A model generated the notes under the pieces. The model had not been told where the DNA came from, did no database searches, and worked only from the letters and a program-made list of their open reading frames with translations. Source: Actinomycetospora cinnamomea (lineage in GTDB: Bacteria; Actinomycetota; Actinomycetes; Mycobacteriales; Pseudonocardiaceae). From it: a stretch of 64,000 nucleotides of DNA. Shown piece by piece: positions 1 to 64,000 of this stretch. The position numbers were made by a program, and so were the translations under genes. The stretch is taken from contig NZ_QEKW01000001.1 in NCBI RefSeq assembly GCF_003096675.1, positions 868,001-932,000 of the forward strand, given 5' to 3'. The stretch's first letter is position 1. Each line of letters begins with the position of its first letter.

Positions 1-68
1 AGAGCCTGCGCGACGAGACCTACGCGCAGTGGAAGAAGGCCGTCACGCGCACCTTCGACTGGGCCTAA
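1..68 (+). CDS. C-terminal end of a probable FGGY glycerol kinase (partial)
   Basis: Only the last 21 codons are in the window, read in the frame that ends at TAA 66-68. The residues include a W-KKAV core followed by an aromatic-rich end, which resembles the C-terminus of glycerol kinase (E. coli GlpK ends with a closely similar W-KKAV stretch). The stop overlaps the stop of the convergent GntR gene by two bases. The call rests on this short tail alone; another FGGY carbohydrate kinase is possible. Confidence 0.4.
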   Translation, partial: SLRDETYAQWKKAVTRTFDWA

Positions 69-778
69 CCGACCTGGCCCGTGGGGGCGCCGCCGCCTCC
101 GCGGGCCTGGTCCGCTGCGTCGGGGTGCCCTGGCTCGCCGGGCGTGAGGCTGTGCCACGTGTGCAGCGCGATCGCGGCCGCGCCGTCCACGTCGCCGCCG
201 GCGCACCGCCGGATGAGCTCGTCGTGGCGTCGGAGGGACTCCTGCGCCTCGGGGGACGCGAAGCGTAGCCGCACCGCGCGCCGCAGCACGGGCGTGAACT
301 GGTCGAGCACGGTCACGACCGCGCGGTTCCCCGCGACGACGACGGGGATCCGGTGGAGCTCGGCGTCGGCCCGGAGCGCGGCGCGGAGGTCGCGGGCCTC
401 GATCGCCGCCGCGAACCGGTCGTTCGCCTCCCGCATCTCGCGCAGGTGCGCCTCCGTGAGGGCCGGCACCGCGTCGCGGACGGCGAGCTGGTGCATCGCG
501 GCGACGACGGCGGCGGCGTCCCGGACGGCCTGCAGGTCGAGAGCGCTGACGCTGGTCGAGCGGCCCGGCTGCGCCACGACGAGTCCTGCCTGCGCGAGCC
601 GCAGGACCGCCTCCCGCACCGGCGTGCGGCTCACACCGAGCCACGCCGCCAGCTCGGCGTCCCTGAGCTGCTCGCCCGGCGCGAACGTGCCGTCGACGAT
701 CGCGTCGCACAGCCGCTCGTAGACGTCGTCGCGCAGCAGCGTGCGGTCGACCGTCGGGCCGTCGGTAGGCACCGGCAC
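65..778 (-). CDS. GntR/FadR-family transcriptional regulator (FCD domain)
   Basis: A DNA-binding repressor of about 237 residues. The N-terminal winged helix (roughly residues 13-80) has the typical GntR pattern: DDVYERLCDAIVDG, then LAAWLGVSRTPVREAVLRL. It is followed by an all-helical FCD ligand-binding domain with candidate metal ligands in ADAELHR, RRHDELI and ALHTWHS. I chose the GTG at 778 because AGGAG lies six bases upstream; a longer reading from 841 would run through the intergenic operator. It is divergent from the alpha/beta hydrolase at 901, and the palindrome between them is its probable binding site. The effector is unknown, but FCD regulators usually sense small organic acids. 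Confidence 0.88.
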   Translation of the reverse strand: MPVPTDGPTVDRTLLRDDVYERLCDAIVDGTFAPGEQLRDAELAAWLGVSRTPVREAVLRLAQAGLVVAQPGRSTSVSALDLQAVRDAAAVVAAMHQLAVRDAVPALTEAHLREMREANDRFAAAIEARDLRAALRADAELHRIPVVVAGNRAVVTVLDQFTPVLRRAVRLRFASPEAQESLRRHDELIRRCAGGDVDGAAAIALHTWHSLTPGEPGHPDAADQARGGGGAPTGQVG

Positions 779-815
779 TGCGTGCTCCTCTCGCCTGTTC
801 CCGCGGTGGACGCCC

Positions 816-844
816 TTGACCCTACACCATGCAGAGTGCAATAT
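816..844 (+). promoter_or_regulatory. Candidate sigma-70-type promoter of the alpha/beta hydrolase gene
   Basis: TTGACC (816-821) and CAATAT (839-844) are separated by 17 bases, about 57 bases upstream of the ATG at 901. The -35 is close to consensus; the -10 keeps the second A and last T. The -10 lies inside the palindrome at 837-850, the expected geometry for repression by the divergent GntR protein. Confidence 0.5.
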
Positions 845-850
845 ATTGCA
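837..850. promoter_or_regulatory. Perfect 14-bp palindrome, probable GntR operator
   Basis: TGCAATATATTGCA is self-complementary across all 14 bases and is strikingly AT-rich for this genome. It sits between the divergent GntR and hydrolase genes and covers the candidate -10 of the hydrolase promoter. FadR-subfamily regulators typically bind short palindromes in this setting; binding here is inferred. Confidence 0.65.
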
Positions 851-900
851 TGCTCCGAACCGGAGCGCATCGGTCGGGCGAGTCGCCCGCGGAGAGAGGG

Positions 901-1632
901 ATGAACATGAGCGACACCGGGAAGCAGACCGTCGTCCTCGTCCACGGCGCCTTCGCCGACTCGTCGAGCTGGAACGACGTCATCGCGCCGCTCACCCGCG
1001 CGGGCCACACCGTGATCGCCGCCGCCAACCCGCTGCGCGGGCTGCAGGGCGACGCCGCCTACGTGCGCAGCGTCCTCGAGAGCATCGACGGCCCGATCGT
1101 CGTCGCCGGGCACTCCTACGGCGGGACCGTCATGACCGTTGCCGCCGAGGGCAACCCGAACGTCACCGCGCTCGTCTATATCGCGAGCTTCCTCCCGGAG
1201 GTCGGCGAGAGCACGGGAGAGCTGGCGAACAAGTTCCCCGGCAACCAGCTCGGCACGGCGTTGAAGGCCGTCCCGTACCCCCTCCCCGACGGCGGGACCG
1301 CGACGGACCTCTACGTCGAGCAGGACCAGTTCAACGAGATCTTCATCGGCGATGTCACGCCCGACGTGGCCGCGCGACTGGCCGTGATCCAGCGCCCGAT
1401 CGCCCAGCACGCCCTCGCCGACCCGGCCACAGCGTCGGCGTGGAGGTCGATCGAGTCGTGGAGCCTGCTCGCCCGGCAGGACCTCGCGGTCCCCGCCGAG
1501 GCCGTGCGCTTCATGTCCGAGCGTGCGGGGGCCCACCTCGTCGAGGTCGACGCGTCCCACGGCGTGACCGTCTCGCAGCCCGGCGCGGTCGCCGACCTCA
1601 TCCTCGAGGCGGCCGACGCGACGGCGCGGTGA
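901..1632 (+). CDS. Alpha/beta hydrolase
   Basis: A soluble 243-residue alpha/beta-fold hydrolase. The start of the fold (TVVLVHGAFADSSSW) supplies the HG oxyanion region, the nucleophile elbow is GHSYGG with the serine in the middle, and the catalytic histidine is probably in DASHGVTVSQP near the C-terminus. The ATG at 901 follows GGAGAGAGGG; a second in-frame ATG lies at 907. Proteins of this type are often annotated as salicylate-esterase-like or chloroperoxidase-like, but the substrate cannot be read from the sequence. It is probably controlled by the divergent GntR repressor. Confidence 0.85.
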   Translation: MNMSDTGKQTVVLVHGAFADSSSWNDVIAPLTRAGHTVIAAANPLRGLQGDAAYVRSVLESIDGPIVVAGHSYGGTVMTVAAEGNPNVTALVYIASFLPEVGESTGELANKFPGNQLGTALKAVPYPLPDGGTATDLYVEQDQFNEIFIGDVTPDVAARLAVIQRPIAQHALADPATASAWRSIESWSLLARQDLAVPAEAVRFMSERAGAHLVEVDASHGVTVSQPGAVADLILEAADATAR

Positions 1633-1645
1633 GCACGGCCCGGCC

Positions 1646-3043
1646 CTAGTCCAGGTCGTCGTGCTGCATGAGGCGCCGGCCCGCCTCGGTCACCGACCCC
1701 GACAGGGAGGGGTAGATCGAGAACGTGTGGGCGAGGTCGTCCACCGTGAGGTTGTTCTGCACGGCCATGGCCAGCGGGAGGATCAGCTCGCTGGCCACGG
1801 GGGCGACGATCACGCCGCCGATGACGACACCGGTCGCCGGCCGACAGAAGATCTTCACGAAGCCCTCGCGGAGCCCCGACATCTTCGCCCGCGGGTTGGT
1901 CCCCAGCGGGAGGATCACCTCGCGGGCGGAGAACTCGCCCGACTCGACCTGCGCATGGCTGATGCCCACCGTGGCGACCTCGGGTCGGGTGAACACCGCC
2001 GACGCCACGGTCTTGAGCCGCAGCGGCGCCACGCCCTCCCCCAGCGCGTGCCACATCGCGATCCGGCCCTGCATCGCCGCGACCGAGGCCAGCGGGAGCA
2101 GCCCGGTGCAGTCGCCGGCCGCGTAGACGCCCGGGACATCGGTGCGCGAGACCCGGTCGACGGTGATGTGGCCGGTCTCGCGCAGCGTGAGCCCGATGTT
2201 CTCGGCGCCGAGCTCGCCCGTGTTGGGCACCGAGCCCACCGTCATCAGCGCGTGCGAGCCCTCGACCTCGCGGCCGTCGGACAGCGTGACGCGCACGCCG
2301 TCGGCGGTGGCCACGACCTTGTCGGCACGGGAGCGGGGCTCGATGGTGACGCCGCGCTCGGTGAAGACCTCCTCCAGCGTCGCGGCCGCGTCCGGGTCCT
2401 CGTGGGGCAGGACGCGGTCGCGGCTGGAGATCAACGTCACGGGCACGCCGAGCTCGGCGTACGCGGAGACGAACTCGGCGCCGGTGACGCCGGAGCCGAC
2501 CACGACGAGGCGTTCGGGCAGCGTGTCGAGGTCGTAGATCTGGCGCCACGTCAGGATGCGCCGGCCGTCGGGCTGCGCGTCGGGCAGCACGCGCGGCGAG
2601 GCGCCGGTGGCGATGAGGGCCACGTCGGCGGTGACCGTCTCGGTGGCCCCGTCGGGGTACGTGATCCGGACGTCGTGGGTGGCGCTGTGGCGGTCGCGTT
2701 CCTCGAAGCAGGCGCGTCCCTGCACGACCCGCACGCCCTCGGCCTGCAGCTTGGACCGCACGTCGGCCGACTGGGCCAGCGCCAGCCCGTGCACGCGGCC
2801 GTTGACCCGCGGCAGGTCGACGCGGGGATCGTCGACGTCGACGCCCATCTCCGCGGTGCGCCGGAACCCGGCGCGCACGCCCGCCGACGCGATGAAGGTC
2901 TTGGAGGGCACGCAGTCGTAGGCCACGCAGTTGCCGCCGAGGCTGTCCTGCTCGACGACGGTGACGTCCGCCCCGTGCTGGGCGGCCACGAGCGCCGCCT
3001 CGTACCCGGCCGGTCCTCCCCCGAGGATGACGATGCGGGTCAT
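1646..3043 (-). CDS. lpdA: NAD(P)H-quinone dehydrogenase / flavoprotein disulfide reductase (LpdA type)
   Basis: A 465-residue two-dinucleotide-binding flavoprotein. It opens with an FAD Rossmann motif (ILGGGPAGYEAA) and has a C-x4-C pair at C39 and C44 (GGNCVAYDCVPSK), a second NAD(P) motif (VVGSGVTGAEF), the FAD-contact segment YAAGDCTGL and a C-terminal interface domain. The sequence most resembles mycobacterial LpdA (Rv3303c), a cytosolic quinone reductase, rather than a true dihydrolipoamide dehydrogenase. The ATG at 3043 is preceded by AGGAGG ten bases upstream. The gene is convergent with the hydrolase. Confidence 0.85.
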   Translation of the reverse strand: MTRIVILGGGPAGYEAALVAAQHGADVTVVEQDSLGGNCVAYDCVPSKTFIASAGVRAGFRRTAEMGVDVDDPRVDLPRVNGRVHGLALAQSADVRSKLQAEGVRVVQGRACFEERDRHSATHDVRITYPDGATETVTADVALIATGASPRVLPDAQPDGRRILTWRQIYDLDTLPERLVVVGSGVTGAEFVSAYAELGVPVTLISSRDRVLPHEDPDAAATLEEVFTERGVTIEPRSRADKVVATADGVRVTLSDGREVEGSHALMTVGSVPNTGELGAENIGLTLRETGHITVDRVSRTDVPGVYAAGDCTGLLPLASVAAMQGRIAMWHALGEGVAPLRLKTVASAVFTRPEVATVGISHAQVESGEFSAREVILPLGTNPRAKMSGLREGFVKIFCRPATGVVIGGVIVAPVASELILPLAMAVQNNLTVDDLAHTFSIYPSLSGSVTEAGRRLMQHDDLD

Positions 3044-3175
3044 GGTGGTGGTTCCCTCCTGTTCGTCACCCTCCATCGTCCACCACGGGGATGACGCACG
3101 CGCACCGATCGTGTTCCACGGTCCCGCGGACCGGGTCCGGGCCCACGCCTACCCGAACTGGCTACCCTGTCCGCC

Positions 3176-3646
3176 GTGCCGCTCTACGCCGCGTACGGAT
3201 CCAACATGGACCCCGCGCAGATGATGCAACGGGCGCCCCACTCGCCGATGGCGGGGACGGGCTGGCTCGAGGGGTGGCGTCTGACCTTCGGCGGTGAGGA
3301 CTACGGCCTCGAGGGCGCCCTGTCCACCGTCGTGGAGGACCCCGAGTCGCGGGTGTTCGTCGTGCTCTACGACGTCAGCCCGCTCGACGTCGACCAGCTC
3401 GACCGCTGGGAGGGCGGCGAGCTCGGCATGCACAAGAAGCTGCGCCTGCGCATCCAGACCATGGACGGGCCGCAGCTCGCGTGGGTGTACGTGCTCGACG
3501 CCTACGAGGGCGGGCTGCCGTCCGCGCGCTACATCGGCGTGCTCTCCGACGCCGCCGAGGCCGCGGGCGCTCCCGACGACTACGTCCGCGCGCTGCGCGA
3601 GCGCCCCTGCCGCTCCGTGGGACCGGGGCCCAGCTCCGACCTGTAG
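3176..3646 (+). CDS. Gamma-glutamylcyclotransferase-like (AIG2/GGCT fold) protein
   Basis: A 156-residue soluble protein. The N-terminal LYAAYGSNM is the substrate-binding loop typical of the GGCT fold, and LDRWEGGE carries the acidic residue expected in the catalytic position. Members convert gamma-glutamyl peptides to 5-oxoproline, but many bacterial homologues have unknown substrates. The start is GTG 3176; no strong ribosome binding site is visible. It is divergent from lpdA and convergent with tex, from which a large hairpin separates it. Confidence 0.7.
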   Translation: MPLYAAYGSNMDPAQMMQRAPHSPMAGTGWLEGWRLTFGGEDYGLEGALSTVVEDPESRVFVVLYDVSPLDVDQLDRWEGGELGMHKKLRLRIQTMDGPQLAWVYVLDAYEGGLPSARYIGVLSDAAEAAGAPDDYVRALRERPCRSVGPGPSSDL

Positions 3647-3652
3647 GGCGGT

Positions 3653-3700
3653 GACCTCGTGACGGAGTCCGCGCCGAGCGCGGGATCCGTCACCGAGGTC
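3653..3700. terminator. Hairpin between convergent genes
   Basis: An imperfect inverted repeat: GACCTCG at 3653-3659 pairs with CGAGGTC at 3694-3700, and the inner arms TGACGGA and TCCGTCA extend the stem. It lies between the stop of the cyclotransferase-like gene and the stop of tex. There is no U-tract on either strand, as is usual in actinobacteria. It probably terminates both transcripts. Confidence 0.6.
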
Positions 3701-3704
3701 CGCG

Positions 3705-6605
3705 TCAGCCGCTGTACCCGGCCCGGCGCAGGGCGTCGGCCATCGCGCCGTTGGTGGGAGCCGGACGACGGTCACGCCCGCCCCGCTGGTCGCGGCCGCC
3801 CTGGCCGCCGCGCTGACCACCCTGACCGCGACCGCCCTGGCCACCCTGGCCACCCTGGCCGCCACCGCGCTGCCCGGGACCGCCCTGCTGACGGCCCTGA
3901 CCACCGCGCGGGCCGCCCTGGCCCCTGCCCCCGCGCTCGCCGCGCTCGCGTCCGGTCCGCTCGCCCGGGGCCTGCCCACCCTGCTCCGTGCCACCCTGCT
4001 GCGGGCGACTCTGCTCCGGGCCACCCTGCTCCGTGCCACCCTGCTGCGGGCGGCTCTGCTCCGGGCCGCCCTGCTCCGGGCCACCCGCGGCCGCCGCCGG
4101 CCGGGTCTCCGGACGGCCGCCGCCCCGACCGCGTCCGCCACGACCCCGGCCACCCCGGCGCTCGCCGCCACCCCCGGTGGGTGCCGCGTCACCCGCGGCC
4201 GGCGCGCCCTCGGCGGGCGTCTCGGCTGCTCGGCCGCCGCGCCCGCGACCACCTCGACCCCGACCACCTCGACCGCCGCCCGGGCGCCCGCCGCCGGCCT
4301 CGGCCGGCTCCTCCTCGTCGATCCGCAGCGTCAGCGAGATGCGCTTGCGCTCGACGTCCACGTCGAGCACACGGACACGCACGACGTCGCCGGGGCCGAC
4401 CACCGAGCGGGGGTCGGACACGAAGTCCTTGGACATCGCCGAGATGTGCACGAGGCCGTCCTGGTGCACCCCGACGTCGACGAACGCGCCGAAGGCGGCG
4501 ACGTTGGTGACCTGGCCCTCGAGGACCATGCCCGGCGTCAGGTCGGTGATCTGTTCGACGCCCTCCGCGAACTCGGCGGTGGTGAACTCGGGGCGCGGGT
4601 CGCGGCCCGGCTTGTCGAGCTCGTGGATGATGTCGATCACCGTGGGGCGCCCGACGCGCTCGTCGGTGAAGGCGTCCGGGTCGAGCCTCTCCAGCAACGG
4701 GGTGTTGCCGACGAGCCCTTCCACGTCGGTGCCGGTCGCCTCGACGATGCGGTGCACCACGGGGTACGACTCGGGGTGCACCGCCGAGCGGTCGAGCGGG
4801 TCGGCCGCGTCGGGGATGCGCAGGAAGCCCGCGCTCTGCTCGAACGCCTTGGCGCCGAGGCGGGGCACGTCGCGCAGCGCCGTGCGCGACGCGAACGGGC
4901 CGTGCTCGTCGCGGTAGCCGACGATGGTGGTGGCGAGCCCCGAGCTGATGCCCGACACCCGGCGCAGCAGCGGCGCCGAGGCGGTGTTCACGTCGACGCC
5001 GACCGCGTTCACGCAGTCCTCGACGACGGCATCGAGGGAGCGGGACAGGGCGGTGCCGGCGATGTCGTGCTGGTACTGACCGACGCCGATCGACTTCGGG
5101 TCGATCTTCACGAGCTCGGCCAGCGGGTCCTGCAGGCGCCGGGCGATCGACACCGCGCCGCGCAGCGACACGTCGAGGTCGGGCAGCTCGGCCGAGGCCT
5201 GCTCCGACGCGGAGTACACCGACGCGCCCGCCTCCGAGACCACCGCCGCGGTGAGCCCGAGCTCGGGCTCCCGGGCGATGAGGTCGCGGACCAGGGCGTG
5301 GGTCTCCCGCGAGGCCGTGCCGTTGCCGATGGCGACCAGCTCGACGCCGTGCTCGCGCGCCAGCTCGCCGAGCCGGGTGCGCGAGGCCTCCCACTGCCGG
5401 CGCGGGACGTGCGGGTGGATCGTGTCGGTGGCGACGACCTTGCCGGTGCCGTCGACCACGGCCACCTTCACCCCGGTGCGCAGGCCCGGGTCCAGACCCA
5501 TGGTGGGGCGGGCGCCGGCCGGGGCGGCGAGCAGGAGGTCGCGCAGGTTGCCGGCGAACACCAGGACCGCGCCCTCCTCGGCGACCTCGCGCAGCCGCAC
5601 CCGCAGGTCGACCACCAGGCGCGACAGGATGCGCGTGCGCCACGCCCAGCGCACGGCCTCGGTGAGCCAGCGGTCGGCGGGACGCCCGCGGTCGGCGACG
5701 CCCACGGCGGCGGCGATGCGCGCGAGGTAGACCTCGCCGATCGCGGACTCGTCGTCGTCGGCGGCCAGCGGGTCGAGCGTGAGGGCCAGGACCTCCTCGG
5801 CCTCCCCGCGCAGCACCGCGAGGATGCGGTGCGAGGGCAGGCGCGTGAACTTCTCGTCGAACGCCGCGTAGTCGGAGAACTTGGCCGCCGCGGTGTCACC
5901 CTCGCCCCCGCGCCCCTCCCGGTAGGTGGCGGTGAGCCGGCCACGGCGCCACATCTGCTCGCGCAGGTCCTCGATGAGGTCGGCGTCCTCGGCCCAGCGC
6001 TCGACGAGGATCGCGCGGGCGCCCTCGAGGGCGGCGTCGCGGTCGGGCACGCCGCGGTCCGGGTCGACGTAGGCGCCCGCCGCGGTGCGCGGGATGTGGG
6101 TGGGGTCGCTCAGCAGGGCGTCGGCCAGCGGCTCGAGCCCGGCCTCGCGGGCGATCGCCGCCTTGGTGCGCCGCTTGGGCTTGAACGGCAGGTAGACGTC
6201 CTCGAGCCGGCTCTTGGTCTCCGCGCCGAGGATCCGGGCCTCGAGGGCCTCGTCGAGCTTGCCCTGGGCGCGCACCGACTCGAGCACCGCGGCCCGGCGC
6301 TCCTCGAGCTCGCGCAGATAGGTCAGGCGCTCCTCGAGCGTGCGCAGCTGCGCGTCGTCGAGCCCGCCCGTGGCCTCCTTGCGGTAGCGGGCGACGAACG
6401 GGACCGTCGCGCCGCCGTCGAGCAGCTCGACCGCCGCGCGCACCCGGGCCTCGCCCACGGCGAGCTCGTCGGCGATGCGGCGCGTGACCGGCGGCAGGAC
6501 GTCCCGCTCGGCGTGCTCCGTTCGCTCGGGGGCGTCCGGGACGCCGTCGGGGCCGGGCGCGGGCACGTCGGTGGCGGTCGCCGTCGCATCGCTCACGGGG
6601 GCCAT
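3705..6605 (-). CDS. tex: Tex-family transcription accessory / RNA-binding protein with an extended disordered tail
   Basis: A 966-residue protein. The first 765 or so residues are a standard Tex: N-terminal helical HTH region, a YqgF-like RNase-H fold (GLDPGLRTGVKVAVVDGTG), helix-hairpin-helix segments (NAVGVDVNTAS onward) and an S1 RNA-binding domain (GMVLEGQVTNVAAFGAFVDVG). Tex proteins bind nucleic acid and associate with transcription. The remaining 200 residues are low complexity: GGRGRGGRGRGG runs and a 15-residue repeat with PEQSRPQQGG, absent from ordinary Tex proteins of about 770-790 residues. The ATG at 6605 gives the expected N-terminus. Confidence 0.92.
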   Translation of the reverse strand: MAPVSDATATATDVPAPGPDGVPDAPERTEHAERDVLPPVTRRIADELAVGEARVRAAVELLDGGATVPFVARYRKEATGGLDDAQLRTLEERLTYLRELEERRAAVLESVRAQGKLDEALEARILGAETKSRLEDVYLPFKPKRRTKAAIAREAGLEPLADALLSDPTHIPRTAAGAYVDPDRGVPDRDAALEGARAILVERWAEDADLIEDLREQMWRRGRLTATYREGRGGEGDTAAAKFSDYAAFDEKFTRLPSHRILAVLRGEAEEVLALTLDPLAADDDESAIGEVYLARIAAAVGVADRGRPADRWLTEAVRWAWRTRILSRLVVDLRVRLREVAEEGAVLVFAGNLRDLLLAAPAGARPTMGLDPGLRTGVKVAVVDGTGKVVATDTIHPHVPRRQWEASRTRLGELAREHGVELVAIGNGTASRETHALVRDLIAREPELGLTAAVVSEAGASVYSASEQASAELPDLDVSLRGAVSIARRLQDPLAELVKIDPKSIGVGQYQHDIAGTALSRSLDAVVEDCVNAVGVDVNTASAPLLRRVSGISSGLATTIVGYRDEHGPFASRTALRDVPRLGAKAFEQSAGFLRIPDAADPLDRSAVHPESYPVVHRIVEATGTDVEGLVGNTPLLERLDPDAFTDERVGRPTVIDIIHELDKPGRDPRPEFTTAEFAEGVEQITDLTPGMVLEGQVTNVAAFGAFVDVGVHQDGLVHISAMSKDFVSDPRSVVGPGDVVRVRVLDVDVERKRISLTLRIDEEEPAEAGGGRPGGGRGGRGRGGRGRGGRAAETPAEGAPAAGDAAPTGGGGERRGGRGRGGRGRGGGRPETRPAAAAGGPEQGGPEQSRPQQGGTEQGGPEQSRPQQGGTEQGGQAPGERTGRERGERGGRGQGGPRGGQGRQQGGPGQRGGGQGGQGGQGGRGQGGQRGGQGGRDQRGGRDRRPAPTNGAMADALRRAGYSG
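3976..4080 (-). repeat. 45-bp tandem repeat in the tex tail
   Basis: Two 45-bp units (3976-4020 and 4021-4065) differ by one base and are followed by a 15-bp partial unit (4066-4080). Each unit encodes a 15-residue Gly/Pro/Glu/Gln-rich block. The unit is a whole number of codons, so changes in copy number would keep tex in frame. Confidence 0.85.
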
Positions 6606-6647
6606 CGTGCCCGACAGGACCGACGGCGTGCGACGAGGATCAGCCCG

Positions 6648-7868
6648 TCAACCCGCCAGGGCGGCCAGGGCGGCGTGGACGAGGGTCCGCACGCCGATCG
6701 GGAGGGCCCGCTCGTCGAGGTCGAAGGTGGGCTGGTGGATGTCGGACATCTCGCCCACGCCCGACCACACGCCGAGGCGGCCCATGGCGCCGGGCACGTG
6801 CTCGAGGTACCAGCCGAAGTCCTCGCCGCCGCTGGACTGCTCGGTGCCCACCGCCGCGCCGGGGCCCGCGGCACGCTCGGCGGCCAGGGCGAGCAGGTCG
6901 GACGACACCGCGTCGTTCACCACCGGCGGGACGCCGCGGCGGTGCTCGAGCACGTACCCGACGCCGGTGGGTGCGAGCAGGGCGGTGACGAGCGAGCGCA
7001 CCAGCGGCTCGAGCTCGTTCCAGGTCGCGTGCTGGGCGGTGCGCAGGGTGCCGGCGAGGACGCCCTGCTGGGGCACCGCGTTGGCCGCGTTGCCGGCCTG
7101 CACCGTGCCCCACACCAGCACCGTGCCCGAGCGCGGGTCGACGCGGCGGCCCAGCAGGTCGGGCAGCCCGGTGATCACGGTGCCCAGCGCGTGCACGAGG
7201 TCGGCGGTGAGGTGGGGGCGCGAGGTGTGCCCGCCCGGCGAGGTGAGGCGCAGCTCGAGCATGTCGCACGCGGACGTGATCGCGCCGGTGCGCGTGCCGA
7301 CCTGGCCGACCTCGAGACGTGGGTCGCAGTGCAGGGCGAAGATGCGGTCGACGCCGTCGAGGCCGTCCGCGCCGATGACGTCGAGCGCGCCACCGGGCTG
7401 GACCTCCTCGGCGGGCTGGAAGATCAGGCGCACCCGCCCCGGCAGCTCCGGCGCCGACGCCATCGTCAGGCCGGCGCCGAGGAGCATCGCGGTGTGCGCG
7501 TCGTGGCCGCACATGTGCGCGACACCGGGCACCCGCGAGGCGTACGGGGCGTCGGTCTGCTCGGTGAGCGGCAGCGCGTCCATGTCGGCGCGCAACGCGA
7601 CGGTGCGGGGCCCCTCGCCGACGTCGCAGACGAGGCCGGTGCCGGGGAGGAGCCGGGGCCGCAGCCCGGCGGCGGCGAGCGTCTCGGCGCAGCGTCGCGT
7701 CGTCTCGTGCTCGTGGCGCGCCAGCTCCGGGCGCGCGTGGATCGCGCGGCGCCAGGCGACCAGGTCGCCGGTGTGGTCGGCGAGCCAGCGGTCGATCCAC
7801 TCCGGGCCCTGGCCGGCGCCGAGGTCGGCCACGGGGGCCGACGCGGGGCGGGGCTCCGCCAGAGTCAT
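6648..7868 (-). CDS. M20-family amidohydrolase (AmiA-like)
   Basis: A 406-residue cytosolic metallopeptidase of the M20D amidohydrolase group. The dinuclear metal site is visible in HMCGHDAHTAML and in the AEEVQPGGA segment; the lid domain follows, and the C-terminal SSGGEDFGWYLEHVPG carries the last metal-ligand region. Such enzymes cleave N-acyl amino acids or related amides. The ATG at 7868 has AGGAGGTG six bases upstream. Its position between lpdA and purine nucleoside phosphorylase matches amiA1 in mycobacteria. Substrate unknown. Confidence 0.88.
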   Translation of the reverse strand: MTLAEPRPASAPVADLGAGQGPEWIDRWLADHTGDLVAWRRAIHARPELARHEHETTRRCAETLAAAGLRPRLLPGTGLVCDVGEGPRTVALRADMDALPLTEQTDAPYASRVPGVAHMCGHDAHTAMLLGAGLTMASAPELPGRVRLIFQPAEEVQPGGALDVIGADGLDGVDRIFALHCDPRLEVGQVGTRTGAITSACDMLELRLTSPGGHTSRPHLTADLVHALGTVITGLPDLLGRRVDPRSGTVLVWGTVQAGNAANAVPQQGVLAGTLRTAQHATWNELEPLVRSLVTALLAPTGVGYVLEHRRGVPPVVNDAVSSDLLALAAERAAGPGAAVGTEQSSGGEDFGWYLEHVPGAMGRLGVWSGVGEMSDIHQPTFDLDERALPIGVRTLVHAALAALAG

Positions 7869-8155
7869 CGAACACACCTCCTGTGCCGGGCCCGTCGCGG
7901 GTCCGACTGTCCGGCCCAGCATGCCTGCGCCGGACGGCGGTTGCGGGCGATCCGCGGACCCTCGCGCCGAGGGGTCGCGACCACGCTGTGTGCGGCACAC
8001 CACCCGGACGACCGGACCGCCGAACGGGCGATCGGCGCAGGTCACCGGCACGACTCACCGCTACTCGGCAGTCGCCCCCCGTCCGTCGCAGGGCCTGGAT
8101 CCGGGGGTACCCCGGGGGCGGTCCGCTCAACGGTCGACGTTGCCATGATGGTCGG

Positions 8156-11137
8156 GTGACCCCCACGACCACCGACGCGCCCGGCCCGCGCCGGATCGTC
8201 GGGCGCTACCGCCTCGAGCACGAGCTCGGCCGCGGCGCCATGGGCACCGTGTGGGCGGCCTACGACGAGGTCCTGCACCGCGCCGTGGCGGTCAAGGAGG
8301 TGCGGCTCTCGTCGGTGCCGGTCAACGAGCGGGCGATCGTGCGCGAGCGGACGCTGCGCGAGGCCCGGTCGACGGCGATGCTCAGCCACCCCAACGTCGT
8401 CACCCTCTACGACGTCGTCGAGGTCAACTCCGAGCCCTACGTGGTCATGGAGCTGCTGCCCTCGCGCAGCCTCGCGAGCTACATCGGCGACCGCGGCACG
8501 CTCACCCAACCCGAGGCGGCGGAGATCGGGTCGGCGGTCGCGTCGGCCCTCGCCACGGCGCACCGCGCGGGCATCACGCACCGCGACGTGAAGCCCGGCA
8601 ACGTCCTCATCGGCGAGAACGGGCAGATCAAGCTCACCGACTTCGGCATCGCCCGCAACGCCGCCGAGCAGTCGATGACCCAGACCGGCACCGTGCTCGG
8701 GTCGCCGCCCTACATCGCGCCCGAGGTGGCGATGGGCCGCGCGGTCGGCCCCGCGGCCGACCTGTGGGGCCTCGGCGCGACGCTGTTCGCCTGCCTCGAG
8801 GGGCGCCCGCCCTACGACGCGGGCGACCCGGTCGGCACGGTGACCGAGGTCGTCCACGGCGAGGTGCCGGTGCCGTCCGGGCGGGGCCCCGTGACCGACG
8901 TCATCCGCGGGCTCATGGTCAAGGACCCGGCGCTGCGGATGCCGCTCGAGGCGGTGCGCCGGCGGCTGCGTCCCCTGCTCTCCGACCCGGAGGGCCCGGT
9001 GCTCGCCGTCTCGACCGGCCCGCGCACGGCCGCCTTCCGCGTGCCGCGGACCGGCGAGGGCAGCGACCAGGCGGGCCTGATCCCGGTCTCGTCCTCGCGC
9101 GGCCCGGCGGGAACGCTGGTCGACGGCGCCGCCTCCGTCGGCGACCCCGCCGGTTCCGACGAGCCGCCGTCGACCGCCGCGTCCCCGCGGCCCTGGCCCG
9201 CGCGCCGTCCCTCGCCCACCCCCCGCTCCGGGTCCGACGCGCCGAGCAGCGGGGAGACACCGGTCGCCGACGCGGAGAACGGTGCCTCCGGGCCCGCGGC
9301 GGCCGCCGTCGGGGCGGGCGCGGCCGCCGGAGCCGCAGCCGCGGCGGGTGACGGGGACGCGCCGGGTGACGCGGCCGATGCGGCCGCGGCGGAGCCGCCC
9401 GCGGCGGAGGCGGCCGCGGCGGAGGCGGCCGCGGCGGAGGCGGCCGCGGCGGAGGCGGCCGCGGCGGAGGCGACCGCTCCCGAGACGCCGGGCGACGAGG
9501 ACGAGGACGCCGCCCCGGCCGAGGACTCCGGAGCGGCGGCCGACGACGGGGGCACGGGGTCCCCGGCGGGCCCGTCGCCGGCCGAGGACGAGGCCGGGGC
9601 GGACGACGCGGAACCGGCGACGGCGGACGAGGCGTCGGAGGTTTCGGAGGCCTCGGGGGCCTCGGGAACGGCCGAGGACACCGGGGAGGCCGGGGACGGG
9701 CCCGCGAGCGCGGCCGAGACCGGCGACGAGACCCCGGCCGGGACCCCGGAGCCCGCCAGGGGGACGTCCGCCGAGACCCCTGACGGAGACCCGGCTGATC
9801 CCGGCACCCCGCGCGCGGCCGACGCCGACGCCGACGCCGACGCGGTGCCGGACCCACCGTCGGAGGAGCCCTCGGAGGCGACGTCGGAAGCGACCTCGGA
9901 CGAGGCACCGGAGAAGGCTCCCGCCCCCGCGCAGGACGCCGAGGAGCCGGGCGGCTCGGGTGCGGCCCGTGAGGACGCGCCGGGGGGTCCGGCCGAGGAC
10001 ACCGGAGAGGGGGCACCCGAGGAGCCCGCCGCGAAGGCTCCGGAGGGAGCTGCGGAGAGGCCCGGCGAGCCCACCGAGAAGCCCACCGACGAGCCTTCCG
10101 CGGAGCCCGCCGCCGAGCCCGCCGCCGAGCCCGCCGCCGAGTCCGCCTCCGAGCCCGGCCGCGCGACGAAGGGCCGTCCGGCCCCCGCACGCCCGGCGGC
10201 TCGCGACAGGCGGGTTCCGGCCCCGACCGACGCCGAGACGACGATGGTCGGCCCGCGGGTGCCGTCGGAGGACGTGACGCGCGCCGTGCGCCGCCCGCCC
10301 GCCCCGCGTCCCCGCACCGCGGGACCGCCGACGCCGCCGCGTTGGACACCGCCGCGGGGCGCGCCGGCGCCGGGGTGGCGTCCACCTCCGCCCCGCCCCG
10401 CGACGATCGGGTCCCCGACCGGTAGCGGCCAGCCGTTGGCGGCCGACCCCGGTCCGCTGCCCTTCACGCCGTCGTCGCGTCCCGCGAGCCCGCCGCGGCG
10501 CTCGCCGTGGGTGGTGGTCGCCGTCGTCGCGCTGCTGGTGCTCATGGCCACGATCGGGGCGGTCGGGGCCTACGCGCTCACCCGCTCGCTGGCCGGCCAG
10601 CCGGCGACGTCGACGTCGCTGGCGCCGACGGGCCCGGAGGTCGCCGACACGGTGCTGATCGCGCACGCGGACACCGACGAGCGCTACAGCGGCACGGGGC
10701 TGGGCTTCAGCGCGCTTGTGCCCGCGGGGTGGCAGCAGTTCCGTCTCGAACAGGCCGGCGGGGACGTCACGGTGCGGTTCGTGTCGCCGGACGCGCACCG
10801 CGAGCTGCGCGTCGACCGCGTCACCGGCTTCTACCCGTCCCAGCGCGCGGCCGACTACGTCGCGCTGCTCTCCCGGCCCGCGAGCCTGGGTGTGGACGCG
10901 AGCGCGGTCGGCCCGGTCGAGGTGGTCGGGCCGGCCGCCCCGGGCGCGGAGCCGGCGCAGCAGACCGTCTACCGCACCACGTCCGGCCCGGCCGACGACC
11001 GCACCACGTGGACGCGGCTGGTGCCGTCGGGCAACGACCTGTGGGTCGTGCGGCTGACGGCGCGCAGCAGCGACGTCGCCGGCGCCCCCGAGCAGTTCCG
11101 CGCCGTCGCCGACAGCTTCGCCGCCCCGCCCGCCTAG
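8156..11137 (+). CDS. Transmembrane Ser/Thr protein kinase (PknB-type) with a long acidic Ala-rich linker
   Basis: A 993-residue membrane kinase. The kinase domain (about residues 17-275) has GRGAMGTV, the ATP lysine K47, HRDVKPGN with catalytic D144, and DFG at 162-164, so it should be active. A low-complexity Ala/Glu/Pro/Asp linker of about 480 residues follows, then one membrane helix (about 783-805, [23 protein letters not shown]) and an extracytoplasmic domain of about 185 residues beginning near [15 protein letters not shown]. The start is GTG 8156; translation upstream of it reads like non-coding sequence. The ligand sensed by the outer domain is unknown. It is divergent from the M20 gene across 287 bases with no obvious feature. 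Confidence 0.9.
9401..9475 (+). repeat. Five tandem 15-bp units in the kinase linker
   Basis: Five consecutive copies of a 15-bp unit (9401, 9416, 9431, 9446, 9461; the last differs slightly) encode A-A-E-A-A repeats. A second in-frame array of 12-bp units encoding E-P-A-A lies at 10103-10150. Both are recombination-prone but preserve the frame. Confidence 0.85.
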
Positions 11138-11148
11138 GCTGCGCGACG

Positions 11149-11973
11149 ATGACGGAGATCGACACCGGGCCGGCGCCGCTGCCCTCGCCCGAGGACGCGG
11201 CCGCCGAACTGGCCCGGCGCACCGGGGCCCTCACCCACGAGGTCGCGGTCGTCCTGGGCTCGGGCTGGCGGCCCGCGGCCAACGCGTTCGGGCCACCGGT
11301 CGTCGAGGTCCCGGTCGCCGAGCTGCCGGGTTTCACCCCGCCCGGGGCGCCCGACCACGTCGGGGTCGCCCGGTCGGTGGAGGTCGCGGGGCGGCGGGTG
11401 CTCGTGCTGTTGGGGCGCACGCACCTCTACGAGGGCCACGGCCCGGCGCAGGTGGTGCACGCGGTACGCACGGCGTGCGCGGCCGGGGCGGGCACGGTCG
11501 TGCTCACCAACGCCGCCGGCGGGATCGACCCGTCGTACGCGGTGGGCCAGCCGGTGCTCGTCGCCGATCACCTCAACCTCACCGGCCTCTCGCCGCTGGT
11601 CGGCCCGGCGTTCGTCGACCTCACCGACACCTACGACCCGGGCCTGCGGGCACTCGCCCGCACGATCGACCCCGACCTCGCGGAGGGTGTGTACGCCGGG
11701 CTCCGGGGACCGCACTTCGAGACGCCGGCCGAGATCCGCATGCTGCGGGCGATGGGCGCCGACCTCGTGGGCATGTCCACGGTGCTGGAGACGATCGCTG
11801 CGCGGGCGGCGGGGGCGCGGGTGGCGGGCGTCGCGCTGGTCAGCAACCCCGCCGCGGGCACCGTCGACGCGTCCATCGACCACCTGGCGGTCATCGACGC
11901 GGTGCACGCGGCCGCGGCGCGCACCGGCGAGCTCCTGTACCGGCTGGTCGCGGCGGTCCTGGAGCAGGCGTGA
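11149..11973 (+). CDS. punA: Purine nucleoside phosphorylase
   Basis: A 274-residue trimeric-type purine nucleoside phosphorylase, which splits (deoxy)inosine and guanosine to base and (deoxy)ribose-1-phosphate in purine salvage. Visible family motifs are VVLGSGW at the phosphate loop, [31 protein letters not shown] and [11 protein letters not shown]. Length fits the family. The ATG at 11149 lies twelve bases after the kinase stop. The downstream flavodoxin-like gene starts within its stop codon, so the two are probably translationally coupled. Confidence 0.93.
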
Positions 11974-12446
11974 CCCGGCTGCTCGTCGTCCACCACACGC
12001 CGTCCCCCGTGCTGCACGAGCTGCTCACCGCGGTGCTCGAGGGCGCGGGTACCGACGAGATCGACGCCGAGGTGGAGGTCGTGAGCCGTCCGGCGCTCAC
12101 CGCCGGCGCGGCGGACGCGCTGGCCTGCAACGGCATCGTGCTCGGCACGCCGGCCAACATCGGCACGATGTCGGGCGCGCTCAAGCACTTCTTCGATCAG
12201 GTCTACTACCCCTGCCTGGACCAGACGGACGGTCGGCCGTTCGGGCTGTACGTGCACGGCGGGTCCGACACCGCGGGCGCGGTGCGCGACGTCCTGCGGA
12301 TCACCGGCGCGCTCGGGTGGGAGCAGGCGGCCGAGGTCGTCACGTCCACCGGCGCGATCGGGAGCGCCGAGCGCGAGGCCGCGTGGGAGCTCGGCGCCAC
12401 GGTGGCCCTGCGCGCGGTCGAGCGAACGGGGAGTTCGGACGCGTAG
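11970..12446 (+). CDS. Flavodoxin-like / NAD(P)H-dependent FMN reductase-like protein
   Basis: A 158-residue protein with a flavodoxin-type fold. [17 protein letters not shown] matches the phosphate-binding first loop, and [19 protein letters not shown] matches the second FMN-contacting loop. The GTG start overlaps the TGA of the upstream phosphorylase gene (GTGA), so it is part of that operon. Its redox partner is unknown. Confidence 0.75.
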
Positions 12447-12448
12447 AC

Positions 12449-12471
12449 GCAGCGAACAGCACGTTCGCTGC
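12449..12471. terminator. Hairpin downstream of the purine phosphorylase operon
   Basis: GCAGCGAAC (12449-12457) pairs perfectly with GTTCGCTGC (12463-12471) around a five-base loop, starting two bases after the flavodoxin-like stop. The same hairpin, with one wobble pair and longer arms, recurs at 27578-27606. Confidence 0.65.
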
Positions 12472-12521
12472 CCCGGGGCGGGCGCGGGCATGCCCCGAGC
12501 GGCGGCGGCGTTGGGCGGGGC

Positions 12522-13460
12522 ATGACGTCACGTGCCGTGCAGTACGCCCGCTTCGGCGGCCCCGAGGTCCTCGAGCTCGTCGAGCGGGAGGATCCCGTCC
12601 CGGGCGAGGGCCAGGTCCGTCTCGCCGTCCGCGCCGCCGCGGTGAACCCGCTGGACTGGAAGCTGCGCAGCGGCGCCATGGCCTCGGGCGACGCTCCGCC
12701 CGAGCCGCGCGTGCCCGGGTTCGACGTCGCGGGCGTGGTGGACGCGGTCGGCGTGGGCGTGACCGACCTGGCCGTCGGCGACGAGGTGCTGGGCAAGGCC
12801 GTCGGGGGCGCCTACGCGGAGAAGGCGCTGGCGTCGGTCCGGACGCTGGTGCGCAAGCCGGCCGAGGTGTCGTGGGAGGTCGCCGCCGCGGTGCCGGTCG
12901 TCGCCACCACCGCCTACCGCGTGCTGGCCCTGCTCGGGCTCGGCGAGGGCGACCACACGGGGACCACGCTCGTCGTGGACGGCGCGGCCGGCGGGGTCGG
13001 CGTGATGGCCGTGCAGGTCGCGGTCGCGCGCGGGGCGAGGGTGATCGGCACCGCGGGCGAGGCCCACCAGGACGAGGTGCGCGCGCTGGGGGCCACGCCC
13101 GTGGTCTACGGCGAGGGGCTCGCCGAGCGCGTGCGCGCCGTGGCCCCGCAGGGCGTCGACCGGGCCCTGGACACCGCGGGCAAGGGCGCGCTGCGCGACC
13201 TCGTCGCCCTGACGGGCGCACCGGAGCGGGTGGTCACGATCGCGGACTACGCCGGCGCGCAGGAGCTCGGCGTCACGTTCAGCTCGGGCGGCGACCCGGA
13301 CGAGGAGACCCGGGCCCTCGCCGACGCCGTCGCCCGCCTCGCCGACGGCCGCCTGCGCGCGCCGACCGTCGTCACCTACCCGCTGGCCGACGCCGGCCGG
13401 GCCCAGGACGACAATCAGCACCGGCGCGTGGCCGGCAAGCTGGTCCTGCTCCCCACGTGA
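12522..13460 (+). CDS. NADP-dependent quinone oxidoreductase (medium-chain, zinc-independent)
   Basis: A 312-residue MDR-superfamily oxidoreductase of the quinone reductase/zeta-crystallin type. The GroES-like N-terminal half (GQVRLAVRAAAVNPLDWKLRSG) lacks the usual zinc ligands; the Rossmann half has DGAAGGVGVMAVQVAVARG, the AAGGVG motif of quinone reductases. The ATG at 12522 begins the conserved start MTSRAVQYARFGGPEVL. It is likely to reduce quinones or enones with NADPH; the physiological substrate is unknown. The gene ends in a perfect 42-bp palindrome shared with convergent rsmI. Confidence 0.88.
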   Translation: MTSRAVQYARFGGPEVLELVEREDPVPGEGQVRLAVRAAAVNPLDWKLRSGAMASGDAPPEPRVPGFDVAGVVDAVGVGVTDLAVGDEVLGKAVGGAYAEKALASVRTLVRKPAEVSWEVAAAVPVVATTAYRVLALLGLGEGDHTGTTLVVDGAAGGVGVMAVQVAVARGARVIGTAGEAHQDEVRALGATPVVYGEGLAERVRAVAPQGVDRALDTAGKGALRDLVALTGAPERVVTIADYAGAQELGVTFSSGGDPDEETRALADAVARLADGRLRAPTVVTYPLADAGRAQDDNQHRRVAGKLVLLPT

Positions 13461-13497
13461 GTGATGTCGTGAGCTATAGCTCACGACATCACTCACG
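13456..13497. terminator. Perfect 42-bp palindrome between convergent genes
   Basis: All 42 bases are self-complementary about the centre at 13476/13477, whose core is GAGCTATAGCTC. The palindrome contains the stop codons of both the quinone reductase (TGA 13458-13460) and rsmI (13489-13491 on the minus strand). It forms an identical hairpin in either transcript, so it is a bidirectional terminator. There is no U-tract. Confidence 0.85.
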
Positions 13498-14334
13498 AGC
13501 GCGGAGCGCCGCGTCGTAGAGCGCCTTCGTCGACACGCCGTGGGCGGCGCCGACCTCGCGGGCGGCGTCCTTGAGCCGCCGCCCGTCGGCGACCAGCCCG
13601 AGGACCTCGGCCACGAGGTCCTCCGGCTCCGGCGTCACCACGACCGCGGGCGCGAGCACGACGGTCACCTCGCCGAGCACGTCGCGCTCCCCCGCCCACG
13701 CCGCGAGCTCGCCCAGCGACCCCCGGACGACCTCCTCGTGGGTCTTGGTCAGCTCCCGGCACACCGCGGCGCGCCGCTCCGCGCCCAGCTCCTGCACGGC
13801 GACGGCCAGCAGCGACGCGAGCCGGCGCGGGGACTCGAAGAACACCGCGGTCCGCGGCTCGCTCGCCAGCGCCCGCAGCCACGCGCGTCGGCGACCGTCG
13901 GCGCGGGGGGCGAAGCCCTCGAAGCAGAAGCGGTCGGTCGGCAGCCCGGACACCGCGAGCGCCGTCAGCACCGCCGAGGGGCCCGGCAGGCAGCGCACGG
14001 CCAGCCCCGCGTCGACGCAGGCCGTCACGAGCCGGTAGCCGGGGTCGGACACCGAGGGCATGCCACCGTCGCTCACGACGAGCACGGTCGCCCCGCCCCG
14101 CACCGCGTCGACGAGGCCCGGGACGCGTGCGGCCTCCACGTCCTCGTAGAAGCTGACCACCCGCCCGCCCACACCCACCCCGAGCGCGGTCGCCAGCCGC
14201 GCCAGCCGCCGGGTGTCCTCGGCGGCCACGACGTCGGCGCTCGCCAGCGCCTCGCGCAGCCGCGTCGACGCGTCACCCGGGTCGCCCAGGGGCACGGCGG
14301 CGAGCAGGAGCACCCCGTCCGACCCCGTCGCCAC
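13489..14334 (-). CDS. rsmI: 16S rRNA (cytidine-1402 2'-O)-methyltransferase
   Basis: A 281-residue SAM-dependent rRNA methyltransferase of the tetrapyrrole-methylase fold; RsmI 2'-O-methylates C1402 in the ribosomal decoding centre. Motifs seen are AAVPLGDPGDAS, VAAEDTRRLARL, VVSDGGMPSVSDPGYRLV, CLPGPSAVLTAL, GLPTDRFCFEGFAPR and ELTKTHEEVVRG, closely matching mycobacterial RsmI. The GTG at 14334 places the N-terminus where the family starts. It is divergent from pmt, the same pair as Rv1003/Rv1002c in M. tuberculosis. Confidence 0.93.
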   Translation of the reverse strand: MATGSDGVLLLAAVPLGDPGDASTRLREALASADVVAAEDTRRLARLATALGVGVGGRVVSFYEDVEAARVPGLVDAVRGGATVLVVSDGGMPSVSDPGYRLVTACVDAGLAVRCLPGPSAVLTALAVSGLPTDRFCFEGFAPRADGRRRAWLRALASEPRTAVFFESPRRLASLLAVAVQELGAERRAAVCRELTKTHEEVVRGSLGELAAWAGERDVLGEVTVVLAPAVVVTPEPEDLVAEVLGLVADGRRLKDAAREVGAAHGVSTKALYDAALRARE

Positions 14335-14359
14335 CCTCCGAACCCTACGATCGAGCGCC

Positions 14360-17258
<2,899 letters not shown>

Positions 17259-17276
17259 TCCGACCCGGGAACGACA

Positions 17277-17304
17277 ACGGCCCGGGCGGTGTCGCCCGGG
17301 CCGT
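17277..17304. terminator. Perfect hairpin terminator between the aminotransferase gene and tRNA-Ala
   Basis: ACGGCCCGGGCG (17277-17288) and its exact complement (17293-17304) surround a four-base loop. It lies 19 bases after the aminotransferase stop and 16 bases beyond the 3' end of the leftward tRNA gene, so it can terminate both. Confidence 0.8.
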
Positions 17305-17320
17305 CGGGTTCGCGCAAGGG

Positions 17321-17393
17321 TGGAGCTGAGGGGAATCGAACCCCTGACCTACTCGATGCGAACGAGTCGCGCTACCAACTGCGCCACAGCCCC
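17321..17393 (-). tRNA. tRNA-Ala (anticodon CGC)
   Basis: The 73-base minus-strand sequence folds as a tRNA: acceptor GGGGCTG pairs with CAGCTCC, including the G3-U70 wobble that identifies alanine tRNAs. The anticodon stem ACTCG/CGAGT encloses loop TTCGCAT with anticodon CGC, and the T-arm has GGTTCGATTCC. The discriminator is A and CCA is not encoded. It reads the GCG codon, frequent in this genome. Confidence 0.96.
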
Positions 17394-17443
17394 TGGTGCG
17401 GCGCCCACTCTAGCAACGCCGGGGATCACCGTCGGGAGCCGGG

Positions 17444-18682
17444 TCAGGCGCCCGCCGCGCGGCGGTAGCCGTAGGTGCGCTCGCCGTCGAGGTCGTGGAA
17501 CGCGGGGTCGTCGTCGGTGTCGTCGACCAGCTCGAGGTCCTCGGGCACCGGCGGCGCGGGCGTGCGGGGCGCCGCCCAGCGGGGCGCCTCGTCCCCGATC
17601 TCGTCGGCGTACCGGTCGTCGTCGGCGTCGCGGTCGTCCTCGTCGTACTCGGCGTCGATCCAGTCCTGGTCGCGCAGCGCGGACATCCGGGCGTCGTGCT
17701 CGGCCTGGCGGGCGCGGCGGGCCTCGAGGGCGCGGCGCTCGCCGGACAGGCGTGCGGCCCGCCGGGCACGCACCTCCTCCTCGATGCGCGTCTGGCGGCG
17801 CAGGAAGACGAGGTAGCCGACGAGGACGACGTCGGCGGCGCCGTGCACCCACCACAGGGCGCTCGAGACGACCATGGCGGCGAGCGCCGAGAGCACCGCG
17901 ACCGAGATCAGCCCGAGCGCGATGCGCTGGCGGTAGGTGTAGCGGGCGCGCGCGGCGGCCGCCGCGGCGTCGGGGTCGAAGCCGCCCCGGCCCGGGCGGT
18001 AGACCCGCGGCGCGCGGTCCACGGGCTCCTCGTCGAGGTCGTCCTCGTACGCGTCGTCCTCGTACGCGTCGTCCTCGTACGCGTCGTGCTCGGCGGCGTA
18101 CCGGTCCTCGTACCGGTCCTCGTACCCGTCGTCGTGCCGGTCGTCGTACCTGTCGCCGGGCCGGTCGTCGTACCCGTCGTCGTCCCGCTCGTCCCCGGCC
18201 TCGGGCGACCGGCGGGGCAGGACGCGCTCGCGGCCGGCGCGCGGGGCGTCATCAGGGTCGCGGCGGTCCCCGGCACGGTCGTCCAGGTCGTCGAGATCGT
18301 CGTAGCCGTCGAGGTCGTCGAACTCCTCGAACTCGTCACGGTCGAGGTCGAGCTCGGCGTCGACCGCCTCGGGGGTCTCGTCGGCGCGCTCGGCGAGGGC
18401 GGTGGCCGCGACGGCACCGGTCGTCGCGGCCGCCGTGCCGTGGGTCGAGGAGCCCGTCGGTCCGGCCGCCGTCGTGCGCTCGCCGCCGGTGCGTCCGTCC
18501 GCCTGCGTCGTGGTCACGGGGACCTCCTCGATCAGGGGTGCTGCGGCCGTCCTCGGCAACACCCGCGCGCTCAGGTCGGCCTCGGCGGGGCGCGGGACCA
18601 TCTGGCGGCGGCGGGCCACGACGGGAACGAGGACCACCAGCCACGCGAGGACCAGGGCCGCGAACACGACCGAGCTCGGCAC
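17444..18682 (-). CDS. glpR: GlpR/SepX-like membrane receptor for gephyrin-like Glp
   Basis: A 412-residue membrane protein. Residues 4-22 form an N-terminal helix, residues 30-250 a disordered and strongly acidic linker with DDLD, YEDDAYEDD and DRYEDRYED repeats, and two helices follow near 253-275 and 281-296. A basic coiled segment and an acidic C-terminus end the protein. The layout and locus (glp, rimJ, this gene) match Rv0996 of mycobacteria, GlpR of Corynebacterium and SepX of Streptomyces, divisome proteins that hold the MoeA-like Glp at the septum. Function is inferred from architecture and position, since the linker is poorly conserved. Confidence 0.8.
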   Translation of the reverse strand: MPSSVVFAALVLAWLVVLVPVVARRRQMVPRPAEADLSARVLPRTAAAPLIEEVPVTTTQADGRTGGERTTAAGPTGSSTHGTAAATTGAVAATALAERADETPEAVDAELDLDRDEFEEFDDLDGYDDLDDLDDRAGDRRDPDDAPRAGRERVLPRRSPEAGDERDDDGYDDRPGDRYDDRHDDGYEDRYEDRYAAEHDAYEDDAYEDDAYEDDLDEEPVDRAPRVYRPGRGGFDPDAAAAAARARYTYRQRIALGLISVAVLSALAAMVVSSALWWVHGAADVVLVGYLVFLRRQTRIEEEVRARRAARLSGERRALEARRARQAEHDARMSALRDQDWIDAEYDEDDRDADDDRYADEIGDEAPRWAAPRTPAPPVPEDLELVDDTDDDPAFHDLDGERTYGYRRAAGA

Positions 18683-18836
18683 CGCACACCTCCCGCCCCG
18701 GGACGACCGGCGACGGCCCGGATCCGGCTCGTCGCAGGCGCCACGCTAGTCACACGAGCCCCGTGTGCCCCGCAGCCGCGGCGGCGTGTCGTGTGCGAGC
18801 GGTGACCGGATCCCTCCAGTAGGGGAACCGAGGGCG

Positions 18837-18891
18837 CAGGGGTTTGCGCCTCCTACCACTCGACCGGATGGTCTGCCAGCGCAAATCCCTG
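18837..18891. terminator. Stem-loop between rimJ and glpR
   Basis: CAGGGGTTTGCGC (18837-18849) pairs with GCGCAAATCCCTG (18879-18891) with one mismatch across a 29-base loop. It stands between the rimJ stop (18910) and the glpR start (18682) on the minus strand. It may end the glp-rimJ transcript or attenuate it, leaving glpR partly under its own promoter. Confidence 0.45.
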
Positions 18892-18909
18892 GGCCATGTG
18901 GGTGGACAC

Positions 18910-19581
18910 TCAGGCCCGCTCGGCACGTCCGGCGCGCAGGAGCCGGGCCACGAGGCCGTCGGGCAGGACGTCCTCCGTGGTCAGGGCCAGCACGAGGTGG
19001 TCGCGCCAGTCGCCGTCGACCTCGAGGTACCGGCGCAGCAGTCCCTCCTCCCGGAACCCGAGCTTGGCCAGCACGCGGCGACTGCGCACGTTCTCGGGGC
19101 GCACCGTCGCCTCGACGCGGTGCAGGCCGACACGGGAGAAGCAGTGGTCGACGGCCAGCGCGACCGCCGCCGTCGCCGCGCCGCCCCCGACGACGTGCGC
19201 GCCGACCCAGTAGCCCACGTAGGCCGACAGCAGCGGCTCGCGCACGACGTCGCCCACGACCACCTGGCCGGCGAACGCCCCGTCGACGAGCAGGGCGAAC
19301 GGCAGCGCCCGGCCCGCGCGCCCCATCGACCGCAACGCGCTCCACCGTGCCGGCCACTCGGCGAGGGCGTTGCGGTCGGCCCACGGTCCGGGCGGTGTCG
19401 GTTCCCAGGGCGCGAGGTGTTCCTCGTCGCGCAGGCGGATCCGCGCCCAGGCGGCCCCGTCGCGCAGCCGGATCGGGCGCAGCTCGACGACACCAGCCGG
19501 GACGCGCAACGCCCGGGTGCGCGCGGGCCACCCCGGGTGACGACCGGTCGGACGGGCCTCGCCCCGGGGGGAGCGCGCCAC
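18910..19581 (-). CDS. rimJ: GNAT-family N-acetyltransferase (RimJ-like)
   Basis: A 223-residue GCN5-related acetyltransferase. VELRPIRLRDGAAWARIRL begins the fold; the acetyl-CoA pyrophosphate loop is in VVGGGAATAAVALAVDHCF, and VEATVRPENVRSRRVLAKLGF with EEGLLRRYL is the characteristic RimJ/RimL C-terminal signature. It resembles Rv0995. The GTG at 19581 is chosen because it lies six bases after the glp stop; no clear ribosome binding site is seen, so a start up to 20 codons further in is possible. The substrate (a protein N-terminus) is inferred from family. Confidence 0.85.
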   Translation of the reverse strand: MARSPRGEARPTGRHPGWPARTRALRVPAGVVELRPIRLRDGAAWARIRLRDEEHLAPWEPTPPGPWADRNALAEWPARWSALRSMGRAGRALPFALLVDGAFAGQVVVGDVVREPLLSAYVGYWVGAHVVGGGAATAAVALAVDHCFSRVGLHRVEATVRPENVRSRRVLAKLGFREEGLLRRYLEVDGDWRDHLVLALTTEDVLPDGLVARLLRAGRAERA

Positions 19582-19586
19582 GCGCG

Positions 19587-20840
19587 TCAGTGGCGGGGCG
19601 CGAGGAACGACACGCGCACCGCGGCGTCCATGCCGGCCTCGGTCGTGTCCTCGTCGAGGACGATCAGCGCGTTCGCCTCGGCCAGCGACGACAGCAGGTG
19701 CGAGCCCGAGCTGCCGAGCGGCTGGGCGAGGTAGTCGCCGGTGCGCCGGTCGCGCAGCAGGCGCCCGCGCACGTAGCTGCGACGCCCGGCCGGCGAGCTC
19801 ACCGGCGAGAGCAGGGCGGCCGTGACCTCGCGACGGTGCAGCTCCTGCTTGCCGAGGGTCAGGCGGATCAGCGGGCGCACGAGCACCTCGAACGCCACGA
19901 GCGCCGAGACGGGGTTGGCGGGCAGCAGGAAGGTCGGGATCTCCTCGCTGCCCAGCCGTCCGAAGCCCTGCACCGAGCCGGGGTGCATGGCGACCCGCGA
20001 GATGTCGACCGGCCCGAGCTGCGCGAGCGCGTCCTGGACGTCCTCGCCCAGGCGCCCGCCGACGCCGCCGGCCAGCACGACGATCTCCGAGCGCGCCATC
20101 GCCGACTCGACGGCCTCGCGCAGCGCCGCCGGCTCGGCGGACGTGAGCGGCAGGCGCGTCACCTCGGCGCCGGCGTCGGCGGCCGCGGCGGCGAGCGCGT
20201 AGGAGTTGACGTCGACGACCTGGCCCACCCCGGGCGTGCGGTCGAGGTCGACGAGCTCGTCGCCGACGGCCATCACCGCGACCCGCGGGCGGGGGTGCAC
20301 CAGCACCTTCGTCCGGCCGACGGCGGCCAGCAACCCGACCTGCGCGGGCCCGACCGTCGCCCCGCGGCGCACCGCGACGTCGCCGGGCGCCACGTCCTCC
20401 CCGACCCGGCGCACCCAGGCCGCCGAGGGCACCGGCGTCTTCACGGTCAGCCGGGCGCGGTGCCCGGTGCCCCGCGTGCTCGGGTCGTCGGCCGCGTCGG
20501 TGTGGTCGTGGGGGGCGACCGCGTCGGCGAGCGTGGGCAGCGGCGCGCCCGTGGCCACGCGGACGGCCTGCCCGGGCTGCAGCCGGTGCGCCTGCCGCGA
20601 CCCGACGGCGACCTCGCCGACGACGGGGAGCTCGACCGGCTCCTCGGCCGCCGCGCGGACGTCGACGCTGCGCACGGCGAACCCGTCGACCGCGGCCTGG
20701 TCGAAGCCGGGCAGCGCCCGGTCGGCGACGACCTCCTCGGCGCACATCAGCCCCTGGGCCGAGGAGATGTCCACCCGCACCGGCGCCGGGCGCACCGCGG
20801 CGTCGAGCACGCGGCGCAGCTGGGCCTCGACCGTCCTCAC
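19587..20840 (-). CDS. glp: Gephyrin-like MoeA-family protein (Glp)
   Basis: A 417-residue MoeA/gephyrin-E-domain protein. Family landmarks are LPGFDQAAVDGFAVRS, the MoeA core with VAVMAVGDELVD, VVLAGGVGGRLGEDV and FLLPANPVSALVAFEVLVRP. MoeA inserts molybdate into molybdopterin, but the copy adjacent to glpR is the one recruited to the divisome in Corynebacterium. The start is GTG 20840. This genome has at least one molybdoenzyme (45.6-48.6 kb), so both roles are possible. Confidence 0.87.
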   Translation of the reverse strand: MRTVEAQLRRVLDAAVRPAPVRVDISSAQGLMCAEEVVADRALPGFDQAAVDGFAVRSVDVRAAAEEPVELPVVGEVAVGSRQAHRLQPGQAVRVATGAPLPTLADAVAPHDHTDAADDPSTRGTGHRARLTVKTPVPSAAWVRRVGEDVAPGDVAVRRGATVGPAQVGLLAAVGRTKVLVHPRPRVAVMAVGDELVDLDRTPGVGQVVDVNSYALAAAAADAGAEVTRLPLTSAEPAALREAVESAMARSEIVVLAGGVGGRLGEDVQDALAQLGPVDISRVAMHPGSVQGFGRLGSEEIPTFLLPANPVSALVAFEVLVRPLIRLTLGKQELHRREVTAALLSPVSSPAGRRSYVRGRLLRDRRTGDYLAQPLGSSGSHLLSSLAEANALIVLDEDTTEAGMDAAVRVSFLAPRH

Positions 20841-20966
20841 CGTGTCAGCCCTCCCTCTGGCCGCTCCTCGTCCCCCACCATCGTCCTACGCCGGGCGCGC
20901 CCCGGCGGGGACCGACGCGCCCGAGGGCGTGGTTCGCCCGCGGCCGGTGCGCGGCACCATGGGCGC

Positions 20967-22331
20967 ATGTCCTACGTCGACGCGGCCCTGGCGGCCCTGA
21001 CCGAGCGCGACCCCCACCCCGCCGAGGTCGAGGCCTTCCGCCGGCGGCTCGAGCAGCTCGCCGAGCCCGACAGCGCGGTGCTCCCCGGGGATGCGCTCGA
21101 GCCCGTCACCGATCTGCCGACGCTGGACACGCTCGACGAGCCGTCCGACGCGGCGGCGCGCGACGCGCTGGACCGGCTCGCGGTGATCAAGCTCAACGGC
21201 GGGCTGGGCACGAGCATGGGGCTCGACGGGCCGAAGTCGCTGCTGGAGATCAAGCCGGGCACGAGCTTCCTCGACGCCGTCGCCCGCCAGACCCTCGCGC
21301 TGCGCGAGCGTCACGGCGCGCGCCTGCCGCTGCTGCTGATGGACTCCGAGGGCACCCGCGGGCCGTCGCTGGCGGCGCTGCGGCGCCACGCGGGGCTCGA
21401 GGACCCCGACCTGCCGCTGGACTTCCTGCAGGGCACCGAGCCCAAGCTGCGCGCCGACGACTGGCACCCCGTGGAGTGGCCCGCCGACCCGCGCCTGGAG
21501 TGGTGCCCGCCCGGTCACGGCGACATCTACACGGCGCTGACCGCGTCGGGGGCGCTGGAGCGGCTGCTCGCGGCCGGGGTGCGGTGGGCGTTCGTGTCGA
21601 ACTCCGACAACCTGGGTGCGGTCCCCGACGTGCGCGTGGCGGCGTGGCTGGCGGCACAGGAGGTGCCGTTCTGCCTCGAGGTGGCCCGGCGCACCCCGAT
21701 GGACCGCAAGGGCGGGCACTTGGCCTCCCGCGACGGGTCGCTCGTGCTGCGTGAGACCGCCCAGGTGCCCGAGGGCGACGACTCGTTCACCGACATCGAG
21801 CGGTTCTGCTTCTTCAACACCAACAACCTCTGGATCGACCTCGAGCACCTGCGCGCGATGCAGTCCGACGACCCGGCCGCGCCGTACCTGCCACTGATCG
21901 TCAACAGGAAGACGGTCGACCCGACGGACAAGTCGTCGACGCCGGTGCTGCAGCTGGAGACGGCGATGGGCGCGGCGATCGGGTCGATCCGCGGCGCCCG
22001 GGCCCTGGAGGTGCCGCGCGCCCGCTTCGCCCCGGTGAAGACCACCGACGACCTGCTCGTGGCGCGCTCGGACCTCTACGACCTCACCGACGACGGCCGG
22101 ATGGTGCCCACGTGGAGCGGCGAGGCCCCGGTGGTCGCGCTCGACAAGGAGACCTTCGCGATGCTCGGTGACTTCGAGCGCCGCTTCGCCGGCGGGGCGC
22201 CCTCGCTCGCGAAGGCGTCGGCGCTGACGGTCACCGGCGACGTGACCTTCGGCGCGGACGTGGCCGTGGAGGGTTCGGTGACCGTCGAGGGGCCGCGGCA
22301 CGTCGAGGACGGGGAGGTCCTGGCGGGGTGA
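20967..22331 (+). CDS. UTP-glucose-1-phosphate uridylyltransferase, eukaryotic (UDPGP) type
   Basis: A 454-residue nucleotidyltransferase making UDP-glucose from UTP and glucose-1-phosphate. The motif LAVIKLNGGLGTSMGLDGPKS is the UTP-binding loop of the UDPGP family (eukaryotic UGPase), not the bacterial GalU family; also seen are FLQGTEPKL, PPGHGDIY, FVSNSDNLGAVPD, FFNTNNLWIDL and a C-terminal beta-helix-like end. The ATG at 20967 opens the coding segment. The folate gene downstream overlaps its stop. It is divergent from glp. Confidence 0.9.
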   Translation: MSYVDAALAALTERDPHPAEVEAFRRRLEQLAEPDSAVLPGDALEPVTDLPTLDTLDEPSDAAARDALDRLAVIKLNGGLGTSMGLDGPKSLLEIKPGTSFLDAVARQTLALRERHGARLPLLLMDSEGTRGPSLAALRRHAGLEDPDLPLDFLQGTEPKLRADDWHPVEWPADPRLEWCPPGHGDIYTALTASGALERLLAAGVRWAFVSNSDNLGAVPDVRVAAWLAAQEVPFCLEVARRTPMDRKGGHLASRDGSLVLRETAQVPEGDDSFTDIERFCFFNTNNLWIDLEHLRAMQSDDPAAPYLPLIVNRKTVDPTDKSSTPVLQLETAMGAAIGSIRGARALEVPRARFAPVKTTDDLLVARSDLYDLTDDGRMVPTWSGEAPVVALDKETFAMLGDFERRFAGGAPSLAKASALTVTGDVTFGADVAVEGSVTVEGPRHVEDGEVLAG

Positions 22332-22951
22332 GCCCGCCGTCGTCGAAGGCCGAGCTGCGACGGGCGTTGCTCGCCGCGCGCCGGGCCCGGACGGGCGAGC
22401 AGCGCCGGGCCGACGCGGCCGCACTGGCCGCAGACCTGCCGGCGGTGCTCGAGGGCCTGGAGATCGGCCCCGACGAGCCGGTCTGCCTGTTCGTGGCGGT
22501 CGGCGGCGAGCCCGGGGCGACACCCGACGGGGCGCTGCCCGTGCTCGACGCGGCCCGAGCGACGGGCCGGCGGGTGCTCCTGCCGGTGACGGTGGGCGCG
22601 GCGCCGCTGGACTGGGCGCCGTACGACGGACCGGGCTCCCTGGTCCCCGGCCCGCACGGGCTGCTCGAGCCCGCTGGTCGCCGGCTCGGACCGGACGCGC
22701 TCGCGGGCGCCGGGCTCGTCGTGGTCCCCGCGCTGGCGGTCGACCACCGCGGTGTGCGCCTGGGCCGCGGCGGCGGGCACTACGACCGCTCGTTGCCCCT
22801 CGCGGGGCCCGCGACCCGCCTGGTGGCCCTCGTCGGCGACGACGGGCTCCGCGCCGAGCCCCTGCCCGCCGAGCCCCACGACGTCCCGGTCCACGCCGCC
22901 TGGCGCCCCCGCACCGGCCTGACCCCGCTCCCCCTGCCCCCCGACCACTGA
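22328..22951 (+). CDS. fthC: 5-formyltetrahydrofolate cyclo-ligase
   Basis: A 207-residue enzyme that converts 5-formyl-THF to 5,10-methenyl-THF with ATP. SKAELRRALLAARRAR begins the family; LVVVPALAVDHRGVRLGRGGGHYDR is the signature with the glycine-rich ATP loop and catalytic arginine region. The GTG overlaps the TGA of the uridylyltransferase gene (GTGA), indicating coupled translation. The orthologue in M. tuberculosis is Rv0992c. Confidence 0.92.
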   Translation: MSPPSSKAELRRALLAARRARTGEQRRADAAALAADLPAVLEGLEIGPDEPVCLFVAVGGEPGATPDGALPVLDAARATGRRVLLPVTVGAAPLDWAPYDGPGSLVPGPHGLLEPAGRRLGPDALAGAGLVVVPALAVDHRGVRLGRGGGHYDRSLPLAGPATRLVALVGDDGLRAEPLPAEPHDVPVHAAWRPRTGLTPLPLPPDH

Positions 22952-22968
22952 GGTACCTCGAGAACCCC

Positions 22969-22982
22969 GGGGGGGGGGGGGG
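22969..22982. repeat. G14 homopolymer
   Basis: Fourteen consecutive G residues preceded by four C, 17 bases after the fthC stop and followed at once by two hairpins. It is the longest mononucleotide run I noticed in the window. Such runs slip during replication; the true length may also be uncertain in the assembly. Confidence 0.9.
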
Positions 22983-22986
22983 CGTA

Positions 22987-23038
22987 CTCGAACACGGCCG
23001 TGTTCGAGCAATGCGGCTTTGCTGGCGTCCAACGCCAG
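22987..23038. terminator. Two consecutive hairpins downstream of fthC
   Basis: The first is a perfect 22-base palindrome (22987-23008) beginning CTCGAACACGG. The second has CTGGCGT (23022-23028) and ACGCCAG (23032-23038) with a three-base loop. They probably terminate the uridylyltransferase-fthC transcript before the heat-shock-type promoter of ruc. Confidence 0.6.
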
Positions 23039-23130
23039 AAACGCCACATCCTCGCTCGCGCGACACGCCGGGCGCCGCCGAGTGGACCGCGCCGCGAGGT
23101 ACCGGTGGAACAGGCGTGACGTCCCCGGCG

Positions 23131-23157
23131 TTGGCACTCGGGTGGCGCGAGTGCCAT
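23131..23157. promoter_or_regulatory. CIRCE element (HrcA operator) upstream of ruc
   Basis: TTGGCACTC (23131-23139), exactly nine bases, then GAGTGCCAT (23149-23157). This matches the CIRCE consensus TTAGCACTC-N9-GAGTGCTAA in its actinobacterial variant and has the invariant N9 spacer. It lies about 60 bases upstream of the GTG of the FmdB-type gene. HrcA bound here would repress the gene until heat or protein-folding stress. Confidence 0.9.
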
Positions 23158-23216
23158 CTACACTGCGCGCGGACACCACCACCCCCGCACGGGGGCGGAC
23201 GACACCGGGAGTGCAC

Positions 23217-23579
23217 GTGCCGACCTATCCCTACGCCTGCACCGCCTGCGACCACCGCTTCGAGCAGGTCCAGGCGTTCTCCGACCCGTCGCTGACCGAG
23301 TGCCCGGTGTGCGGCGGGCGGCTGCGCAAGGTGTTCTCGTCGGTGGGGATCGTGTTCAAGGGCAGCGGCTTCTACCGCAACGACGCCCGGGCCGGCAACG
23401 GCTCCTCCTCGGAGAAGGCGCCGGCGGAGTCGTCCGCGGGCTCCTCCGACACGAAGGCCTCGCCGGATGCGGGCGCCACGAGCGGCTCCGGGTCGACGAG
23501 CGACTCCGGCGCCTCGTCCGCGACGTCCTCGACCGCGAGCTCGACGAGCTCGTCCGGCTCGTCGGCGAAGTCGGCCTGA
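23217..23579 (+). CDS. ruc: FmdB-type zinc-ribbon protein, probable redox-regulated chaperone Ruc
   Basis: A 120-residue protein. The first 60 residues hold a zinc ribbon with two CxxC pairs (ACTACDHRF and CPVCGGRL) followed by VFSSVGIVFKGSGFYRND, the FmdB signature. The last 60 residues are a disordered Ser/Ala/Gly tail. The M. tuberculosis orthologue Rv0991c (Ruc) is a chaperone activated by oxidation of its zinc-binding cysteines that works with DnaK, and is heat-inducible. GTG 23217 follows GGGAG; GTG 23211 is an alternative. The CIRCE element upstream supports a chaperone role. Confidence 0.85.
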   Translation: MPTYPYACTACDHRFEQVQAFSDPSLTECPVCGGRLRKVFSSVGIVFKGSGFYRNDARAGNGSSSEKAPAESSAGSSDTKASPDAGATSGSGSTSDSGASSATSSTASSTSSSGSSAKSA

Positions 23580-23788
23580 GGCGCGACCCGGCGGAGCGAG
23601 GGAAGGTCCGGGACGCCGACCCCGAGCCGGTGTCCCGGACCGTGCTCGACGCCCACCCGCTCCCCAGCGGCCGGCGTCGAGGTTCCTCGCACCCGGTAAG
23701 ACGGCTGGAGGGCCCGGTGGTTGCGGTTCCGGGCAAGCATCACCCCGTCGAGTGACACGGGCGGAGGTTTCCGCGTCCGTGACGGCGG

Positions 23789-24691
23789 TCAGAGCGGGCG
23801 CCGGCGGGCGGTGCCGACGCTGCCCGACGTGTCGCGGGGCCCGCCCTCCTGCGCCGCGAGCAGGGGCGAACGCGACAGCAGGAACACACCGACGGTCAGC
23901 AGCACGGCGCCGACCAGCCCGCCGAGCAGCGCGGCGCCCCCGTTGACCTCCTCGCCGAGCAGCCCGATGCCCCACGTCGACGCGAGGATCGGGTTGCCCA
24001 GGATCAGCCCGGGCTGTGACGCGAGCAGGCGCCCGGCGCGCAGCGCGTGCTGCAGGACGAGGAAGGCCGCCGGCGCGACGGGGATCAGCAGGTAGCTCTG
24101 CCAGGTCGTGAGCACCTCGCCGAGCCCGCCGAGCGCCAGCGCCTCGGACATCGCCTTGACGATCACCGCCACGAACCCCGACCCGATGCCGGCCGCGACG
24201 CCGTACCACGCGGCACGGGCGACGGGACGCGAGCGCTCCGCGATCGCGCTGGTGAGGCCGAGCAGGCCGAGGGTGACGATCGTGCCGGGGATCCACACGC
24301 CGGCGCCCGCGCCGAGGGCGTCGCCGCCCGTGGGCTGGAGGCTCACGAGCAGGACGACGAGTCCGACGGACATGATCCCGACGGAGATCCACTCGCGCCG
24401 CCGCAGCGCTCCGCCGAGCACGAACCAGCCCAGGAGCAGCGTGAACGGCAGCTCCATGACCAGCACCGGCTGGACGAGGGCGATCGACCCGAGACTCAGC
24501 GCCAGCACCTGCAGGGTCACGGCCACCGCGAAGATCGAGGTGCCGACGAGCCACGCCGGGCGCTGGACCATGTCGCGCAACGTGCCGGCGCTGACCCCGC
24601 GTGCCCGGGCGCTGTCCTGGGCGGCCTTCCGCTGGAGCACCAGGGCCGTCGCGTTGGCGATGGTCGCCAGCAGCACGAGCACCACGGCCAT
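23789..24691 (-). CDS. DMT-superfamily (EamA-like) membrane transporter
   Basis: A 300-residue integral membrane protein with about nine or ten hydrophobic segments in two related halves, typical of the drug/metabolite transporter superfamily. It starts MAVVLVLLATIANATALVLQRKAAQDSA, with conserved segments ALSLGSIALVQPVLVMELPFTLLLG in the first half and ASQPGLILGNPILASTWGIGLLGEEVNGG in the second. The arrangement resembles the DMT branch near NIPA proteins. Substrate unknown. It is divergent from the SAF-domain gene. Confidence 0.8.
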   Translation of the reverse strand: MAVVLVLLATIANATALVLQRKAAQDSARARGVSAGTLRDMVQRPAWLVGTSIFAVAVTLQVLALSLGSIALVQPVLVMELPFTLLLGWFVLGGALRRREWISVGIMSVGLVVLLVSLQPTGGDALGAGAGVWIPGTIVTLGLLGLTSAIAERSRPVARAAWYGVAAGIGSGFVAVIVKAMSEALALGGLGEVLTTWQSYLLIPVAPAAFLVLQHALRAGRLLASQPGLILGNPILASTWGIGLLGEEVNGGAALLGGLVGAVLLTVGVFLLSRSPLLAAQEGGPRDTSGSVGTARRRPL

Positions 24692-24793
24692 GCCTGCGCC
24701 CGCCCTCTCCCGATTCCCCTGTCTCCCGGCCCTCGGAGCCGCAAACTACCGGGCGCTCCGGTGCGGACGGCCCGGCGGGCCGGTGGCGCGGCA

Positions 24794-24854
24794 GCGTCCA
24801 CAGCCGTGGGCGTTGCTCCGGATGCCCGTCCCCATCGTCCGGATGCGTCCACAG
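24794..24854. repeat. Paired direct repeats in a divergent intergenic region
   Basis: GCGTCCACAG occurs at 24794-24803 and 24845-24854; TCCGGATGC occurs between them at 24817-24825 and 24838-24846. All lie between the divergent transporter and SAF-domain genes. They could be regulator half-sites; I do not recognise the regulator. Confidence 0.4.
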
Positions 24855-24907
24855 GGTCGGGAGGCGAACCGTGCGTCGAGCCCCGCGGCGGCCCTAGCGT
24901 CGCTGCC

Positions 24908-25588
24908 GTGGGTGGACGGGACGAGCCGGGCGGCGGGCCCGGACGGGGCCGACGGCACTGGCGTCTGCCGCCACCGGGGTGGCGGCGGGTGGTCGCGCTG
25001 CGCCGCGCCGCGGCCGGGCTGCTGGCGCTGGTGGCCGTCGGGCTGCTCGCCGCGCCCGGCGTCGTGCCGGCCGGGACGCCGGTGCTGGTCGCGGCGCGGG
25101 ACCTCGCGCCCGGGGTCGCGCTGGGGCCCGCGGACGTGGTGGTACGCGCGCTGCCCGGAGACGTCGTGCCCGCCGGGGCGCTCGCGGATCCGGCGGCGGT
25201 CGCCGGGCGCCAGGTCGTCGGCGGGGTACGGACCGGGGAGGCCCTCACGGACGTGCGCCTGCTCGGCCCGGCCGCAGCGGTCGCGGCCGCCGGCGTCCCC
25301 GACGCGGCGGGGGTGCCGGTGCGCCTCGCCGACGCGGGCGTCGCCGCGCTCCTCGCGCCGGGGACACGGGTCGACCTCGTGGGCGCGGCCGACGCACGCG
25401 CCGGCGGCCCGGCCGAGGACCCGCGGCCCGTCGTGCTGGCGTCGGGCGCGGTGGTCCTCGCCGTGCTGCCCGCGCCGGACCGCACGGCCGGGGCCGCCCC
25501 GGTGGTGGTCGTCGCCCTGCCCGCGGAGCTCGCCGCGCGGGTGGCGACCGCGTCGCTGCGGGAGGAGGTGACCGTGACCCTGCGCTGA
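24908..25588 (+). CDS. SAF-domain membrane-anchored protein (CpaB/RcpC-like)
   Basis: A 226-residue protein with a basic N-terminus, one membrane helix (about residues 34-52, AAAGLLALVAVGLLAAPGVV) and an extracytoplasmic SAF domain (VLVAARDLAPGVALGPADVVVRALPGDVVPAG). This layout is shared with Flp-pilus assembly CpaB/RcpC, but no other pilus genes are nearby and it is shorter than CpaB. GTG 24908 is the first plausible start. Function unknown beyond the fold. Confidence 0.72.
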   Translation: MGGRDEPGGGPGRGRRHWRLPPPGWRRVVALRRAAAGLLALVAVGLLAAPGVVPAGTPVLVAARDLAPGVALGPADVVVRALPGDVVPAGALADPAAVAGRQVVGGVRTGEALTDVRLLGPAAAVAAAGVPDAAGVPVRLADAGVAALLAPGTRVDLVGAADARAGGPAEDPRPVVLASGAVVLAVLPAPDRTAGAAPVVVVALPAELAARVATASLREEVTVTLR

Positions 25589-25596
25589 GGGAACGG

Positions 25597-25782
25597 TCAG
25601 GGACGGTCGTGGTGCGGCGGACGCTCGGCCTCGTAACGGCGGCGGGCGTCGTCGCCGCCCCCGGCGTCCTCCCCCGGCTCACGCTCGTCGGCCGACGAGA
25701 CCGGCTCGTCACCGAAGATCGCCGCACGTCGGGCCGCGCGGCGCCGGGCCTTGTCGTCGAACCCCCCCGACGCGGAGCTCAG
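25597..25782 (-). CDS. Small charged protein, possible CTG start coupled to moaB2
   Basis: An open frame of 61 codons with strongly protein-like content: SGGFDDKARRRAARRAAIFGDEP, then an acidic middle and a basic end. No ATG, GTG or TTG begins it; the best candidate is CTG at 25782, which overlaps the moaB2 stop as CTGA and has GGAGG four bases upstream. Alternatively it is reached by a frameshift at the C7 run (25762-25768) or the sequence has an indel. The arrangement suggests translational coupling with moaB2. Function unknown; I do not recognise a family. Confidence 0.5.
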   Translation of the reverse strand: MSSASGGFDDKARRRAARRAAIFGDEPVSSADEREPGEDAGGGDDARRRYEAERPPHHDRP

Positions 25783-26297
25783 CTCTCCTCCATCCCGGAC
25801 AGCTCGGCGATGACGTGGGAGATCAGCGGGGTCAGCGTCGCCATCCCGTCGCGTACGGCCGCACGTGAGGACGCGAGGTTGACCACGAGCGTGCTGCCCG
25901 AGACGCCGACCAGGCCGCGGGAGAGACCGGCGTCGACGGCGCCCGCAGCCAGACCCGAGGCGCGGATGGCCTCGGCGATGCCGGGGATGGGGCGGTCGAG
26001 AACGCCGGCGGTGGCGTCGGCGGTCACGGCCCGGGGCGAGACACCGGTGCCGCCGACGGTGACGACGAGGTCCACGCCGCCGATCACCGCGGTGTTGAGG
26101 GCGTTGCGGATGGCCACCGCCTCACCCGGCACCACGATCGTCCCGTCCACCACCAGCCCGGCCTCCCCGAGGAGCTCGGTGACCAGCGGCCCGATCGTGT
26201 CCGAGGACTCGCCCCGGCTGACCCGGTCGTCCACCACGACGACCAGGGCGCGTCCCAGCAACTCCTCCGCGCCGCCGACCAGCGGCTCGTTCTCCAT
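25779..26297 (-). CDS. moaB2: MoaB/Mog-family molybdopterin-binding protein
   Basis: A 172-residue MogA/MoaB-fold protein (molybdopterin adenylylation family). The signatures are VVVDDRVSRGESSDTIGPLV, DLVVTVGGTGVSPRAVTADAT and the PGIAEAIRASG segment. The ATG at 26297 starts MENEPLVGGAEELLG. In M. tuberculosis the equivalent gene (moaB2, Rv0984) follows pepD; here a glycan-type gene set lies between them. It may supply cofactor to the molybdenum hydroxylase at 45.6 kb, or be redundant with other MoaB proteins. Confidence 0.88.
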   Translation of the reverse strand: MENEPLVGGAEELLGRALVVVVDDRVSRGESSDTIGPLVTELLGEAGLVVDGTIVVPGEAVAIRNALNTAVIGGVDLVVTVGGTGVSPRAVTADATAGVLDRPIPGIAEAIRASGLAAGAVDAGLSRGLVGVSGSTLVVNLASSRAAVRDGMATLTPLISHVIAELSGMEES

Positions 26298-26473
26298 GCC
26301 GCCCAACGTAGTGGGGACCGTTCCGCCGGGCCGAAGCGGAGAGCCTTGCGGGGAGCCACGGCGGACCCCGGCCGGCTCGACCCGAGAAGCTCCGCGCCGC
26401 GCTCCGCGATACCGTTCGCCGGCCCGGCGAGGCGGCCGGGCCGTCACGGAACGTCGATGGATAGCGTGCCCAC

Positions 26474-27532
26474 GTGCGCGTTCTCCTCACCGGCGGGGCC
26501 GGGTTCATCGGCTCGCACGTCGCCGACCTCCTCGCCGAGCAGGGCCACACCCCGGTGCTGCTCGACGCCCTGCTGCCCCAGGCCCACGCGGCCGGCAAGG
26601 CACCGTCGTGGCTCGACCGCTACGAGGTGGTGCACGGCGACGTCCGCGACGCTGACCTGCTCGACCGGCTGCTGCCGCAGGTCGACACCGTGTGCCACCA
26701 GGCGGCGATGGTCGGCCACGGCGTCGACCCCGACGACGCCCCGGCGTACGCCGAGAACAACGACCTCGCCACCGCGGTGCTGCTGGCCGCGATGTACCGC
26801 TCGGGACACCGCGAGCTCGTCATGGCCAGCTCCATGGTGGTCTACGGCGAGGGCCGCTACTCCTGCACCGAGCACGGCGTCGTCCCCCCGCCGGCGCGCT
26901 CGCAGGCCGACGTCGACGCCGGGCGCTACGACCTGCCGTGCCCGCAGTGCGGGCGCGACCTCGCCGGCGAGCTCATCCCGGAGGACGCGCCGCTCGAGCC
27001 CCGCAGCACCTACGCCGCAACGAAGCTCGCCCAGGAGCACCTCGCCGTGGCGTGGGCGCGCGCGACCGGCGGGCGGGTGTGGGCGATGCGCTACCACAAC
27101 GTCTACGGCCCGCGGATGCCCCAGAACACCCCGTACGCGGGCGTCGCGTCGATCTTCCGGTCGTCGCTCGAGCGCGGTGAGGCCCCCCGGGTCATGGAGG
27201 ACGGGCGCCAGCGCCGGGACTTCGTGCACGTCTCGGACGTGGCCGCGGCCAACGTCGCCGCGCTGGAGACGCCGGCCGAGGCGGGGCGCTGCGTCCCGCT
27301 CAACGTGTGCTCCGGCGAGGTGCGCACCATCGGCGAGCTCGCCACCACGCTGGCCGACGCCATGGACGGGCCGGCCCCGCAGGTCGTCGGCGGTGCCCGC
27401 CCCGGCGACGTCCGCCACATGACCGCCGACCCGGCCCGCGCGGCCGAGCTCCTCGGGTTCCGCGCCCGCACCGGGTTCGCCGAGGGCATCGCCGCCTTCG
27501 CCACGGACCCGCTGCGCGACGCGGTGGGCTGA
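26474..27532 (+). CDS. NAD-dependent epimerase/dehydratase with a cysteine-rich insert
   Basis: A 352-residue extended SDR sugar-nucleotide epimerase or dehydratase. The NAD loop is TGGAGFIGSH, the catalytic tyrosine and lysine are in STYAATKLAQEHL, and RYHNVYGPRMP is the C-terminal signature. An insert between about residues 130 and 170 holds YSC and DLPCPQCGRDL, a CxxC that could bind a metal. The start is GTG 26474. Nearby glycosyltransferases suggest a surface-glycan role. The sugar is not determined; dTDP-rhamnose or UDP-hexose types are possible. Confidence 0.85.
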   Translation: MRVLLTGGAGFIGSHVADLLAEQGHTPVLLDALLPQAHAAGKAPSWLDRYEVVHGDVRDADLLDRLLPQVDTVCHQAAMVGHGVDPDDAPAYAENNDLATAVLLAAMYRSGHRELVMASSMVVYGEGRYSCTEHGVVPPPARSQADVDAGRYDLPCPQCGRDLAGELIPEDAPLEPRSTYAATKLAQEHLAVAWARATGGRVWAMRYHNVYGPRMPQNTPYAGVASIFRSSLERGEAPRVMEDGRQRRDFVHVSDVAAANVAALETPAEAGRCVPLNVCSGEVRTIGELATTLADAMDGPAPQVVGGARPGDVRHMTADPARAAELLGFRARTGFAEGIAAFATDPLRDAVG

Positions 27533-27577
27533 CGGTGGGCTGACCCCGCCGCCGCGAACGCGGAGTATCGGCGCATA

Positions 27578-27606
27578 GAAGCAGCGAACCGCACGTTCGT
27601 TGCTTC
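27578..27606. terminator. Hairpin between convergent epimerase and membrane glycosyltransferase genes
   Basis: GAAGCAGCGAAC (27578-27589) pairs with GTTCGTTGCTTC (27595-27606) around loop CGCAC, with one G-U or A-C type mismatch depending on the strand. It is the longer sister of the hairpin at 12449-12471. Confidence 0.65.
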
Positions 27607-27615
27607 AGAAGACCC

Positions 27616-28998
27616 CTACCAGACCGTCAGCAGCAGGTGGTTGACCGCGAGGGCGAGGGCCGCCTGCGCGAGGAGCCACCAGCGCACCGCGGGGCGGGGC
27701 AGCAGCGCGGCGAGGGGCACGATCCACACCGCGAAGGGCAGCCAGATGCGCTCCACCTCGGACTTCGACAGCCCCGAGAGGTCGGCCACGAGGACCGCGC
27801 CCAGACCCGCCGCGGCGAGGGCGAGCAGGGCGGCGGGCACCGCGCGGGGACGCCAGGCCGCGCGGCGCAGACCGGCGATCACCGCGGGCCCGAGCACCAG
27901 GACCAGCGCCGCGAGGTTGCCCCACACCCAGTACTCGTAGGGGCGCAGCAGGCCGTACTCGCCCGGCTCGTAGTAGCGGACCGTCACCTGCTCGTAGCCC
28001 TCGTACCACCAGAAGCCGGCGGCCGCGAAGGCCGCGACCACCAGCGCGGCGCCCACGCCCCCGACGAGCAGCGGCGCCACGCGGCGCGCCACCAGCGCCA
28101 CGGCGATCGGCAGCAGCCCGGCGAGCACCAGGCCGTAGGAGAAGAACAGCGCGAGCCCCAGCACGACGCCGGCGAGCAGGCTGAGGGCGTGCCCGCCGGC
28201 GCCCCGGCGCACCGCGCCCGCCGCGAGCAGCGCCACCCCCCAGGCGAGGATCGCCGCGAACATTCCGTCCGCCGACACCCCGACCCACACCGCGCCCGGC
28301 ATCAGCACGCCGAAGGGCAGGTAGGCGCGGGCGAGGTCGCGGTCGCCGAGGGCGGCGAGGGTCAGGGCGACGGCCACGACCGCCGAGGCACCGATCGCCG
28401 TGGTGACCACGCCGGCGTACTCACCACCGCCGAGGCCCAGGCGGTCGAGCAGGACGTAGAACAGTGTCGCCGCGGGCGGGTGCCCGGCGGAGTGGGTGAC
28501 GAGGCTCTCGGGCGTCTGACCGGCGATGCGGTCGGCGAACGTCTGCAGGAAGACCGCGATGTCGGGGGCGCGGGGGATCTCGGCCAGGTACTCGGTCGGG
28601 GTGGCCAGCCGCTCGGCGACCCCGACGTACCACCCGTCGATCGTGGCAAGGGCGAACGTCCACGCCAGTGACGCGACGTAGGCGACCCCGAGCAGCGGGC
28701 CCCACGGCATCGTGCGGGCGAGCGCGGGACCCCCGAGCGCGACGAGCAACGCCACCACGACCGCCGGCACGGTGCCCGGACCGACGTGCGGGAGCCACTG
28801 CGCGAGCAACGGCGGCCACCCGACGAGCACCGGCACGCCGGCGTCGATCAGCGCCCATCCGATCACGGACGATGCCGTGACCAGCAGCGCGGCCACCGCG
28901 ACGGCGATGAGGTCGCCCCGCAGGCGCAGGGGCCGGCGCACCGGCGAGGGGGGCTCGTCGGCGGAGCCGGGACGTCCGCGCAGCACGCTGGTCATCAC
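27616..28998 (-). CDS. Multi-pass membrane protein, probable GT-C glycosyltransferase
   Basis: A 460-residue protein with about eleven hydrophobic helices. A loop after the early helices contains THSAGHPPAATLFYVLLDRLG, similar to the H-x-GHPP loop in actinobacterial polyprenyl-phosphate-sugar (GT-C) transferases. FWWYEGYEQVTVRYYEPGEYG is a conserved-looking extracytoplasmic loop. The ATG at 28998 is followed immediately by a second ATG. It is divergent from the GT2 gene and probably belongs to the same envelope-glycan set. Donor and acceptor unknown. Confidence 0.7.
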   Translation of the reverse strand: MMTSVLRGRPGSADEPPSPVRRPLRLRGDLIAVAVAALLVTASSVIGWALIDAGVPVLVGWPPLLAQWLPHVGPGTVPAVVVALLVALGGPALARTMPWGPLLGVAYVASLAWTFALATIDGWYVGVAERLATPTEYLAEIPRAPDIAVFLQTFADRIAGQTPESLVTHSAGHPPAATLFYVLLDRLGLGGGEYAGVVTTAIGASAVVAVALTLAALGDRDLARAYLPFGVLMPGAVWVGVSADGMFAAILAWGVALLAAGAVRRGAGGHALSLLAGVVLGLALFFSYGLVLAGLLPIAVALVARRVAPLLVGGVGAALVVAAFAAAGFWWYEGYEQVTVRYYEPGEYGLLRPYEYWVWGNLAALVLVLGPAVIAGLRRAAWRPRAVPAALLALAAAGLGAVLVADLSGLSKSEVERIWLPFAVWIVPLAALLPRPAVRWWLLAQAALALAVNHLLLTVW

Positions 28999-29155
28999 CG
29001 CGGACCGTACGGAGGTGCCGTGACCCCTCGGTGAGGAGGGCCGCTCGGCGCACCCCTGTCGCCCGTCCGGGGCACGTGAGGTGAGCGTGAAGATTCTGTT
29101 GTGGGCTACCGACCCCGCGCGGCGGGTTCACGACCGACCTCATAGCGTGACCGCG

Positions 29156-29854
29156 ATGGAAGGTCATGTGGACGTGGTGCTCCCCTGCCTCGACGAGGCG
29201 GAGGCGTTGCCGGGCGTCCTCGCCGCCCTCCCGGAGGGCTTCCACGCGGTCGTCTGCGACAACGGTTCGACCGACGGGACCCCCGAGATCGCCGAGCGCC
29301 TGGGCGCGCGGGTGGTGCACGAGACCCGCAAGGGCTACGGCGCCGCGGTCCACACCGGGCTGGAGGCGACGGGCACCGAGGTCGTCGCGGTGATCGACGC
29401 CGACGGCTCGCTGGACCCCGCCGAGCTGCCCGCGATGGTGCGGCTGCTCCTCGACACGGACGCCGACCTCGTGGTCGGGCGCCGGGTGCCGCAGGCGCGC
29501 GGGGTGTGGCCCTGGCACGCGCGGATGAGCAACCTCGTGCTCTCAAGGCTGATGCGCACCCGCGGGGTCGGCGTCCGCGACATCGCCCCGATCCGGGTGG
29601 CCCATCGTCGGGCGCTGCTCGACCTCGGGATCACCGACCGGGCCTTCGGCTACCCGCTCGAGCTGCTGATCCGGGCCGGCGCCGCCGGCTGGCGGATCCG
29701 TGAGGTCGACGTCGCCTACCGCCCGCGCGCCGGGGGCCGGTCGAAGGTCTCGGGATCGGTCAGGGGCACCGCGCGCGCGGTGCGGGACATGTCGGCCGCG
29801 ATCGCCCGCACCCGCCCCGCCGCGACCGTGGACGGGCGGGGCACGCGCCGATGA
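29156..29854 (+). CDS. GT2-family glycosyltransferase (polyprenyl-phosphate mannosyl/glucosyltransferase-like)
   Basis: A 232-residue GT-A-fold enzyme: VDVVLPCLDEAEALPGVLAAL binds the nucleotide, CDNGSTDGTPEIAERLG follows, and VVAVIDADGSLDP carries the DxD metal motif. It has no membrane helices, so it acts at the inner face of the membrane. It is the first of three overlapping genes (ATGA overlaps), all on the plus strand. It probably charges a polyprenyl phosphate for the GT-C protein encoded divergently. Confidence 0.82.
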   Translation: MEGHVDVVLPCLDEAEALPGVLAALPEGFHAVVCDNGSTDGTPEIAERLGARVVHETRKGYGAAVHTGLEATGTEVVAVIDADGSLDPAELPAMVRLLLDTDADLVVGRRVPQARGVWPWHARMSNLVLSRLMRTRGVGVRDIAPIRVAHRRALLDLGITDRAFGYPLELLIRAGAAGWRIREVDVAYRPRAGGRSKVSGSVRGTARAVRDMSAAIARTRPAATVDGRGTRR

Positions 29855-30618
29855 GCGACGGACGCGAACCGCTCGGTGCCCCCCGCGCGAACGCGCCCAT
29901 CATGCGGACCAGTGCGCCCGTCACGAGGGTCGTCCTCGTGCTCGCGAAGGCCCCCGTCGCGGGCCGCGTGAAGACCCGGCTGATGCCCGTCGCGACGCCG
30001 GAGGGCGCGGCCGGCATCGCCGCGGCCGCCCTGCTGGACACGCTCGACGCAGCCGGCACGGTGCCCGGCGCCCGGACGGTCGTGGCCCTCGAGGGCGACC
30101 CCGCGGCCGGCGAGCGCGGCACCGAGCTCGCCGATGCACTGGCCGGGACGGTCGTCGTCCCCCAGCGTGGCCGCACGCTCGGCGAGCGCATCACCGCCGC
30201 CCACGACGACGTCGCGGCCGCGTTCCCCGGCGCCGCGACCGTGCAGGTCGGGATGGACACCCCCCAGCTCGACCCCGCCCTGCTCGACGACGCGCTGCGG
30301 CTCGTCGCGGGCGACGCGGACGCCGCGCTCGGCCTCGCGCTCGACGGCGGCTGGTGGGCGCTCGCGCTCGCCGACCCGAGCCGCGCCGGCGTGATCGCCG
30401 AGGTCCCCACCTCGCGCGACGACACGGGCCGCCGCACGCTCGCCGCCCTGCGCGCCGGCCACGACGGGCTCGACCCCGGCCGGGTGCTCGAGCTCCCGCC
30501 CCTCTCCGACGTCGACACGCCCGACGACGCCGTCGCGGTCGCCGACCTCGTCCCCACCGGCCGCTTCGCCCGCGCCGTCGCGGACCTGCTCCCCGTTCCC
30601 GGAGGCCTCCCCCGATGA
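29851..30618 (+). CDS. DUF2064 (TIGR04282-type) nucleotidyltransferase-like protein
   Basis: A 255-residue protein with the DUF2064 pattern: VLVLAKAPVAGRVKTRLMP at the start, PQRGRTLGERITAAH, and VGMDTPQLDPALLDDAL. The fold is related to GT-A glycosyltransferases and CofC. ATG 29851 overlaps the upstream stop. Homologues are often annotated as arsenosugar glycosyltransferase, but nothing in this locus indicates arsenic chemistry. A nucleotide-sugar or cofactor role is possible. Confidence 0.75.
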   Translation: MSDGREPLGAPRANAPIMRTSAPVTRVVLVLAKAPVAGRVKTRLMPVATPEGAAGIAAAALLDTLDAAGTVPGARTVVALEGDPAAGERGTELADALAGTVVVPQRGRTLGERITAAHDDVAAAFPGAATVQVGMDTPQLDPALLDDALRLVAGDADAALGLALDGGWWALALADPSRAGVIAEVPTSRDDTGRRTLAALRAGHDGLDPGRVLELPPLSDVDTPDDAVAVADLVPTGRFARAVADLLPVPGGLPR

Positions 30619-31352
30619 CCCCCCTGTCGCCTCCCGCCGCCGACACGCCCCGGGTCCTGCGCGCGTGCCCGGAAGCGTTCGACGCGGGCGCGGTGTTCGA
30701 CGCGGCGCTGGCGGGGCGGCGTCAGCGCCTGGTGCGCGGCGACGGCGTCGTCCTGCCCCTGGCCGTGCAGCGCTGGCACGACGACGCGGACGACGAGGAC
30801 GAGTGGCTGCTCGGGCGCTGCACCGGCCCCACGCTCGACCTGGGCTGCGGGCCCGGCCGGCTGGTCGTGGCGCTGGCCGACCGCGGCGTCCCCGCGCTCG
30901 GCGTCGACGTGTCGATCCAGGCCGTGCAGCGCTGCCTCGAGCGCGGCGCCGCGGTGCTGCACCGCGACGCCTTCGAGCGCCTGCCCGGCGAGGGCCGCTG
31001 GCAGCACGTCGTGCTGGCCGACGGCAACATCGGCATCGGCGGCGACCCCGTGTCGCTGCTGCGCCGCTGCCGGGCCCTGCTCGCCTGCGGCGGCACCGTC
31101 CTGCTCGAGCTCGAGCCGGGCGCCGGCCTGTGGTGCGGCACCGCGTACCTGGAGAGCACGGGCGTCGACGACCCGGTGGACGAGCTGACGGTGTTCGGGG
31201 CGCTCGCCGACGGCTCCCTCGACGCCGGTCCGTGGTTCCCGTGGGCCGTGCTCGGCCCGCACGCGGTGGAGGACGTGGCCGCCGAGGCCGGACTGACCGT
31301 CGGCGCCCGGGCCGAGGGCGGGCGCTGCTTCGTCGAGCTCAGCCCCGCCTGA
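30615..31352 (+). CDS. Class I SAM-dependent methyltransferase
   Basis: A 245-residue methyltransferase with motif I TLDLGCGPGRLVVALADRG, motif II VPALGVDVS and LLELEPGAG later. ATG 30615 overlaps the DUF2064 stop, completing a three-gene coupled unit. The preceding segment AVQRWHDDADDEDEWLLGRC is typical of methyltransferases that sit next to DUF2064 and GT2 genes in actinobacteria. The acceptor is unknown. It ends four bases from the convergent pepD stop, with no room for a terminator. Confidence 0.8.
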   Translation: MTPLSPPAADTPRVLRACPEAFDAGAVFDAALAGRRQRLVRGDGVVLPLAVQRWHDDADDEDEWLLGRCTGPTLDLGCGPGRLVVALADRGVPALGVDVSIQAVQRCLERGAAVLHRDAFERLPGEGRWQHVVLADGNIGIGGDPVSLLRRCRALLACGGTVLLELEPGAGLWCGTAYLESTGVDDPVDELTVFGALADGSLDAGPWFPWAVLGPHAVEDVAAEAGLTVGARAEGGRCFVELSPA

Positions 31353-31355
31353 GCC

Positions 31356-33029
31356 TCACCGCCCGCCGATCACCCGGCTGCCCAACGTCACGGTGACCTG
31401 GCGCGTGCCGCCGCCGGGGGCCTGCAGCGTCAGGGTCACGGTCTGCCCCGGCGCCCGGGACTGGATCGCCGCGACGAACGCGTTGGCGTCCTCGATCGGA
31501 CGGTCGTCCACCCGGACGACGACGTCGCCCGCCACCACGCCCGCGGCCTGCGCCGGCGAGCCGGGCTGGACGTCGGCCATCGCGGCGCCGCGCGGGGCCG
31601 CGTCGGCCACCCCCACCCCGATGACCGCCTGGGTGGCGCGCCCGGTGTCGACGAGCTCGGTCGCGAGCCGGCGCGCCTGGTTGATCGGTATCGCGAAGCC
31701 GAGGCCGATGGAGCCGGCCTCCCCGCCGGAGCTGCCGGTGACGCTGGCGATCGCGGTGTTCACGCCGATCACCTGGCCCTGACCGTCGACCAGCGGTCCA
31801 CCGGAGTTGCCGGGGTTGATCGCGGCGTCGGTCTGGATCGCGTCGAGGACGCTGCTCTGGCCGGCGCCGGACCCGCCGGCCTCGACGGGGCGCCGCAGGG
31901 CGCTGACGATGCCGGTGGTCACCGTGCCGGAGAGCCCGAGCGGGGAGCCGACGGCGATGACGGTCTGGCCCTGCACGAGCTGGTCGGAGTTGCCCAGGTT
32001 CGCCGGTCGCAGGTCGTTGACCCCGCTCGCGCGCACCACCGCGATGTCGGCGGCAGGGGCGGTGCCCACGATCTGGACGGGCGCCACGCGTCCGTCGGAG
32101 AACACGGCCTCCAGCCCACCGCCCTGGCCGGCCTGCAGGACGTGGTTGTTGGTCATGATGAGCCCGTCGGCCGAGAGCACGATCCCCGAGCCCTCGCCCG
32201 CCGCGCCGCGGATCTGCACCGCGCTGGGCAGCACCGCCGCCGCGACCTGCTCGATGGAGCCCGGCGGCGCCGCCGACGGCACACCCTCGGGCACCGGCTC
32301 CTCGAGCGCCGTGCCCTGCGAGGAGCTCGACGACCCGCCGAGGTTGCCGACCGCGACCGCCGAGAGCGCGCCGCCGATGAGTCCCGCGACGAGCGCCAGC
32401 GCGACGAGCCCGAGCGTCCCGAGGCGCTTGCCGCCCGACGCCGGCGGCGGCTGCTGTCCACCCCCGCCCCAGCCGCCGCCCCAACCGCCACCCGGGTCCC
32501 GGGGGTAGCCGCCGGGCGGCGTCGCGGGGCCCGCCGCGGCGCCACCCCAGCCGTAGCCACCGCCGCTCTCGCCGCCCGCGCCGTGGCCGCCCCCACCGGG
32601 GCCGCTGGGCGGGCCGTAGCCGCCGGGCACGGTCTCGCGTGCGGTCGGCGGACCCGCAGCCCGGGGCGCGGTCGAGGGGTACGTGCCGCGGCCCGTCCCG
32701 GACGCCGAGGCGCCGAGACCGAACGCCTGGGTCGGGCCCTGCGCCGGCCCCTGCGGCCCGGTGGGTACCTGCGCGGGCGCGCTGTAGGGCGTGGCGCTGG
32801 TCGAGGAGCTGGTCGACGTGTCGTACTCCCGGCCCGTTCCTTCGGCCCAGCGCACACCCCCGGGCCCGGGGGACCGGGCGGTCGTCTCCGTCCCCCCGGA
32901 CGGTCCAGCGCCGTGGGGCGTCGTGCGCGACGACCGGTCCGCGGCGGGCACCGACGTCGCTCCGTGCGGCGCGTCGGACCCCGAGGCGGGGCCGTCCGGG
33001 TCGGCGGACGCGGCGTCGTTCTCGCTCAT
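31356..33029 (-). CDS. pepD: HtrA-family serine protease with PDZ domain (PepD-like)
   Basis: A 557-residue envelope protease. Residues 1-200 are a disordered Gly/Pro/Ser/Thr-rich cytoplasmic segment, followed by one membrane helix near 215-235. The trypsin-like domain has the triad H296 (TNNHV), D328 (ADIAVV) and S409 (GNSGGP), and a C-terminal PDZ domain follows (QPGSPAQAAGVVAGDVVVRVDDRPI). It degrades or folds misfolded extracytoplasmic proteins. In mycobacteria pepD belongs to the MprAB envelope-stress regulon; here it is divergent from the mprB-like gene across 85 bases. Confidence 0.9.
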   Translation of the reverse strand: MSENDAASADPDGPASGSDAPHGATSVPAADRSSRTTPHGAGPSGGTETTARSPGPGGVRWAEGTGREYDTSTSSSTSATPYSAPAQVPTGPQGPAQGPTQAFGLGASASGTGRGTYPSTAPRAAGPPTARETVPGGYGPPSGPGGGGHGAGGESGGGYGWGGAAAGPATPPGGYPRDPGGGWGGGWGGGGQQPPPASGGKRLGTLGLVALALVAGLIGGALSAVAVGNLGGSSSSSQGTALEEPVPEGVPSAAPPGSIEQVAAAVLPSAVQIRGAAGEGSGIVLSADGLIMTNNHVLQAGQGGGLEAVFSDGRVAPVQIVGTAPAADIAVVRASGVNDLRPANLGNSDQLVQGQTVIAVGSPLGLSGTVTTGIVSALRRPVEAGGSGAGQSSVLDAIQTDAAINPGNSGGPLVDGQGQVIGVNTAIASVTGSSGGEAGSIGLGFAIPINQARRLATELVDTGRATQAVIGVGVADAAPRGAAMADVQPGSPAQAAGVVAGDVVVRVDDRPIEDANAFVAAIQSRAPGQTVTLTLQAPGGGTRQVTVTLGSRVIGGR

Positions 33030-33114
33030 GTCCCCCAGCCTCCCGCATCGCCTCCGCGGCCGCGTCGACAGGCGCCCGGTCCCGGCGGCCGGGCGGAAGG
33101 GGGAAGCTTGAGGG

Positions 33115-34656
33115 GTGGAGCGTTCCCTGCCCGGCCCGACGACCGGTGCCCCGGCCGCCGCGGAGCCGGACGACGGGCACGCCGCCGCGCCGCCGCCCGA
33201 CGACAAGGACGGCCGCCCGGTCCCGGGTCCGCCCGACGACGAGCCGCCACCCGGCCTGGTCCGCCACGTCCTGCAGGGCATCCCGTTGCGCCGCCGCGTC
33301 GGCATCCTGGTCTCGGTGGGCGGCGGCCTGCTCGTCGCGCTCATCGCGGTCGCGGTGTACCTGACCGCGCAGCGGGCGCTCTACGACCAGCTCGACGAGA
33401 GCCTCGTCCAGCGCGCGACCGTCGCCGCGTCCGGCGACCTCGCCGACCCCGCACTGCTGCTGCGGGTGTCGCAGGACGCGCTGGCGGCCGGCGAGGTGCG
33501 GGTGGCCATCGTCACGGCGGGCGGCGAGGCCGTCACGATCGCCGGGAACAGCCCGCCGCTCGGGGCCCCGGAGGTCGCCGCGGCCCGCCGCGACCCGGCC
33601 ACGTCGGTGCGCACGGGCGTGGTCGACGGCCAGCTGCACCGCGTCGTGGCGGTCTACGCCGGCGAGGGCCGGGCGCTCGTGCTCGCCCAGGAGCTCGACC
33701 CGACACGCCGGACGCTCTCCAAGCTGGCCGTGGTGTTGCTCGTCACCGGGGCCTCGGGCGTGCTGCTCGCCGCGCTGACCGGCGTCGCGATCGCCCGGGC
33801 GGGCCTGCGCCCGGTCGAGCGGCTGATCTCGGCGACCGCGCGCGTCGCACGCACCGGCGACCTGCGCCCGATCCCGGTCACCGGCGGGGACGAGATCGCG
33901 CGGCTGACCAGCAGCTTCAACGCGATGCTCGCCGCGCTCGCGTCGTCGATCGAACGCCAGCGCCGCCTCGTCGCCGACGCGGGGCACGAGCTGCGCACGC
34001 CGCTGACGTCGCTGCGCACCAACCTCGAGCTGCTCATGGCCTCGGAGCAGGCATCGTCGCACCCGGACGCCCCGCGGCTGTCCGACGAGGACCGCGCGGA
34101 GCTGCAGGCCGACCTGCGGGCCCAGGTCGACGAGCTCGCCACCCTCGTCGGCGACGTCGTCGAGCTCGCTCGCGACGACCCGCCCGAGGTGGCCGCCGAG
34201 CCCCTCGACCTCGCCGACGTCGTCGAGCGCGCCCTGGACCGCGCCCGGCGCCGGGCGGCCGCGGAGAACGTCACCTTCGACGTCGACCTCGCCTCCTGCG
34301 AGGTGACCGGCGACGCGAACGCCCTCGAGCGCGCGGCGCTCAACCTGCTCGACAACGCCGCGAAGTGGAGCCCGCCGGGCGGGCGGGTGCGCGTGACGCT
34401 GCGTCACGGCGTCGCCCCCGAGCGGCCGGGCACCGCGGTGCTCGAGGTGGCCGACGCCGGACCGGGGATCGCCGACGAGGAGCTCGACCTCGTCTTCGAG
34501 CGCTTCTACCGCTCGCTGGACGCGCGGACGATGAGCGGCTCGGGTCTCGGGCTCTCGATCGTCGCCCAGGTCGCCGGGCGCCACCACGGCGGTGTCTCGG
34601 CGGGCCGCGCCCCCGAGGGCGGCGCCCTGCTCCGGTTCTGGATCCCCCGACGCTGA
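33115..34656 (+). CDS. mprB: Sensor histidine kinase (MprB-like)
   Basis: A 513-residue membrane kinase: an N-terminal Pro-rich cytoplasmic segment, helix 1 near 65-82, an extracytoplasmic sensor loop, helix 2 near 205-225, a HAMP domain, a dimerisation helix with phospho-acceptor H291 (DAGHELRTPLTSLRTNLELL), then ATPase motifs N (LLDNAAKWSPPGG), G1 (DAGPGIADEE), F (VFERFYRS) and G2 (GSGLGLSIV). It resembles MprB, which senses envelope stress. The partner is probably the MprA-like regulator at 36.6-37.3 kb, which is on the other strand and separated by two genes. Confidence 0.87.
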   Translation: MERSLPGPTTGAPAAAEPDDGHAAAPPPDDKDGRPVPGPPDDEPPPGLVRHVLQGIPLRRRVGILVSVGGGLLVALIAVAVYLTAQRALYDQLDESLVQRATVAASGDLADPALLLRVSQDALAAGEVRVAIVTAGGEAVTIAGNSPPLGAPEVAAARRDPATSVRTGVVDGQLHRVVAVYAGEGRALVLAQELDPTRRTLSKLAVVLLVTGASGVLLAALTGVAIARAGLRPVERLISATARVARTGDLRPIPVTGGDEIARLTSSFNAMLAALASSIERQRRLVADAGHELRTPLTSLRTNLELLMASEQASSHPDAPRLSDEDRAELQADLRAQVDELATLVGDVVELARDDPPEVAAEPLDLADVVERALDRARRRAAAENVTFDVDLASCEVTGDANALERAALNLLDNAAKWSPPGGRVRVTLRHGVAPERPGTAVLEVADAGPGIADEELDLVFERFYRSLDARTMSGSGLGLSIVAQVAGRHHGGVSAGRAPEGGALLRFWIPRR

Positions 34657-34762
34657 CGGACCGTCGTCAGCTCTGTACGCGGTGCTGTGACGCGCCTTAC
34701 GGTCGGGGTGAGGGGGGACACGACGACGTTGGACACAGCACTTCCGACTGGGAGGCCCTTCG

Positions 34763-35950
34763 GTGAGCAGACTGCGCTTCGGCACGTTCCTGGCCCCGTT
34801 CCACCGCGCCGGTGAGAACCCCACGCTCGCCCTGCAGCGCGACCTCGAGCTCGTGGAGCACCTCGACGCGCTCGGCTACGACGAGGCGTGGATCGGCGAG
34901 CACCACTCGGCGGGCAGCGAGATCATCGCCTCGCCGGAGATCTTCATCGCGGCGGCGGCGGAGCGGACGAAGCGGATCAAGCTCGGCACGGGCGTGACCT
35001 CGGCCAGCTACCACAACCCGCTGTGGGTGGCCGACCGCATGGTGATGCTCGACCACCTGACCCGCGGGCGCTCGATGCTCGGCGTCGGGCCCGGCTCCCT
35101 GCCCAGCGACTCGTCCATGATCGGCCTGAACCCCACCGACACCCGCGAGCTGCTCGACGTCAACCTCGACATCATCATGCGGCTGCTCGCCGGCGAGGTC
35201 GTCACCGAGCAGACGCGGACGCACAACCTCATCGAGGCCCAGCTGCAGCTGCGGCCGTACACCGAGCCGTGCTTCGACATCGCGGTCGCGGCCGTCGCGT
35301 CGCCGACCGGGCCGCGCATGGCGGGCCGGCACGGGGTGGGCCTGCTCTCGATCGGGGCGACGCTGACCCAGGACGGCTTCGACGCCCTGGCCCACCACTG
35401 GAACGTCGTCGAGGAGCGCGCGCAGCACTACGGGCAGCCCACCCCGGACCGGGAGAAGTGGCGCCTGGTCGGGCTCATGCACATCGCCGAGACCAAGGAG
35501 CAGGCCTACCGCGACGTCGAGTACGGCATCGAGTCGTGGTTCCGCTACTTCCAGAAGACCGCGGCGTTCCCGCAGATGGCGGTCGAGGGCGGCGACCGCA
35601 AGGAGATGATCGACTTCATCAACGAGGCCGGCATCGGGGCGATCGGCACGCCGGAGGACGCCCGTGCCCAGGTCCAGCGGCTCGCCGACCAGTCCGGTGG
35701 GTTCGGCGCCATGCTGCTGCTCGGGCACGAGTGGGCCAACCCGCAGGCGACGAAGCGGTCGTGGGAGCTCATCGCCCAGGAGGTCATGCCCCACTTCCAG
35801 GGCGCGACCTGGGGCGGGCGGACGCACGCGGAGTCCACCCAGGCGGCCAAGGAGCGCGCGGGTCTGCGGCGCGACGAGTTCGCCGCCACCCAGCTCGAGG
35901 CCGTCGACCACATGACGAAGAAGTACGCCGAGGAGGTCGCGGGCTCCTGA
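34763..35950 (+). CDS. LLM-class flavin-dependent monooxygenase
   Basis: A 395-residue bacterial-luciferase-like protein using reduced F420 or FMN. Landmarks are FGTFLAPFHRAGENPTLALQ, YDEAWIGEHH, LGTGVTSASYHNPLWVADR and RSMLGVGPGSLPSDS. The start is GTG 34763 with a weak upstream site. Homologues are called limonene or alkanal monooxygenase-like, but the substrate cannot be assigned. It lies in the segment that separates mprB from mprA and ends in a 42-base palindrome. Confidence 0.85.
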   Translation: MSRLRFGTFLAPFHRAGENPTLALQRDLELVEHLDALGYDEAWIGEHHSAGSEIIASPEIFIAAAAERTKRIKLGTGVTSASYHNPLWVADRMVMLDHLTRGRSMLGVGPGSLPSDSSMIGLNPTDTRELLDVNLDIIMRLLAGEVVTEQTRTHNLIEAQLQLRPYTEPCFDIAVAAVASPTGPRMAGRHGVGLLSIGATLTQDGFDALAHHWNVVEERAQHYGQPTPDREKWRLVGLMHIAETKEQAYRDVEYGIESWFRYFQKTAAFPQMAVEGGDRKEMIDFINEAGIGAIGTPEDARAQVQRLADQSGGFGAMLLLGHEWANPQATKRSWELIAQEVMPHFQGATWGGRTHAESTQAAKERAGLRRDEFAATQLEAVDHMTKKYAEEVAGS

Positions 35951-35958
35951 CCCTCCTG

Positions 35959-36000
35959 TGTGCGTGATCTTCCGAGCTGTAGCTCCGAAGATCACGCACA
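35959..36000. terminator. 42-base near-perfect palindrome downstream of the LLM gene
   Basis: Arms TGTGCGTGATCTTC and GAAGATCACGCACA are exact complements; the centre GAGCTGTAGCTC differs from perfect symmetry by two base pairs. It begins nine bases after the stop codon. It shares length and central core with the palindrome at 13456-13497. Confidence 0.8.
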
Positions 36001-36104
36001 TGGGAGCGGGACGGGAGTCCCCGGCCGGCCGTGACCTCCGCCCCTCCCCCGGCGCGCCGGGCCCGGGTCCCGTGGGCTCCCGAGCCGGCCGGGGGAGGCA
36101 CGAG

Positions 36105-36533
36105 ATGGCGGATCCGGAGCGCACCCGGGAGCACGTCCTGCCCGCGACGGTGCGGCTGACGGTCCCGCAGCCCCGCACGCCCGCGGACCTGGCCGGCGGA
36201 CCGACCCGCACCCCGGTCCGCGACCTGCCGGACGACCTGCCGGACGACCTGCCGGACGACGACGTGCGCACCCAGCTCGTCGACTGCGTCGAGGCCCGCC
36301 TGCCCCTGGAGGAGCGCGTCGAGCGGCTGCGGCCCGCGGCGGACCACCTCGCCGAGCGGGCGCACACACTGCAGCGCGGGCACGGCGACCCCGACGTGCT
36401 GCGGGAGGTGCTGGCGCGCCTGCGCGCGGTCCGGGCCCGGCGGGACGAGGCCGTGCGCGCCCGGTCGCGCCTCGCCGAGCGGGAGGAGCGGCTGGAGGCG
36501 GTGCTGCGCGCGAGGTCGGCCGGGAACGGGTAG
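36105..36533 (+). CDS. Hypothetical protein with coiled-coil C-terminus
   Basis: A 142-residue soluble protein of no recognised family. The ATG at 36105 has an excellent ribosome binding site (GGGGGAGG six bases upstream). Residues 40-53 contain three LPDD repeats from a 12-base tandem repeat at 36230-36262; residues 58-140 are rich in Arg, Glu, Leu and Ala with heptad spacing, typical of a helical coil. It is convergent with mprA. Function unknown. Confidence 0.65.
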   Translation: MADPERTREHVLPATVRLTVPQPRTPADLAGGPTRTPVRDLPDDLPDDLPDDDVRTQLVDCVEARLPLEERVERLRPAADHLAERAHTLQRGHGDPDVLREVLARLRAVRARRDEAVRARSRLAEREERLEAVLRARSAGNG

Positions 36534-36572
36534 CGCGGCCGGCGAGCCGGGATCAGGAGATCGCGCCGGGCC

Positions 36573-37268
36573 TCACGGGGCCGTCTCCCGCAGCACGTAG
36601 CCCACACCGCGGACGGTGTGGATCACCCGCGGCTCGCCCTCCGCCTCGGTCTTGCGCCGCAGGTAGCCGACGTAGACCTCGAGGGCGTTGCCCGTGGTCG
36701 GGAAGTCGTAGCCCCAGACGTCCTCGAGGATGCGGCTGCGCGTGAGCACGCGACGCGGGTTGGCCATGAACAGCTCGAGCAGCGAGAACTCGGTGCGGGT
36801 CAGGCTGATCGGGCGCTCGCCACGGCGTACCTCGCGCGTCACGGGGTCCAGCGAGAGGTCGCCGAAGCGCAGCGGCTCGGGATCGGGGGCGCCGCCCCGG
36901 TCGTCGGGCGTGGTCCGGCGCAGCAGGGCCCGCAGCCGGGCCAGGAGCTCCTCGAGGGCGAAGGGCTTGGCCAGGTAGTCGTCGGCGCCCGCGTCGAGGC
37001 CCGCGACGCGGTCCGAGACCGCCTCACGCGCGGTGAGCACGAGCACGGGGATGTCGTCGCCCGCATTGCGCAGCCGCCGGCACACCTCGAGCCCGTCGAC
37101 CCGCGGCATCATCACGTCGAGCACGAGGGCGTCGGGCCGCTGACCCTCGATGGCGTCCAGCGCCTGCTGCCCGTCGGCGGCGAGCTCGACCTGGTAGCCG
37201 TTGAACGCCAGCGAGCGGCGCAGCGAGTCGCGCACCGCCCGGTCGTCGTCCGCGACGAGGATCCGCAT
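36573..37268 (-). CDS. mprA: OmpR-family response regulator (MprA-like)
   Basis: A 231-residue two-domain regulator. The receiver has the acidic pocket DDD near residues 7-9, phospho-acceptor D51 (LVLDVMMP) and K101 (DDYLAKPF); the C-terminal winged helix includes [34 protein letters not shown] and the [24 protein letters not shown] ending. It is very similar to mycobacterial MprA, which controls envelope-stress genes including pepD. Direct repeats immediately upstream suggest autoregulation. Confidence 0.93.
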
Positions 37269-37290
37269 GGTGCCCAGTGTGGCGTCACGG

Positions 37291-37309
37291 CCTGAGACAT
37301 CCCTGAGAC
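37291..37309 (-). promoter_or_regulatory. Direct repeats upstream of mprA, candidate MprA box
   Basis: CCTGAGAC occurs at 37291-37298 and again at 37302-37309, reading GTCTCAGG twice toward mprA with an 11-base period, 23 bases upstream of its ATG. OmpR-family regulators bind tandem direct repeats one helical turn apart, and MprA boxes are described as two 8-base direct sub-motifs, so autoregulation is likely. Confidence 0.6.
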
Positions 37310-37489
37310 GATCGCCCGGTGCTCACCCGACCGGGGCAGCCGGTGACGGCGGGGAGTGGTGCCGCGATGCCCGGTTCGTCGTGAGACCGGATCGACACCA
37401 CACGACACGCAACCGGATCACTCCCCCCACGTCTCGGACGGGGAGGATGTCGGGGCAGGATCTCCCGGATCGGGGACGAGGGGGACGGT

Positions 37490-38707
37490 GTGGCGAGGAC
37501 GGAGCGCGGCCGGACGGGGCCGGAGCGACCGTGGCGATGGCTCGATCGGGCGTGGAGGGCGCCACTCGCGGTGCTGCTGGCGCTGCTCGCCCTCGTGGGT
37601 GGCTGCAGCGCGATCCCCGGGGGCTCCGCTCCACCGCCGCCCGTCACCCTGGCCGCCTCCGTGGGCCCGGGCGCGGTCGACGTCGCGCCGGTCGAGCCCC
37701 TCGTCGTGTCCGCTGCCGGTGGCCGGCTGACCTCGGTGACCGTCACCCCGGCCGGCGGTGCCCCGCTGACGGGCACGCTCGACCCGTCGGGCACCCGCTG
37801 GACCAGCGCGACACTCGCCTACGACACCGAGTACCGCGTGCAGGCCGCCGGCGTCGACGAGCGCGGTACCCCGGGTGCCCCGCTCGACCAGACCTTCCGG
37901 ACCGTCGCTCCCGAGCAGACCCTGGAGATCGAGAGCATCCGGCCCACCGACGGCCAGACCGTCGGCATCGCCATGCCGGTCTCGATCACCTTCGACGCGC
38001 CGGTCAGCGACCGGGCCGCCGTCGAGCGGCGCGTCTCGGTGACCACCTCCGTGCCCACCGAGGGCTCGTTCCGCTGGATGTCCGACGAGCAGCTGAACTG
38101 GCGACCCAAGGAGTACTGGCGGCCGGGCACGCAGGTCAGCGTCCAGGCGCGGCTGTTCGGCGTCGACGGCGGCGAGGGCCTCTACGGCGCCGAGGACCGG
38201 TCGTTCGCCTTCACCATCGGCCGCGACCAGCGGGCCCGGGGCGACGTCAACGAGCACACGCTCGTGCTCTACCAGGACGGCCAGGAGCTGCGGACCCTGC
38301 CCGCCTCGTACGGCCGTGACGTCTACCCGACGCAGTACGGCGTGCACGTCGCGTTCGAGAAGCACGAGGTCAAGAGGATGCGCTCGGACACGTGGGGCGG
38401 CCCCGGCGAGGGCCAGCCCGGCTTCTACGACGAGAACCTGCCGCTGGCGGTGCGCATCTCCAACAACGGCGAGTTCGTGCACGTCAACCCGGACACGGTG
38501 CGCCAGCAGGGCCGCAGCAACGTCTCGCACGGCTGCGTCAACCTGTCGCCGGCCAACGGACGCTTCTTCTACGACTGGGTGCAGATGGGCGACCCGGTGG
38601 AGATCGTGGGCTCCAGCCGCCCGCTGACGACCCGCGACGGGGACATCGCCGACTGGACGATCCCGTGGGAGGAGTACCGCCAGGGCTCGGCGCTGGCCTC
38701 CGCGTAG
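37490..38707 (+). CDS. Lipoprotein L,D-transpeptidase (LdtMt2-like)
   Basis: A 405-residue envelope enzyme forming 3-3 cross-links in peptidoglycan. The signal peptide ends in lipobox LALVGGC with lipidated C39; two immunoglobulin-like domains follow (about 50-140 and 140-245), then a YkuD catalytic domain with H347 and nucleophile C349 in SNVSHGCVNLS. The C-terminal tail WTIPWEEYRQGSALASA resembles LdtMt2. GTG 37490 follows a GGGGGA ribosome site. Lipid anchoring places it on the outer face of the cell membrane. Confidence 0.92.
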   Translation: MARTERGRTGPERPWRWLDRAWRAPLAVLLALLALVGGCSAIPGGSAPPPPVTLAASVGPGAVDVAPVEPLVVSAAGGRLTSVTVTPAGGAPLTGTLDPSGTRWTSATLAYDTEYRVQAAGVDERGTPGAPLDQTFRTVAPEQTLEIESIRPTDGQTVGIAMPVSITFDAPVSDRAAVERRVSVTTSVPTEGSFRWMSDEQLNWRPKEYWRPGTQVSVQARLFGVDGGEGLYGAEDRSFAFTIGRDQRARGDVNEHTLVLYQDGQELRTLPASYGRDVYPTQYGVHVAFEKHEVKRMRSDTWGGPGEGQPGFYDENLPLAVRISNNGEFVHVNPDTVRQQGRSNVSHGCVNLSPANGRFFYDWVQMGDPVEIVGSSRPLTTRDGDIADWTIPWEEYRQGSALASA

Positions 38708-38717
38708 GGACCCCGCC

Positions 38718-38780
38718 GACGGGGAGCGAGGGTCGCCTCCGCTGCGTGGCACGCAGCCGGGGTGACCCTCGCTCCCCGTC
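38718..38780. terminator. Nested hairpin between convergent genes
   Basis: Outer arms of 17 bases (38718-38734 and 38764-38780) are exact complements, and an inner perfect stem GCTGCGT/ACGCAGC (38741-38747 and 38751-38757) with a three-base loop sits between them. It lies between the L,D-transpeptidase stop and the stop of the convergent gene at 38798. Confidence 0.8.
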
Positions 38781-38797
38781 GAGCGGGGCCCGGCAGG

Positions 38798-39373
38798 TCA
38801 GAACTCGGCGCGGACCAGGCCGAGCACCTCGGCGCGCCAGTCGGCGTAGGCCTTGCCGATCGCCTCGCGGTTGCCGGTCTGCACCGGGGTCGACGAGCCC
38901 TCGGGCTCGGGACCGTCGATCTTCGCGGCGATGTCCGCCCCGCTCCAGTCCGGCCCGGCGGTGCGCACGCGCAGGTGGGCCGGCGCCCGCTCGGCGCGCA
39001 GGGCGTGGGCGAGCACCCGCATCAGCGCGGTGCGGGCCTGCTGGTCGTCGGGGGCGTCGATGTCGACGTTGGTCTGCCCGCCGACCAGGATCACCGTCGC
39101 CGAGTCCGCGAGGTGGGGCAGGACGGTCTCGGCGGCGCGGAAGCGGGACAGCAGCCCCTCGGAGAGGAACTGCTCCACCCGCGAGACCAGGCTGCCGCTC
39201 CGCGGGGTCATCGCGACCGGGAGCTGCACGTAGGCGTCGAACGTCGTGTCACGCACCGCCTCGCCCAGCCGGTCGAGGGTGTCGACCACCGTCGTCTCCG
39301 CCCCCGTCGCCCGGATGGCCTCGGCCACCTCGTTCAGTCGCTCCCCGCCGCCGGTCACCAGCACGCTCGTCAT
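38798..39373 (-). CDS. Rossmann-fold (SDR-like) protein of unknown function
   Basis: A 191-residue protein starting MTSVLVTGGGERLNEVAEAIR, which has a glycine-rich nucleotide loop, and containing VILVGGQTNVDIDAPDDQQART. The typical YxxxK catalytic pair of SDRs is absent, so it is probably a degenerate or regulatory SDR relative. It is followed downstream only by the nested terminator. Function unknown. Confidence 0.65.
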   Translation of the reverse strand: MTSVLVTGGGERLNEVAEAIRATGAETTVVDTLDRLGEAVRDTTFDAYVQLPVAMTPRSGSLVSRVEQFLSEGLLSRFRAAETVLPHLADSATVILVGGQTNVDIDAPDDQQARTALMRVLAHALRAERAPAHLRVRTAGPDWSGADIAAKIDGPEPEGSSTPVQTGNREAIGKAYADWRAEVLGLVRAEF

Positions 39374-39384
39374 GGCGCGTGACC

Positions 39385-40401
39385 CTAATCGGGCGGGCGG
39401 GGCTCCGGCAGGAGTGATCGATCGAGCTGACGCGGATCACGGGTCGCGTAGAGGGCCACCACCCGCGCCGCGGCCGCGGCCATCTCGTCGCGGAGCTCCG
39501 GCGGCTCGAACACCTCGACGGCCTCCGCGTACCCCAGCAGCGCGGCCCGGGCGGCGAGCAGCGAGCGGAACGGGGCGACGAGGTGCTCGCGGCCGTCGGG
39601 CGCGGTGTTCTCGGTGCGCCACGGCCCGGCGAGCACGGCGAGGGGGACGCGGCGCAGCGTCCCCGCCCACGCCGGGTCCACGAGCACCCGCACCTCGACC
39701 TCCGCGCTCGGCGCCTCCAGACGGTCCCGCAGCTCGGCCCACACCTCCGCGAGGTCCCGCTCGTCGGGCCGGCGCGCGGGCACGCCGGTGGCGGCGACCT
39801 CGCGCACCCGGCTGACCCGGTACATCTTCGGCGTCCCGCGGTGGGCGGCCACGAGGTACCAGGTGCCGGCCTTGCTGACCAGGCCGTACGGGTCGACGGT
39901 GCGCCACGTCGCCGTGGCCGCGTCCCCGGTGGCGTAGCGCAGGCGCACCCGCTCGTCGGCCACGAGCGCGGCGTCGAGGCCGGCCAGCGCGGGGAGGTCC
40001 TCGGGCGCCCGCCGCCAGCCCTGGTGCTCGACGAGCAGGCGCCGCCGCGCGCGGTCGACGCCGGGGCGCCGGGCCTCGGGCAGGGCGGCCAGCAGCTTGC
40101 GCGACGCCGAGGCGAGCGCCGGGCCCAGCACCCCGCCGTCGGCGGACGAGCCGAGCGCCACGAGGGCCCGCACCTCCTCGTCGGTCATGCCCGTGACGTC
40201 GGTGCGGTAGCCCTCGACGAGGACGACCCCGCCGCGCCGCCCGCGCTCGCAGTACACGGGCACCCCGGCCGCCGAGAGGGCCTCGACGTCGCGGTGCACG
40301 GTGCGCGTCGAGACCTCGAGCCGCCGGGCGATCTCGGGTGCGGGCAGGCGCCCGTGGGTCTGCAGGAGCAGCAGGGTGGCGAGCAGCCGGTCCGAGCGCA
40401 C
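39385..40401 (-). CDS. WYL-domain transcriptional regulator (YafY/DeoR-type HTH)
   Basis: A 338-residue regulator with an N-terminal HTH (SDRLLATLLLLQTHGRLPAPEIARRLEVSTRTVHRDVEALS, shown here in two parts: about residues 2-22 and 23-43) and a WYL ligand-binding domain (VDPYGLVSKAGTWYLVAAHR). GTG 40401 starts the HTH. It is divergent from the DinB/maleylpyruvate isomerase-like gene; the 87 bases between contain the small palindrome ACACGTGT, a possible operator. Ligand unknown. Confidence 0.85.
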   Translation of the reverse strand: MRSDRLLATLLLLQTHGRLPAPEIARRLEVSTRTVHRDVEALSAAGVPVYCERGRRGGVVLVEGYRTDVTGMTDEEVRALVALGSSADGGVLGPALASASRKLLAALPEARRPGVDRARRRLLVEHQGWRRAPEDLPALAGLDAALVADERVRLRYATGDAATATWRTVDPYGLVSKAGTWYLVAAHRGTPKMYRVSRVREVAATGVPARRPDERDLAEVWAELRDRLEAPSAEVEVRVLVDPAWAGTLRRVPLAVLAGPWRTENTAPDGREHLVAPFRSLLAARAALLGYAEAVEVFEPPELRDEMAAAAARVVALYATRDPRQLDRSLLPEPRPPD

Positions 40402-40488
40402 GCCCCGAAGGATGCCCGAGAAACACGACAACACGTGTCCCGTATGGGGGCGCACGCTCTCCTCGACCCCGATCCGAGGAGGCTCCCG

Positions 40489-41112
40489 ATGACCGCTCCC
40501 GACCCCCGCCCGCTGCTGGCCCGCGCGCTCGACCAGGTCGGCACGCTCGTGGCCGACACCCCGCCCGACGCCCTCGACCGCCCCACGCCGTGCGACGGGT
40601 GGGACGTCCGCACGCTGCTGCGCCACCTCGTCGGCGTGCACCGCCGGGTCGGCCACGTCGGCACCGGCGGCCACTTCGCCGACGTCGACGCAGTGCCCGA
40701 GGTCGCCGACCACGACCTCGTCGCCGAGGTGCGCGCCGCGCGCGCCGAGCTCGAGCGGGTGTGGGGCCTCGACGGCGCCGACGACGCGGTGCTGGACCGC
40801 GAGCTGACGCTGCCCTGGGGCACCATGCCCGGCCGTCTCGCCGGGTTCGGCTACGTGCAGGAGCTCACCGTGCACGCGTGGGACCTGGCCGCGGCCACCG
40901 GCCGCACGGCCGCGCTCGACGACACGCTCGCCGCGGCGGTCGAGGAGGCGGCGCGCCGGATGGTGCCGGCGGAGACCCGCGGCGGCCCCGTGCCGTTCGG
41001 CCCGCCGGTGCCGGTGGCGCCCGACGCCGGGCCGTACGCCCGGCTGGTGGCCTGGCTGGGCCGCGACCCGGCGGCCGCCCGGACCGGCGAGCGGGCGCCC
41101 GCGCCGCGATGA
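40489..41112 (+). CDS. TIGR03086-type / maleylpyruvate isomerase N-terminal (DinB-like) protein
   Basis: A 207-residue four-helix-bundle protein. Metal-binding histidines are suggested by CDGWDVRTLLRHLVGVH and by ELTVHAWDLAAATG, both typical of the mycothiol-dependent maleylpyruvate isomerase/DinB group. The ATG at 40489 has AGGAGG eight bases upstream. It is probably controlled by the divergent WYL regulator rather than belonging to the nicotinate cluster that follows. The reaction is not assigned. Confidence 0.75.
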   Translation: MTAPDPRPLLARALDQVGTLVADTPPDALDRPTPCDGWDVRTLLRHLVGVHRRVGHVGTGGHFADVDAVPEVADHDLVAEVRAARAELERVWGLDGADDAVLDRELTLPWGTMPGRLAGFGYVQELTVHAWDLAAATGRTAALDDTLAAAVEEAARRMVPAETRGGPVPFGPPVPVAPDAGPYARLVAWLGRDPAAARTGERAPAPR

Positions 41113-41260
41113 GCCCGCTCCGTGACGTCGGCGACCCACCACCGTTCGATCCGGGCACGTACTGTCGGTGGTGGGGCGACGACGGGTGGTGCCCGGGGGA
41201 CCGTCCGCTCCGCGGTCGAGACCCTCCCCGGGCGGCACCGACGACCGGGCGAGGTGGGCC

Positions 41261-41770
41261 GTGACGAGGTCGACGAGCGGCGAGAGCACACGCACGCCTC
41301 CGCGCGGAAGGGTCAGCCCCGCCCCGCCGCCGGACCTGGTCGCCGCCCCGGGCTACGGGGCCCGCCGGCTGTACCAGGCCTACCTCGCGGCCTGGAGCCG
41401 TCACGTCGACGCCGTGCTCACCGGCCCGCAGTTCGCCGTGCTCTCGGCCATCCGCGCCTATCCCGACGCCGACCAGACGGCCCTCGCCGGTGCGGTCGCG
41501 CTGGACACGTCGACCATGGCCGACGTCTGCCGCCGCATGGAGCGCCGCGGCCTCATCACCCGCCACGCCGCGCCGCACGACGCCCGGGCGAAGGTCCTGG
41601 AGCTCACCGAGGAGGGCGCGGCGGCCCTGGCCGAGGTGTTCCGGCGGGCCCGTCGGCTCGACGAGGCGCTGCTCGAGGGCTGTCCCGCCGAGCTGCGTCC
41701 ACACCTGGCCTCCCTGTTCAACGACCTCGGGGCCCACTGGGAGGGCGTCGCCGAGCGCGACGAGCTCTGA
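41261..41770 (+). CDS. nicR: MarR-family regulator, probable NicR-type repressor of the nicotinate genes
   Basis: A 169-residue winged-helix protein: LTGPQFAVLSAIRAYPDADQTALAGAVALDTSTMADVCRRMERRGLITR, seen as helices at about residues 48-95, is the MarR DNA-binding core, followed by RAKVLELTEEGAA in the wing. GTG 41261 is chosen as the start. It is the only regulator inside the pathway cluster and lies directly upstream of nicC, as expected for NicR, the MarR-family 6-hydroxynicotinate-responsive repressor of nicC and nicX promoters in Pseudomonas putida. The role here is inferred from position and the shared element at 41863 and 53113. Confidence 0.68.
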   Translation: MTRSTSGESTRTPPRGRVSPAPPPDLVAAPGYGARRLYQAYLAAWSRHVDAVLTGPQFAVLSAIRAYPDADQTALAGAVALDTSTMADVCRRMERRGLITRHAAPHDARAKVLELTEEGAAALAEVFRRARRLDEALLEGCPAELRPHLASLFNDLGAHWEGVAERDEL

Positions 41771-41862
41771 GGGCCCGCCCGTCGGGCGAGCGCTCTCCGC
41801 CCCACGGCGCAGACACGGGGCCGTCTCTCGGTTACGGCCACATCTCGGGACCCCCGAGGGTA

Positions 41863-41893
41863 TTGCGTCCTCGGATAGTACGTGCTCGGATTG
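41863..41893 (+). promoter_or_regulatory. Shared 31-bp promoter/operator element, copy 1 (upstream of nicC)
   Basis: Starts TTGCGT, contains GGATAGTACGTG and ends CTCGGATTG; it is identical in 30 of 31 bases to the minus-strand element at 53113-53143 upstream of nicX. It can be read as a promoter (TTGCGT, 17 bases, TCGGAT). It contains two CTCGGAT direct repeats 15 bases apart and an imperfect inverted repeat AGTACGTGCT. It ends 41 bases before the nicC ATG. Probable binding site of the MarR-type NicR. Confidence 0.8.
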
Positions 41894-41934
41894 AACTCAC
41901 GCGGAAGCGAGCACGTCGCGAGGAGGTCGTCGAG

Positions 41935-43203
41935 ATGGCGAGCCAGTCGTTCGAGGTCACCGTCGTGGGGGGAGGCCTGGGCGGGCTCTGCGCGGCGCTG
42001 TCGCTGCGCCAGCGCGGCCTGCGCGTCACCGTCGTCGAGGCCGCGCCCGAGCTCGGCGAGATCGGCGCCGGCATCCAGACCGCGCCGAACGCCAGCCGCA
42101 TCCTCATCGGGTTGGGGCTGCGCCCGCAGCTCGAGGCGGTGCGCACCCAGCCCGAGGACCAGGTACGCCGCCGCTGGGCCGACGGCAGCATCATCGCCCA
42201 GCTGCCCCTCGGGCAGCGGGTGATCGACCAGTACGGCGCCCCCTACTGGCACTACCACCGCGCCGACCTGCACCGCGTCCTGCTCGACGCATGCGTCGAC
42301 CCGGACCTCCCGGGCCCGCTCGTCACGCTCCACACCGGCGCCAAGGTCACCGACCTCGACCGCACCGACCCACTGCGCCCGGTCGCGGTCGCCGAGGACG
42401 GCCGTCGCTTCACCGGCGACGTGCTCGTCGGCGCGGACGGCATCCGCTCCGCCGTGCGCGACCTCGCCGGGTTCGACGACACGCTGGTCTTCTCCGGCGA
42501 GATGGCCTACCGCGCCCTCATCCCCGGCGAGCTCATCGCCGCCGACCCGGCCACCCGCTTCCTCGTCGACCGCTACCACTCGACGATCTGGTACGGCCCG
42601 GACAAGCACCTGGTGCACTACGTCATCCGCGGCGGCGAGTACCTCAACGTCGTGGCCATCGTGCCGTGCTCCGACACGATCGCGCGCGACTGGAGCGGCC
42701 CGGCCACGCCCGAGCAGCTCGCGGCCGACTTCGCCGACTGGGACGACCGCGTGCCCGCGATGCTGGCGAAGGCCAAGCCCGAGGACGTCTCCCTGTGGGC
42801 GATGTACCGGCGCCGCCGCGACCCCGTGTGGGTCGACGGCCGGGTCGCCCTGCTCGGCGACGCCTGCCACGCCATGCTCCCCTACCAGGCCCAGGGCGCC
42901 TCGCAGTCGATGGAGGACGCCGCGGTGCTGGCCGAGGAGCTGGGCCGCGTGACCCGCGACGACATCGACGGCGCCCTCGTGCGCTACGTCGACCGGCGCG
43001 CGAAGCACGCGGGCATGGTGCAGGACGCCTCGCTGCAGAACATGTCCTTCTACCACCTGCCCGACGGCCCCGAGCAGCGCGAACGCGACGAGAAGCTGCG
43101 CCGTTTCGACGGGGAATCCGACGTGTCGTACGACTGGCTCTGGAACGGCAGCCCGTTGCACGACCCCGACACCGAGTCCATCCACTACCAGTTCGCCCGC
43201 TGA
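41935..43203 (+). CDS. nicC: FAD-dependent monooxygenase, probable 6-hydroxynicotinate 3-monooxygenase
   Basis: A 422-residue class A flavoprotein hydroxylase. FAD motifs are VTVVGGGLGGLCAALSL, the DG motif LVGADGIRSAVRDL, and GD motif VALLGDACHAMLPYQAQGA; YHRADLHRVLLDA is the conserved FAD-contact helix. By gene context it performs decarboxylative hydroxylation of 6-hydroxynicotinate to 2,5-dihydroxypyridine with NADH and O2. On sequence alone it could be called salicylate or 3-hydroxybenzoate hydroxylase. The ATG at 41935 has AGGAGG nine bases upstream. First gene of the rightward arm. Confidence 0.8.
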   Translation: MASQSFEVTVVGGGLGGLCAALSLRQRGLRVTVVEAAPELGEIGAGIQTAPNASRILIGLGLRPQLEAVRTQPEDQVRRRWADGSIIAQLPLGQRVIDQYGAPYWHYHRADLHRVLLDACVDPDLPGPLVTLHTGAKVTDLDRTDPLRPVAVAEDGRRFTGDVLVGADGIRSAVRDLAGFDDTLVFSGEMAYRALIPGELIAADPATRFLVDRYHSTIWYGPDKHLVHYVIRGGEYLNVVAIVPCSDTIARDWSGPATPEQLAADFADWDDRVPAMLAKAKPEDVSLWAMYRRRRDPVWVDGRVALLGDACHAMLPYQAQGASQSMEDAAVLAEELGRVTRDDIDGALVRYVDRRAKHAGMVQDASLQNMSFYHLPDGPEQRERDEKLRRFDGESDVSYDWLWNGSPLHDPDTESIHYQFAR

Positions 43204-43250
43204 CGCGCGGACCGAGAAGACCCCCACCCACCCGCGACGGGAGCGAACCC

Positions 43251-44654
43251 ATGCGCACCGGAGACCAGATCGTCCAGGACCTTCCCTGGCGCTGGGGCGT
43301 CCAAGGAAAGATCTTCCTCATCGGCGGCCTCGGCTACATGTTCGACGCCTGGGACGTCGCCCTCAACGGGTTCCTCACCCCGTTGGTGGGCACCGAGTTC
43401 GGGCTGACGCCGGCCCAGCGCGGCCTCGTCGCCACGGCCAACCTCATCGGCATGGCCGTCGGCGCCGTCGCCTGGGGCACCGTGGCCGACCGCATCGGCC
43501 GCAAGAAGGCCTTCAGCATCACGCTGCTGATCTTCGCGCTGTTCTCGGTGCTCGGGGCGGTCTCGCCGAACATCGAGTGGTTCCTGCTCCTGCGCTTCCT
43601 CGCCGGCGTCGGGCTCGGCGGCTGCATCCCCGTCGACTACGCCATCGTCAGCGAGTTCTCCCCCAAGCGGTCACGCGGCCGGGTGCTCGCGGCGATGGAC
43701 GGCTGGTGGCCGATCGGCGCCACGCTGGCCGGGGTCTCCGCGACACTGCTCGTCCCCGTCACCGGCAACTGGCGCTGGATGCTCGTGCTCATGATCCTGC
43801 CCGCGCTGCTGCTGTTCTGGGTTCGCCGCGGGGTGCCCGAGTCGCCGCTCTACCTCTCCCGCAAGGGCCGTGAGACCGAGGCCCGCGCCGTCATCGACGA
43901 CCTCGTCGCCCGCACCGGCGCGACCCCCGAGCCCTACGTGATCCCCGCGCCGGTCGAGGAGGACAAGCGCGGCGGCGCCTGGGCCGCCGCCGTCGACCAG
44001 CTGCGCCGCGTGTGGGCCTTCAACCCGCGGATCACCGCCGTCGCGTGGTCGCTGTTCATGTCGGTCATGCTCGTCTACTACGCCGCCCTGAGCTGGATGC
44101 CCTCGATCCTGCGCTCGCAGGGCTTCGGCCAGATCGCCGCCTTCGCCTCCACCACGCTGATGAACGCCCTGGGCATCGTCGGTGTCGCGATCTCGGTCCT
44201 CGTGGTCGACCGCTACGGCCGCAAGCGCGTCATCGCGATCTCGGGACCGCTCGCGGCGGCCACGCTGGTGGCGTTCTCGCTGCTGCTCGGTGCCCCGACG
44301 GCCGCCGTGGTCGCGATCGGCGCGTTCGGGCTCTTCGCCCTGATCGTCATCCCGGTCATGTACGCCTACGTCTCCGAGCTCTACCCGACCGAGCTGCGGG
44401 CCTCGGGCTTCGGCTGGGCCTCGTCGTCGAGCCGCGCGGTCACCGGCTTCGCCCCGCTGCTGTTCGGCAGCGTGCTCTGGCCCGTGCTCGGCCTGCCCCT
44501 GACGTTCACGCTGCTCGGGCTGCTGGTGCTCGGCGCCGTCGCCTTCATGTGGGTGGGCGCACCCGAGACCGCCGGCCGCGAGCTCGACCGGATCACCACC
44601 GACGTGCCGGACGCCTCCACCGGCACCGCCACCCCGGAGCGCGCGAGCTCCTGA
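43251..44654 (+). CDS. nicT: MFS transporter, probable nicotinate uptake permease
   Basis: A 467-residue, twelve-helix major facilitator protein of the sugar/metabolite:H+ symporter type. DRIGRKKAF after helix 2 and VDRYGRKRV after helix 8 are the repeated MFS loop motifs, and LNGFLTPLVGTEFGL is in helix 1. The ATG at 43251 follows GGGAG. Its place between nicC and the hydroxylase genes suggests import of nicotinate or 6-hydroxynicotinate. A large perfect hairpin follows the gene. Confidence 0.72.
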   Translation: MRTGDQIVQDLPWRWGVQGKIFLIGGLGYMFDAWDVALNGFLTPLVGTEFGLTPAQRGLVATANLIGMAVGAVAWGTVADRIGRKKAFSITLLIFALFSVLGAVSPNIEWFLLLRFLAGVGLGGCIPVDYAIVSEFSPKRSRGRVLAAMDGWWPIGATLAGVSATLLVPVTGNWRWMLVLMILPALLLFWVRRGVPESPLYLSRKGRETEARAVIDDLVARTGATPEPYVIPAPVEEDKRGGAWAAAVDQLRRVWAFNPRITAVAWSLFMSVMLVYYAALSWMPSILRSQGFGQIAAFASTTLMNALGIVGVAISVLVVDRYGRKRVIAISGPLAAATLVAFSLLLGAPTAAVVAIGAFGLFALIVIPVMYAYVSELYPTELRASGFGWASSSSRAVTGFAPLLFGSVLWPVLGLPLTFTLLGLLVLGAVAFMWVGAPETAGRELDRITTDVPDASTGTATPERASS

Positions 44655-44664
44655 CGCCCGCCGC

Positions 44665-44698
44665 ACGGCCGGGCCGGACACGCGTCCGGCCCGGCCGT
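44665..44698. terminator. Perfect 15-bp stem hairpin between transporter and hydroxylase genes
   Basis: Arms at 44665-44679 and 44684-44698 are exact complements around loop ACGC. It begins ten bases after the nicT stop and ends 36 bases before the hydroxylase FAD-subunit ATG. With no evident promoter between, it is likely a partial terminator or an mRNA processing/stability element within the operon. Confidence 0.7.
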
Positions 44699-44733
44699 CG
44701 CCGGATCCCCCACCCATCAGGGAGCGGAGAGAG

Positions 44734-45621
44734 ATGAAGCCCGCCGCGTTCACCTACCACCGCGCGCACGGCGTGCCGGACGCGGTCGGCCTGCTCACCG
44801 ACCTGACCGCGGCCGGCGAGGACCCGAAGCTCATCGCCGGCGGGCAGAGCCTCATGCCGATGATGACGTTCCGGCTGGCCCGTCCCTCGGCGCTCGTCGA
44901 CCTCGGGCCTCTGCGTCGGGTGCCCTCGATGACGGCGATCAGCGAGTCCGGCGGGACGCTGAGCCTCGGCGCCCTCGTCACCCACCACGCCGTGGAGACC
45001 GCCGCCCTCTCCCCCGGCTTCGCGGTGCTCGCACGCGCCATGCGCTGGGTCGGGCACCTGCCCATCCGCAGCCGCGGCACCGTCGCCGGCAGCCTCGTGC
45101 ACGGCGACGCGACCGCCGAGTGGTGCCTGCTCGCGCTGCTGCTCGACGCCGAGGTCGTCGCGGAGGGCCCGGCCGGGCGCCGCACGATCCCCGCCGGCGA
45201 GCTCTTCCACGGCTTCTACGCCACAGCCGTGGACCCCGACGAGGTCGTCGTCGAGGTGCGCTTCACCAGGCCCGCCCCGCACGCCGCCCTGACCGAGTTC
45301 GCGCGCCGCCACGGCGACTTCGCGATCGTCGACGCGGCGGTCGCGCTCGACCTCGACGAGGACGGCCGCACCAGCGGCGGGCGCGTGGTCCTCGGCGGCG
45401 TGGCGCCCGCGCCGGTCCGCGTCCCCGAGGCCGAGGAGGTGCTCGCCGCCGGGGCACCCGCCGACGACGCGCTCGCCGCCGCCGTGGCGGACGCGGCCGC
45501 CGGCGCGATCGACCCGCCCGACACCGACGACGGAGCGGGCGTCTCCGCCGCCTACCGCCGGCGCCTCACCCGCACCCTCGTCGCCGACGCCTGCCGCCAG
45601 GCGAGCGGAGCCGCCCGATGA
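44734..45621 (+). CDS. Molybdenum hydroxylase FAD-binding (medium) subunit
   Basis: A 295-residue CoxM/CutM-type subunit: KLIAGGQSLMPMMTFRLARP and TVAGSLVHGDATAEW are the two FAD-binding motifs of the xanthine dehydrogenase family. It passes electrons from the iron-sulfur subunit to the final acceptor. The ATG at 44734 follows GGAGCGGAGAG. The stop overlaps the large-subunit start (ATGA). With its two partners it should form the nicotinate 6-hydroxylase of this pathway. Confidence 0.85.
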   Translation: MKPAAFTYHRAHGVPDAVGLLTDLTAAGEDPKLIAGGQSLMPMMTFRLARPSALVDLGPLRRVPSMTAISESGGTLSLGALVTHHAVETAALSPGFAVLARAMRWVGHLPIRSRGTVAGSLVHGDATAEWCLLALLLDAEVVAEGPAGRRTIPAGELFHGFYATAVDPDEVVVEVRFTRPAPHAALTEFARRHGDFAIVDAAVALDLDEDGRTSGGRVVLGGVAPAPVRVPEAEEVLAAGAPADDALAAAVADAAAGAIDPPDTDDGAGVSAAYRRRLTRTLVADACRQASGAAR

Positions 45622-48083
45622 CCAGCACGCCCACCGTCCCCGCCGACGCCGACCCCGACCGCCCCGAGCGCGGCGACCACCCCGGCGACCACCCCGGCCA
45701 CCACCCCCCGTCCACCGGACCCCGGTTCGACGGGCACCGCGGCCGCTGGGTCGGGGCGTCGGTGCCCCGCCACGAGGACCCGCGCCTGCTCACCGGGCGC
45801 GGCCGCTTCGTCGACGACATCGCCCTGTCCGGGATGCTGCACGCCGGGTTCGTGCGCGCCACGGTCGCGCACGCCCGCCTCACCGGGATCGACCTCACCG
45901 CGACCCGCGAGGTCGAGGGCGTCGTCGCCGCCTACGACGCGGCGGATCTCGCCCTCGGCGACATCGTCGCGATCCTGGACCGGCCCGCCGAGGAGTTCAC
46001 GCCCACCGCGATGCCGATCCTCGCGAAGGACAAGGTGCGCTTCGTCGGCGAGCCGGTCGCGCTCGTCGTCGCCCGCGACCCGTACGCGGTGGAGGACGGC
46101 ATCGAGGCCGCGCAGGTGTCCTACGACGTGCTCGACGCCGTCACCGGCGAGGAGTCGGCCCTGGCCTCGGACGCGCCGCGGGTGCACGACGAGGCACCGG
46201 ACAACGTGCTGCTCGACGTCTCGATGTTCGACACCCCGGGCGTGGACGAGGCGTTCGCCGACGCCGCCGTCACCGTCGACGTCGTCACGCGCAGCGGCCG
46301 CCAGAACGCGCTGCCGCTGGAGACCCGCGGCGTCGTCGCGGCGTGGGACGCGCGCGACGACCAGCTGCACGTCGCGACCACGACGCAGGTCCCCCACCAG
46401 GTCCGCACGGTGCTCGCACGCTGTCTGGACGTCCCGGAGCGCACGGTGCGGGTGACCGTGCCGGACATGGGCGGTGGGTTCGGGCAGAAGTGCGTGGTCG
46501 GCCGCGAGGAGATCGCCGCCGCGGCCGCCGCGAAGCGGCTCGACCGGCCGGTGAAGTGGATCGAGGACCGCCGCGAGGCCCTGACCGCGGGCTTCCTCGC
46601 CCGCGAGCAGCGCTACCGCACCCGCGCCGCCTTCGACGCCGACGGGCAGATCACCGCGCTCGACGTCGACATCGTCTGCGACATGGGCGCCTACTCCTGC
46701 TACCCCTTCACCGCCGGCATCGAGCCGCTGATGGCGTCCGCGGAGATGCCCAGCGTCTACCGGGTGCCGGCCTACCGGGTCCGGGGCCGGGCGCTGACCA
46801 GCAACAAGGCGCCCACCGCGCCCTACCGCGGGGTGAGCCGCCCGCAGTACGTGGTGGCCATCGAGCGCGTCATGGAGCGCGCCGCGCGCGAGCTGGGCCT
46901 GGACCCGGTCGAGGTGCGCCGCCGCAACGTCATCACGCAGTTCCCCTACACCGGGGTCAACGGGGTCACCTACGACCCCGGGACCTACCGCGAGTCGCTC
47001 GACCTCGCCGAGGCGACGATGCGCGACGAGGGCTGGTACGAGGAGCGCGACCGCGCGGCGGCGCAGGGTCGGCACCTCGGCATCGGCTACTGCTGCTTCT
47101 CCGAGCGCACGGGCTACGGCTCCGAGGCCTTCGCGAAGCGCAGGATGACCGTCGTCCCCGGGTTCGACATCTCCGAGATCCGGATGGACACCAGCGGCGC
47201 GGTGGTCGTCACCAGCGGCACGATGAACCACGGGCAGTCGCACGAGACGACGTTCGCGCAGATCGTCGCCGACCGGCTCGGCATCGACGTCGGCCTCGTC
47301 AAGCTGCGCCAGGGCGACACCGAGCGCATCTCCTACGGCTGGGGCACGTTCGCGTCGCGGTCGGTGACGATCGGGGGCTCGGCGGTGGCGCTGGCCTCCG
47401 AGCGGCTGGGCGAGCTGCTCTGCCGCATCGCCGCGCACCTGCTGGAGACCCGCCCGGAGAACGTCGCCCTCGACGGCGACGGCGGCGTGGTGCAGCTCGA
47501 CGACCCGACCCGGCGGCTGTCGTTCACCGACATCGCCGACGTCGCCCACCTGCGCGCGCACCTGCTGCCCAAGGACGTCGACCCGACCCTCACCGCCACG
47601 GCGAGCTTCGACGTCCCCGGCGACGGGACCTTCTCCAACGCCACCCACGCCGTGGTGGTCGAGGCCGACCCGGGCACCGGGCAGGTCCGGATCCTGCGCT
47701 ACGCGTGCGTCGAGGACTGCGGGGTCGTGGTCCACCCGCAGGTCGTCGACGGGCAGTGCCGCGGCGGGATCGCCCAGGGCATCGCCGGCGCGCTGTTCGA
47801 GGAGGTCACCTACGACAGCCACGGCGAGCCGTCGGCGGCGTCGTTCATCGACTACCTCGTGCCGACCGCGTCGGAGATCCCCGACGTGTCGATCGCACAC
47901 CTCGAGACGCCGTGCGCGTTCACCGCCAACGGCGCGAAGGGCGCCGGCGAGGGCGGCACGATCGGCGCGCCGGCCGCCGTCCTCAACGCCGTCAACGACG
48001 CCCTGCGCGACACCGGCGTCGAGCTCGACTCCACGCCGATCCATCCGTGGACGGTGCTGGCCGCACTGGAGGGCACACCGTGA
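45618..48083 (+). CDS. Molybdenum hydroxylase large (Mo-binding) subunit, probable nicotinate dehydrogenase
   Basis: An 821-residue xanthine dehydrogenase-family catalytic subunit. PDMGGGFGQK and TAPYRGVSRP line the molybdopterin site, and GAKGAGEGGTIG carries the catalytic base E778. The CO dehydrogenase signature with the active-site AYRCSFR loop is absent, so it is not form I CODH. It hydroxylates an aromatic heterocycle next to the ring nitrogen; nicotinate to 6-hydroxynicotinate is inferred from nicC and nicX. The N-terminal 40 residues are a His/Pro/Asp-rich extension. ATG 45618 overlaps the upstream stop. Confidence 0.85.
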   Translation: MTSTPTVPADADPDRPERGDHPGDHPGHHPPSTGPRFDGHRGRWVGASVPRHEDPRLLTGRGRFVDDIALSGMLHAGFVRATVAHARLTGIDLTATREVEGVVAAYDAADLALGDIVAILDRPAEEFTPTAMPILAKDKVRFVGEPVALVVARDPYAVEDGIEAAQVSYDVLDAVTGEESALASDAPRVHDEAPDNVLLDVSMFDTPGVDEAFADAAVTVDVVTRSGRQNALPLETRGVVAAWDARDDQLHVATTTQVPHQVRTVLARCLDVPERTVRVTVPDMGGGFGQKCVVGREEIAAAAAAKRLDRPVKWIEDRREALTAGFLAREQRYRTRAAFDADGQITALDVDIVCDMGAYSCYPFTAGIEPLMASAEMPSVYRVPAYRVRGRALTSNKAPTAPYRGVSRPQYVVAIERVMERAARELGLDPVEVRRRNVITQFPYTGVNGVTYDPGTYRESLDLAEATMRDEGWYEERDRAAAQGRHLGIGYCCFSERTGYGSEAFAKRRMTVVPGFDISEIRMDTSGAVVVTSGTMNHGQSHETTFAQIVADRLGIDVGLVKLRQGDTERISYGWGTFASRSVTIGGSAVALASERLGELLCRIAAHLLETRPENVALDGDGGVVQLDDPTRRLSFTDIADVAHLRAHLLPKDVDPTLTATASFDVPGDGTFSNATHAVVVEADPGTGQVRILRYACVEDCGVVVHPQVVDGQCRGGIAQGIAGALFEEVTYDSHGEPSAASFIDYLVPTASEIPDVSIAHLETPCAFTANGAKGAGEGGTIGAPAAVLNAVNDALRDTGVELDSTPIHPWTVLAALEGTP

Positions 48084-48565
48084 CCGACCCCCACCTGCTG
48101 TCCCTGACCGTCAACGGCGCCGAGCACGAGGTCGTGGTCGAGCCCCGGCGCACGCTCGCCGACGTCCTGCGCCACGACCTGCGCCTCACCGGCACCCACG
48201 TCGGCTGCGAGCACGGCGTCTGCGGCGCCTGCACCGTGCTCCTCGACGACGCCCCGGTGCGCGCGTGCCTGGTGTTCGCCGTGCAGGCCGAGGGCAGCGA
48301 GGTGCGCACGGTGGAGTCGCTCGCCGGCCCCGACGGCGGGCTGTCCGATCTCCAGCAGGCGTTCACCGACCACCACGCCCTGCAGTGCGGGTTCTGCACG
48401 CCGGGGTTCCTGTTGCTCGCCGAGGGCGTGCTGGCCGAGCAGCCGGACGCCTCGCGCGAGGAGGTGCGCGAGGCGCTCTCGGCGAACCTGTGCCGCTGCA
48501 CCGGCTACCAGACCATCGTCGACGCCGTGTGCGCGACGGCTCGTGCTCGACAGGAGGCGCGATGA
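48080..48565 (+). CDS. Molybdenum hydroxylase [2Fe-2S] (small) subunit
   Basis: A 161-residue subunit with all eight cluster ligands: C43, C48, C51 and C63 for the plant-type [2Fe-2S] cluster, and C103, C106, C138 and C140 (CGFC and CRC) for the C-terminal cluster. GTG 48080 overlaps the large-subunit stop and its own stop overlaps the CoxG-like start, so all subunits are translationally coupled. It wires the molybdenum centre to the FAD subunit. Confidence 0.93.
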   Translation: MTDPHLLSLTVNGAEHEVVVEPRRTLADVLRHDLRLTGTHVGCEHGVCGACTVLLDDAPVRACLVFAVQAEGSEVRTVESLAGPDGGLSDLQQAFTDHHALQCGFCTPGFLLLAEGVLAEQPDASREEVREALSANLCRCTGYQTIVDAVCATARARQEAR

Positions 48566-49356
48566 TCCTCGACAACCACCTCGACGTCCCCGCCGACCCG
48601 GACGCCGTGTTCGCGCTGCTGGGCGACGTCGAGCGCGTCGCCGGCTGCCTGCCCGGTGCCGTGCTCGAGGGCCGTGACGGCTCCGACGGCAAGGCCTACC
48701 GCGGCCGCGTGAAGGTCAAGGTGGGGCCGATCAGCGCCGCCTACGCCGGGACGCTGCGGTTCACCGAGATCATCCCCGAGCAGCGGACGATGCGGATGTC
48801 GGCGCGCGCGTCGGACGCCCACGGCGCCGGCGACGCCGAGGCCGACGTCCTGCTGTCGGTCCTCGAGTCCGAGGGCGGCGCGCGCCTCGACCTGCGCACC
48901 GACCTGCTGATCCGCGGCAAGATCGCGCAGTTCGGCAAGGGCGCGATCACCACGGTCTCGAGCCGCCTGCTCGACCAGTTCGCCCGCAACCTCGCCGGCG
49001 AGCTCTCGAGCGCACCCGACCCCGCGAGCAACGGCACGGCGGCCGGCGGCTCGGCGGGGGATGGCACCTCCGGTGCCGGCAATACGGCTCTGCCGGCGGA
49101 TTCCACACAGCACGCCGATAGGGCCAGGAACTCCGCATCCTCGCCGAGCGCCACGCCGGCCCCCGCGCCGTCCGCCCGGTCCGCGCCCGCCGACGACGCC
49201 CTCGACGGGTTGGCGATGCTGCTACCCCCGAACGCCGGGCGCTGGGCCGCGCTCGCGGCCGTCGCCGGCGTGGGACTGTTCCAGGGCTGGCTGCTCGGCC
49301 GGCTGCAGGGCCAGAAGATGCTGATCGAGGAGCTGCGACGCCATGCCCGACGCTGA
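48562..49356 (+). CDS. CoxG-like SRPBCC protein with C-terminal membrane anchor
   Basis: A 264-residue protein. Residues 1-150 are a CoxG/SRPBCC domain (NHLDVPADPDAVFALLGDVERV, CLPGAVLEG, GKAYRGRVKVKVGPI); 150-215 is a disordered Ser/Ala/Pro linker, and near 228-248 one hydrophobic helix (WAALAAVAGVGLFQGWLLG) anchors it. CoxG proteins accompany CO dehydrogenases and are implicated in membrane association and quinone delivery. Here it would link the hydroxylase to the menaquinone pool. ATG 48562 follows AGGAGGCG. The downstream nicF gene starts inside its end. Confidence 0.85.
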   Translation: MILDNHLDVPADPDAVFALLGDVERVAGCLPGAVLEGRDGSDGKAYRGRVKVKVGPISAAYAGTLRFTEIIPEQRTMRMSARASDAHGAGDAEADVLLSVLESEGGARLDLRTDLLIRGKIAQFGKGAITTVSSRLLDQFARNLAGELSSAPDPASNGTAAGGSAGDGTSGAGNTALPADSTQHADRARNSASSPSATPAPAPSARSAPADDALDGLAMLLPPNAGRWAALAAVAGVGLFQGWLLGRLQGQKMLIEELRRHARR

Positions 49357-50014
49357 CGGTCTGCACGGCGCCGACACCGACGCCGTCCTCGCGCGCGCGG
49401 GCTTCGGCGCCGCCGTCCCCCGCGGCCCCCGCCCGGCGCTGGTCGTCGTCGACCTCACGCGCGGCTTCACCGAGCCCGCCTCCCCCTCCGGGTCGGACCT
49501 CACCGCCGAGGTGGCCGCGACGAACCGTCTCGTCGCCGCCGCACGCGCCGGCGGCGTCCCGGTGATCTGGACCGTCATCAGCTACACCCCCGCCGAGGCC
49601 GACGGCGACGCGATCGCCTGGCTCCGCAAGGCCCCGGGCATGCGCGCGCTGCGCGCGGGCAGCGACGCCGTCGCCCTCGATCCGCGCCTGCACCCGCGCG
49701 ACGAGGACCACCTGATCGTCAAGAAGGGCGCCTCGGCGTTCCACGGCTCGGCCTTGACGGCACTGCTGACCGGCCTGCACGTGGACACCGCCGTCGTCTG
49801 CGGCGCCACGACGTCCGGGTGCGTGCGCGCGACGGCCGTCGACGCCGTGCAGTCCGGCTTCGACACGCTCGTCGTCGCCGACGCCTGCGGCGACCGCGCC
49901 CGGGGCCCGCACGACGCCGCGCTGTACGACCTGCAGGCGAAGTACGCCGACGTCGTCGCCCTGGACGACGCGGTGCCCTACCTCGACGACCCCTTCCGGA
50001 AGGCCGACCGGTGA
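49343..50014 (+). CDS. nicF: Isochorismatase-fold amidase, probable maleamate amidohydrolase
   Basis: A 223-residue cysteine hydrolase. The Asp-Lys-Cys triad is D37 (LVVVDLTRGF), K127 or K128 (LIVKKGASAF) and C160 (CGATTSGCVRATA). NicF splits maleamate to maleate and ammonia; N-carbamoylsarcosine amidase is the nearest alternative on sequence, but the neighbours fit NicF. The ATG at 49343 overlaps the CoxG-like gene by 14 bases, and its stop overlaps the nicD start (GTGA). Confidence 0.86.
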   Translation: MPDADGLHGADTDAVLARAGFGAAVPRGPRPALVVVDLTRGFTEPASPSGSDLTAEVAATNRLVAAARAGGVPVIWTVISYTPAEADGDAIAWLRKAPGMRALRAGSDAVALDPRLHPRDEDHLIVKKGASAFHGSALTALLTGLHVDTAVVCGATTSGCVRATAVDAVQSGFDTLVVADACGDRARGPHDAALYDLQAKYADVVALDDAVPYLDDPFRKADR

Positions 50015-50865
50015 CCGAACCCGCACAGCAGCGCGTCCTGACCCAGCCGGCGCTGGCCGACCTCGCCGACGTCCCCGCGACCAGCCGGTGGGTGCGCTCC
50101 CGGGGGCCGCGCCTGCACCTGCTGGACTACGGCCCGCCCGGACGCCCGCCGATGCTGGTGGTCCCGGGGATCACCAGCCCCGCGATCACGATGGACTTCG
50201 TGGTGCGCGGGCTGACCGACCTCGTGCACCCGGTCGTCCTCGACGTCCGCGGCCGCGGGCTGTCGGACGGTGGGGACGCCTACGACCTCGCCACCTACGC
50301 CGGTGACGTCGAGGCCGTCGTCCGGGGACTGCGCCTGGAGGAGCCGATCCTGCTCGGGCACTCGATGGGCGCGCGCATCGTGGCGCAGGTGGCCGCCGAT
50401 CGTCGGGTGCCCGTCGGCGGCACCGTCCTCGTCGACCCGCCGATGAGCGGCCCCGGACGCGGCCCGTACCCGACCTCGCTCGAGGCCTTCCTCGGCCAGC
50501 TCGACCAGGCCCGTCGCGGCACCGACGCCGACGAGGTGGCCGCGTCCTGGCCCCGCTGGCCCCGTCGCGAGCAGGAGCTGCGCGCCCGCTGGCTGGGCTC
50601 CTGCTCCCGCGACGCGATCGTCGCGACGCACGCCGGCTTCGAGTCCGAGGACTTCTTCGCCGCCTGGCCGTCGGTCCCCGCTCCGACCGTGCTGATCCAC
50701 GGCGGGGACAGCCCGGTGGTCACCGCCGCAGGCGCGGAGGAGGCGGCCAAGGCCAACCCGGCGGCCTCGGTCGTCGAGGTCCCCGGCACCGGCCACATGG
50801 TCTTCTGGGACGACCCGGCGGCCGCCCTCGGGGCCACCCGCGACGTCCTGCGCACGATGTCCTGA
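50011..50865 (+). CDS. nicD: Alpha/beta hydrolase, probable N-formylmaleamate deformylase
   Basis: A 284-residue alpha/beta hydrolase that should release formate from N-formylmaleamate. The triad is S118 (LLGHSMGA), D142 (VLVDPPMSG) and H262 (GTGHMVFWDD). The spacings S to D (24) and S to H (144) equal those I recall for P. putida NicD (S101, D125, H245). GTG 50011 overlaps the nicF stop. It is the last gene of the rightward arm and is followed by a 20-bp-stem hairpin. Confidence 0.87.
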   Translation: MTEPAQQRVLTQPALADLADVPATSRWVRSRGPRLHLLDYGPPGRPPMLVVPGITSPAITMDFVVRGLTDLVHPVVLDVRGRGLSDGGDAYDLATYAGDVEAVVRGLRLEEPILLGHSMGARIVAQVAADRRVPVGGTVLVDPPMSGPGRGPYPTSLEAFLGQLDQARRGTDADEVAASWPRWPRREQELRARWLGSCSRDAIVATHAGFESEDFFAAWPSVPAPTVLIHGGDSPVVTAAGAEEAAKANPAASVVEVPGTGHMVFWDDPAAALGATRDVLRTMS

Positions 50866-50885
50866 CGCCGCGACGAGCGTGACCG

Positions 50886-50940
50886 CTCCGGGTGCTCCGC
50901 CGACCTCACCACACACAAGGGGTCGGAGGAGCACCGGGAG
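50886..50940. terminator. Large hairpin at the end of the rightward nicotinate arm
   Basis: Arms of 20 bases at 50886-50905 and 50921-50940 match at 18 positions around a 15-base A/C-rich loop. It starts 21 bases after the nicD stop and is the probable terminator of the nicC-to-nicD transcript. Confidence 0.75.
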
Positions 50941-50982
50941 TGATCTCCTCGACGGCCGGCGTGCTCGCGCACGGAGCGGGCG

Positions 50983-51141
50983 TCAGGGCCCCGACACGGT
51001 CTCCGCGGTCTTGTTCTTCCTCTTGTCCATCTCGTTCTGGACCGCCCCCCAGGCGAGGACGGCGGCGACAGGAGCCATCGCCAGCGCGACGGCCTTGACG
51101 CCGGGACCGAGCGCTCTCAGGGCAAGACCAAGGATGACCAT
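50983..51141 (-). CDS. Small membrane protein between the convergent nicotinate operons
   Basis: A 52-residue protein: one long hydrophobic helix (about residues 2-36, including VKAVALAMAPVAAVLAWGAV) and a charged tail with NEMDKRKNKT. The ATG at 51141 has GAGGAG four bases upstream, better than many starts here. It is transcribed in the same direction as nicX-nicE but after their terminator. No family recognised; it may be a neighbour without a pathway role. Confidence 0.6.
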   Translation of the reverse strand: MVILGLALRALGPGVKAVALAMAPVAAVLAWGAVQNEMDKRKNKTAETVSGP

Positions 51142-51221
51142 GACGCTCCTCGGGTCGTGGGGTCCCGAGGGTACCGTCGCGACGAGAGGCATCGCTCGGT
51201 GTCGTCGGCGCGCAAGCGAGG

Positions 51222-51254
51222 GAGCGCCCGCCCCGGAACCCGGAGCGGGCGCTC
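51222..51254. terminator. Hairpin at the end of the leftward nicXE operon
   Basis: GAGCGCCCGC (51222-51231) pairs exactly with GCGGGCGCTC (51245-51254) around a 13-base loop, 15 bases beyond the nicE stop in the direction of transcription. Confidence 0.7.
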
Positions 51255-51268
51255 GTGCGTGGACGGGG

Positions 51269-52051
51269 TCAGGCCGCGCGCGTGACGGCACCCGGGTCGG
51301 CGACGGCCCCGCTGAGCAGGTGCCCCGCGCCGGGGACCCGGGTCTCGAGGCCCAGCTCGGAGAGGATCCGGAACGTCGTCGCGGTCGCCGCCGACAGCAC
51401 CGGCATGCCGACCTCGTCCTGCACCGCCTCGATCGAGGGCAACGAGGGCATCTGCACGCACGCCGACAGCACGAGCGCGTCGGCGCTGCTCAGGTCCAGC
51501 CGGCGGTGGTGCTCCCGCAGGTCGGCCGGGTCGAGCCGCGCGACCGCCAGGTTGTCCGGCACCTCGAGCGACAGGGCGTCGACGACCTCCACCCCGGCGT
51601 CCTCGAGGTACGCGACGACGGCCTGCGTGAGCGGCTTCATGTACGGCGTCACGATCGCCACCCGACGCGCCCGCAGCGCCGCGATCCCGGAGAGCAGCGC
51701 GCCCGCCGACGAGATCACCGGCGCCTCGGCGCCCTCGGCGCGCAGGGCGCGGGTGATGTCGTCCTCGGCGGTGCAGTGGAACCCCGGCCCTTGCGCCATG
51801 ATCGCGACGAGGCACGCCGTCGCCACCACGTCCGGGCGGGCGTCGGCGAGCTCGGTCGCGGCGCGCGCCGCCTGCGCGTTCATGGCCTGCAGCTGCTCGG
51901 GGGTCACGTGCTGCATGCGCGCGCGGGCGGCGTGGAAGACGAACCGGTCGTCGGGGACCACCTGCTCGCGCGCGGCGAGCATGCGCGGGAGCTCGGTCTC
52001 CATCGTCAGGTTGGAGCTCGGGACGATCATCCCGATGTGGTGGTCCCTCAT
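51269..52051 (-). CDS. nicE: Maleate cis-trans isomerase
   Basis: A 260-residue Asp/Glu-racemase-fold enzyme that converts maleate to fumarate. The two catalytic cysteines are C80 (ATACLVAIM) and C198 (LSACVQMPSL), spaced as in known maleate isomerases; GMIVPSSNLTMETELPRM is the N-terminal family signature. The ATG overlaps the nicX stop (ATGA), so the two are coupled. Arylmalonate decarboxylases share the fold but have a single active cysteine. Confidence 0.88.
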   Translation of the reverse strand: MRDHHIGMIVPSSNLTMETELPRMLAAREQVVPDDRFVFHAARARMQHVTPEQLQAMNAQAARAATELADARPDVVATACLVAIMAQGPGFHCTAEDDITRALRAEGAEAPVISSAGALLSGIAALRARRVAIVTPYMKPLTQAVVAYLEDAGVEVVDALSLEVPDNLAVARLDPADLREHHRRLDLSSADALVLSACVQMPSLPSIEAVQDEVGMPVLSAATATTFRILSELGLETRVPGAGHLLSGAVADPGAVTRAA

Positions 52052-53094
52052 CGCTTCACGGTAGGACGCATCTCGGGGATCGTCAGCTCGCCCTTGTCGA
52101 CGATCAGCTCGTCGTCGAGGTACAGCGAGTTCCCGCGCATCGGGATGTCGAAGTGGCAGGGCGTGTCGTTCGGGCCGCCCAGCTCGTTGTTCGGCCCGAT
52201 CGAGAACATGACGTTGCCGTAGAAGCTGCGCAGCTCCATGCCCATGCCGCCGGGGAACTGGGTCAGCCCGTGCCAGTGGGCGCGCTCGTCGAGGCCCCAG
52301 CCGACATGGCTCATGCCGTAGCCGCGCGGGTCGTCGAAGCTCTGGATGTACGACGAGAGCAGGTCCGCGTCGAGGCTGGACTGCCCGGGCACACCGCGGA
52401 TGTCGCGGATGAAGCCCTGCTCGATCGTCAGCGTCACCGGCGTCTGCACGTAGGTGTTGAACGGCAGCAGCACGTCGCCCGGGGAGAGCACGATCTGCCC
52501 GTCGACGCCGTCGTCGGCGCCGCCGGTGAACACGAACGCGGCCGGCCAGTGGTCCCAGCGGCCCGGGGTGTCGGTGTAGCCGTACTCGCTCATCGTCGGG
52601 TAGACGCCGAGCCGGTAGGTGACGTCGGTGCCCGCGGGGCTCGTGATGCGCATCGACCGCGCCTTGGCCAGCAGGTCGGCGCCGTACTCGACGCGCTCGC
52701 GCAGCTCGGTGGTCGGCATGAGGCGGGCCAGCAGCTCGGGCGGCTCGACGGCGGTGAGGATGCGGGTGCCGGCGTCCTGGATCGCGAACTGCTCAGGGCT
52801 GAAGAGCAGGAACGTGGAGTCGACGACCATGTCGACCGCCTTGAGCGCCTCGACGGCCAGCGGGTTCTGCCCGAGGCCGGAGTCGCCGACCGCCCACGCC
52901 CCGCTCGCGCTCGCCGGGGCGGGCAGGCGCATGTGGTAGCCCGCGGCGCCCAGCTTCTGGATCGCCCAGAGGAACGCGTCGGCGTACTCGCCGCGTTCGG
53001 CGCCGCGGGTGAGCACCGCGACGGTCTCGCCCTCGCGCACACCGGAGAGCGTCAGCTGCTGCAGGCAGATGTCGTTGAACAGGTTCTGGTCCAT
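52048..53094 (-). CDS. nicX: 2,5-dihydroxypyridine 5,6-dioxygenase
   Basis: A 348-residue Fe(II) ring-cleaving dioxygenase converting 2,5-dihydroxypyridine to N-formylmaleamate. The likely iron ligands are H263 (GMSHVGWG), H314 and D316 (PCHFDIPMRG), matching in order and near-identical spacing H265, H318 and D320 reported for P. putida NicX (350 residues). The fold is shared with M29 aminopeptidases, so automatic pipelines may call it leucyl aminopeptidase. The ATG at 53094 has GGAGG eight bases upstream. First gene of the leftward arm. Confidence 0.9.
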   Translation of the reverse strand: MDQNLFNDICLQQLTLSGVREGETVAVLTRGAERGEYADAFLWAIQKLGAAGYHMRLPAPASASGAWAVGDSGLGQNPLAVEALKAVDMVVDSTFLLFSPEQFAIQDAGTRILTAVEPPELLARLMPTTELRERVEYGADLLAKARSMRITSPAGTDVTYRLGVYPTMSEYGYTDTPGRWDHWPAAFVFTGGADDGVDGQIVLSPGDVLLPFNTYVQTPVTLTIEQGFIRDIRGVPGQSSLDADLLSSYIQSFDDPRGYGMSHVGWGLDERAHWHGLTQFPGGMGMELRSFYGNVMFSIGPNNELGGPNDTPCHFDIPMRGNSLYLDDELIVDKGELTIPEMRPTVKR

Positions 53095-53112
53095 CGCGAC
53101 CACCTCCGCCCT

Positions 53113-53143
53113 CAATCCGAGCACGTACTATCCGAGCACGCAA
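53113..53143 (-). promoter_or_regulatory. Shared 31-bp promoter/operator element, copy 2 (upstream of nicX)
   Basis: Reads on the minus strand toward nicX, beginning TTGCGT and ending CTCGGATTG. It matches the nicC element (41863-41893) at 30 of 31 positions, including a 24-base stretch without mismatch. This copy contains two full CGTGCTCGGAT direct repeats with a 15-base period. It ends 18 bases before the nicX ATG. Confidence 0.82.
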
Positions 53144-53228
53144 GGAGTGCAACAGGATCGTCACCGGCATGACGCCGCACGGCCCAGCCCGCGCGTCCGT
53201 GTCACCGGCGCGCCCCTACGCTGCCCCG

Positions 53229-54332
53229 ATGGCCCCGGAGGACGAACGCATCGCCCTGTTCCTCGACTACGAGAACCTCGCGATCGGGGCGCGCGACGGT
53301 CTCGGGGTCTCGCCGTTCGACTTCGGACCCGTCGCCGACGCGCTCGCCGAGCGCGGGCGGGTGGTGACCCGCCGGGCCTACGCGGACTGGTCCGCGTTCG
53401 ACGAGGACCGCCGCCTGCTCGCCCGCGCCCAGGTCGAGCTGATCGAGATCCCGCAGCGCCTCGGGGGATCCCGCAAGAACGCCGCGGACATCAAGATGGC
53501 CGTCGACGCCATCGAGCTGGCCTACGAGCGCGGGTTCGTCACCACGTTCGCCATCGGCACCGGCGACTCCGACTTCACGCCGCTGATGCACAAGCTGCGG
53601 GAGATGGACAAGCGCGTCATCGGCATCGGCGTGCAGTCCTCGACCTCGAAGCTGCTGCCCGCGGCGTGCGACGAGTTCCTGTTCTACGACCGCCTGCCCG
53701 GGGTGGAGGGCCGCCCGGTGCCGGCCCGGCCGTCGCGGCGCCGACCGACCACTCCGGCAGCCGCCCCCGCCCCCGAGCCGGAGCCGGTCGAGCCGGTCGA
53801 GCCGGTCGAGCCCCCCACGCAGGAGGAGGCCGAGTCCGACGGGCCCGACCCCGACCTCGCCACGGTCGTCACCAGCACCCTCGCCGGGCTCGCGCGGGCC
53901 ACCGACGGCCCGGTCCGCGCCTCGACGCTCAAGCGCGCGATCCTGCGCAAGGACCCCACGTTCGACGAGGGCGACCAGGGGTTCCGCGGCTTCGGCGAGC
54001 TCCTGCGCCACCTCGAGGGACGCGGGGTGCTGGCTCTCACGCCGGGCACCGCCGCCGGCGACCCCGAGGTGGCGTTCCCCGAGGACACCTCGGCCGAGGA
54101 CGAGGCGTTCGCCCTCTTCGCCACCACCGTGCGCGACCTGGAGGACTCCGGCGGCGGACCGCCCCAGCTCTCCGGGCTCAAGGACCAGATGCGCAAGCGC
54201 GACCCGGGGTTCTCGGAGAAGCGCTACGGGTTCAACGGCTTCCTGTCCTTCGCCCGCGCCGCGCGTGCCCGCGACCTCGTCACGATGGAGTGGGACGAGG
54301 GCCGCGGCGACTACCAGCTGTCGGTGTACTGA
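53229..54332 (+). CDS. NYN-domain ribonuclease-like protein with two LOTUS/OST-HTH domains
   Basis: A 367-residue protein. Residues 8-155 are a NYN (PIN-like) domain: IALFLDYENLAIGAR has the first acidic residue, NAADIKMAVDAIELAYE the second, and IGTGDSDFTPLMHKLRE the third; this fold cuts RNA with metal ions. A Pro/Glu linker containing three EPV repeats follows, then two winged-helix OST-HTH repeats (about 215-285 and 298-365), each ending in a GF-GF segment. OST-HTH domains bind RNA. The ATG at 53229 begins the NYN domain. Confidence 0.85.
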   Translation: MAPEDERIALFLDYENLAIGARDGLGVSPFDFGPVADALAERGRVVTRRAYADWSAFDEDRRLLARAQVELIEIPQRLGGSRKNAADIKMAVDAIELAYERGFVTTFAIGTGDSDFTPLMHKLREMDKRVIGIGVQSSTSKLLPAACDEFLFYDRLPGVEGRPVPARPSRRRPTTPAAAPAPEPEPVEPVEPVEPPTQEEAESDGPDPDLATVVTSTLAGLARATDGPVRASTLKRAILRKDPTFDEGDQGFRGFGELLRHLEGRGVLALTPGTAAGDPEVAFPEDTSAEDEAFALFATTVRDLEDSGGGPPQLSGLKDQMRKRDPGFSEKRYGFNGFLSFARAARARDLVTMEWDEGRGDYQLSVY

Positions 54333-54344
54333 GCGACGGCGCGG

Positions 54345-55064
54345 TCACCGGTGCTGCCGTCGGCTCCCGCCGTGCCAGTCCTCGACCACGCCGACCTCGC
54401 CGGCCGCGACGCCGAACGCCGGCAGCTGCGGCTGCTCGCGCAGGCTGCGCTTGAGCTCGGCGAACCCCGGGAACCGGGCCAGCCCGACGGCGTGGTCCCA
54501 CAGCTCGCCCGCCTGCTCCTCGGTCGGCATCCGGCTGATCACGGGCCCGAAGAACGCGAGGCCGTCCGGCGGGTCCACCTGGATGATCGGGGTGCCGACG
54601 TCGCGCCCGGTGGCGGCCAGCGCCTCGTCGGTCTCGGCCTGGACCACCGTGTCCCAGGCGGTGTCCTCGACGGTCTCCGCGAGCTCGGGCGGGAGCCCCG
54701 CCGTCGTCAGCACGCCCGCGACGAACGCGTCGGTGCCGCGCGCGCCCTTCGCCTCGGCGGTGTCGGGCACCGGCTCCTGCTCGAAGACGTGGCGCCCGAA
54801 GGCCTCCTGCAGACGGTCGAGGGCCTCGGGCCCGTGCTCCTTGCGCACCCGCGCCGCGACGCGCAGCGCCCGCAGGCCCGCCGTGTGGCCCGCCTCGTAC
54901 TCGGGCGGGAACTGCGCGTCGTAGTCGACGTGGGCGTTGAGCAGGCGCAGCGAGATGAAGCGCCACTCGATCGCGAGGTCCCGCTGCGGGGCCACCAGGC
55001 GCAGCCACTTGCTCGTCATCCAGCAGAACGGGCAGACGGGGTCGAACCAGAAGCGGACGTCCAT
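54345..55064 (-). CDS. DsbA-family mycothiol-dependent nitroreductase-like protein
   Basis: A 239-residue thioredoxin-fold protein with a helical insert. VRFWFDPVCPFCWMTSKWL carries the active CxxC (C11 and C14); VGTPIIQVDPPDGLAFFGPVIS supplies the cis-proline and substrate loop. It closely resembles M. tuberculosis Rv2466c, a mycothiol-dependent reductase, which fits a mycothiol-using actinobacterium. The start is ATG 55064. The partner and physiological substrate are not evident from the locus. Confidence 0.83.
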   Translation of the reverse strand: MDVRFWFDPVCPFCWMTSKWLRLVAPQRDLAIEWRFISLRLLNAHVDYDAQFPPEYEAGHTAGLRALRVAARVRKEHGPEALDRLQEAFGRHVFEQEPVPDTAEAKGARGTDAFVAGVLTTAGLPPELAETVEDTAWDTVVQAETDEALAATGRDVGTPIIQVDPPDGLAFFGPVISRMPTEEQAGELWDHAVGLARFPGFAELKRSLREQPQLPAFGVAAGEVGVVEDWHGGSRRQHR

Positions 55065-55116
55065 GCCCGCGATCTTCTCCTCCGACCGCCCCGTCCCGCC
55101 GTGCGAGGGGACGAGG

Positions 55117-55419
55117 ATGTGCCCCGTGACCGCCTACTGGATCAACACCTTCACCGCCGTGCACGACGACGAGAAGCTCGCGGCCTACATCGCGCTCGCC
55201 GGACCCGCGATGACCGGCGCCGGCGGGCGGTTCCTCGCCCGGGGCACCCCGGCCGCCGTCTTCGAGCAGGCGACGGTGCAGCGCACGACGCTCATCGCGT
55301 TCCCCGACGTCGACACGGCCGTCGCCGCCTACCACTGTCCGGCCTACCAGGAGGCGCTGCGCGCGCTCGGTGACGGCGCCGAGCGCGAGATCCGGATCAT
55401 CGAGGGGCTCCCGACCTAA
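55117..55419 (+). CDS. DUF1330 family protein
   Basis: A 100-residue protein with a dimeric alpha/beta-barrel (ferredoxin-like) fold: YWINTFTAVHDDEKLAAYIALAGPAM, GGRFLARG and LIAFPDVDTAVAAYHCPAYQEAL are the DUF1330 signature. ATG 55117 is used; an in-frame GTG at 55126 is an alternative. It is divergent from the DsbA-like gene, and its stop overlaps the convergent SDR stop by two bases. Function unknown. Confidence 0.8.
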   Translation: MCPVTAYWINTFTAVHDDEKLAAYIALAGPAMTGAGGRFLARGTPAAVFEQATVQRTTLIAFPDVDTAVAAYHCPAYQEALRALGDGAEREIRIIEGLPT

Positions 55420-56192
55420 CTCCCGCCCACCCGGTCCTGCAGGCGGCGCATCCCGGCGAGCCAGCGCTCGTAGTCCTCGCCCTTGCGCCGGAAGAAGGCC
55501 AGGACCTCGGCATGTGGCAGCACGAGGAACTGCTCGCGCCCGATGCCCTCGACCACGGCGGCGGCGACGGCCGCGGGCGACAGCACCTCCCCGGCGGCGC
55601 GGACCGCGCCGGTGGCCGTGGCGCCCATGCCGTCCGGGTCGGTCTCGAGCATCGGCGTCGCCACGCCCATGGGGCAGACGGTGGTGACGCGGACCCCCCG
55701 CGAGCCGTAGGTCACCGAGAGCCACTCGGCGAAGGCCACGGCCGCGTGCTTGCTCACCGCGTACGGCGCGGAGCCGATCTGGGTGAGCAGGCCGGCCGCC
55801 GACGCGGTCGAGACGAAGTAGCCCTCGCCGCGCGCCAGCCAACCCGGGAGCAGGAGGCGCGCGGCGGTGATGTGCGCGCGCAGGTTGACGTCGAGCACCG
55901 TGTCCCACACGGCGTCCGGGGTCTCGACGGGATCGGTGCCGGCGCCGACGCCCGCGTTGGCGAGGTAGACGTCGACCGGGCCGACCTCGCACGCGACCTC
56001 GTCCAGCAGGGCCGCCGTGGCGTCGGCGTCGGTGACGTCCAGCGCCCGGGACAGCACGGCGTGCTCGTGGTCGGGGGCGGTGAGGTCGGTGGCCGCGACC
56101 CGGGCGCCGGCGTCGGCGAGCGCGGTCACCAGCGCCCGCCCGATCCCCCCGCCGGCCCCGGTGACGACGGCGACGCGATCACGCAGCTCCAT
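55416..56192 (-). CDS. Short-chain dehydrogenase/reductase
   Basis: A 258-residue classical SDR with cofactor loop VTGAGGGIGRAL, NAG motif LANAGVG, catalytic serine in VSTASAAG and YAVSKHAA (Y and K). D40 in the second strand (VAATDL) suggests NAD rather than NADP. The ATG at 56192 is twelve bases from the stop of the upstream thiolase, so the pair forms an operon, probably for oxidation of a fatty or branched acyl chain or an alcohol. Substrate unknown. Confidence 0.88.
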   Translation of the reverse strand: MELRDRVAVVTGAGGGIGRALVTALADAGARVAATDLTAPDHEHAVLSRALDVTDADATAALLDEVACEVGPVDVYLANAGVGAGTDPVETPDAVWDTVLDVNLRAHITAARLLLPGWLARGEGYFVSTASAAGLLTQIGSAPYAVSKHAAVAFAEWLSVTYGSRGVRVTTVCPMGVATPMLETDPDGMGATATGAVRAAGEVLSPAAVAAAVVEGIGREQFLVLPHAEVLAFFRRKGEDYERWLAGMRRLQDRVGGS

Positions 56193-56204
56193 GGGCGGAG
56201 CGTG

Positions 56205-57353
56205 TCAGACCCGCTCGATGATCGTGGCGTTCGACTGGCCGCCGCCCTCGCACATGGTCTGCAGGCCGCGCGTGCCGCCGGTGCGCGCCAGCTCGTGAAC
56301 GAGCTTGGTCGCGAGGACCGCGCCGGTGGCGCCCAGCGGGTGGCCCATGGCGATCGCCCCGCCGTTGACGTTGGTGCGCTCGAGCGGCGCGCCGGTCTCC
56401 TGCGCCCACGCCAGCACGACGGGCGCGAACGCCTCGTTGCACTCGAAGAGGTCGACGTCGTCGACGGTCAGCCCGGCGCGGCGCAGCACGGCGCGCGTCG
56501 CGGGGATCGGGCCGGTGAGCATGAGCACCGGGTCCTCCCCCACCACGGCCATCGTCGACACCTTCGCCACCGGCGTGAGCCCGTGCGTGCGCACCGCGTC
56601 CTCCGACGCCACGAGCAGCGCCGCGGCGCCCACCGAGACCTGGCTGGACACCGCCGCGGTGAGGTCGTAGCCCTCGCGGAGCGGCGGCAGCGTCGACATC
56701 TTCTCGACGTTCGCGTCCCGCCGGATGCCCTCGTCGCGGTCGAGGCCCTCGAGCGGCGCGATCTGTCCGGTGAACCGGCCCTCGTCGGTGGCCCGGGCGG
56801 CGCGGCGGTGGCTCTCGACCGCGAACTCCTCCATCTGCGCGCGCGAGAAGCCCCACTTCTCGGCGATCAGCTGGGCGCCGCGGAACTGGCTGATCTCCTG
56901 CTCGCCGTAGCGCTCGATCCACCCGGCGCCCTCGCGGCGGGTGCCCATGCGCTCGAGCACCGCGGCGTTGGCGTCGAGGGGGACGATCGCCATGTTCTCG
57001 ACGCCCGCGGCGATCACCATGTCCTGGGTGCCCGAGAGCACGGCCTGCGCGGCGAAGTGCAGCGCCTGCTGCGAGGAGCCGCAGGCACGGTTGATCGTCG
57101 TCCCGGGGACGTGCTCGGGGTAGCCGGCCGACAGCCAGGCCGTCCGGCCGATCACCCCGGCCTGCGGACCGAGCTGGGAGACGCAGCCCATGAGCACGTC
57201 CTCGACCGCGCCCGGGTCGATCCCCGTGCGCTCCACCAGGGCCCGCAGCGCGTGCGCCCCCAGCTCGGCCGGGTGCACGTCGGCCAGCGCGCCCTTGCGC
57301 GTCCCGACCGGCGTGCGGACGGCGTCGACGATGTACGCCTCGGTCAGGGGCAC
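56205..57353 (-). CDS. Acetyl-CoA C-acyltransferase (thiolase)
   Basis: A 382-residue thiolase: nucleophile C91 (INRACGSSQQAL), the GHPLGATGA histidine near residue 338 and the final cysteine near 368 (TMCEGGGQSNA). MPLTEAYIVDAVRTPVG is the usual N-terminus. GTG 57353 has GAGGAGG eight bases upstream. It should cleave or condense 3-ketoacyl-CoA; being degradative or biosynthetic cannot be decided. First gene of a two-gene unit with the SDR. Confidence 0.9.
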   Translation of the reverse strand: MPLTEAYIVDAVRTPVGTRKGALADVHPAELGAHALRALVERTGIDPGAVEDVLMGCVSQLGPQAGVIGRTAWLSAGYPEHVPGTTINRACGSSQQALHFAAQAVLSGTQDMVIAAGVENMAIVPLDANAAVLERMGTRREGAGWIERYGEQEISQFRGAQLIAEKWGFSRAQMEEFAVESHRRAARATDEGRFTGQIAPLEGLDRDEGIRRDANVEKMSTLPPLREGYDLTAAVSSQVSVGAAALLVASEDAVRTHGLTPVAKVSTMAVVGEDPVLMLTGPIPATRAVLRRAGLTVDDVDLFECNEAFAPVVLAWAQETGAPLERTNVNGGAIAMGHPLGATGAVLATKLVHELARTGGTRGLQTMCEGGGQSNATIIERV

Positions 57354-57437
57354 GGAGGTCCTCCTCGGGAGCGCGAGCGTGTGGCGTGACGGACACCGAG
57401 TGTCTGCGATGGCCCACCGCTGACACCAGCGGTGATC

Positions 57438-58292
57438 TCAGCCGGCGGCGCCGGCCTCGCGGACGAGGCGGCGGGCGCGGTCGATCTCCGGCGGTGCGGG
57501 GAGGTCGGGCAGCAGGGTCGTCGCCGTCCGCAGGGCCCGCAGGGCGACGGTGACACCGAGGTCGGTGGTCGGCAGACCCGGCAGGCCGTACATCCGCCGG
57601 GCCCAGCGCGGCAGGGTCGCGAAGGACACCGCGGCGATCGACGACAGCGCCACCGCGATCCCGGTCGGGGCGCTCGGCTGCGGGGTCAGCAGCCCGCCCA
57701 CGCCCCACCGCGCCTCGTCGGTGAGCCGCAGCTCCGGGCGGATGCGCGCGAAGTAGGCCGCGAGCTCGGCCCGCGACGCCGGCACCGTCGGCGGGTCGAG
57801 CCCCAGGAGCTCCGCCGCGCGCACGCTCTCCGCGACGTAGGCGTCGGCCTCCTCGTCGTCGACCACGCCCGCCCGCCGCGCCACGTCGACGTACGAGTCG
57901 ATCTCGGCGTTGTGCACCCAGAGCAGGTTCTCCGGGTCGTCGAGGGCGAAGGAGGTGCCGTCGGGCTCGCGGCCGCGCAGCATCGCGTGCATCCGGCGCA
58001 CCCGCGCCGCGGCGTTCTCCACGTCGGCGCGCGAGCCGAACGTCCGGGTGCCGACGAAGCCGACCGTGCGCTGGAAGCGCGGCCACGCCTTCTTCGGGTC
58101 GAACAGCGCCGAGTTCTGGTAGGTCCCGCGCATCACCCGCGGGTGCAGCGACTGCAGCAGCAGCGCCCGCATGCCGGCGACCCACAGCACCGGCTCCAGC
58201 TGCACCCGCCACGTCACCGACCTCGGCCCGAAGAGCCCGAGGTCGGTGGCGTCGGGGCCCCCCTCGAACGTGTCCACGGCACCCGTCGTCAT
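57438..58292 (-). CDS. Oxygenase MpaB-family protein (DUF2236)
   Basis: A helical haem-binding-type protein of about 284 residues: LGLFGPRSVTWRVQLEPVLWVAGMRALLLQSLHPRV is the DUF2236 N-terminal signature (split at about residues 20-37 and 38-55), with LLWVHNAEIDSYV and the GVVDDEEADAYVAE segment following. Such proteins are related to latex-clearing oxygenase. The ATG at 58292 is preferred because an upstream in-frame GTG at 58358 would leave only 17 bases to the divergent gene. Substrate unknown. Confidence 0.78.
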   Translation of the reverse strand: MTTGAVDTFEGGPDATDLGLFGPRSVTWRVQLEPVLWVAGMRALLLQSLHPRVMRGTYQNSALFDPKKAWPRFQRTVGFVGTRTFGSRADVENAAARVRRMHAMLRGREPDGTSFALDDPENLLWVHNAEIDSYVDVARRAGVVDDEEADAYVAESVRAAELLGLDPPTVPASRAELAAYFARIRPELRLTDEARWGVGGLLTPQPSAPTGIAVALSSIAAVSFATLPRWARRMYGLPGLPTTDLGVTVALRALRTATTLLPDLPAPPEIDRARRLVREAGAAG

Positions 58293-58375
58293 GTCGAGGG
58301 GGTCTCCGATCCGGCGCGCGTCAACCGCGGACGCTGAACGTGGAGTCGGGAAGTCCACACCGCTAGTTTGCCCGC

Positions 58376-59146
58376 GTGGTCGCGCTGCCGATCTGGCTGC
58401 TGTTCGTGCTGCTGGTGGTGGTGGCCCCGGCGGCGGCCATCGGCCTGCAGGTGCTCGTGCGGCGCCGCTGGCCCCACCTCGCCGAGGGCGACCACAACGA
58501 CGTCGCCGGGTTCATCATCGCGATCGTCGGCGTCATCTACGCCGTGCTGCTGGCGTTCGTGGTCATCGTGTCGTGGGAGCAGTTCAGCCGCGCCGAGAGC
58601 GTCGTGGGCCAGGAGGCGAGTGCCCTGCGCGGCCTCTACCGCGAGAGCCACGCGTTCCCGCCCGACGTGCGCGAGCGCCTCGAGGTCGACGTGCGCGCGT
58701 ATGCCGAGGCGGTCGTGACCCGTGAGTGGCCCGCGATGGGTCGCGGCGAGCCCGGCGACCCGGCGGTCGCGGCCGTCATCGACCGCACCGCCGCCGACCT
58801 CGCGACCCTCCCCGCCGACACCCCGGTGCGGGAGGCGTACGTCGGGGTCGAGGCCGACCGGTTCGCCGAGCTCGTCTCGTCCCGCTCCCACCGGCTCGAC
58901 TTCGTCGAGCAGGGGCTGCCCGGCGTGCTGTGGGTCGCGCTCGTGTTCGGCGGCGTGGTGACGGTCGGCTTCGCGATGATCTTCGGCCTGCGCAGCACCG
59001 CCCTGCACACGATCATGACGGGCAGCCTCGCCGCGGTGATCGGTGTGCTGCTCTTCGTCGCCGTGGCGATCGACCGCCCGTTCGCCGGCGACGTCGCGGT
59101 GCGCCCCGTCCCGATCGAGCGCGTGCTCACCGACTTCGGGCGCTGA
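58376..59146 (+). CDS. Bestrophin-like domain (DUF4239) membrane protein
   Basis: A 256-residue membrane protein with N-terminal helices at about 3-25 and 43-66 (VAGFIIAIVGVIYAVLLAFVVIVSWEQ) and C-terminal helices near 187-210 and 218-235, enclosing a soluble helical region. The pattern is that of DUF4239, a bestrophin-like family. GTG 58376 is the first start. Function unknown; ion channel activity is only suggested by the distant bestrophin resemblance. Confidence 0.75.
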   Translation: MVALPIWLLFVLLVVVAPAAAIGLQVLVRRRWPHLAEGDHNDVAGFIIAIVGVIYAVLLAFVVIVSWEQFSRAESVVGQEASALRGLYRESHAFPPDVRERLEVDVRAYAEAVVTREWPAMGRGEPGDPAVAAVIDRTAADLATLPADTPVREAYVGVEADRFAELVSSRSHRLDFVEQGLPGVLWVALVFGGVVTVGFAMIFGLRSTALHTIMTGSLAAVIGVLLFVAVAIDRPFAGDVAVRPVPIERVLTDFGR

Positions 59147-59149
59147 CGA

Positions 59150-59935
59150 TCACTCCCGCACGGTCTCCAGGTCGCGCACGAGCCGGGGCAGGATCTCCCC
59201 GACCCCGCCCCGCAGCACGGAAGTGGCGACGTCGTCGTACGGGGTCGGCTCCCCGTTGACGATGATGACGTCCGCACCCGCGGCCGCGGCCAGGTCGACG
59301 ACGCCCGCCGCCGGGTGCACTCCCAGCGACGTGCCCACCGCGAGCAGGACGTCGGCCTCGACGGCCGCGCGCCGGGCGCGGAGCAGCACGCCGGCGTCCA
59401 GCTCCTGGCCGAACGAGATCGTCGCGGACTTGAGGATGCCGCCGCAGCCGGGGCACGCCGGGTCGTCCTCCCCCGCCGCGACCCGCTCGAGCGCCTCGCC
59501 CATCGGCGCGCGCCGGCCGCACGACAGGCACTCCACGTGGTGCAGCGTCCCGTGCAGCTCCACCACGAGGTCGGGCGACGAGCCCGCGGCCTGGTGGAGC
59601 TCGTCGATGTTCTGCGTGAGCAGGGCGAACAGCCGGCCCGAACGCTCGAGGGCGACCAGGGCGGTGTGCGCCGGCCCGGGGCGCGCCCGCCACACCGGGT
59701 GCGCGGCCCTCTGGCGCCAGGACTCCCGGCGCACCTCGGGGTCGGAGACGTACGCCTGCAGCGTCGAGAGGCGCTCGGCCCTCGGGTCCCGCGTCCACAC
59801 GCCCTGAGGGCCGCGGAAATCGGGGATGCCGGAGTCCGTGGACACGCCCGCCCCGCTCAGCACCGTCACGCGGCGCGCGCGAGCCAGCATGTCCGCTGTG
59901 CGCTCGATGTCCGGTTCGGCGACGTGGTCGGTCAT
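59150..59935 (-). CDS. NAD-dependent protein deacylase (sirtuin)
   Basis: A 261-residue Sir2-family enzyme. NAD motifs are VLSGAGVSTDSGIPDFRG and LTQNIDELH, the catalytic histidine is in VELHGTLHHVEC, and the zinc finger uses CLSC and CPGC. It removes acyl groups from lysine with NAD. The ATG at 59935 has GGAGG only one base upstream; there is no better start. It is convergent with the DUF4239 gene, four bases away. Confidence 0.92.
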   Translation of the reverse strand: MTDHVAEPDIERTADMLARARRVTVLSGAGVSTDSGIPDFRGPQGVWTRDPRAERLSTLQAYVSDPEVRRESWRQRAAHPVWRARPGPAHTALVALERSGRLFALLTQNIDELHQAAGSSPDLVVELHGTLHHVECLSCGRRAPMGEALERVAAGEDDPACPGCGGILKSATISFGQELDAGVLLRARRAAVEADVLLAVGTSLGVHPAAGVVDLAAAAGADVIIVNGEPTPYDDVATSVLRGGVGEILPRLVRDLETVRE

Positions 59936-60077
59936 ACCTCCACGATTCCAGCGTTCACTCGACCGTGGACCTGCTGTAACGCACACCGGACTCACCTCGA
60001 CCACACCCGTGCGGCGTCGCGAGCACCCCCGGGTGACGGAACCCCCGGCTCCGGCCCGCGGAGTGGGGAGGGGTGTC

Positions 60078-60605
60078 GTGGGGACCCACCGCAACCTGTC
60101 GTCGCGCGTCATCGGTGTGCACGGACTTCCGGCACCGGTCATCTCGCTGATCCAGGAGCAGGCGGAGGCACGCGGGCTGTACCGCGACCCGCTGCCCCAC
60201 GTCACGCACGGGCTGCGCACCGACGAGGTCGTCAGCGCCGGGCGGCGGTTCGGCCGTGCGCGGCCGCGCCGGCACGCCACCGAACTCCTGCTGACCCCCG
60301 ACGTCCTCGTCGTCAGTGACCGTGACCCCGACCGGGACGGGGCCGACCCCGACGCCCAGGTGACGTTCCACCACCTGCACCAGATCGAGGTCACCGCGGC
60401 CGGTGAGGGACAGGCCGGCGCGACGCTGCTCAGCACGCCGGTCGGCTCCACCGAGCGCAGCACGTACGCCGTGCCGTCGGACGGGGGCCCCGAGACCGTG
60501 CGCTTCCTGGAGGCCCTCGTCGACGCCGCGGCACAGGCCCGCGGGACGGCCGACGTGCCGTCGTCGCGGACCCCGGTGGAGTCGTTGTCGCCCGAGTACT
60601 CCTAG
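60078..60605 (+). CDS. Hypothetical protein, possible PH-like domain
   Basis: A 175-residue soluble protein with no recognised family. The middle (about residues 60-130) alternates hydrophobic strands: ATELLLTPDVLVVSDRD, VTFHHLHQIEVTAA, GSTERSTYAVPSDG, then a C-terminal helix RFLEALVDAAAQA, which resembles a pleckstrin-homology-like barrel. GTG 60078 follows GGGGAGGGG. It is divergent from the sirtuin. Fold assignment is a guess from strand pattern. Confidence 0.6.
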   Translation: MGTHRNLSSRVIGVHGLPAPVISLIQEQAEARGLYRDPLPHVTHGLRTDEVVSAGRRFGRARPRRHATELLLTPDVLVVSDRDPDRDGADPDAQVTFHHLHQIEVTAAGEGQAGATLLSTPVGSTERSTYAVPSDGGPETVRFLEALVDAAAQARGTADVPSSRTPVESLSPEYS

Positions 60606-60821
60606 CCCTCCGGCCGTCCCGCGCGCCACGGTGACGTTGCGGCGACGACCCCGCCGGTGCTGTGGGCTCAACCGCCGGCGGAGCCGCCCCGACCACCAGC
60701 CCTCGGCCGGCGGCGCACGACCGATTCCCGATCCGCATGCTCGACCAAACCGCCCCGAGCCCGGTGCCGCCGACGTACGCCGCGCGGGCGAGATGCCGGC
60801 GCCTCGCGGGAGACTCCGACC

Positions 60822-61361
60822 GTGACCCCTGCCGCCGACGCCGAGGCCGTCCTCGCCGGTCTCGTGCGGCCGCCGATCGCGCCCGCCGACATCCCGACGC
60901 GAGTCCCGCGGGAGCCAGGCGTCTACGCCTGGTGGGCACACCCGACGATCCTGCCCGGCGTGCCGGGCCCGGCCCATCCCGACGAGGCCGGACTGCGGCT
61001 GCTGTACGTCGGCCGCGCGACGGCGCTCCGATCGCGCCTCGGCCGGAACCACATGCGGCGGACGGGCAGCTCGACACTTCGCCGGACGCTCGCGGGGCTG
61101 CTCCTCGACGAGGAGGGGTACCGGACGCGGTGGACCGACCGTGTCGTCCTGGTCGACGAGGACGAGGCGAGGCTGACGACGTGGATGGGGGCCAACCTCC
61201 GCGTGTCCTGGTGCACCCACACGGAGCCGCGCCAGGTCGAGGGCGACGTCATCAGAGCACTCGGGCCGCCGCTGAACGTCGACCATGCCTCGGGTCCCTC
61301 CCGTGCGGCCGTCAAGGCGGCGCGGAAGCGGTACCACGGCAGCGCAAGCCCTCGTCCGTAG
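60822..61361 (+). CDS. GIY-YIG-like nuclease-domain protein
   Basis: A 179-residue protein. [11 protein letters not shown] and [20 protein letters not shown] supply the GVY and YVG strands of a GIY-YIG domain, with an arginine in the following helix, then [14 protein letters not shown]. The C-terminal [25 protein letters not shown] contains the glutamate and the P-LN motif of this domain. It could be a small nuclease, but the motif is variant and catalysis is uncertain. GTG 60822 has GGGAG eleven bases upstream. The gene lies just upstream of tRNA-Arg. Confidence 0.72.
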
Positions 61362-61424
61362 CGGTGACACCCACGTCGAGGGCCGCGTGACCGGAGGGGA
61401 ACCACCGGTAGTCTGCGGTCGAGG

Positions 61425-61497
61425 GCCCCCGTAGCTCAGGGGATAGAGCACCGCTCTCCTAAAGCGGGTGTCGCAGGTTCGAATCCTGCCGGGGGCG
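61425..61497 (+). tRNA. tRNA-Arg (anticodon CCT)
   Basis: The 73 bases fold as a tRNA: acceptor GCCCCCG pairs with CGGGGGC, the D-arm is GCTCAGGGGATAGAGC, the anticodon stem CCGCT/AGCGG encloses loop CTCCTAA with anticodon CCT, and the T-arm contains GGTTCGAATCC. The discriminator is G. It reads the rare arginine codon AGG. The spacer after it holds decayed accessory sequence. Confidence 0.96.
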
Positions 61498-61822
61498 CTG
61501 GGCCTGACGGCAAGTCAGAGAGGGCGGCCACGCCGAGCTCGGGTGATCTGTCGGTGCCATCCCTTCGCCCCGCGGGTCGGGGGCATGGAGTGCTGTGGCA
61601 AGCACCCCGCGGCCGCTGCCGCGGCCGGTCTGCGACCGATCGTCGACCCCGACGCGGGCCCAGGCGCGCCCGCAACCCGAACGGAGACGACGTAAGAAGA
61701 TCAAGAACCGAAGCGAGCAGGGGTTGACCGGCCCCGCTCCTCCAGAAATGACCTCTGCTCCGGCACCACCCCCTTGGTCCGGGAGTCGCCACCGCACCAT
61801 GCCGTCGGGGCTCGCCAGTACT
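61498..61822. other. Spacer between tRNA-Arg and a decayed toxin-antitoxin remnant
   Basis: A 325-base stretch with no convincing gene. Open frames reading leftward through it run antisense into the tRNA and are artefacts. A short AC/AG-rich patch near 61690-61720 (ACGTAAGAAGATCAAGAACC) has lower GC than the surroundings. I see no integrase or duplicated tRNA 3' end. Confidence 0.5.
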
Positions 61823-62135
61823 TCATGTCGTCACTTCATGTCGTCGCGGGAAGTGCGCTGGCAGCGGCAGTCGGCCGAGGGCCAGTTCGGCGAGCCGTTG
61901 CACAGCCGCGGGTTCCATGAGCAGGTCGACCAGTGGTTGGTCCTCGAGGATGAGGAAGTACACGATCCCGGCGCCGTCCGAGAACGTCACTGTGCGCATC
62001 GGGGCCCTCGGGGTTGGCAGCCGTGTAGGGCGGCCACGACCAGGGCGACAGCGCCTCGGTCAACGACGCTGCGGCACCCGGAGGCAACGCGGCGATCTGC
62101 TCGTCGACCGCATCGCTGGTCCGTACCTCGTACAC
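61823..62135 (-). pseudogene. RelE/ParE-like toxin, frameshifted
   Basis: Starting at GTG 62135 the frame reads YEVRTSDAVDEQIAALPPGAA, the N-terminus of actinobacterial RelE-like toxins, to about NPEGP near 62014. The conserved continuation RTVTFSDGAGIVYFLILEDQPLVDLL appears in another frame, so one base has been inserted or lost. That frame ends at 61823-61825. A 13-base tandem duplication lies at its 3' end (61820-61845). The product is broken unless this is a sequencing indel. Confidence 0.65.
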
Positions 62136-62354
62136 CTACATCCCGGCTTTGGCCCGCGTGACCGCCAGCGGCTCGTCCGGCGGAGATGACTGCCCAGTCA
62201 CTTGCTCCGCTGCCCGCCGGGCCACTCGCGCGAACCACTGCGGGTCGGACTGCAGCGCCGCGATCCGCCGCCACTGCTCGAGCATCGTGAACAGCTCGGT
62301 GAGGTCCAGGCTGGACCTTGTCGCCTCGAGCGCCGGGAACCAGCCGCCACGTCG
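62136..62354 (-). pseudogene. DUF6247-like antitoxin remnant, 5' truncated
   Basis: A minus-strand open frame without a start codon reads SLDLTELFTMLEQWRRIAAL, SDPQWFARVARRAAEQVTG and DEPLAVTRAKAGM, the C-terminal half of DUF6247 proteins that precede RelE-like toxins in actinobacteria. An in-frame TGA stands just upstream at 62355-62357 where the N-terminal third should be. Its stop TAG directly abuts the toxin-like GTG. The whole module is probably non-functional. Confidence 0.62.
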
Positions 62355-62397
62355 TCAGTTCTGGCAGCCCCTCGCACCGGTGGAAGGATCGACGACC

Positions 62398-63405
62398 ATG
62401 ACCGACGCCGGAGCGCTGGGCGCCGACGAGGCCACGTTCATCGCGGCGGTCCGTTCAGGCGACGCGGGGCGGTTCGCACTCATCACGGAGCGCCACCGGC
62501 GTGAGCTGCAGGTGCACTGCTACCGGATGCTCGCGAACTACGAGGACGCCCAGGACGTGACGCAGGAGACGTTCCTGCGAGCGTGGAACAAGCGGGAGTC
62601 GTTCAAGGGCCACGCCGCGCTGCGGACCTGGCTGTACCGGATCGCGACGAACGCCTGCCTCGACTTCCTGGAGAAGCGCAACGACCGCACGCCGGTACCG
62701 TCCGGGCTGCCCGACGTCGGCTCCGAGGTGCTGTACCTGCAGCCGTACCCCGATCGGATGCTGCCCGAGGACCCGCAGGAATCGGTGGTGGCACGGGAGA
62801 CGATCGAGCTGGCGTTCATCGTCGCCGTCCAGCACCTGCCGCCGCGGCAGCGGGCGGTGTTCGTCCTGCGCGACGTCCTCGGTTGGCCGGCGTCGAAGGC
62901 CGCCGACGCCCTCGATCTGACCGTCGCATCGGTGACCAGCGCTCTGCAGCGGGCGCGCGTGACGATGCGCGAGCAGCTGCCCGACCGCCGCCTCGACTGG
63001 CGGAGCCCCGCCACCCACGAGCTGTCGAGCGACGAGCGCGGCGTGGTGAGGTCGTACATCGATGCCCACGAGCGCAACGACCTCGAGGGTCTGACGTCCC
63101 TGCTGCGCGAGGACCTGCGCTTCGCGATGCTGCCCGAGCCGGGCACCGTGCTCACGACGGCCGAGGACGCGGTGGACGGCTGGGTCTCCGGTGGGCTCTT
63201 CCGGCGCGGCCACGACGACTGGCGCGGGACCACCACGACGGTCAACGGCATGCCCGCCGCCGCGCTGTACCTGCGCACCCCCGACGACCCGCAGTACCGG
63301 TTGTTCGCCGTCGCGGTCCTGCACGTCGTCGACGGGAAGATCGCCGAGCTCACCGGATTCGACGCCACCGACAAACCATGGCTGGGCCTGCCCCCGACAC
63401 TGTGA
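62398..63405 (+). CDS. ECF RNA polymerase sigma factor with C-terminal SnoaL-like domain
   Basis: A 335-residue sigma-70-family factor. Region 2 is HRRELQVHCYRMLANYEDAQDVTQETFLRAW, read here at about residues 28-58; region 4 is LPPRQRAVFVLRDVLGWPASKAADALDLTVASV. The last 130 residues (SYIDAHERNDLEGLTSLLREDLRFAML onward) form a SnoaL/NTF2-like domain, as in SigJ/SigG-type or ECF41-like factors, where it regulates the sigma factor without a classical anti-sigma. The ATG at 62398 follows GGAAGG. Confidence 0.9.
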   Translation: MTDAGALGADEATFIAAVRSGDAGRFALITERHRRELQVHCYRMLANYEDAQDVTQETFLRAWNKRESFKGHAALRTWLYRIATNACLDFLEKRNDRTPVPSGLPDVGSEVLYLQPYPDRMLPEDPQESVVARETIELAFIVAVQHLPPRQRAVFVLRDVLGWPASKAADALDLTVASVTSALQRARVTMREQLPDRRLDWRSPATHELSSDERGVVRSYIDAHERNDLEGLTSLLREDLRFAMLPEPGTVLTTAEDAVDGWVSGGLFRRGHDDWRGTTTTVNGMPAAALYLRTPDDPQYRLFAVAVLHVVDGKIAELTGFDATDKPWLGLPPTL

Positions 63406-63426
63406 TCAGAGCGTGCGGCCCCGTGC

Positions 63427-63990
63427 TCATCGCCTCGGCTCGTACCGGGTCAGCACCACCCCGCCGGGGAACGTCCGCGTCTCCACCAGGTCCAGGTTCA
63501 CCCAGCTGTCCAACGCGGTGAAGAATGGCGTGCCGCCGCCCACGAGGACCGGATGGGTGACGATCGCGTACTCGTCGATCAGCCCGACCCGCATGGCGGC
63601 CCCGGCGAGCGTTGCGCCACCGACCCTCATCGGCCCGCCGTCCTCGGCCTTGAGCCGGGCGATCTCGGCGATCGCGTCGCCGGTGGCCAGGCGCGCGTCC
63701 CCGTCGACCTCGTCGATCGTCGAGGAGAACACCACCTTCGGCGTGTCCCGCCAGTTCCGCGCGAACTCGACCTGCGCCGGGGTGGCGCCCGGCTGCTGGT
63801 CGCCGGTCGGCCAGTAGGCGCTCATGGTCTCCCACAGCCGGCGCCCGTACAGGAACAGGCTGATCGAACGCTCCTGATCGAGCCACCACTGGAACAGCTC
63901 GTCGCTCGGTGCGCTCCAGCCGAGGTCCTCGCCGGGCGCGGCGATGTAGCCGTCCAGGGTCGCGTTCATGCCGAAGATCAGTTTCCGCAT
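63427..63990 (-). CDS. Dihydrofolate reductase-fold (RibD C-terminal) family protein
   Basis: A 187-residue protein: MRKLIFGMNATLDGYIAAPGEDLGW opens the family; LFLYGRRLWETMSAYWPT, TPKVVFSST, GPMRVGGATLA and HPVLVGGGTPFF are its nucleotide-binding loops. These proteins are related to RibD reductase and DHFR, but most are uncharacterised NADPH-dependent reductases. It is convergent with the sigma factor gene, 21 bases away; the locus is often seen next to SigG-like factors. Confidence 0.87.
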   Translation of the reverse strand: MRKLIFGMNATLDGYIAAPGEDLGWSAPSDELFQWWLDQERSISLFLYGRRLWETMSAYWPTGDQQPGATPAQVEFARNWRDTPKVVFSSTIDEVDGDARLATGDAIAEIARLKAEDGGPMRVGGATLAGAAMRVGLIDEYAIVTHPVLVGGGTPFFTALDSWVNLDLVETRTFPGGVVLTRYEPRR

Positions 63991-64000
63991 CGTGCCGGCC

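Follow-up and report, generated by a model that had tools for sequence, protein, structure and literature searches.

A predicted MarR operator shared by the nicC operon, nicX-nicE and marR in a nicotinate gene cluster of Actinomycetospora cinnamomea

In a 64,000-nt stretch of the Actinomycetospora cinnamomea genome (the window), two near-identical 31-bp elements, one upstream of nicC and the other upstream of nicX in inverted orientation, are likely operators of the MarR protein encoded in the same cluster (Table 1). The original prediction had paired these elements, and the copies do agree at 30 of 31 positions, each directed into one arm of the pathway (the nicC arm and the nicX arm) as it had described. 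Within 3 mismatches, TTGCGTSCTCGGATAGTACGTGCTCGGATTG has 2 matches in the window, compared to 0 in 100 shuffles, and the genome-wide search that had been proposed returned this pair as the sole matches in the 5.97-Mb genome (an assembly 97% complete, in 50 contigs), while the reversed-pattern control gave 0. The single unit TNCGTGYTCGGATWR, allowed up to 1 mismatch, has 4 genome matches, which are the two units of each element. The earlier statement that the element occurs nowhere else is thus sound at up to 3 mismatches, but it overlooked a third, weaker copy that lies upstream of marR: without mismatches, RNTACGTGYYCGGAW matches the genome at 3 places only, in both elements and at 41149-41163(-). 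What was a coincidence of two sites becomes a predicted regulon of three sites, whose operator is defined and is conserved across several genera.

That the element is an operator is well supported by sequence comparison, and we consider it likely that it is read by the MarR protein in the full manner outlined here, with stacked units, repression of two operons, autoregulation and release by a hydroxy-acid; MarR binding, repression, the ligand, the promoter positions and two dimers per site are what we infer. Each copy would comprise two overlapping 20-bp PcaV-type pseudo-palindromes near ATANTNCGTGYTCGGATTAT, with 15 bp from centre to centre, and would cover the operon promoter. When inducer is absent, MarR dimers on both units would exclude RNA polymerase from nicX-nicE and from the nicC operon (nicC, transporter, dehydrogenase, nicF, and nicD), and the single core unit upstream of marR would provide autoregulation. 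Release is probably triggered by a hydroxy-acid of the pathway: a hydroxylated aromatic acid, most likely 6-hydroxynicotinate, would bind between the subunits, and the DNA would be let go. This arrangement points to control of the entire pathway, including the dehydrogenase genes, by a single repressor, with no second, NicS-like regulator encoded in the cluster. The element also offers a short, testable DNA for the sensor of vitamin B3 (nicotinate) catabolism.

Table 1. Predicted regulatory sites and genes of the nicotinate cluster (window positions)
Feature	Positions	Strand	Basis or remark
Third site, single core unit upstream of marR	41146..41165	-	Inverted relative to marR; weaker copy
marR, proposed repressor	41261..41770	+	Pfam MarR; start codon uncertain, ORF start also at 41168
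Unit 1 (upstream, 20 bp) at nicC	41860..41879	+	13/20; 5-bp overlap with unit 2
nicC-operon double operator/promoter element	41863..41893	+	TTGCGTCCTCGGATAGTACGTGCTCGGATTG; predicted
Possible -35 TTGCGT, nicC operon	41863..41868	+	Putative promoter role
Unit 2 (downstream, 20 bp, PcaV-type pseudo-palindrome) at nicC	41875..41894	+	12/20 against PcaV operator
Possible -10 TCGGAT, nicC operon	41886..41891	+	17-bp spacer; assigned from spacing
nicC, FAD monooxygenase	41935..43203	+	Sequence matches
MFS aromatic-acid transporter	43251..44654	+	Sequence matches
coxM, coxL, coxS-type genes, presumed nicotinate dehydrogenase	44734..48565	+	Substrate assigned from context
coxG-type gene	48562..49356	+	Pfam COXG
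nicF-type isochorismatase-family amidase	49343..50014	+	Sequence matches
nicD-type alpha/beta hydrolase	50011..50865	+	Sequence match
nicE, maleate isomerase	51269..52051	-	4fq7, 3.9e-74
nicX, 2,5-dihydroxypyridine 5,6-dioxygenase	52048..53094	-	7cn3, 1.2e-88
Unit 2 (downstream, 20 bp) at nicX	53112..53131	-	PcaV-operator comparison; unit scoring
nicX-nicE double operator/promoter element	53113..53143	-	TTGCGTGCTCGGATAGTACGTGCTCGGATTG; second copy; predicted
Unit 1 (upstream, 20 bp) at nicX	53127..53146	-	12/20

The core of the third site (TACGTGCCCGGA, 41150-41161(-)) lies at nicC, nicX, and marR only in the genome as a whole. Its presence upstream of marR suggests autoregulation, and the MarR protein probably regulates its own gene; a site near their own gene is known from MarR-family regulators. 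The exact marR-side core recurs in the same arrangement at 32 of 37 testable loci (not found in L119, L132, L133, L136, and L142).

The original prediction regarded the CTCGGAT direct repeat as unusual for a MarR protein. The repeat is present, but it need not be odd, as the geometry of the downstream unit is that of the PcaV palindrome. The best reading takes the repeat for a pair of overlapping pseudo-palindromes that resemble the PcaV operator; the repeat would then result from two PcaV-type units being stacked 15 bp apart. The Oi palindrome of PcaV from Streptomyces coelicolor (ATACTCAGTGCCCTGACTAT; available part of PMC6882365) has the same length and layout as the nic unit. Units in L132 and L139 have 15/20 identities to it, with 18/20 positions of the L132 unit self-complementary. 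The window unit has 12/20, a score also reached by at least 21 of the 127,962 20-mers of the window, and 6 more of these 20-mers score 13; the self-dyad of unit 2 at nicC is 10/20, and the dyad of the family alignment (0.63) shows no excess over the 95% point of column shuffles (0.66). We regard a regulator that simply binds CTCGGAT twice as less likely, given the alignment of the units with the PcaV palindrome and the single core units present at marR and in diverged clusters.

In a search of the 60 bp around unit 2 at nicC, the best second unit is unit 1, which lies exactly 15 bp upstream of it, as does the best second unit at nicX, and the same distance is found in 5/5 scored nic promoters of Pseudonocardiaceae that go with a close marR (window nicC, window nicX, L132, L093, and L096). 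In another actinobacterial family, where marR stands beside nicX, the second-best unit is exactly 15 bp from the best at 4/4 loci (three from one genus), there with a different sequence; the pitch in L108, L110, and L111 is 21 bp, not 15. We tentatively propose, as a real possibility, that the nicotinate-linked MarR repressors of actinobacteria may use stacked PcaV-type palindromes at a fixed 15-bp pitch, with the number of units setting the strength of repression. Such a pitch would put successive dimers almost on opposite faces of the helix; if true, it would be a simple means of tuning repression. The flank between units would be common to successive dimers, and the nic operons would be strongly repressed, marR only weakly. 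There would be two units in most of the Pseudonocardiaceae studied and possibly three in L212, from the other family.

It is unlikely, though a reading to be taken seriously, that only the downstream unit is bound (one dimer per element), with the upstream CTCGGAT serving the promoter or another protein, or that MarR acts here as an activator. The downstream unit always outscores the upstream one, is solitary upstream of nicC or nicX in L109, L139, and L146, and is likewise alone, in its core form, at marR; yet the upstream unit keeps its exact 15-bp distance in all five scored promoters, and the pitch is found again with other sequence in another family. Repression is favoured over activation because the site overlaps the presumed promoter.

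As for the proposed stacked-unit repressor itself, its MarR winged-helix domain (PF01047, 2.3e-11) is above the family cut-off, and its closest solved relative is PcaV (4fht, 3e-20). It keeps the PcaV pocket residues L6, G11, R15, W25, and A39, while eight others are changed, including H9A, H12Y, H21Y, S35G, Y38F, and N114D. PcaV responds to protocatechuate and represses the pca genes (PMC6882365, available in part), whereas the MarR gene and sites here are at nicotinate genes. In the available part of PMC6837509, BpsR of Bordetella is a MarR repressor of nicotinate genes that is released by 6-hydroxynicotinate, which it contacts through Tyr15, His23, Arg26, and His32; its DNA site is there termed unclear. 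BpsR matches our protein at 1.9e-9, compared to 3e-20 for PcaV, and only 1/4 of these ligand contacts is kept (Arg26 as Arg35), with Tyr15, His23, and His32 aligned to Pro24, Tyr32, and Tyr41. NicR of Pseudomonas putida, a MarR protein that represses both the nicC and the nicX operon (PMC10269826, available in part), was compared by description only. The NicR-like logic originally suggested stands insofar as a common site serves nicC and nicX, but it is not exactly that of P. putida, where NicS controls nicAB; the dehydrogenase genes of our cluster belong to the nicC operon. SCO3205 of S. coelicolor is likewise a MarR protein, for which ortholog footprinting gave two operator sites and a 12-bp pseudo-palindromic consensus, TTnAAnnnTCAA (available part of PMC3737563), but its sequence and target genes differ. 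What we describe is a new operator variant within a known kind of circuit, and the literature searched, with most subscription papers outside its scope, described neither this operator nor any regulation of nicotinate genes in Pseudonocardiaceae.

On comparative grounds the elements are a phylogenetic footprint. The element lies ahead of nicX and/or nicC in 45 of the 60 checkable nicX-bearing genomes of the family, and the other 15 have no site within 2 mismatches. Among loci whose marR ortholog has at least 60% identity, a site within 2 mismatches is upstream of nicX, nicC, or the transporter gene in 39/39 (the transporter only in L119), as compared to 0/5 among loci with a 51-57% marR. Placement of the site follows the layout of transcription units across genera. 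A common nicC/nicX regulatory site tied to the adjoining MarR gene, and absent from other genes of the A. cinnamomea genome at the stringency used, is borne out. We consider it improbable that the operator is read by another, distant regulator or by the MarR paralog in G000:C25, which is 56% identical over 141 residues and could share the site. Among the 17 loci whose fetched stretch contains no marR, 7 do keep the site (L091, L092, L100, L105, L107, L118, and L130), but marR may lie beyond the stretch. Against this, no such unit is found upstream of the paralog (best 10/20), an altered site accompanies diverged marR, and at 25 loci of other genera no regulator but marR is conserved along with the cluster; no ORF wholly outside 40865-53172 matches more than one of these 25. 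The WYL-type regulator gene at 39388-40401 (named by eye) adjoins the cluster in 8/11 loci of the same genus and 0/25 of the other genera, which rules out its product as the common reader of the site.

The element plausibly contains a -35/-10 pair, and a promoter could be all that is conserved (TTGCGT, a 17-bp spacer, and TCGGAT, perhaps for an alternative sigma factor) with no repressor site, a reading to which we give very little credence. TTGCGT is conserved and correctly spaced from TCGGAT, and its TT, which lies outside the selection pattern, is 100% and 98% conserved among 65 distinct sites; in L108-L111, TTGACT or TTGATT stands 17-18 bp ahead of TCGGAT (counted by eye). However, conservation is as high in the spacer as in the hexamers (although the selection pattern had in part fixed the spacer columns), the site beside marR is oriented opposite to that gene and has no TTGCGT, and the distribution of sites tracks marR.

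Finally, a chance repeat or dispersed repetitive DNA has almost no probability, chance being ruled out by the empty shuffle and reversed-pattern controls, and a dispersed repeat by the 2 copies in the genome, the constant position ahead of nic genes in several genera, and similarity that ends outside the element. A scan of viral contigs with GCTCGGATNNNNCGTGCTCGGAT gave 0 matches. In the named genome collection, CGGATWNTACGTGYTCGGAT matches 59 stretches, 56 of them, by title, in genera that we take to be Pseudonocardiaceae, and 3 in unrelated taxa, which are taken as chance. The scan that fed the footprint count matched 38 genomes; of these, G027, G030, G277, and G294 were left out of that count as probable chance matches, no nic gene being found beside the single site inspected in each, and G010, which has sites, was left out for want of nicX in its 59% complete assembly. 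In another Actinomycetospora MAG, one copy precedes an enoyl-CoA hydratase gene.

The original prediction had the same 31-base element before nicC and, inverted, before nicX; both copies are present, identical at 30 of 31 bases, and at up to three mismatches the window and the 5.97-Mb genome of A. cinnamomea (GCF_003096675.1) yield these two alone. A single unit of the element, TNCGTGYTCGGATWR, has four matches in this genome at up to one mismatch, i.e. two units in each of two elements. The two-site claim does not extend to the looser core RNTACGTGYYCGGAW, which matches three times, in the two elements and ∼100 bp ahead of the start adopted for marR. Reversed-pattern controls gave no match in this genome for full element, single unit, or core.

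Coordinates of the sites and genes discussed (window positions unless a locus is named)
Feature	Position (strand)	Remarks
Third core match	41149-41163 (-)	upstream of marR
marR	41261-41770 (+)	Pfam MarR; upstream of nicC run
nicC element	41863-41893 (+)
nicC	41935-43203 (+)	followed on the plus strand by MFS transporter, CoxM/L/S/G-type genes, nicF, nicD
nicX, nicE	(-)	converge on plus-strand run
nicX element	53113-53143 (-)
NYN-nuclease-type gene (named by eye)	53229-54332	divergent; start ∼90 bp past nicX site
Second MarR homolog, own genome	G000:C25:17528-17950 (L219)	off the nic cluster
Double element, Actinomycetospora MAG (bin.147)	L118 7619-7644 (-)
Tandem double elements	L106 9879-9979	marR-nicX gap
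Palindrome, another family	L211 1339-1358

NicX matched a solved 2,5-dihydroxypyridine 5,6-dioxygenase (1.2e-88) and NicE a maleate isomerase (3.9e-74); NicF is an isochorismatase-family protein. The name nicC rests partly on context, because among solved enzymes the decarboxylative hydroxylases (vanillate, 2.3e-77) match its product better than 6-hydroxynicotinate 3-monooxygenase does (1.9e-49); its presumed substrate is read from the gene context. Solved decarboxylative 4-hydroxybenzoate hydroxylases are likewise nearer. The NYN-nuclease-type gene accompanies the nicX site in most loci of the genus and in none of the displayed other-genus loci, and might be subject to that site too.

Presence of the site follows that of the marR gene. 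Among 61 loci (the window and L088-L147, a few genomes supplying two), 44 have a marR ortholog; the site (≤2 mismatches) precedes nicX, nicC, or, in L119 alone, the transporter gene in each of the 39 whose ortholog is ≥60% identical, and in none of the five at 51-57% identity. The 17 loci with no marR in the fetched stretch comprise 10 without the site and 7 with it, before nicX in L091, L092, L100, L105, L107, and L130 and elsewhere in L118. Placement tracks gene layout: where nicX-nicE-nicC form a single run the site stands before nicX alone, and a further site stands before nicC where that gene starts a unit apart. When 136 ORFs (window 31-64 kb) were searched against 25 other-genus loci, none lying wholly outside 40865-53172 matched more than one, and the neighbouring WYL-type protein, used directly as query, matched none of the 25. 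Of 37 testable loci, 32 have an exact copy of the core unit, in inverted orientation to marR, within the 134 bp preceding the aligned marR start; it was not found in L119 (which has a one-base variant), L132, L133, L136, and L142. In the seven loci displayed, the upstream neighbour of this unit is missing or degraded, to the smallest extent in L088 and L090. The second MarR homolog (56% identical) has no operator-like unit upstream. The full double element of L118 includes TTGCGT and stands before an enoyl-CoA hydratase-like gene of a CoA-type catabolic run (named by eye), on a contig with neither nic gene nor marR; this may reflect another member of the regulon or an error of binning.

Within the genus, 12 of 18 genomes match GCTCGGATNNNNCGTGCTCGGAT (≤2 mismatches), ten with the pair on one contig, 10.6-11.7 kb apart, and two on separate contigs. 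Across the family, CTCGGATNNTACGTGCTCGGAT (≤2 mismatches) is matched in 38 of 297 genomes; in four of these, one site was examined per genome and no nic gene adjoined it. A nicX homolog occurs in 62 of the 297; the site lies upstream of nicX and/or nicC in 45 of these and is lacking in 15, with G021 and G210 left out of the count (nicX broken or partial). Five site-less genomes (L108, L109, L110, L111, L146) have marR at 51-57% identity, and the other ten have none within the stretch fetched; in six (L108-L111, L139, L146) nicC or nicX is instead preceded by one related core unit, or by two at a different spacing, and a similar unit was seen in L140 and L144.

The consensus of 65 distinct sites is a near-invariant TTGCGTN-YYCGGATAR-TACGTGYTCGGAT, whose 26 core columns are partly set by the selection pattern; the leading TT, outside that pattern, is conserved at 100% and 98%. 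The solved MarR closest to the marR product is PcaV, whose operator probe contains the 20-bp palindrome ATACTCAGTGCCCTGACTAT (PMC6882365). Aligned without gaps, the downstream unit shares 12 of 20 bases with it in the window, a level not rare among window positions, and 15 of 20 in L132 and L139, with self-complementarity at 18 of 20 positions for the L132 unit; the dyad of the 65-site alignment shows no excess over column shuffles. A stronger argument is the pitch in another family, where L212, L214, L215, and L217 (the last three from one genus) have a 46-57% identical MarR beside nicX: the second-best PcaV-type unit there lies exactly 15 bp from the best, L212 having such a unit on either side, and the units score at least 13, which shuffled sequence reaches at 5e-4 of positions. 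The same pitch is found in the window's two elements and in L132, L093, and L096, scored Pseudonocardiaceae promoters with a close marR; promoters with a diverged MarR depart from it, L108, L110, and L111 with a second unit 21 bp downstream and L109, L139, and L146 with a single unit. Since the 15-bp pitch recurs in several promoters and in another family, the direct repeat, correctly noted in the original prediction but regarded there as odd for a MarR protein, would most simply result from stacking two overlapping dimer sites with ATAGT in common.

The comparison establishes sequence, position, distribution, and linkage of the site; we infer that the MarR protein would occupy both units and, when bound, mask the TTGCGT-to-TCGGAT stretch, giving repression. 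In the orthologs, residues aligned with PcaV G11, R15, W25, and A39 are kept wherever a residue is present, and that aligned with L6 with a single exception; H9, H12, H21, S35, Y38, and N114 become A, Y (one F), Y, G, F, and D. The kept pocket Arg aligns with BpsR Arg26, reported to contact 6-hydroxynicotinate (PMC6837509); at the three remaining BpsR contacts the residue differs. A related aromatic hydroxy-acid in an altered pocket would fit as ligand. Helix 4 reads LDTST in the 39 close orthologs and LDRST, as in PcaV, in the five diverged ones; half-sites are TCCG or TCAG in diverged-MarR loci versus mostly TACG in close-ortholog loci. Judged from these few independent lineages, the two changes together may be a specificity switch.

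The expectation of NicR-like logic with a new site fares well in that regulation of the NicR/BpsR kind is predicted here, but less so in that dehydrogenase genes share the site. PcaV is nearest by sequence; the system differs in its operator architecture and in having these genes behind the same site. In the literature searched, mainly open-access papers, no report of this operator or of nicotinate regulation in Pseudonocardiaceae turned up.

Some loci carry additional copies. Between marR and nicX, some Amycolatopsis loci carry a tandem pair of full double elements, 75 bp apart in L106; L095, L098, and L101 have, 40 bp upstream, a second copy that differs at 1-2 bases. The 3.4-kb L211 locus, which has no nic gene, encodes a 60% identical MarR homolog with the palindrome TTAATACGTGTTCGGATTAA ∼150 bp ahead of the gene start as aligned.
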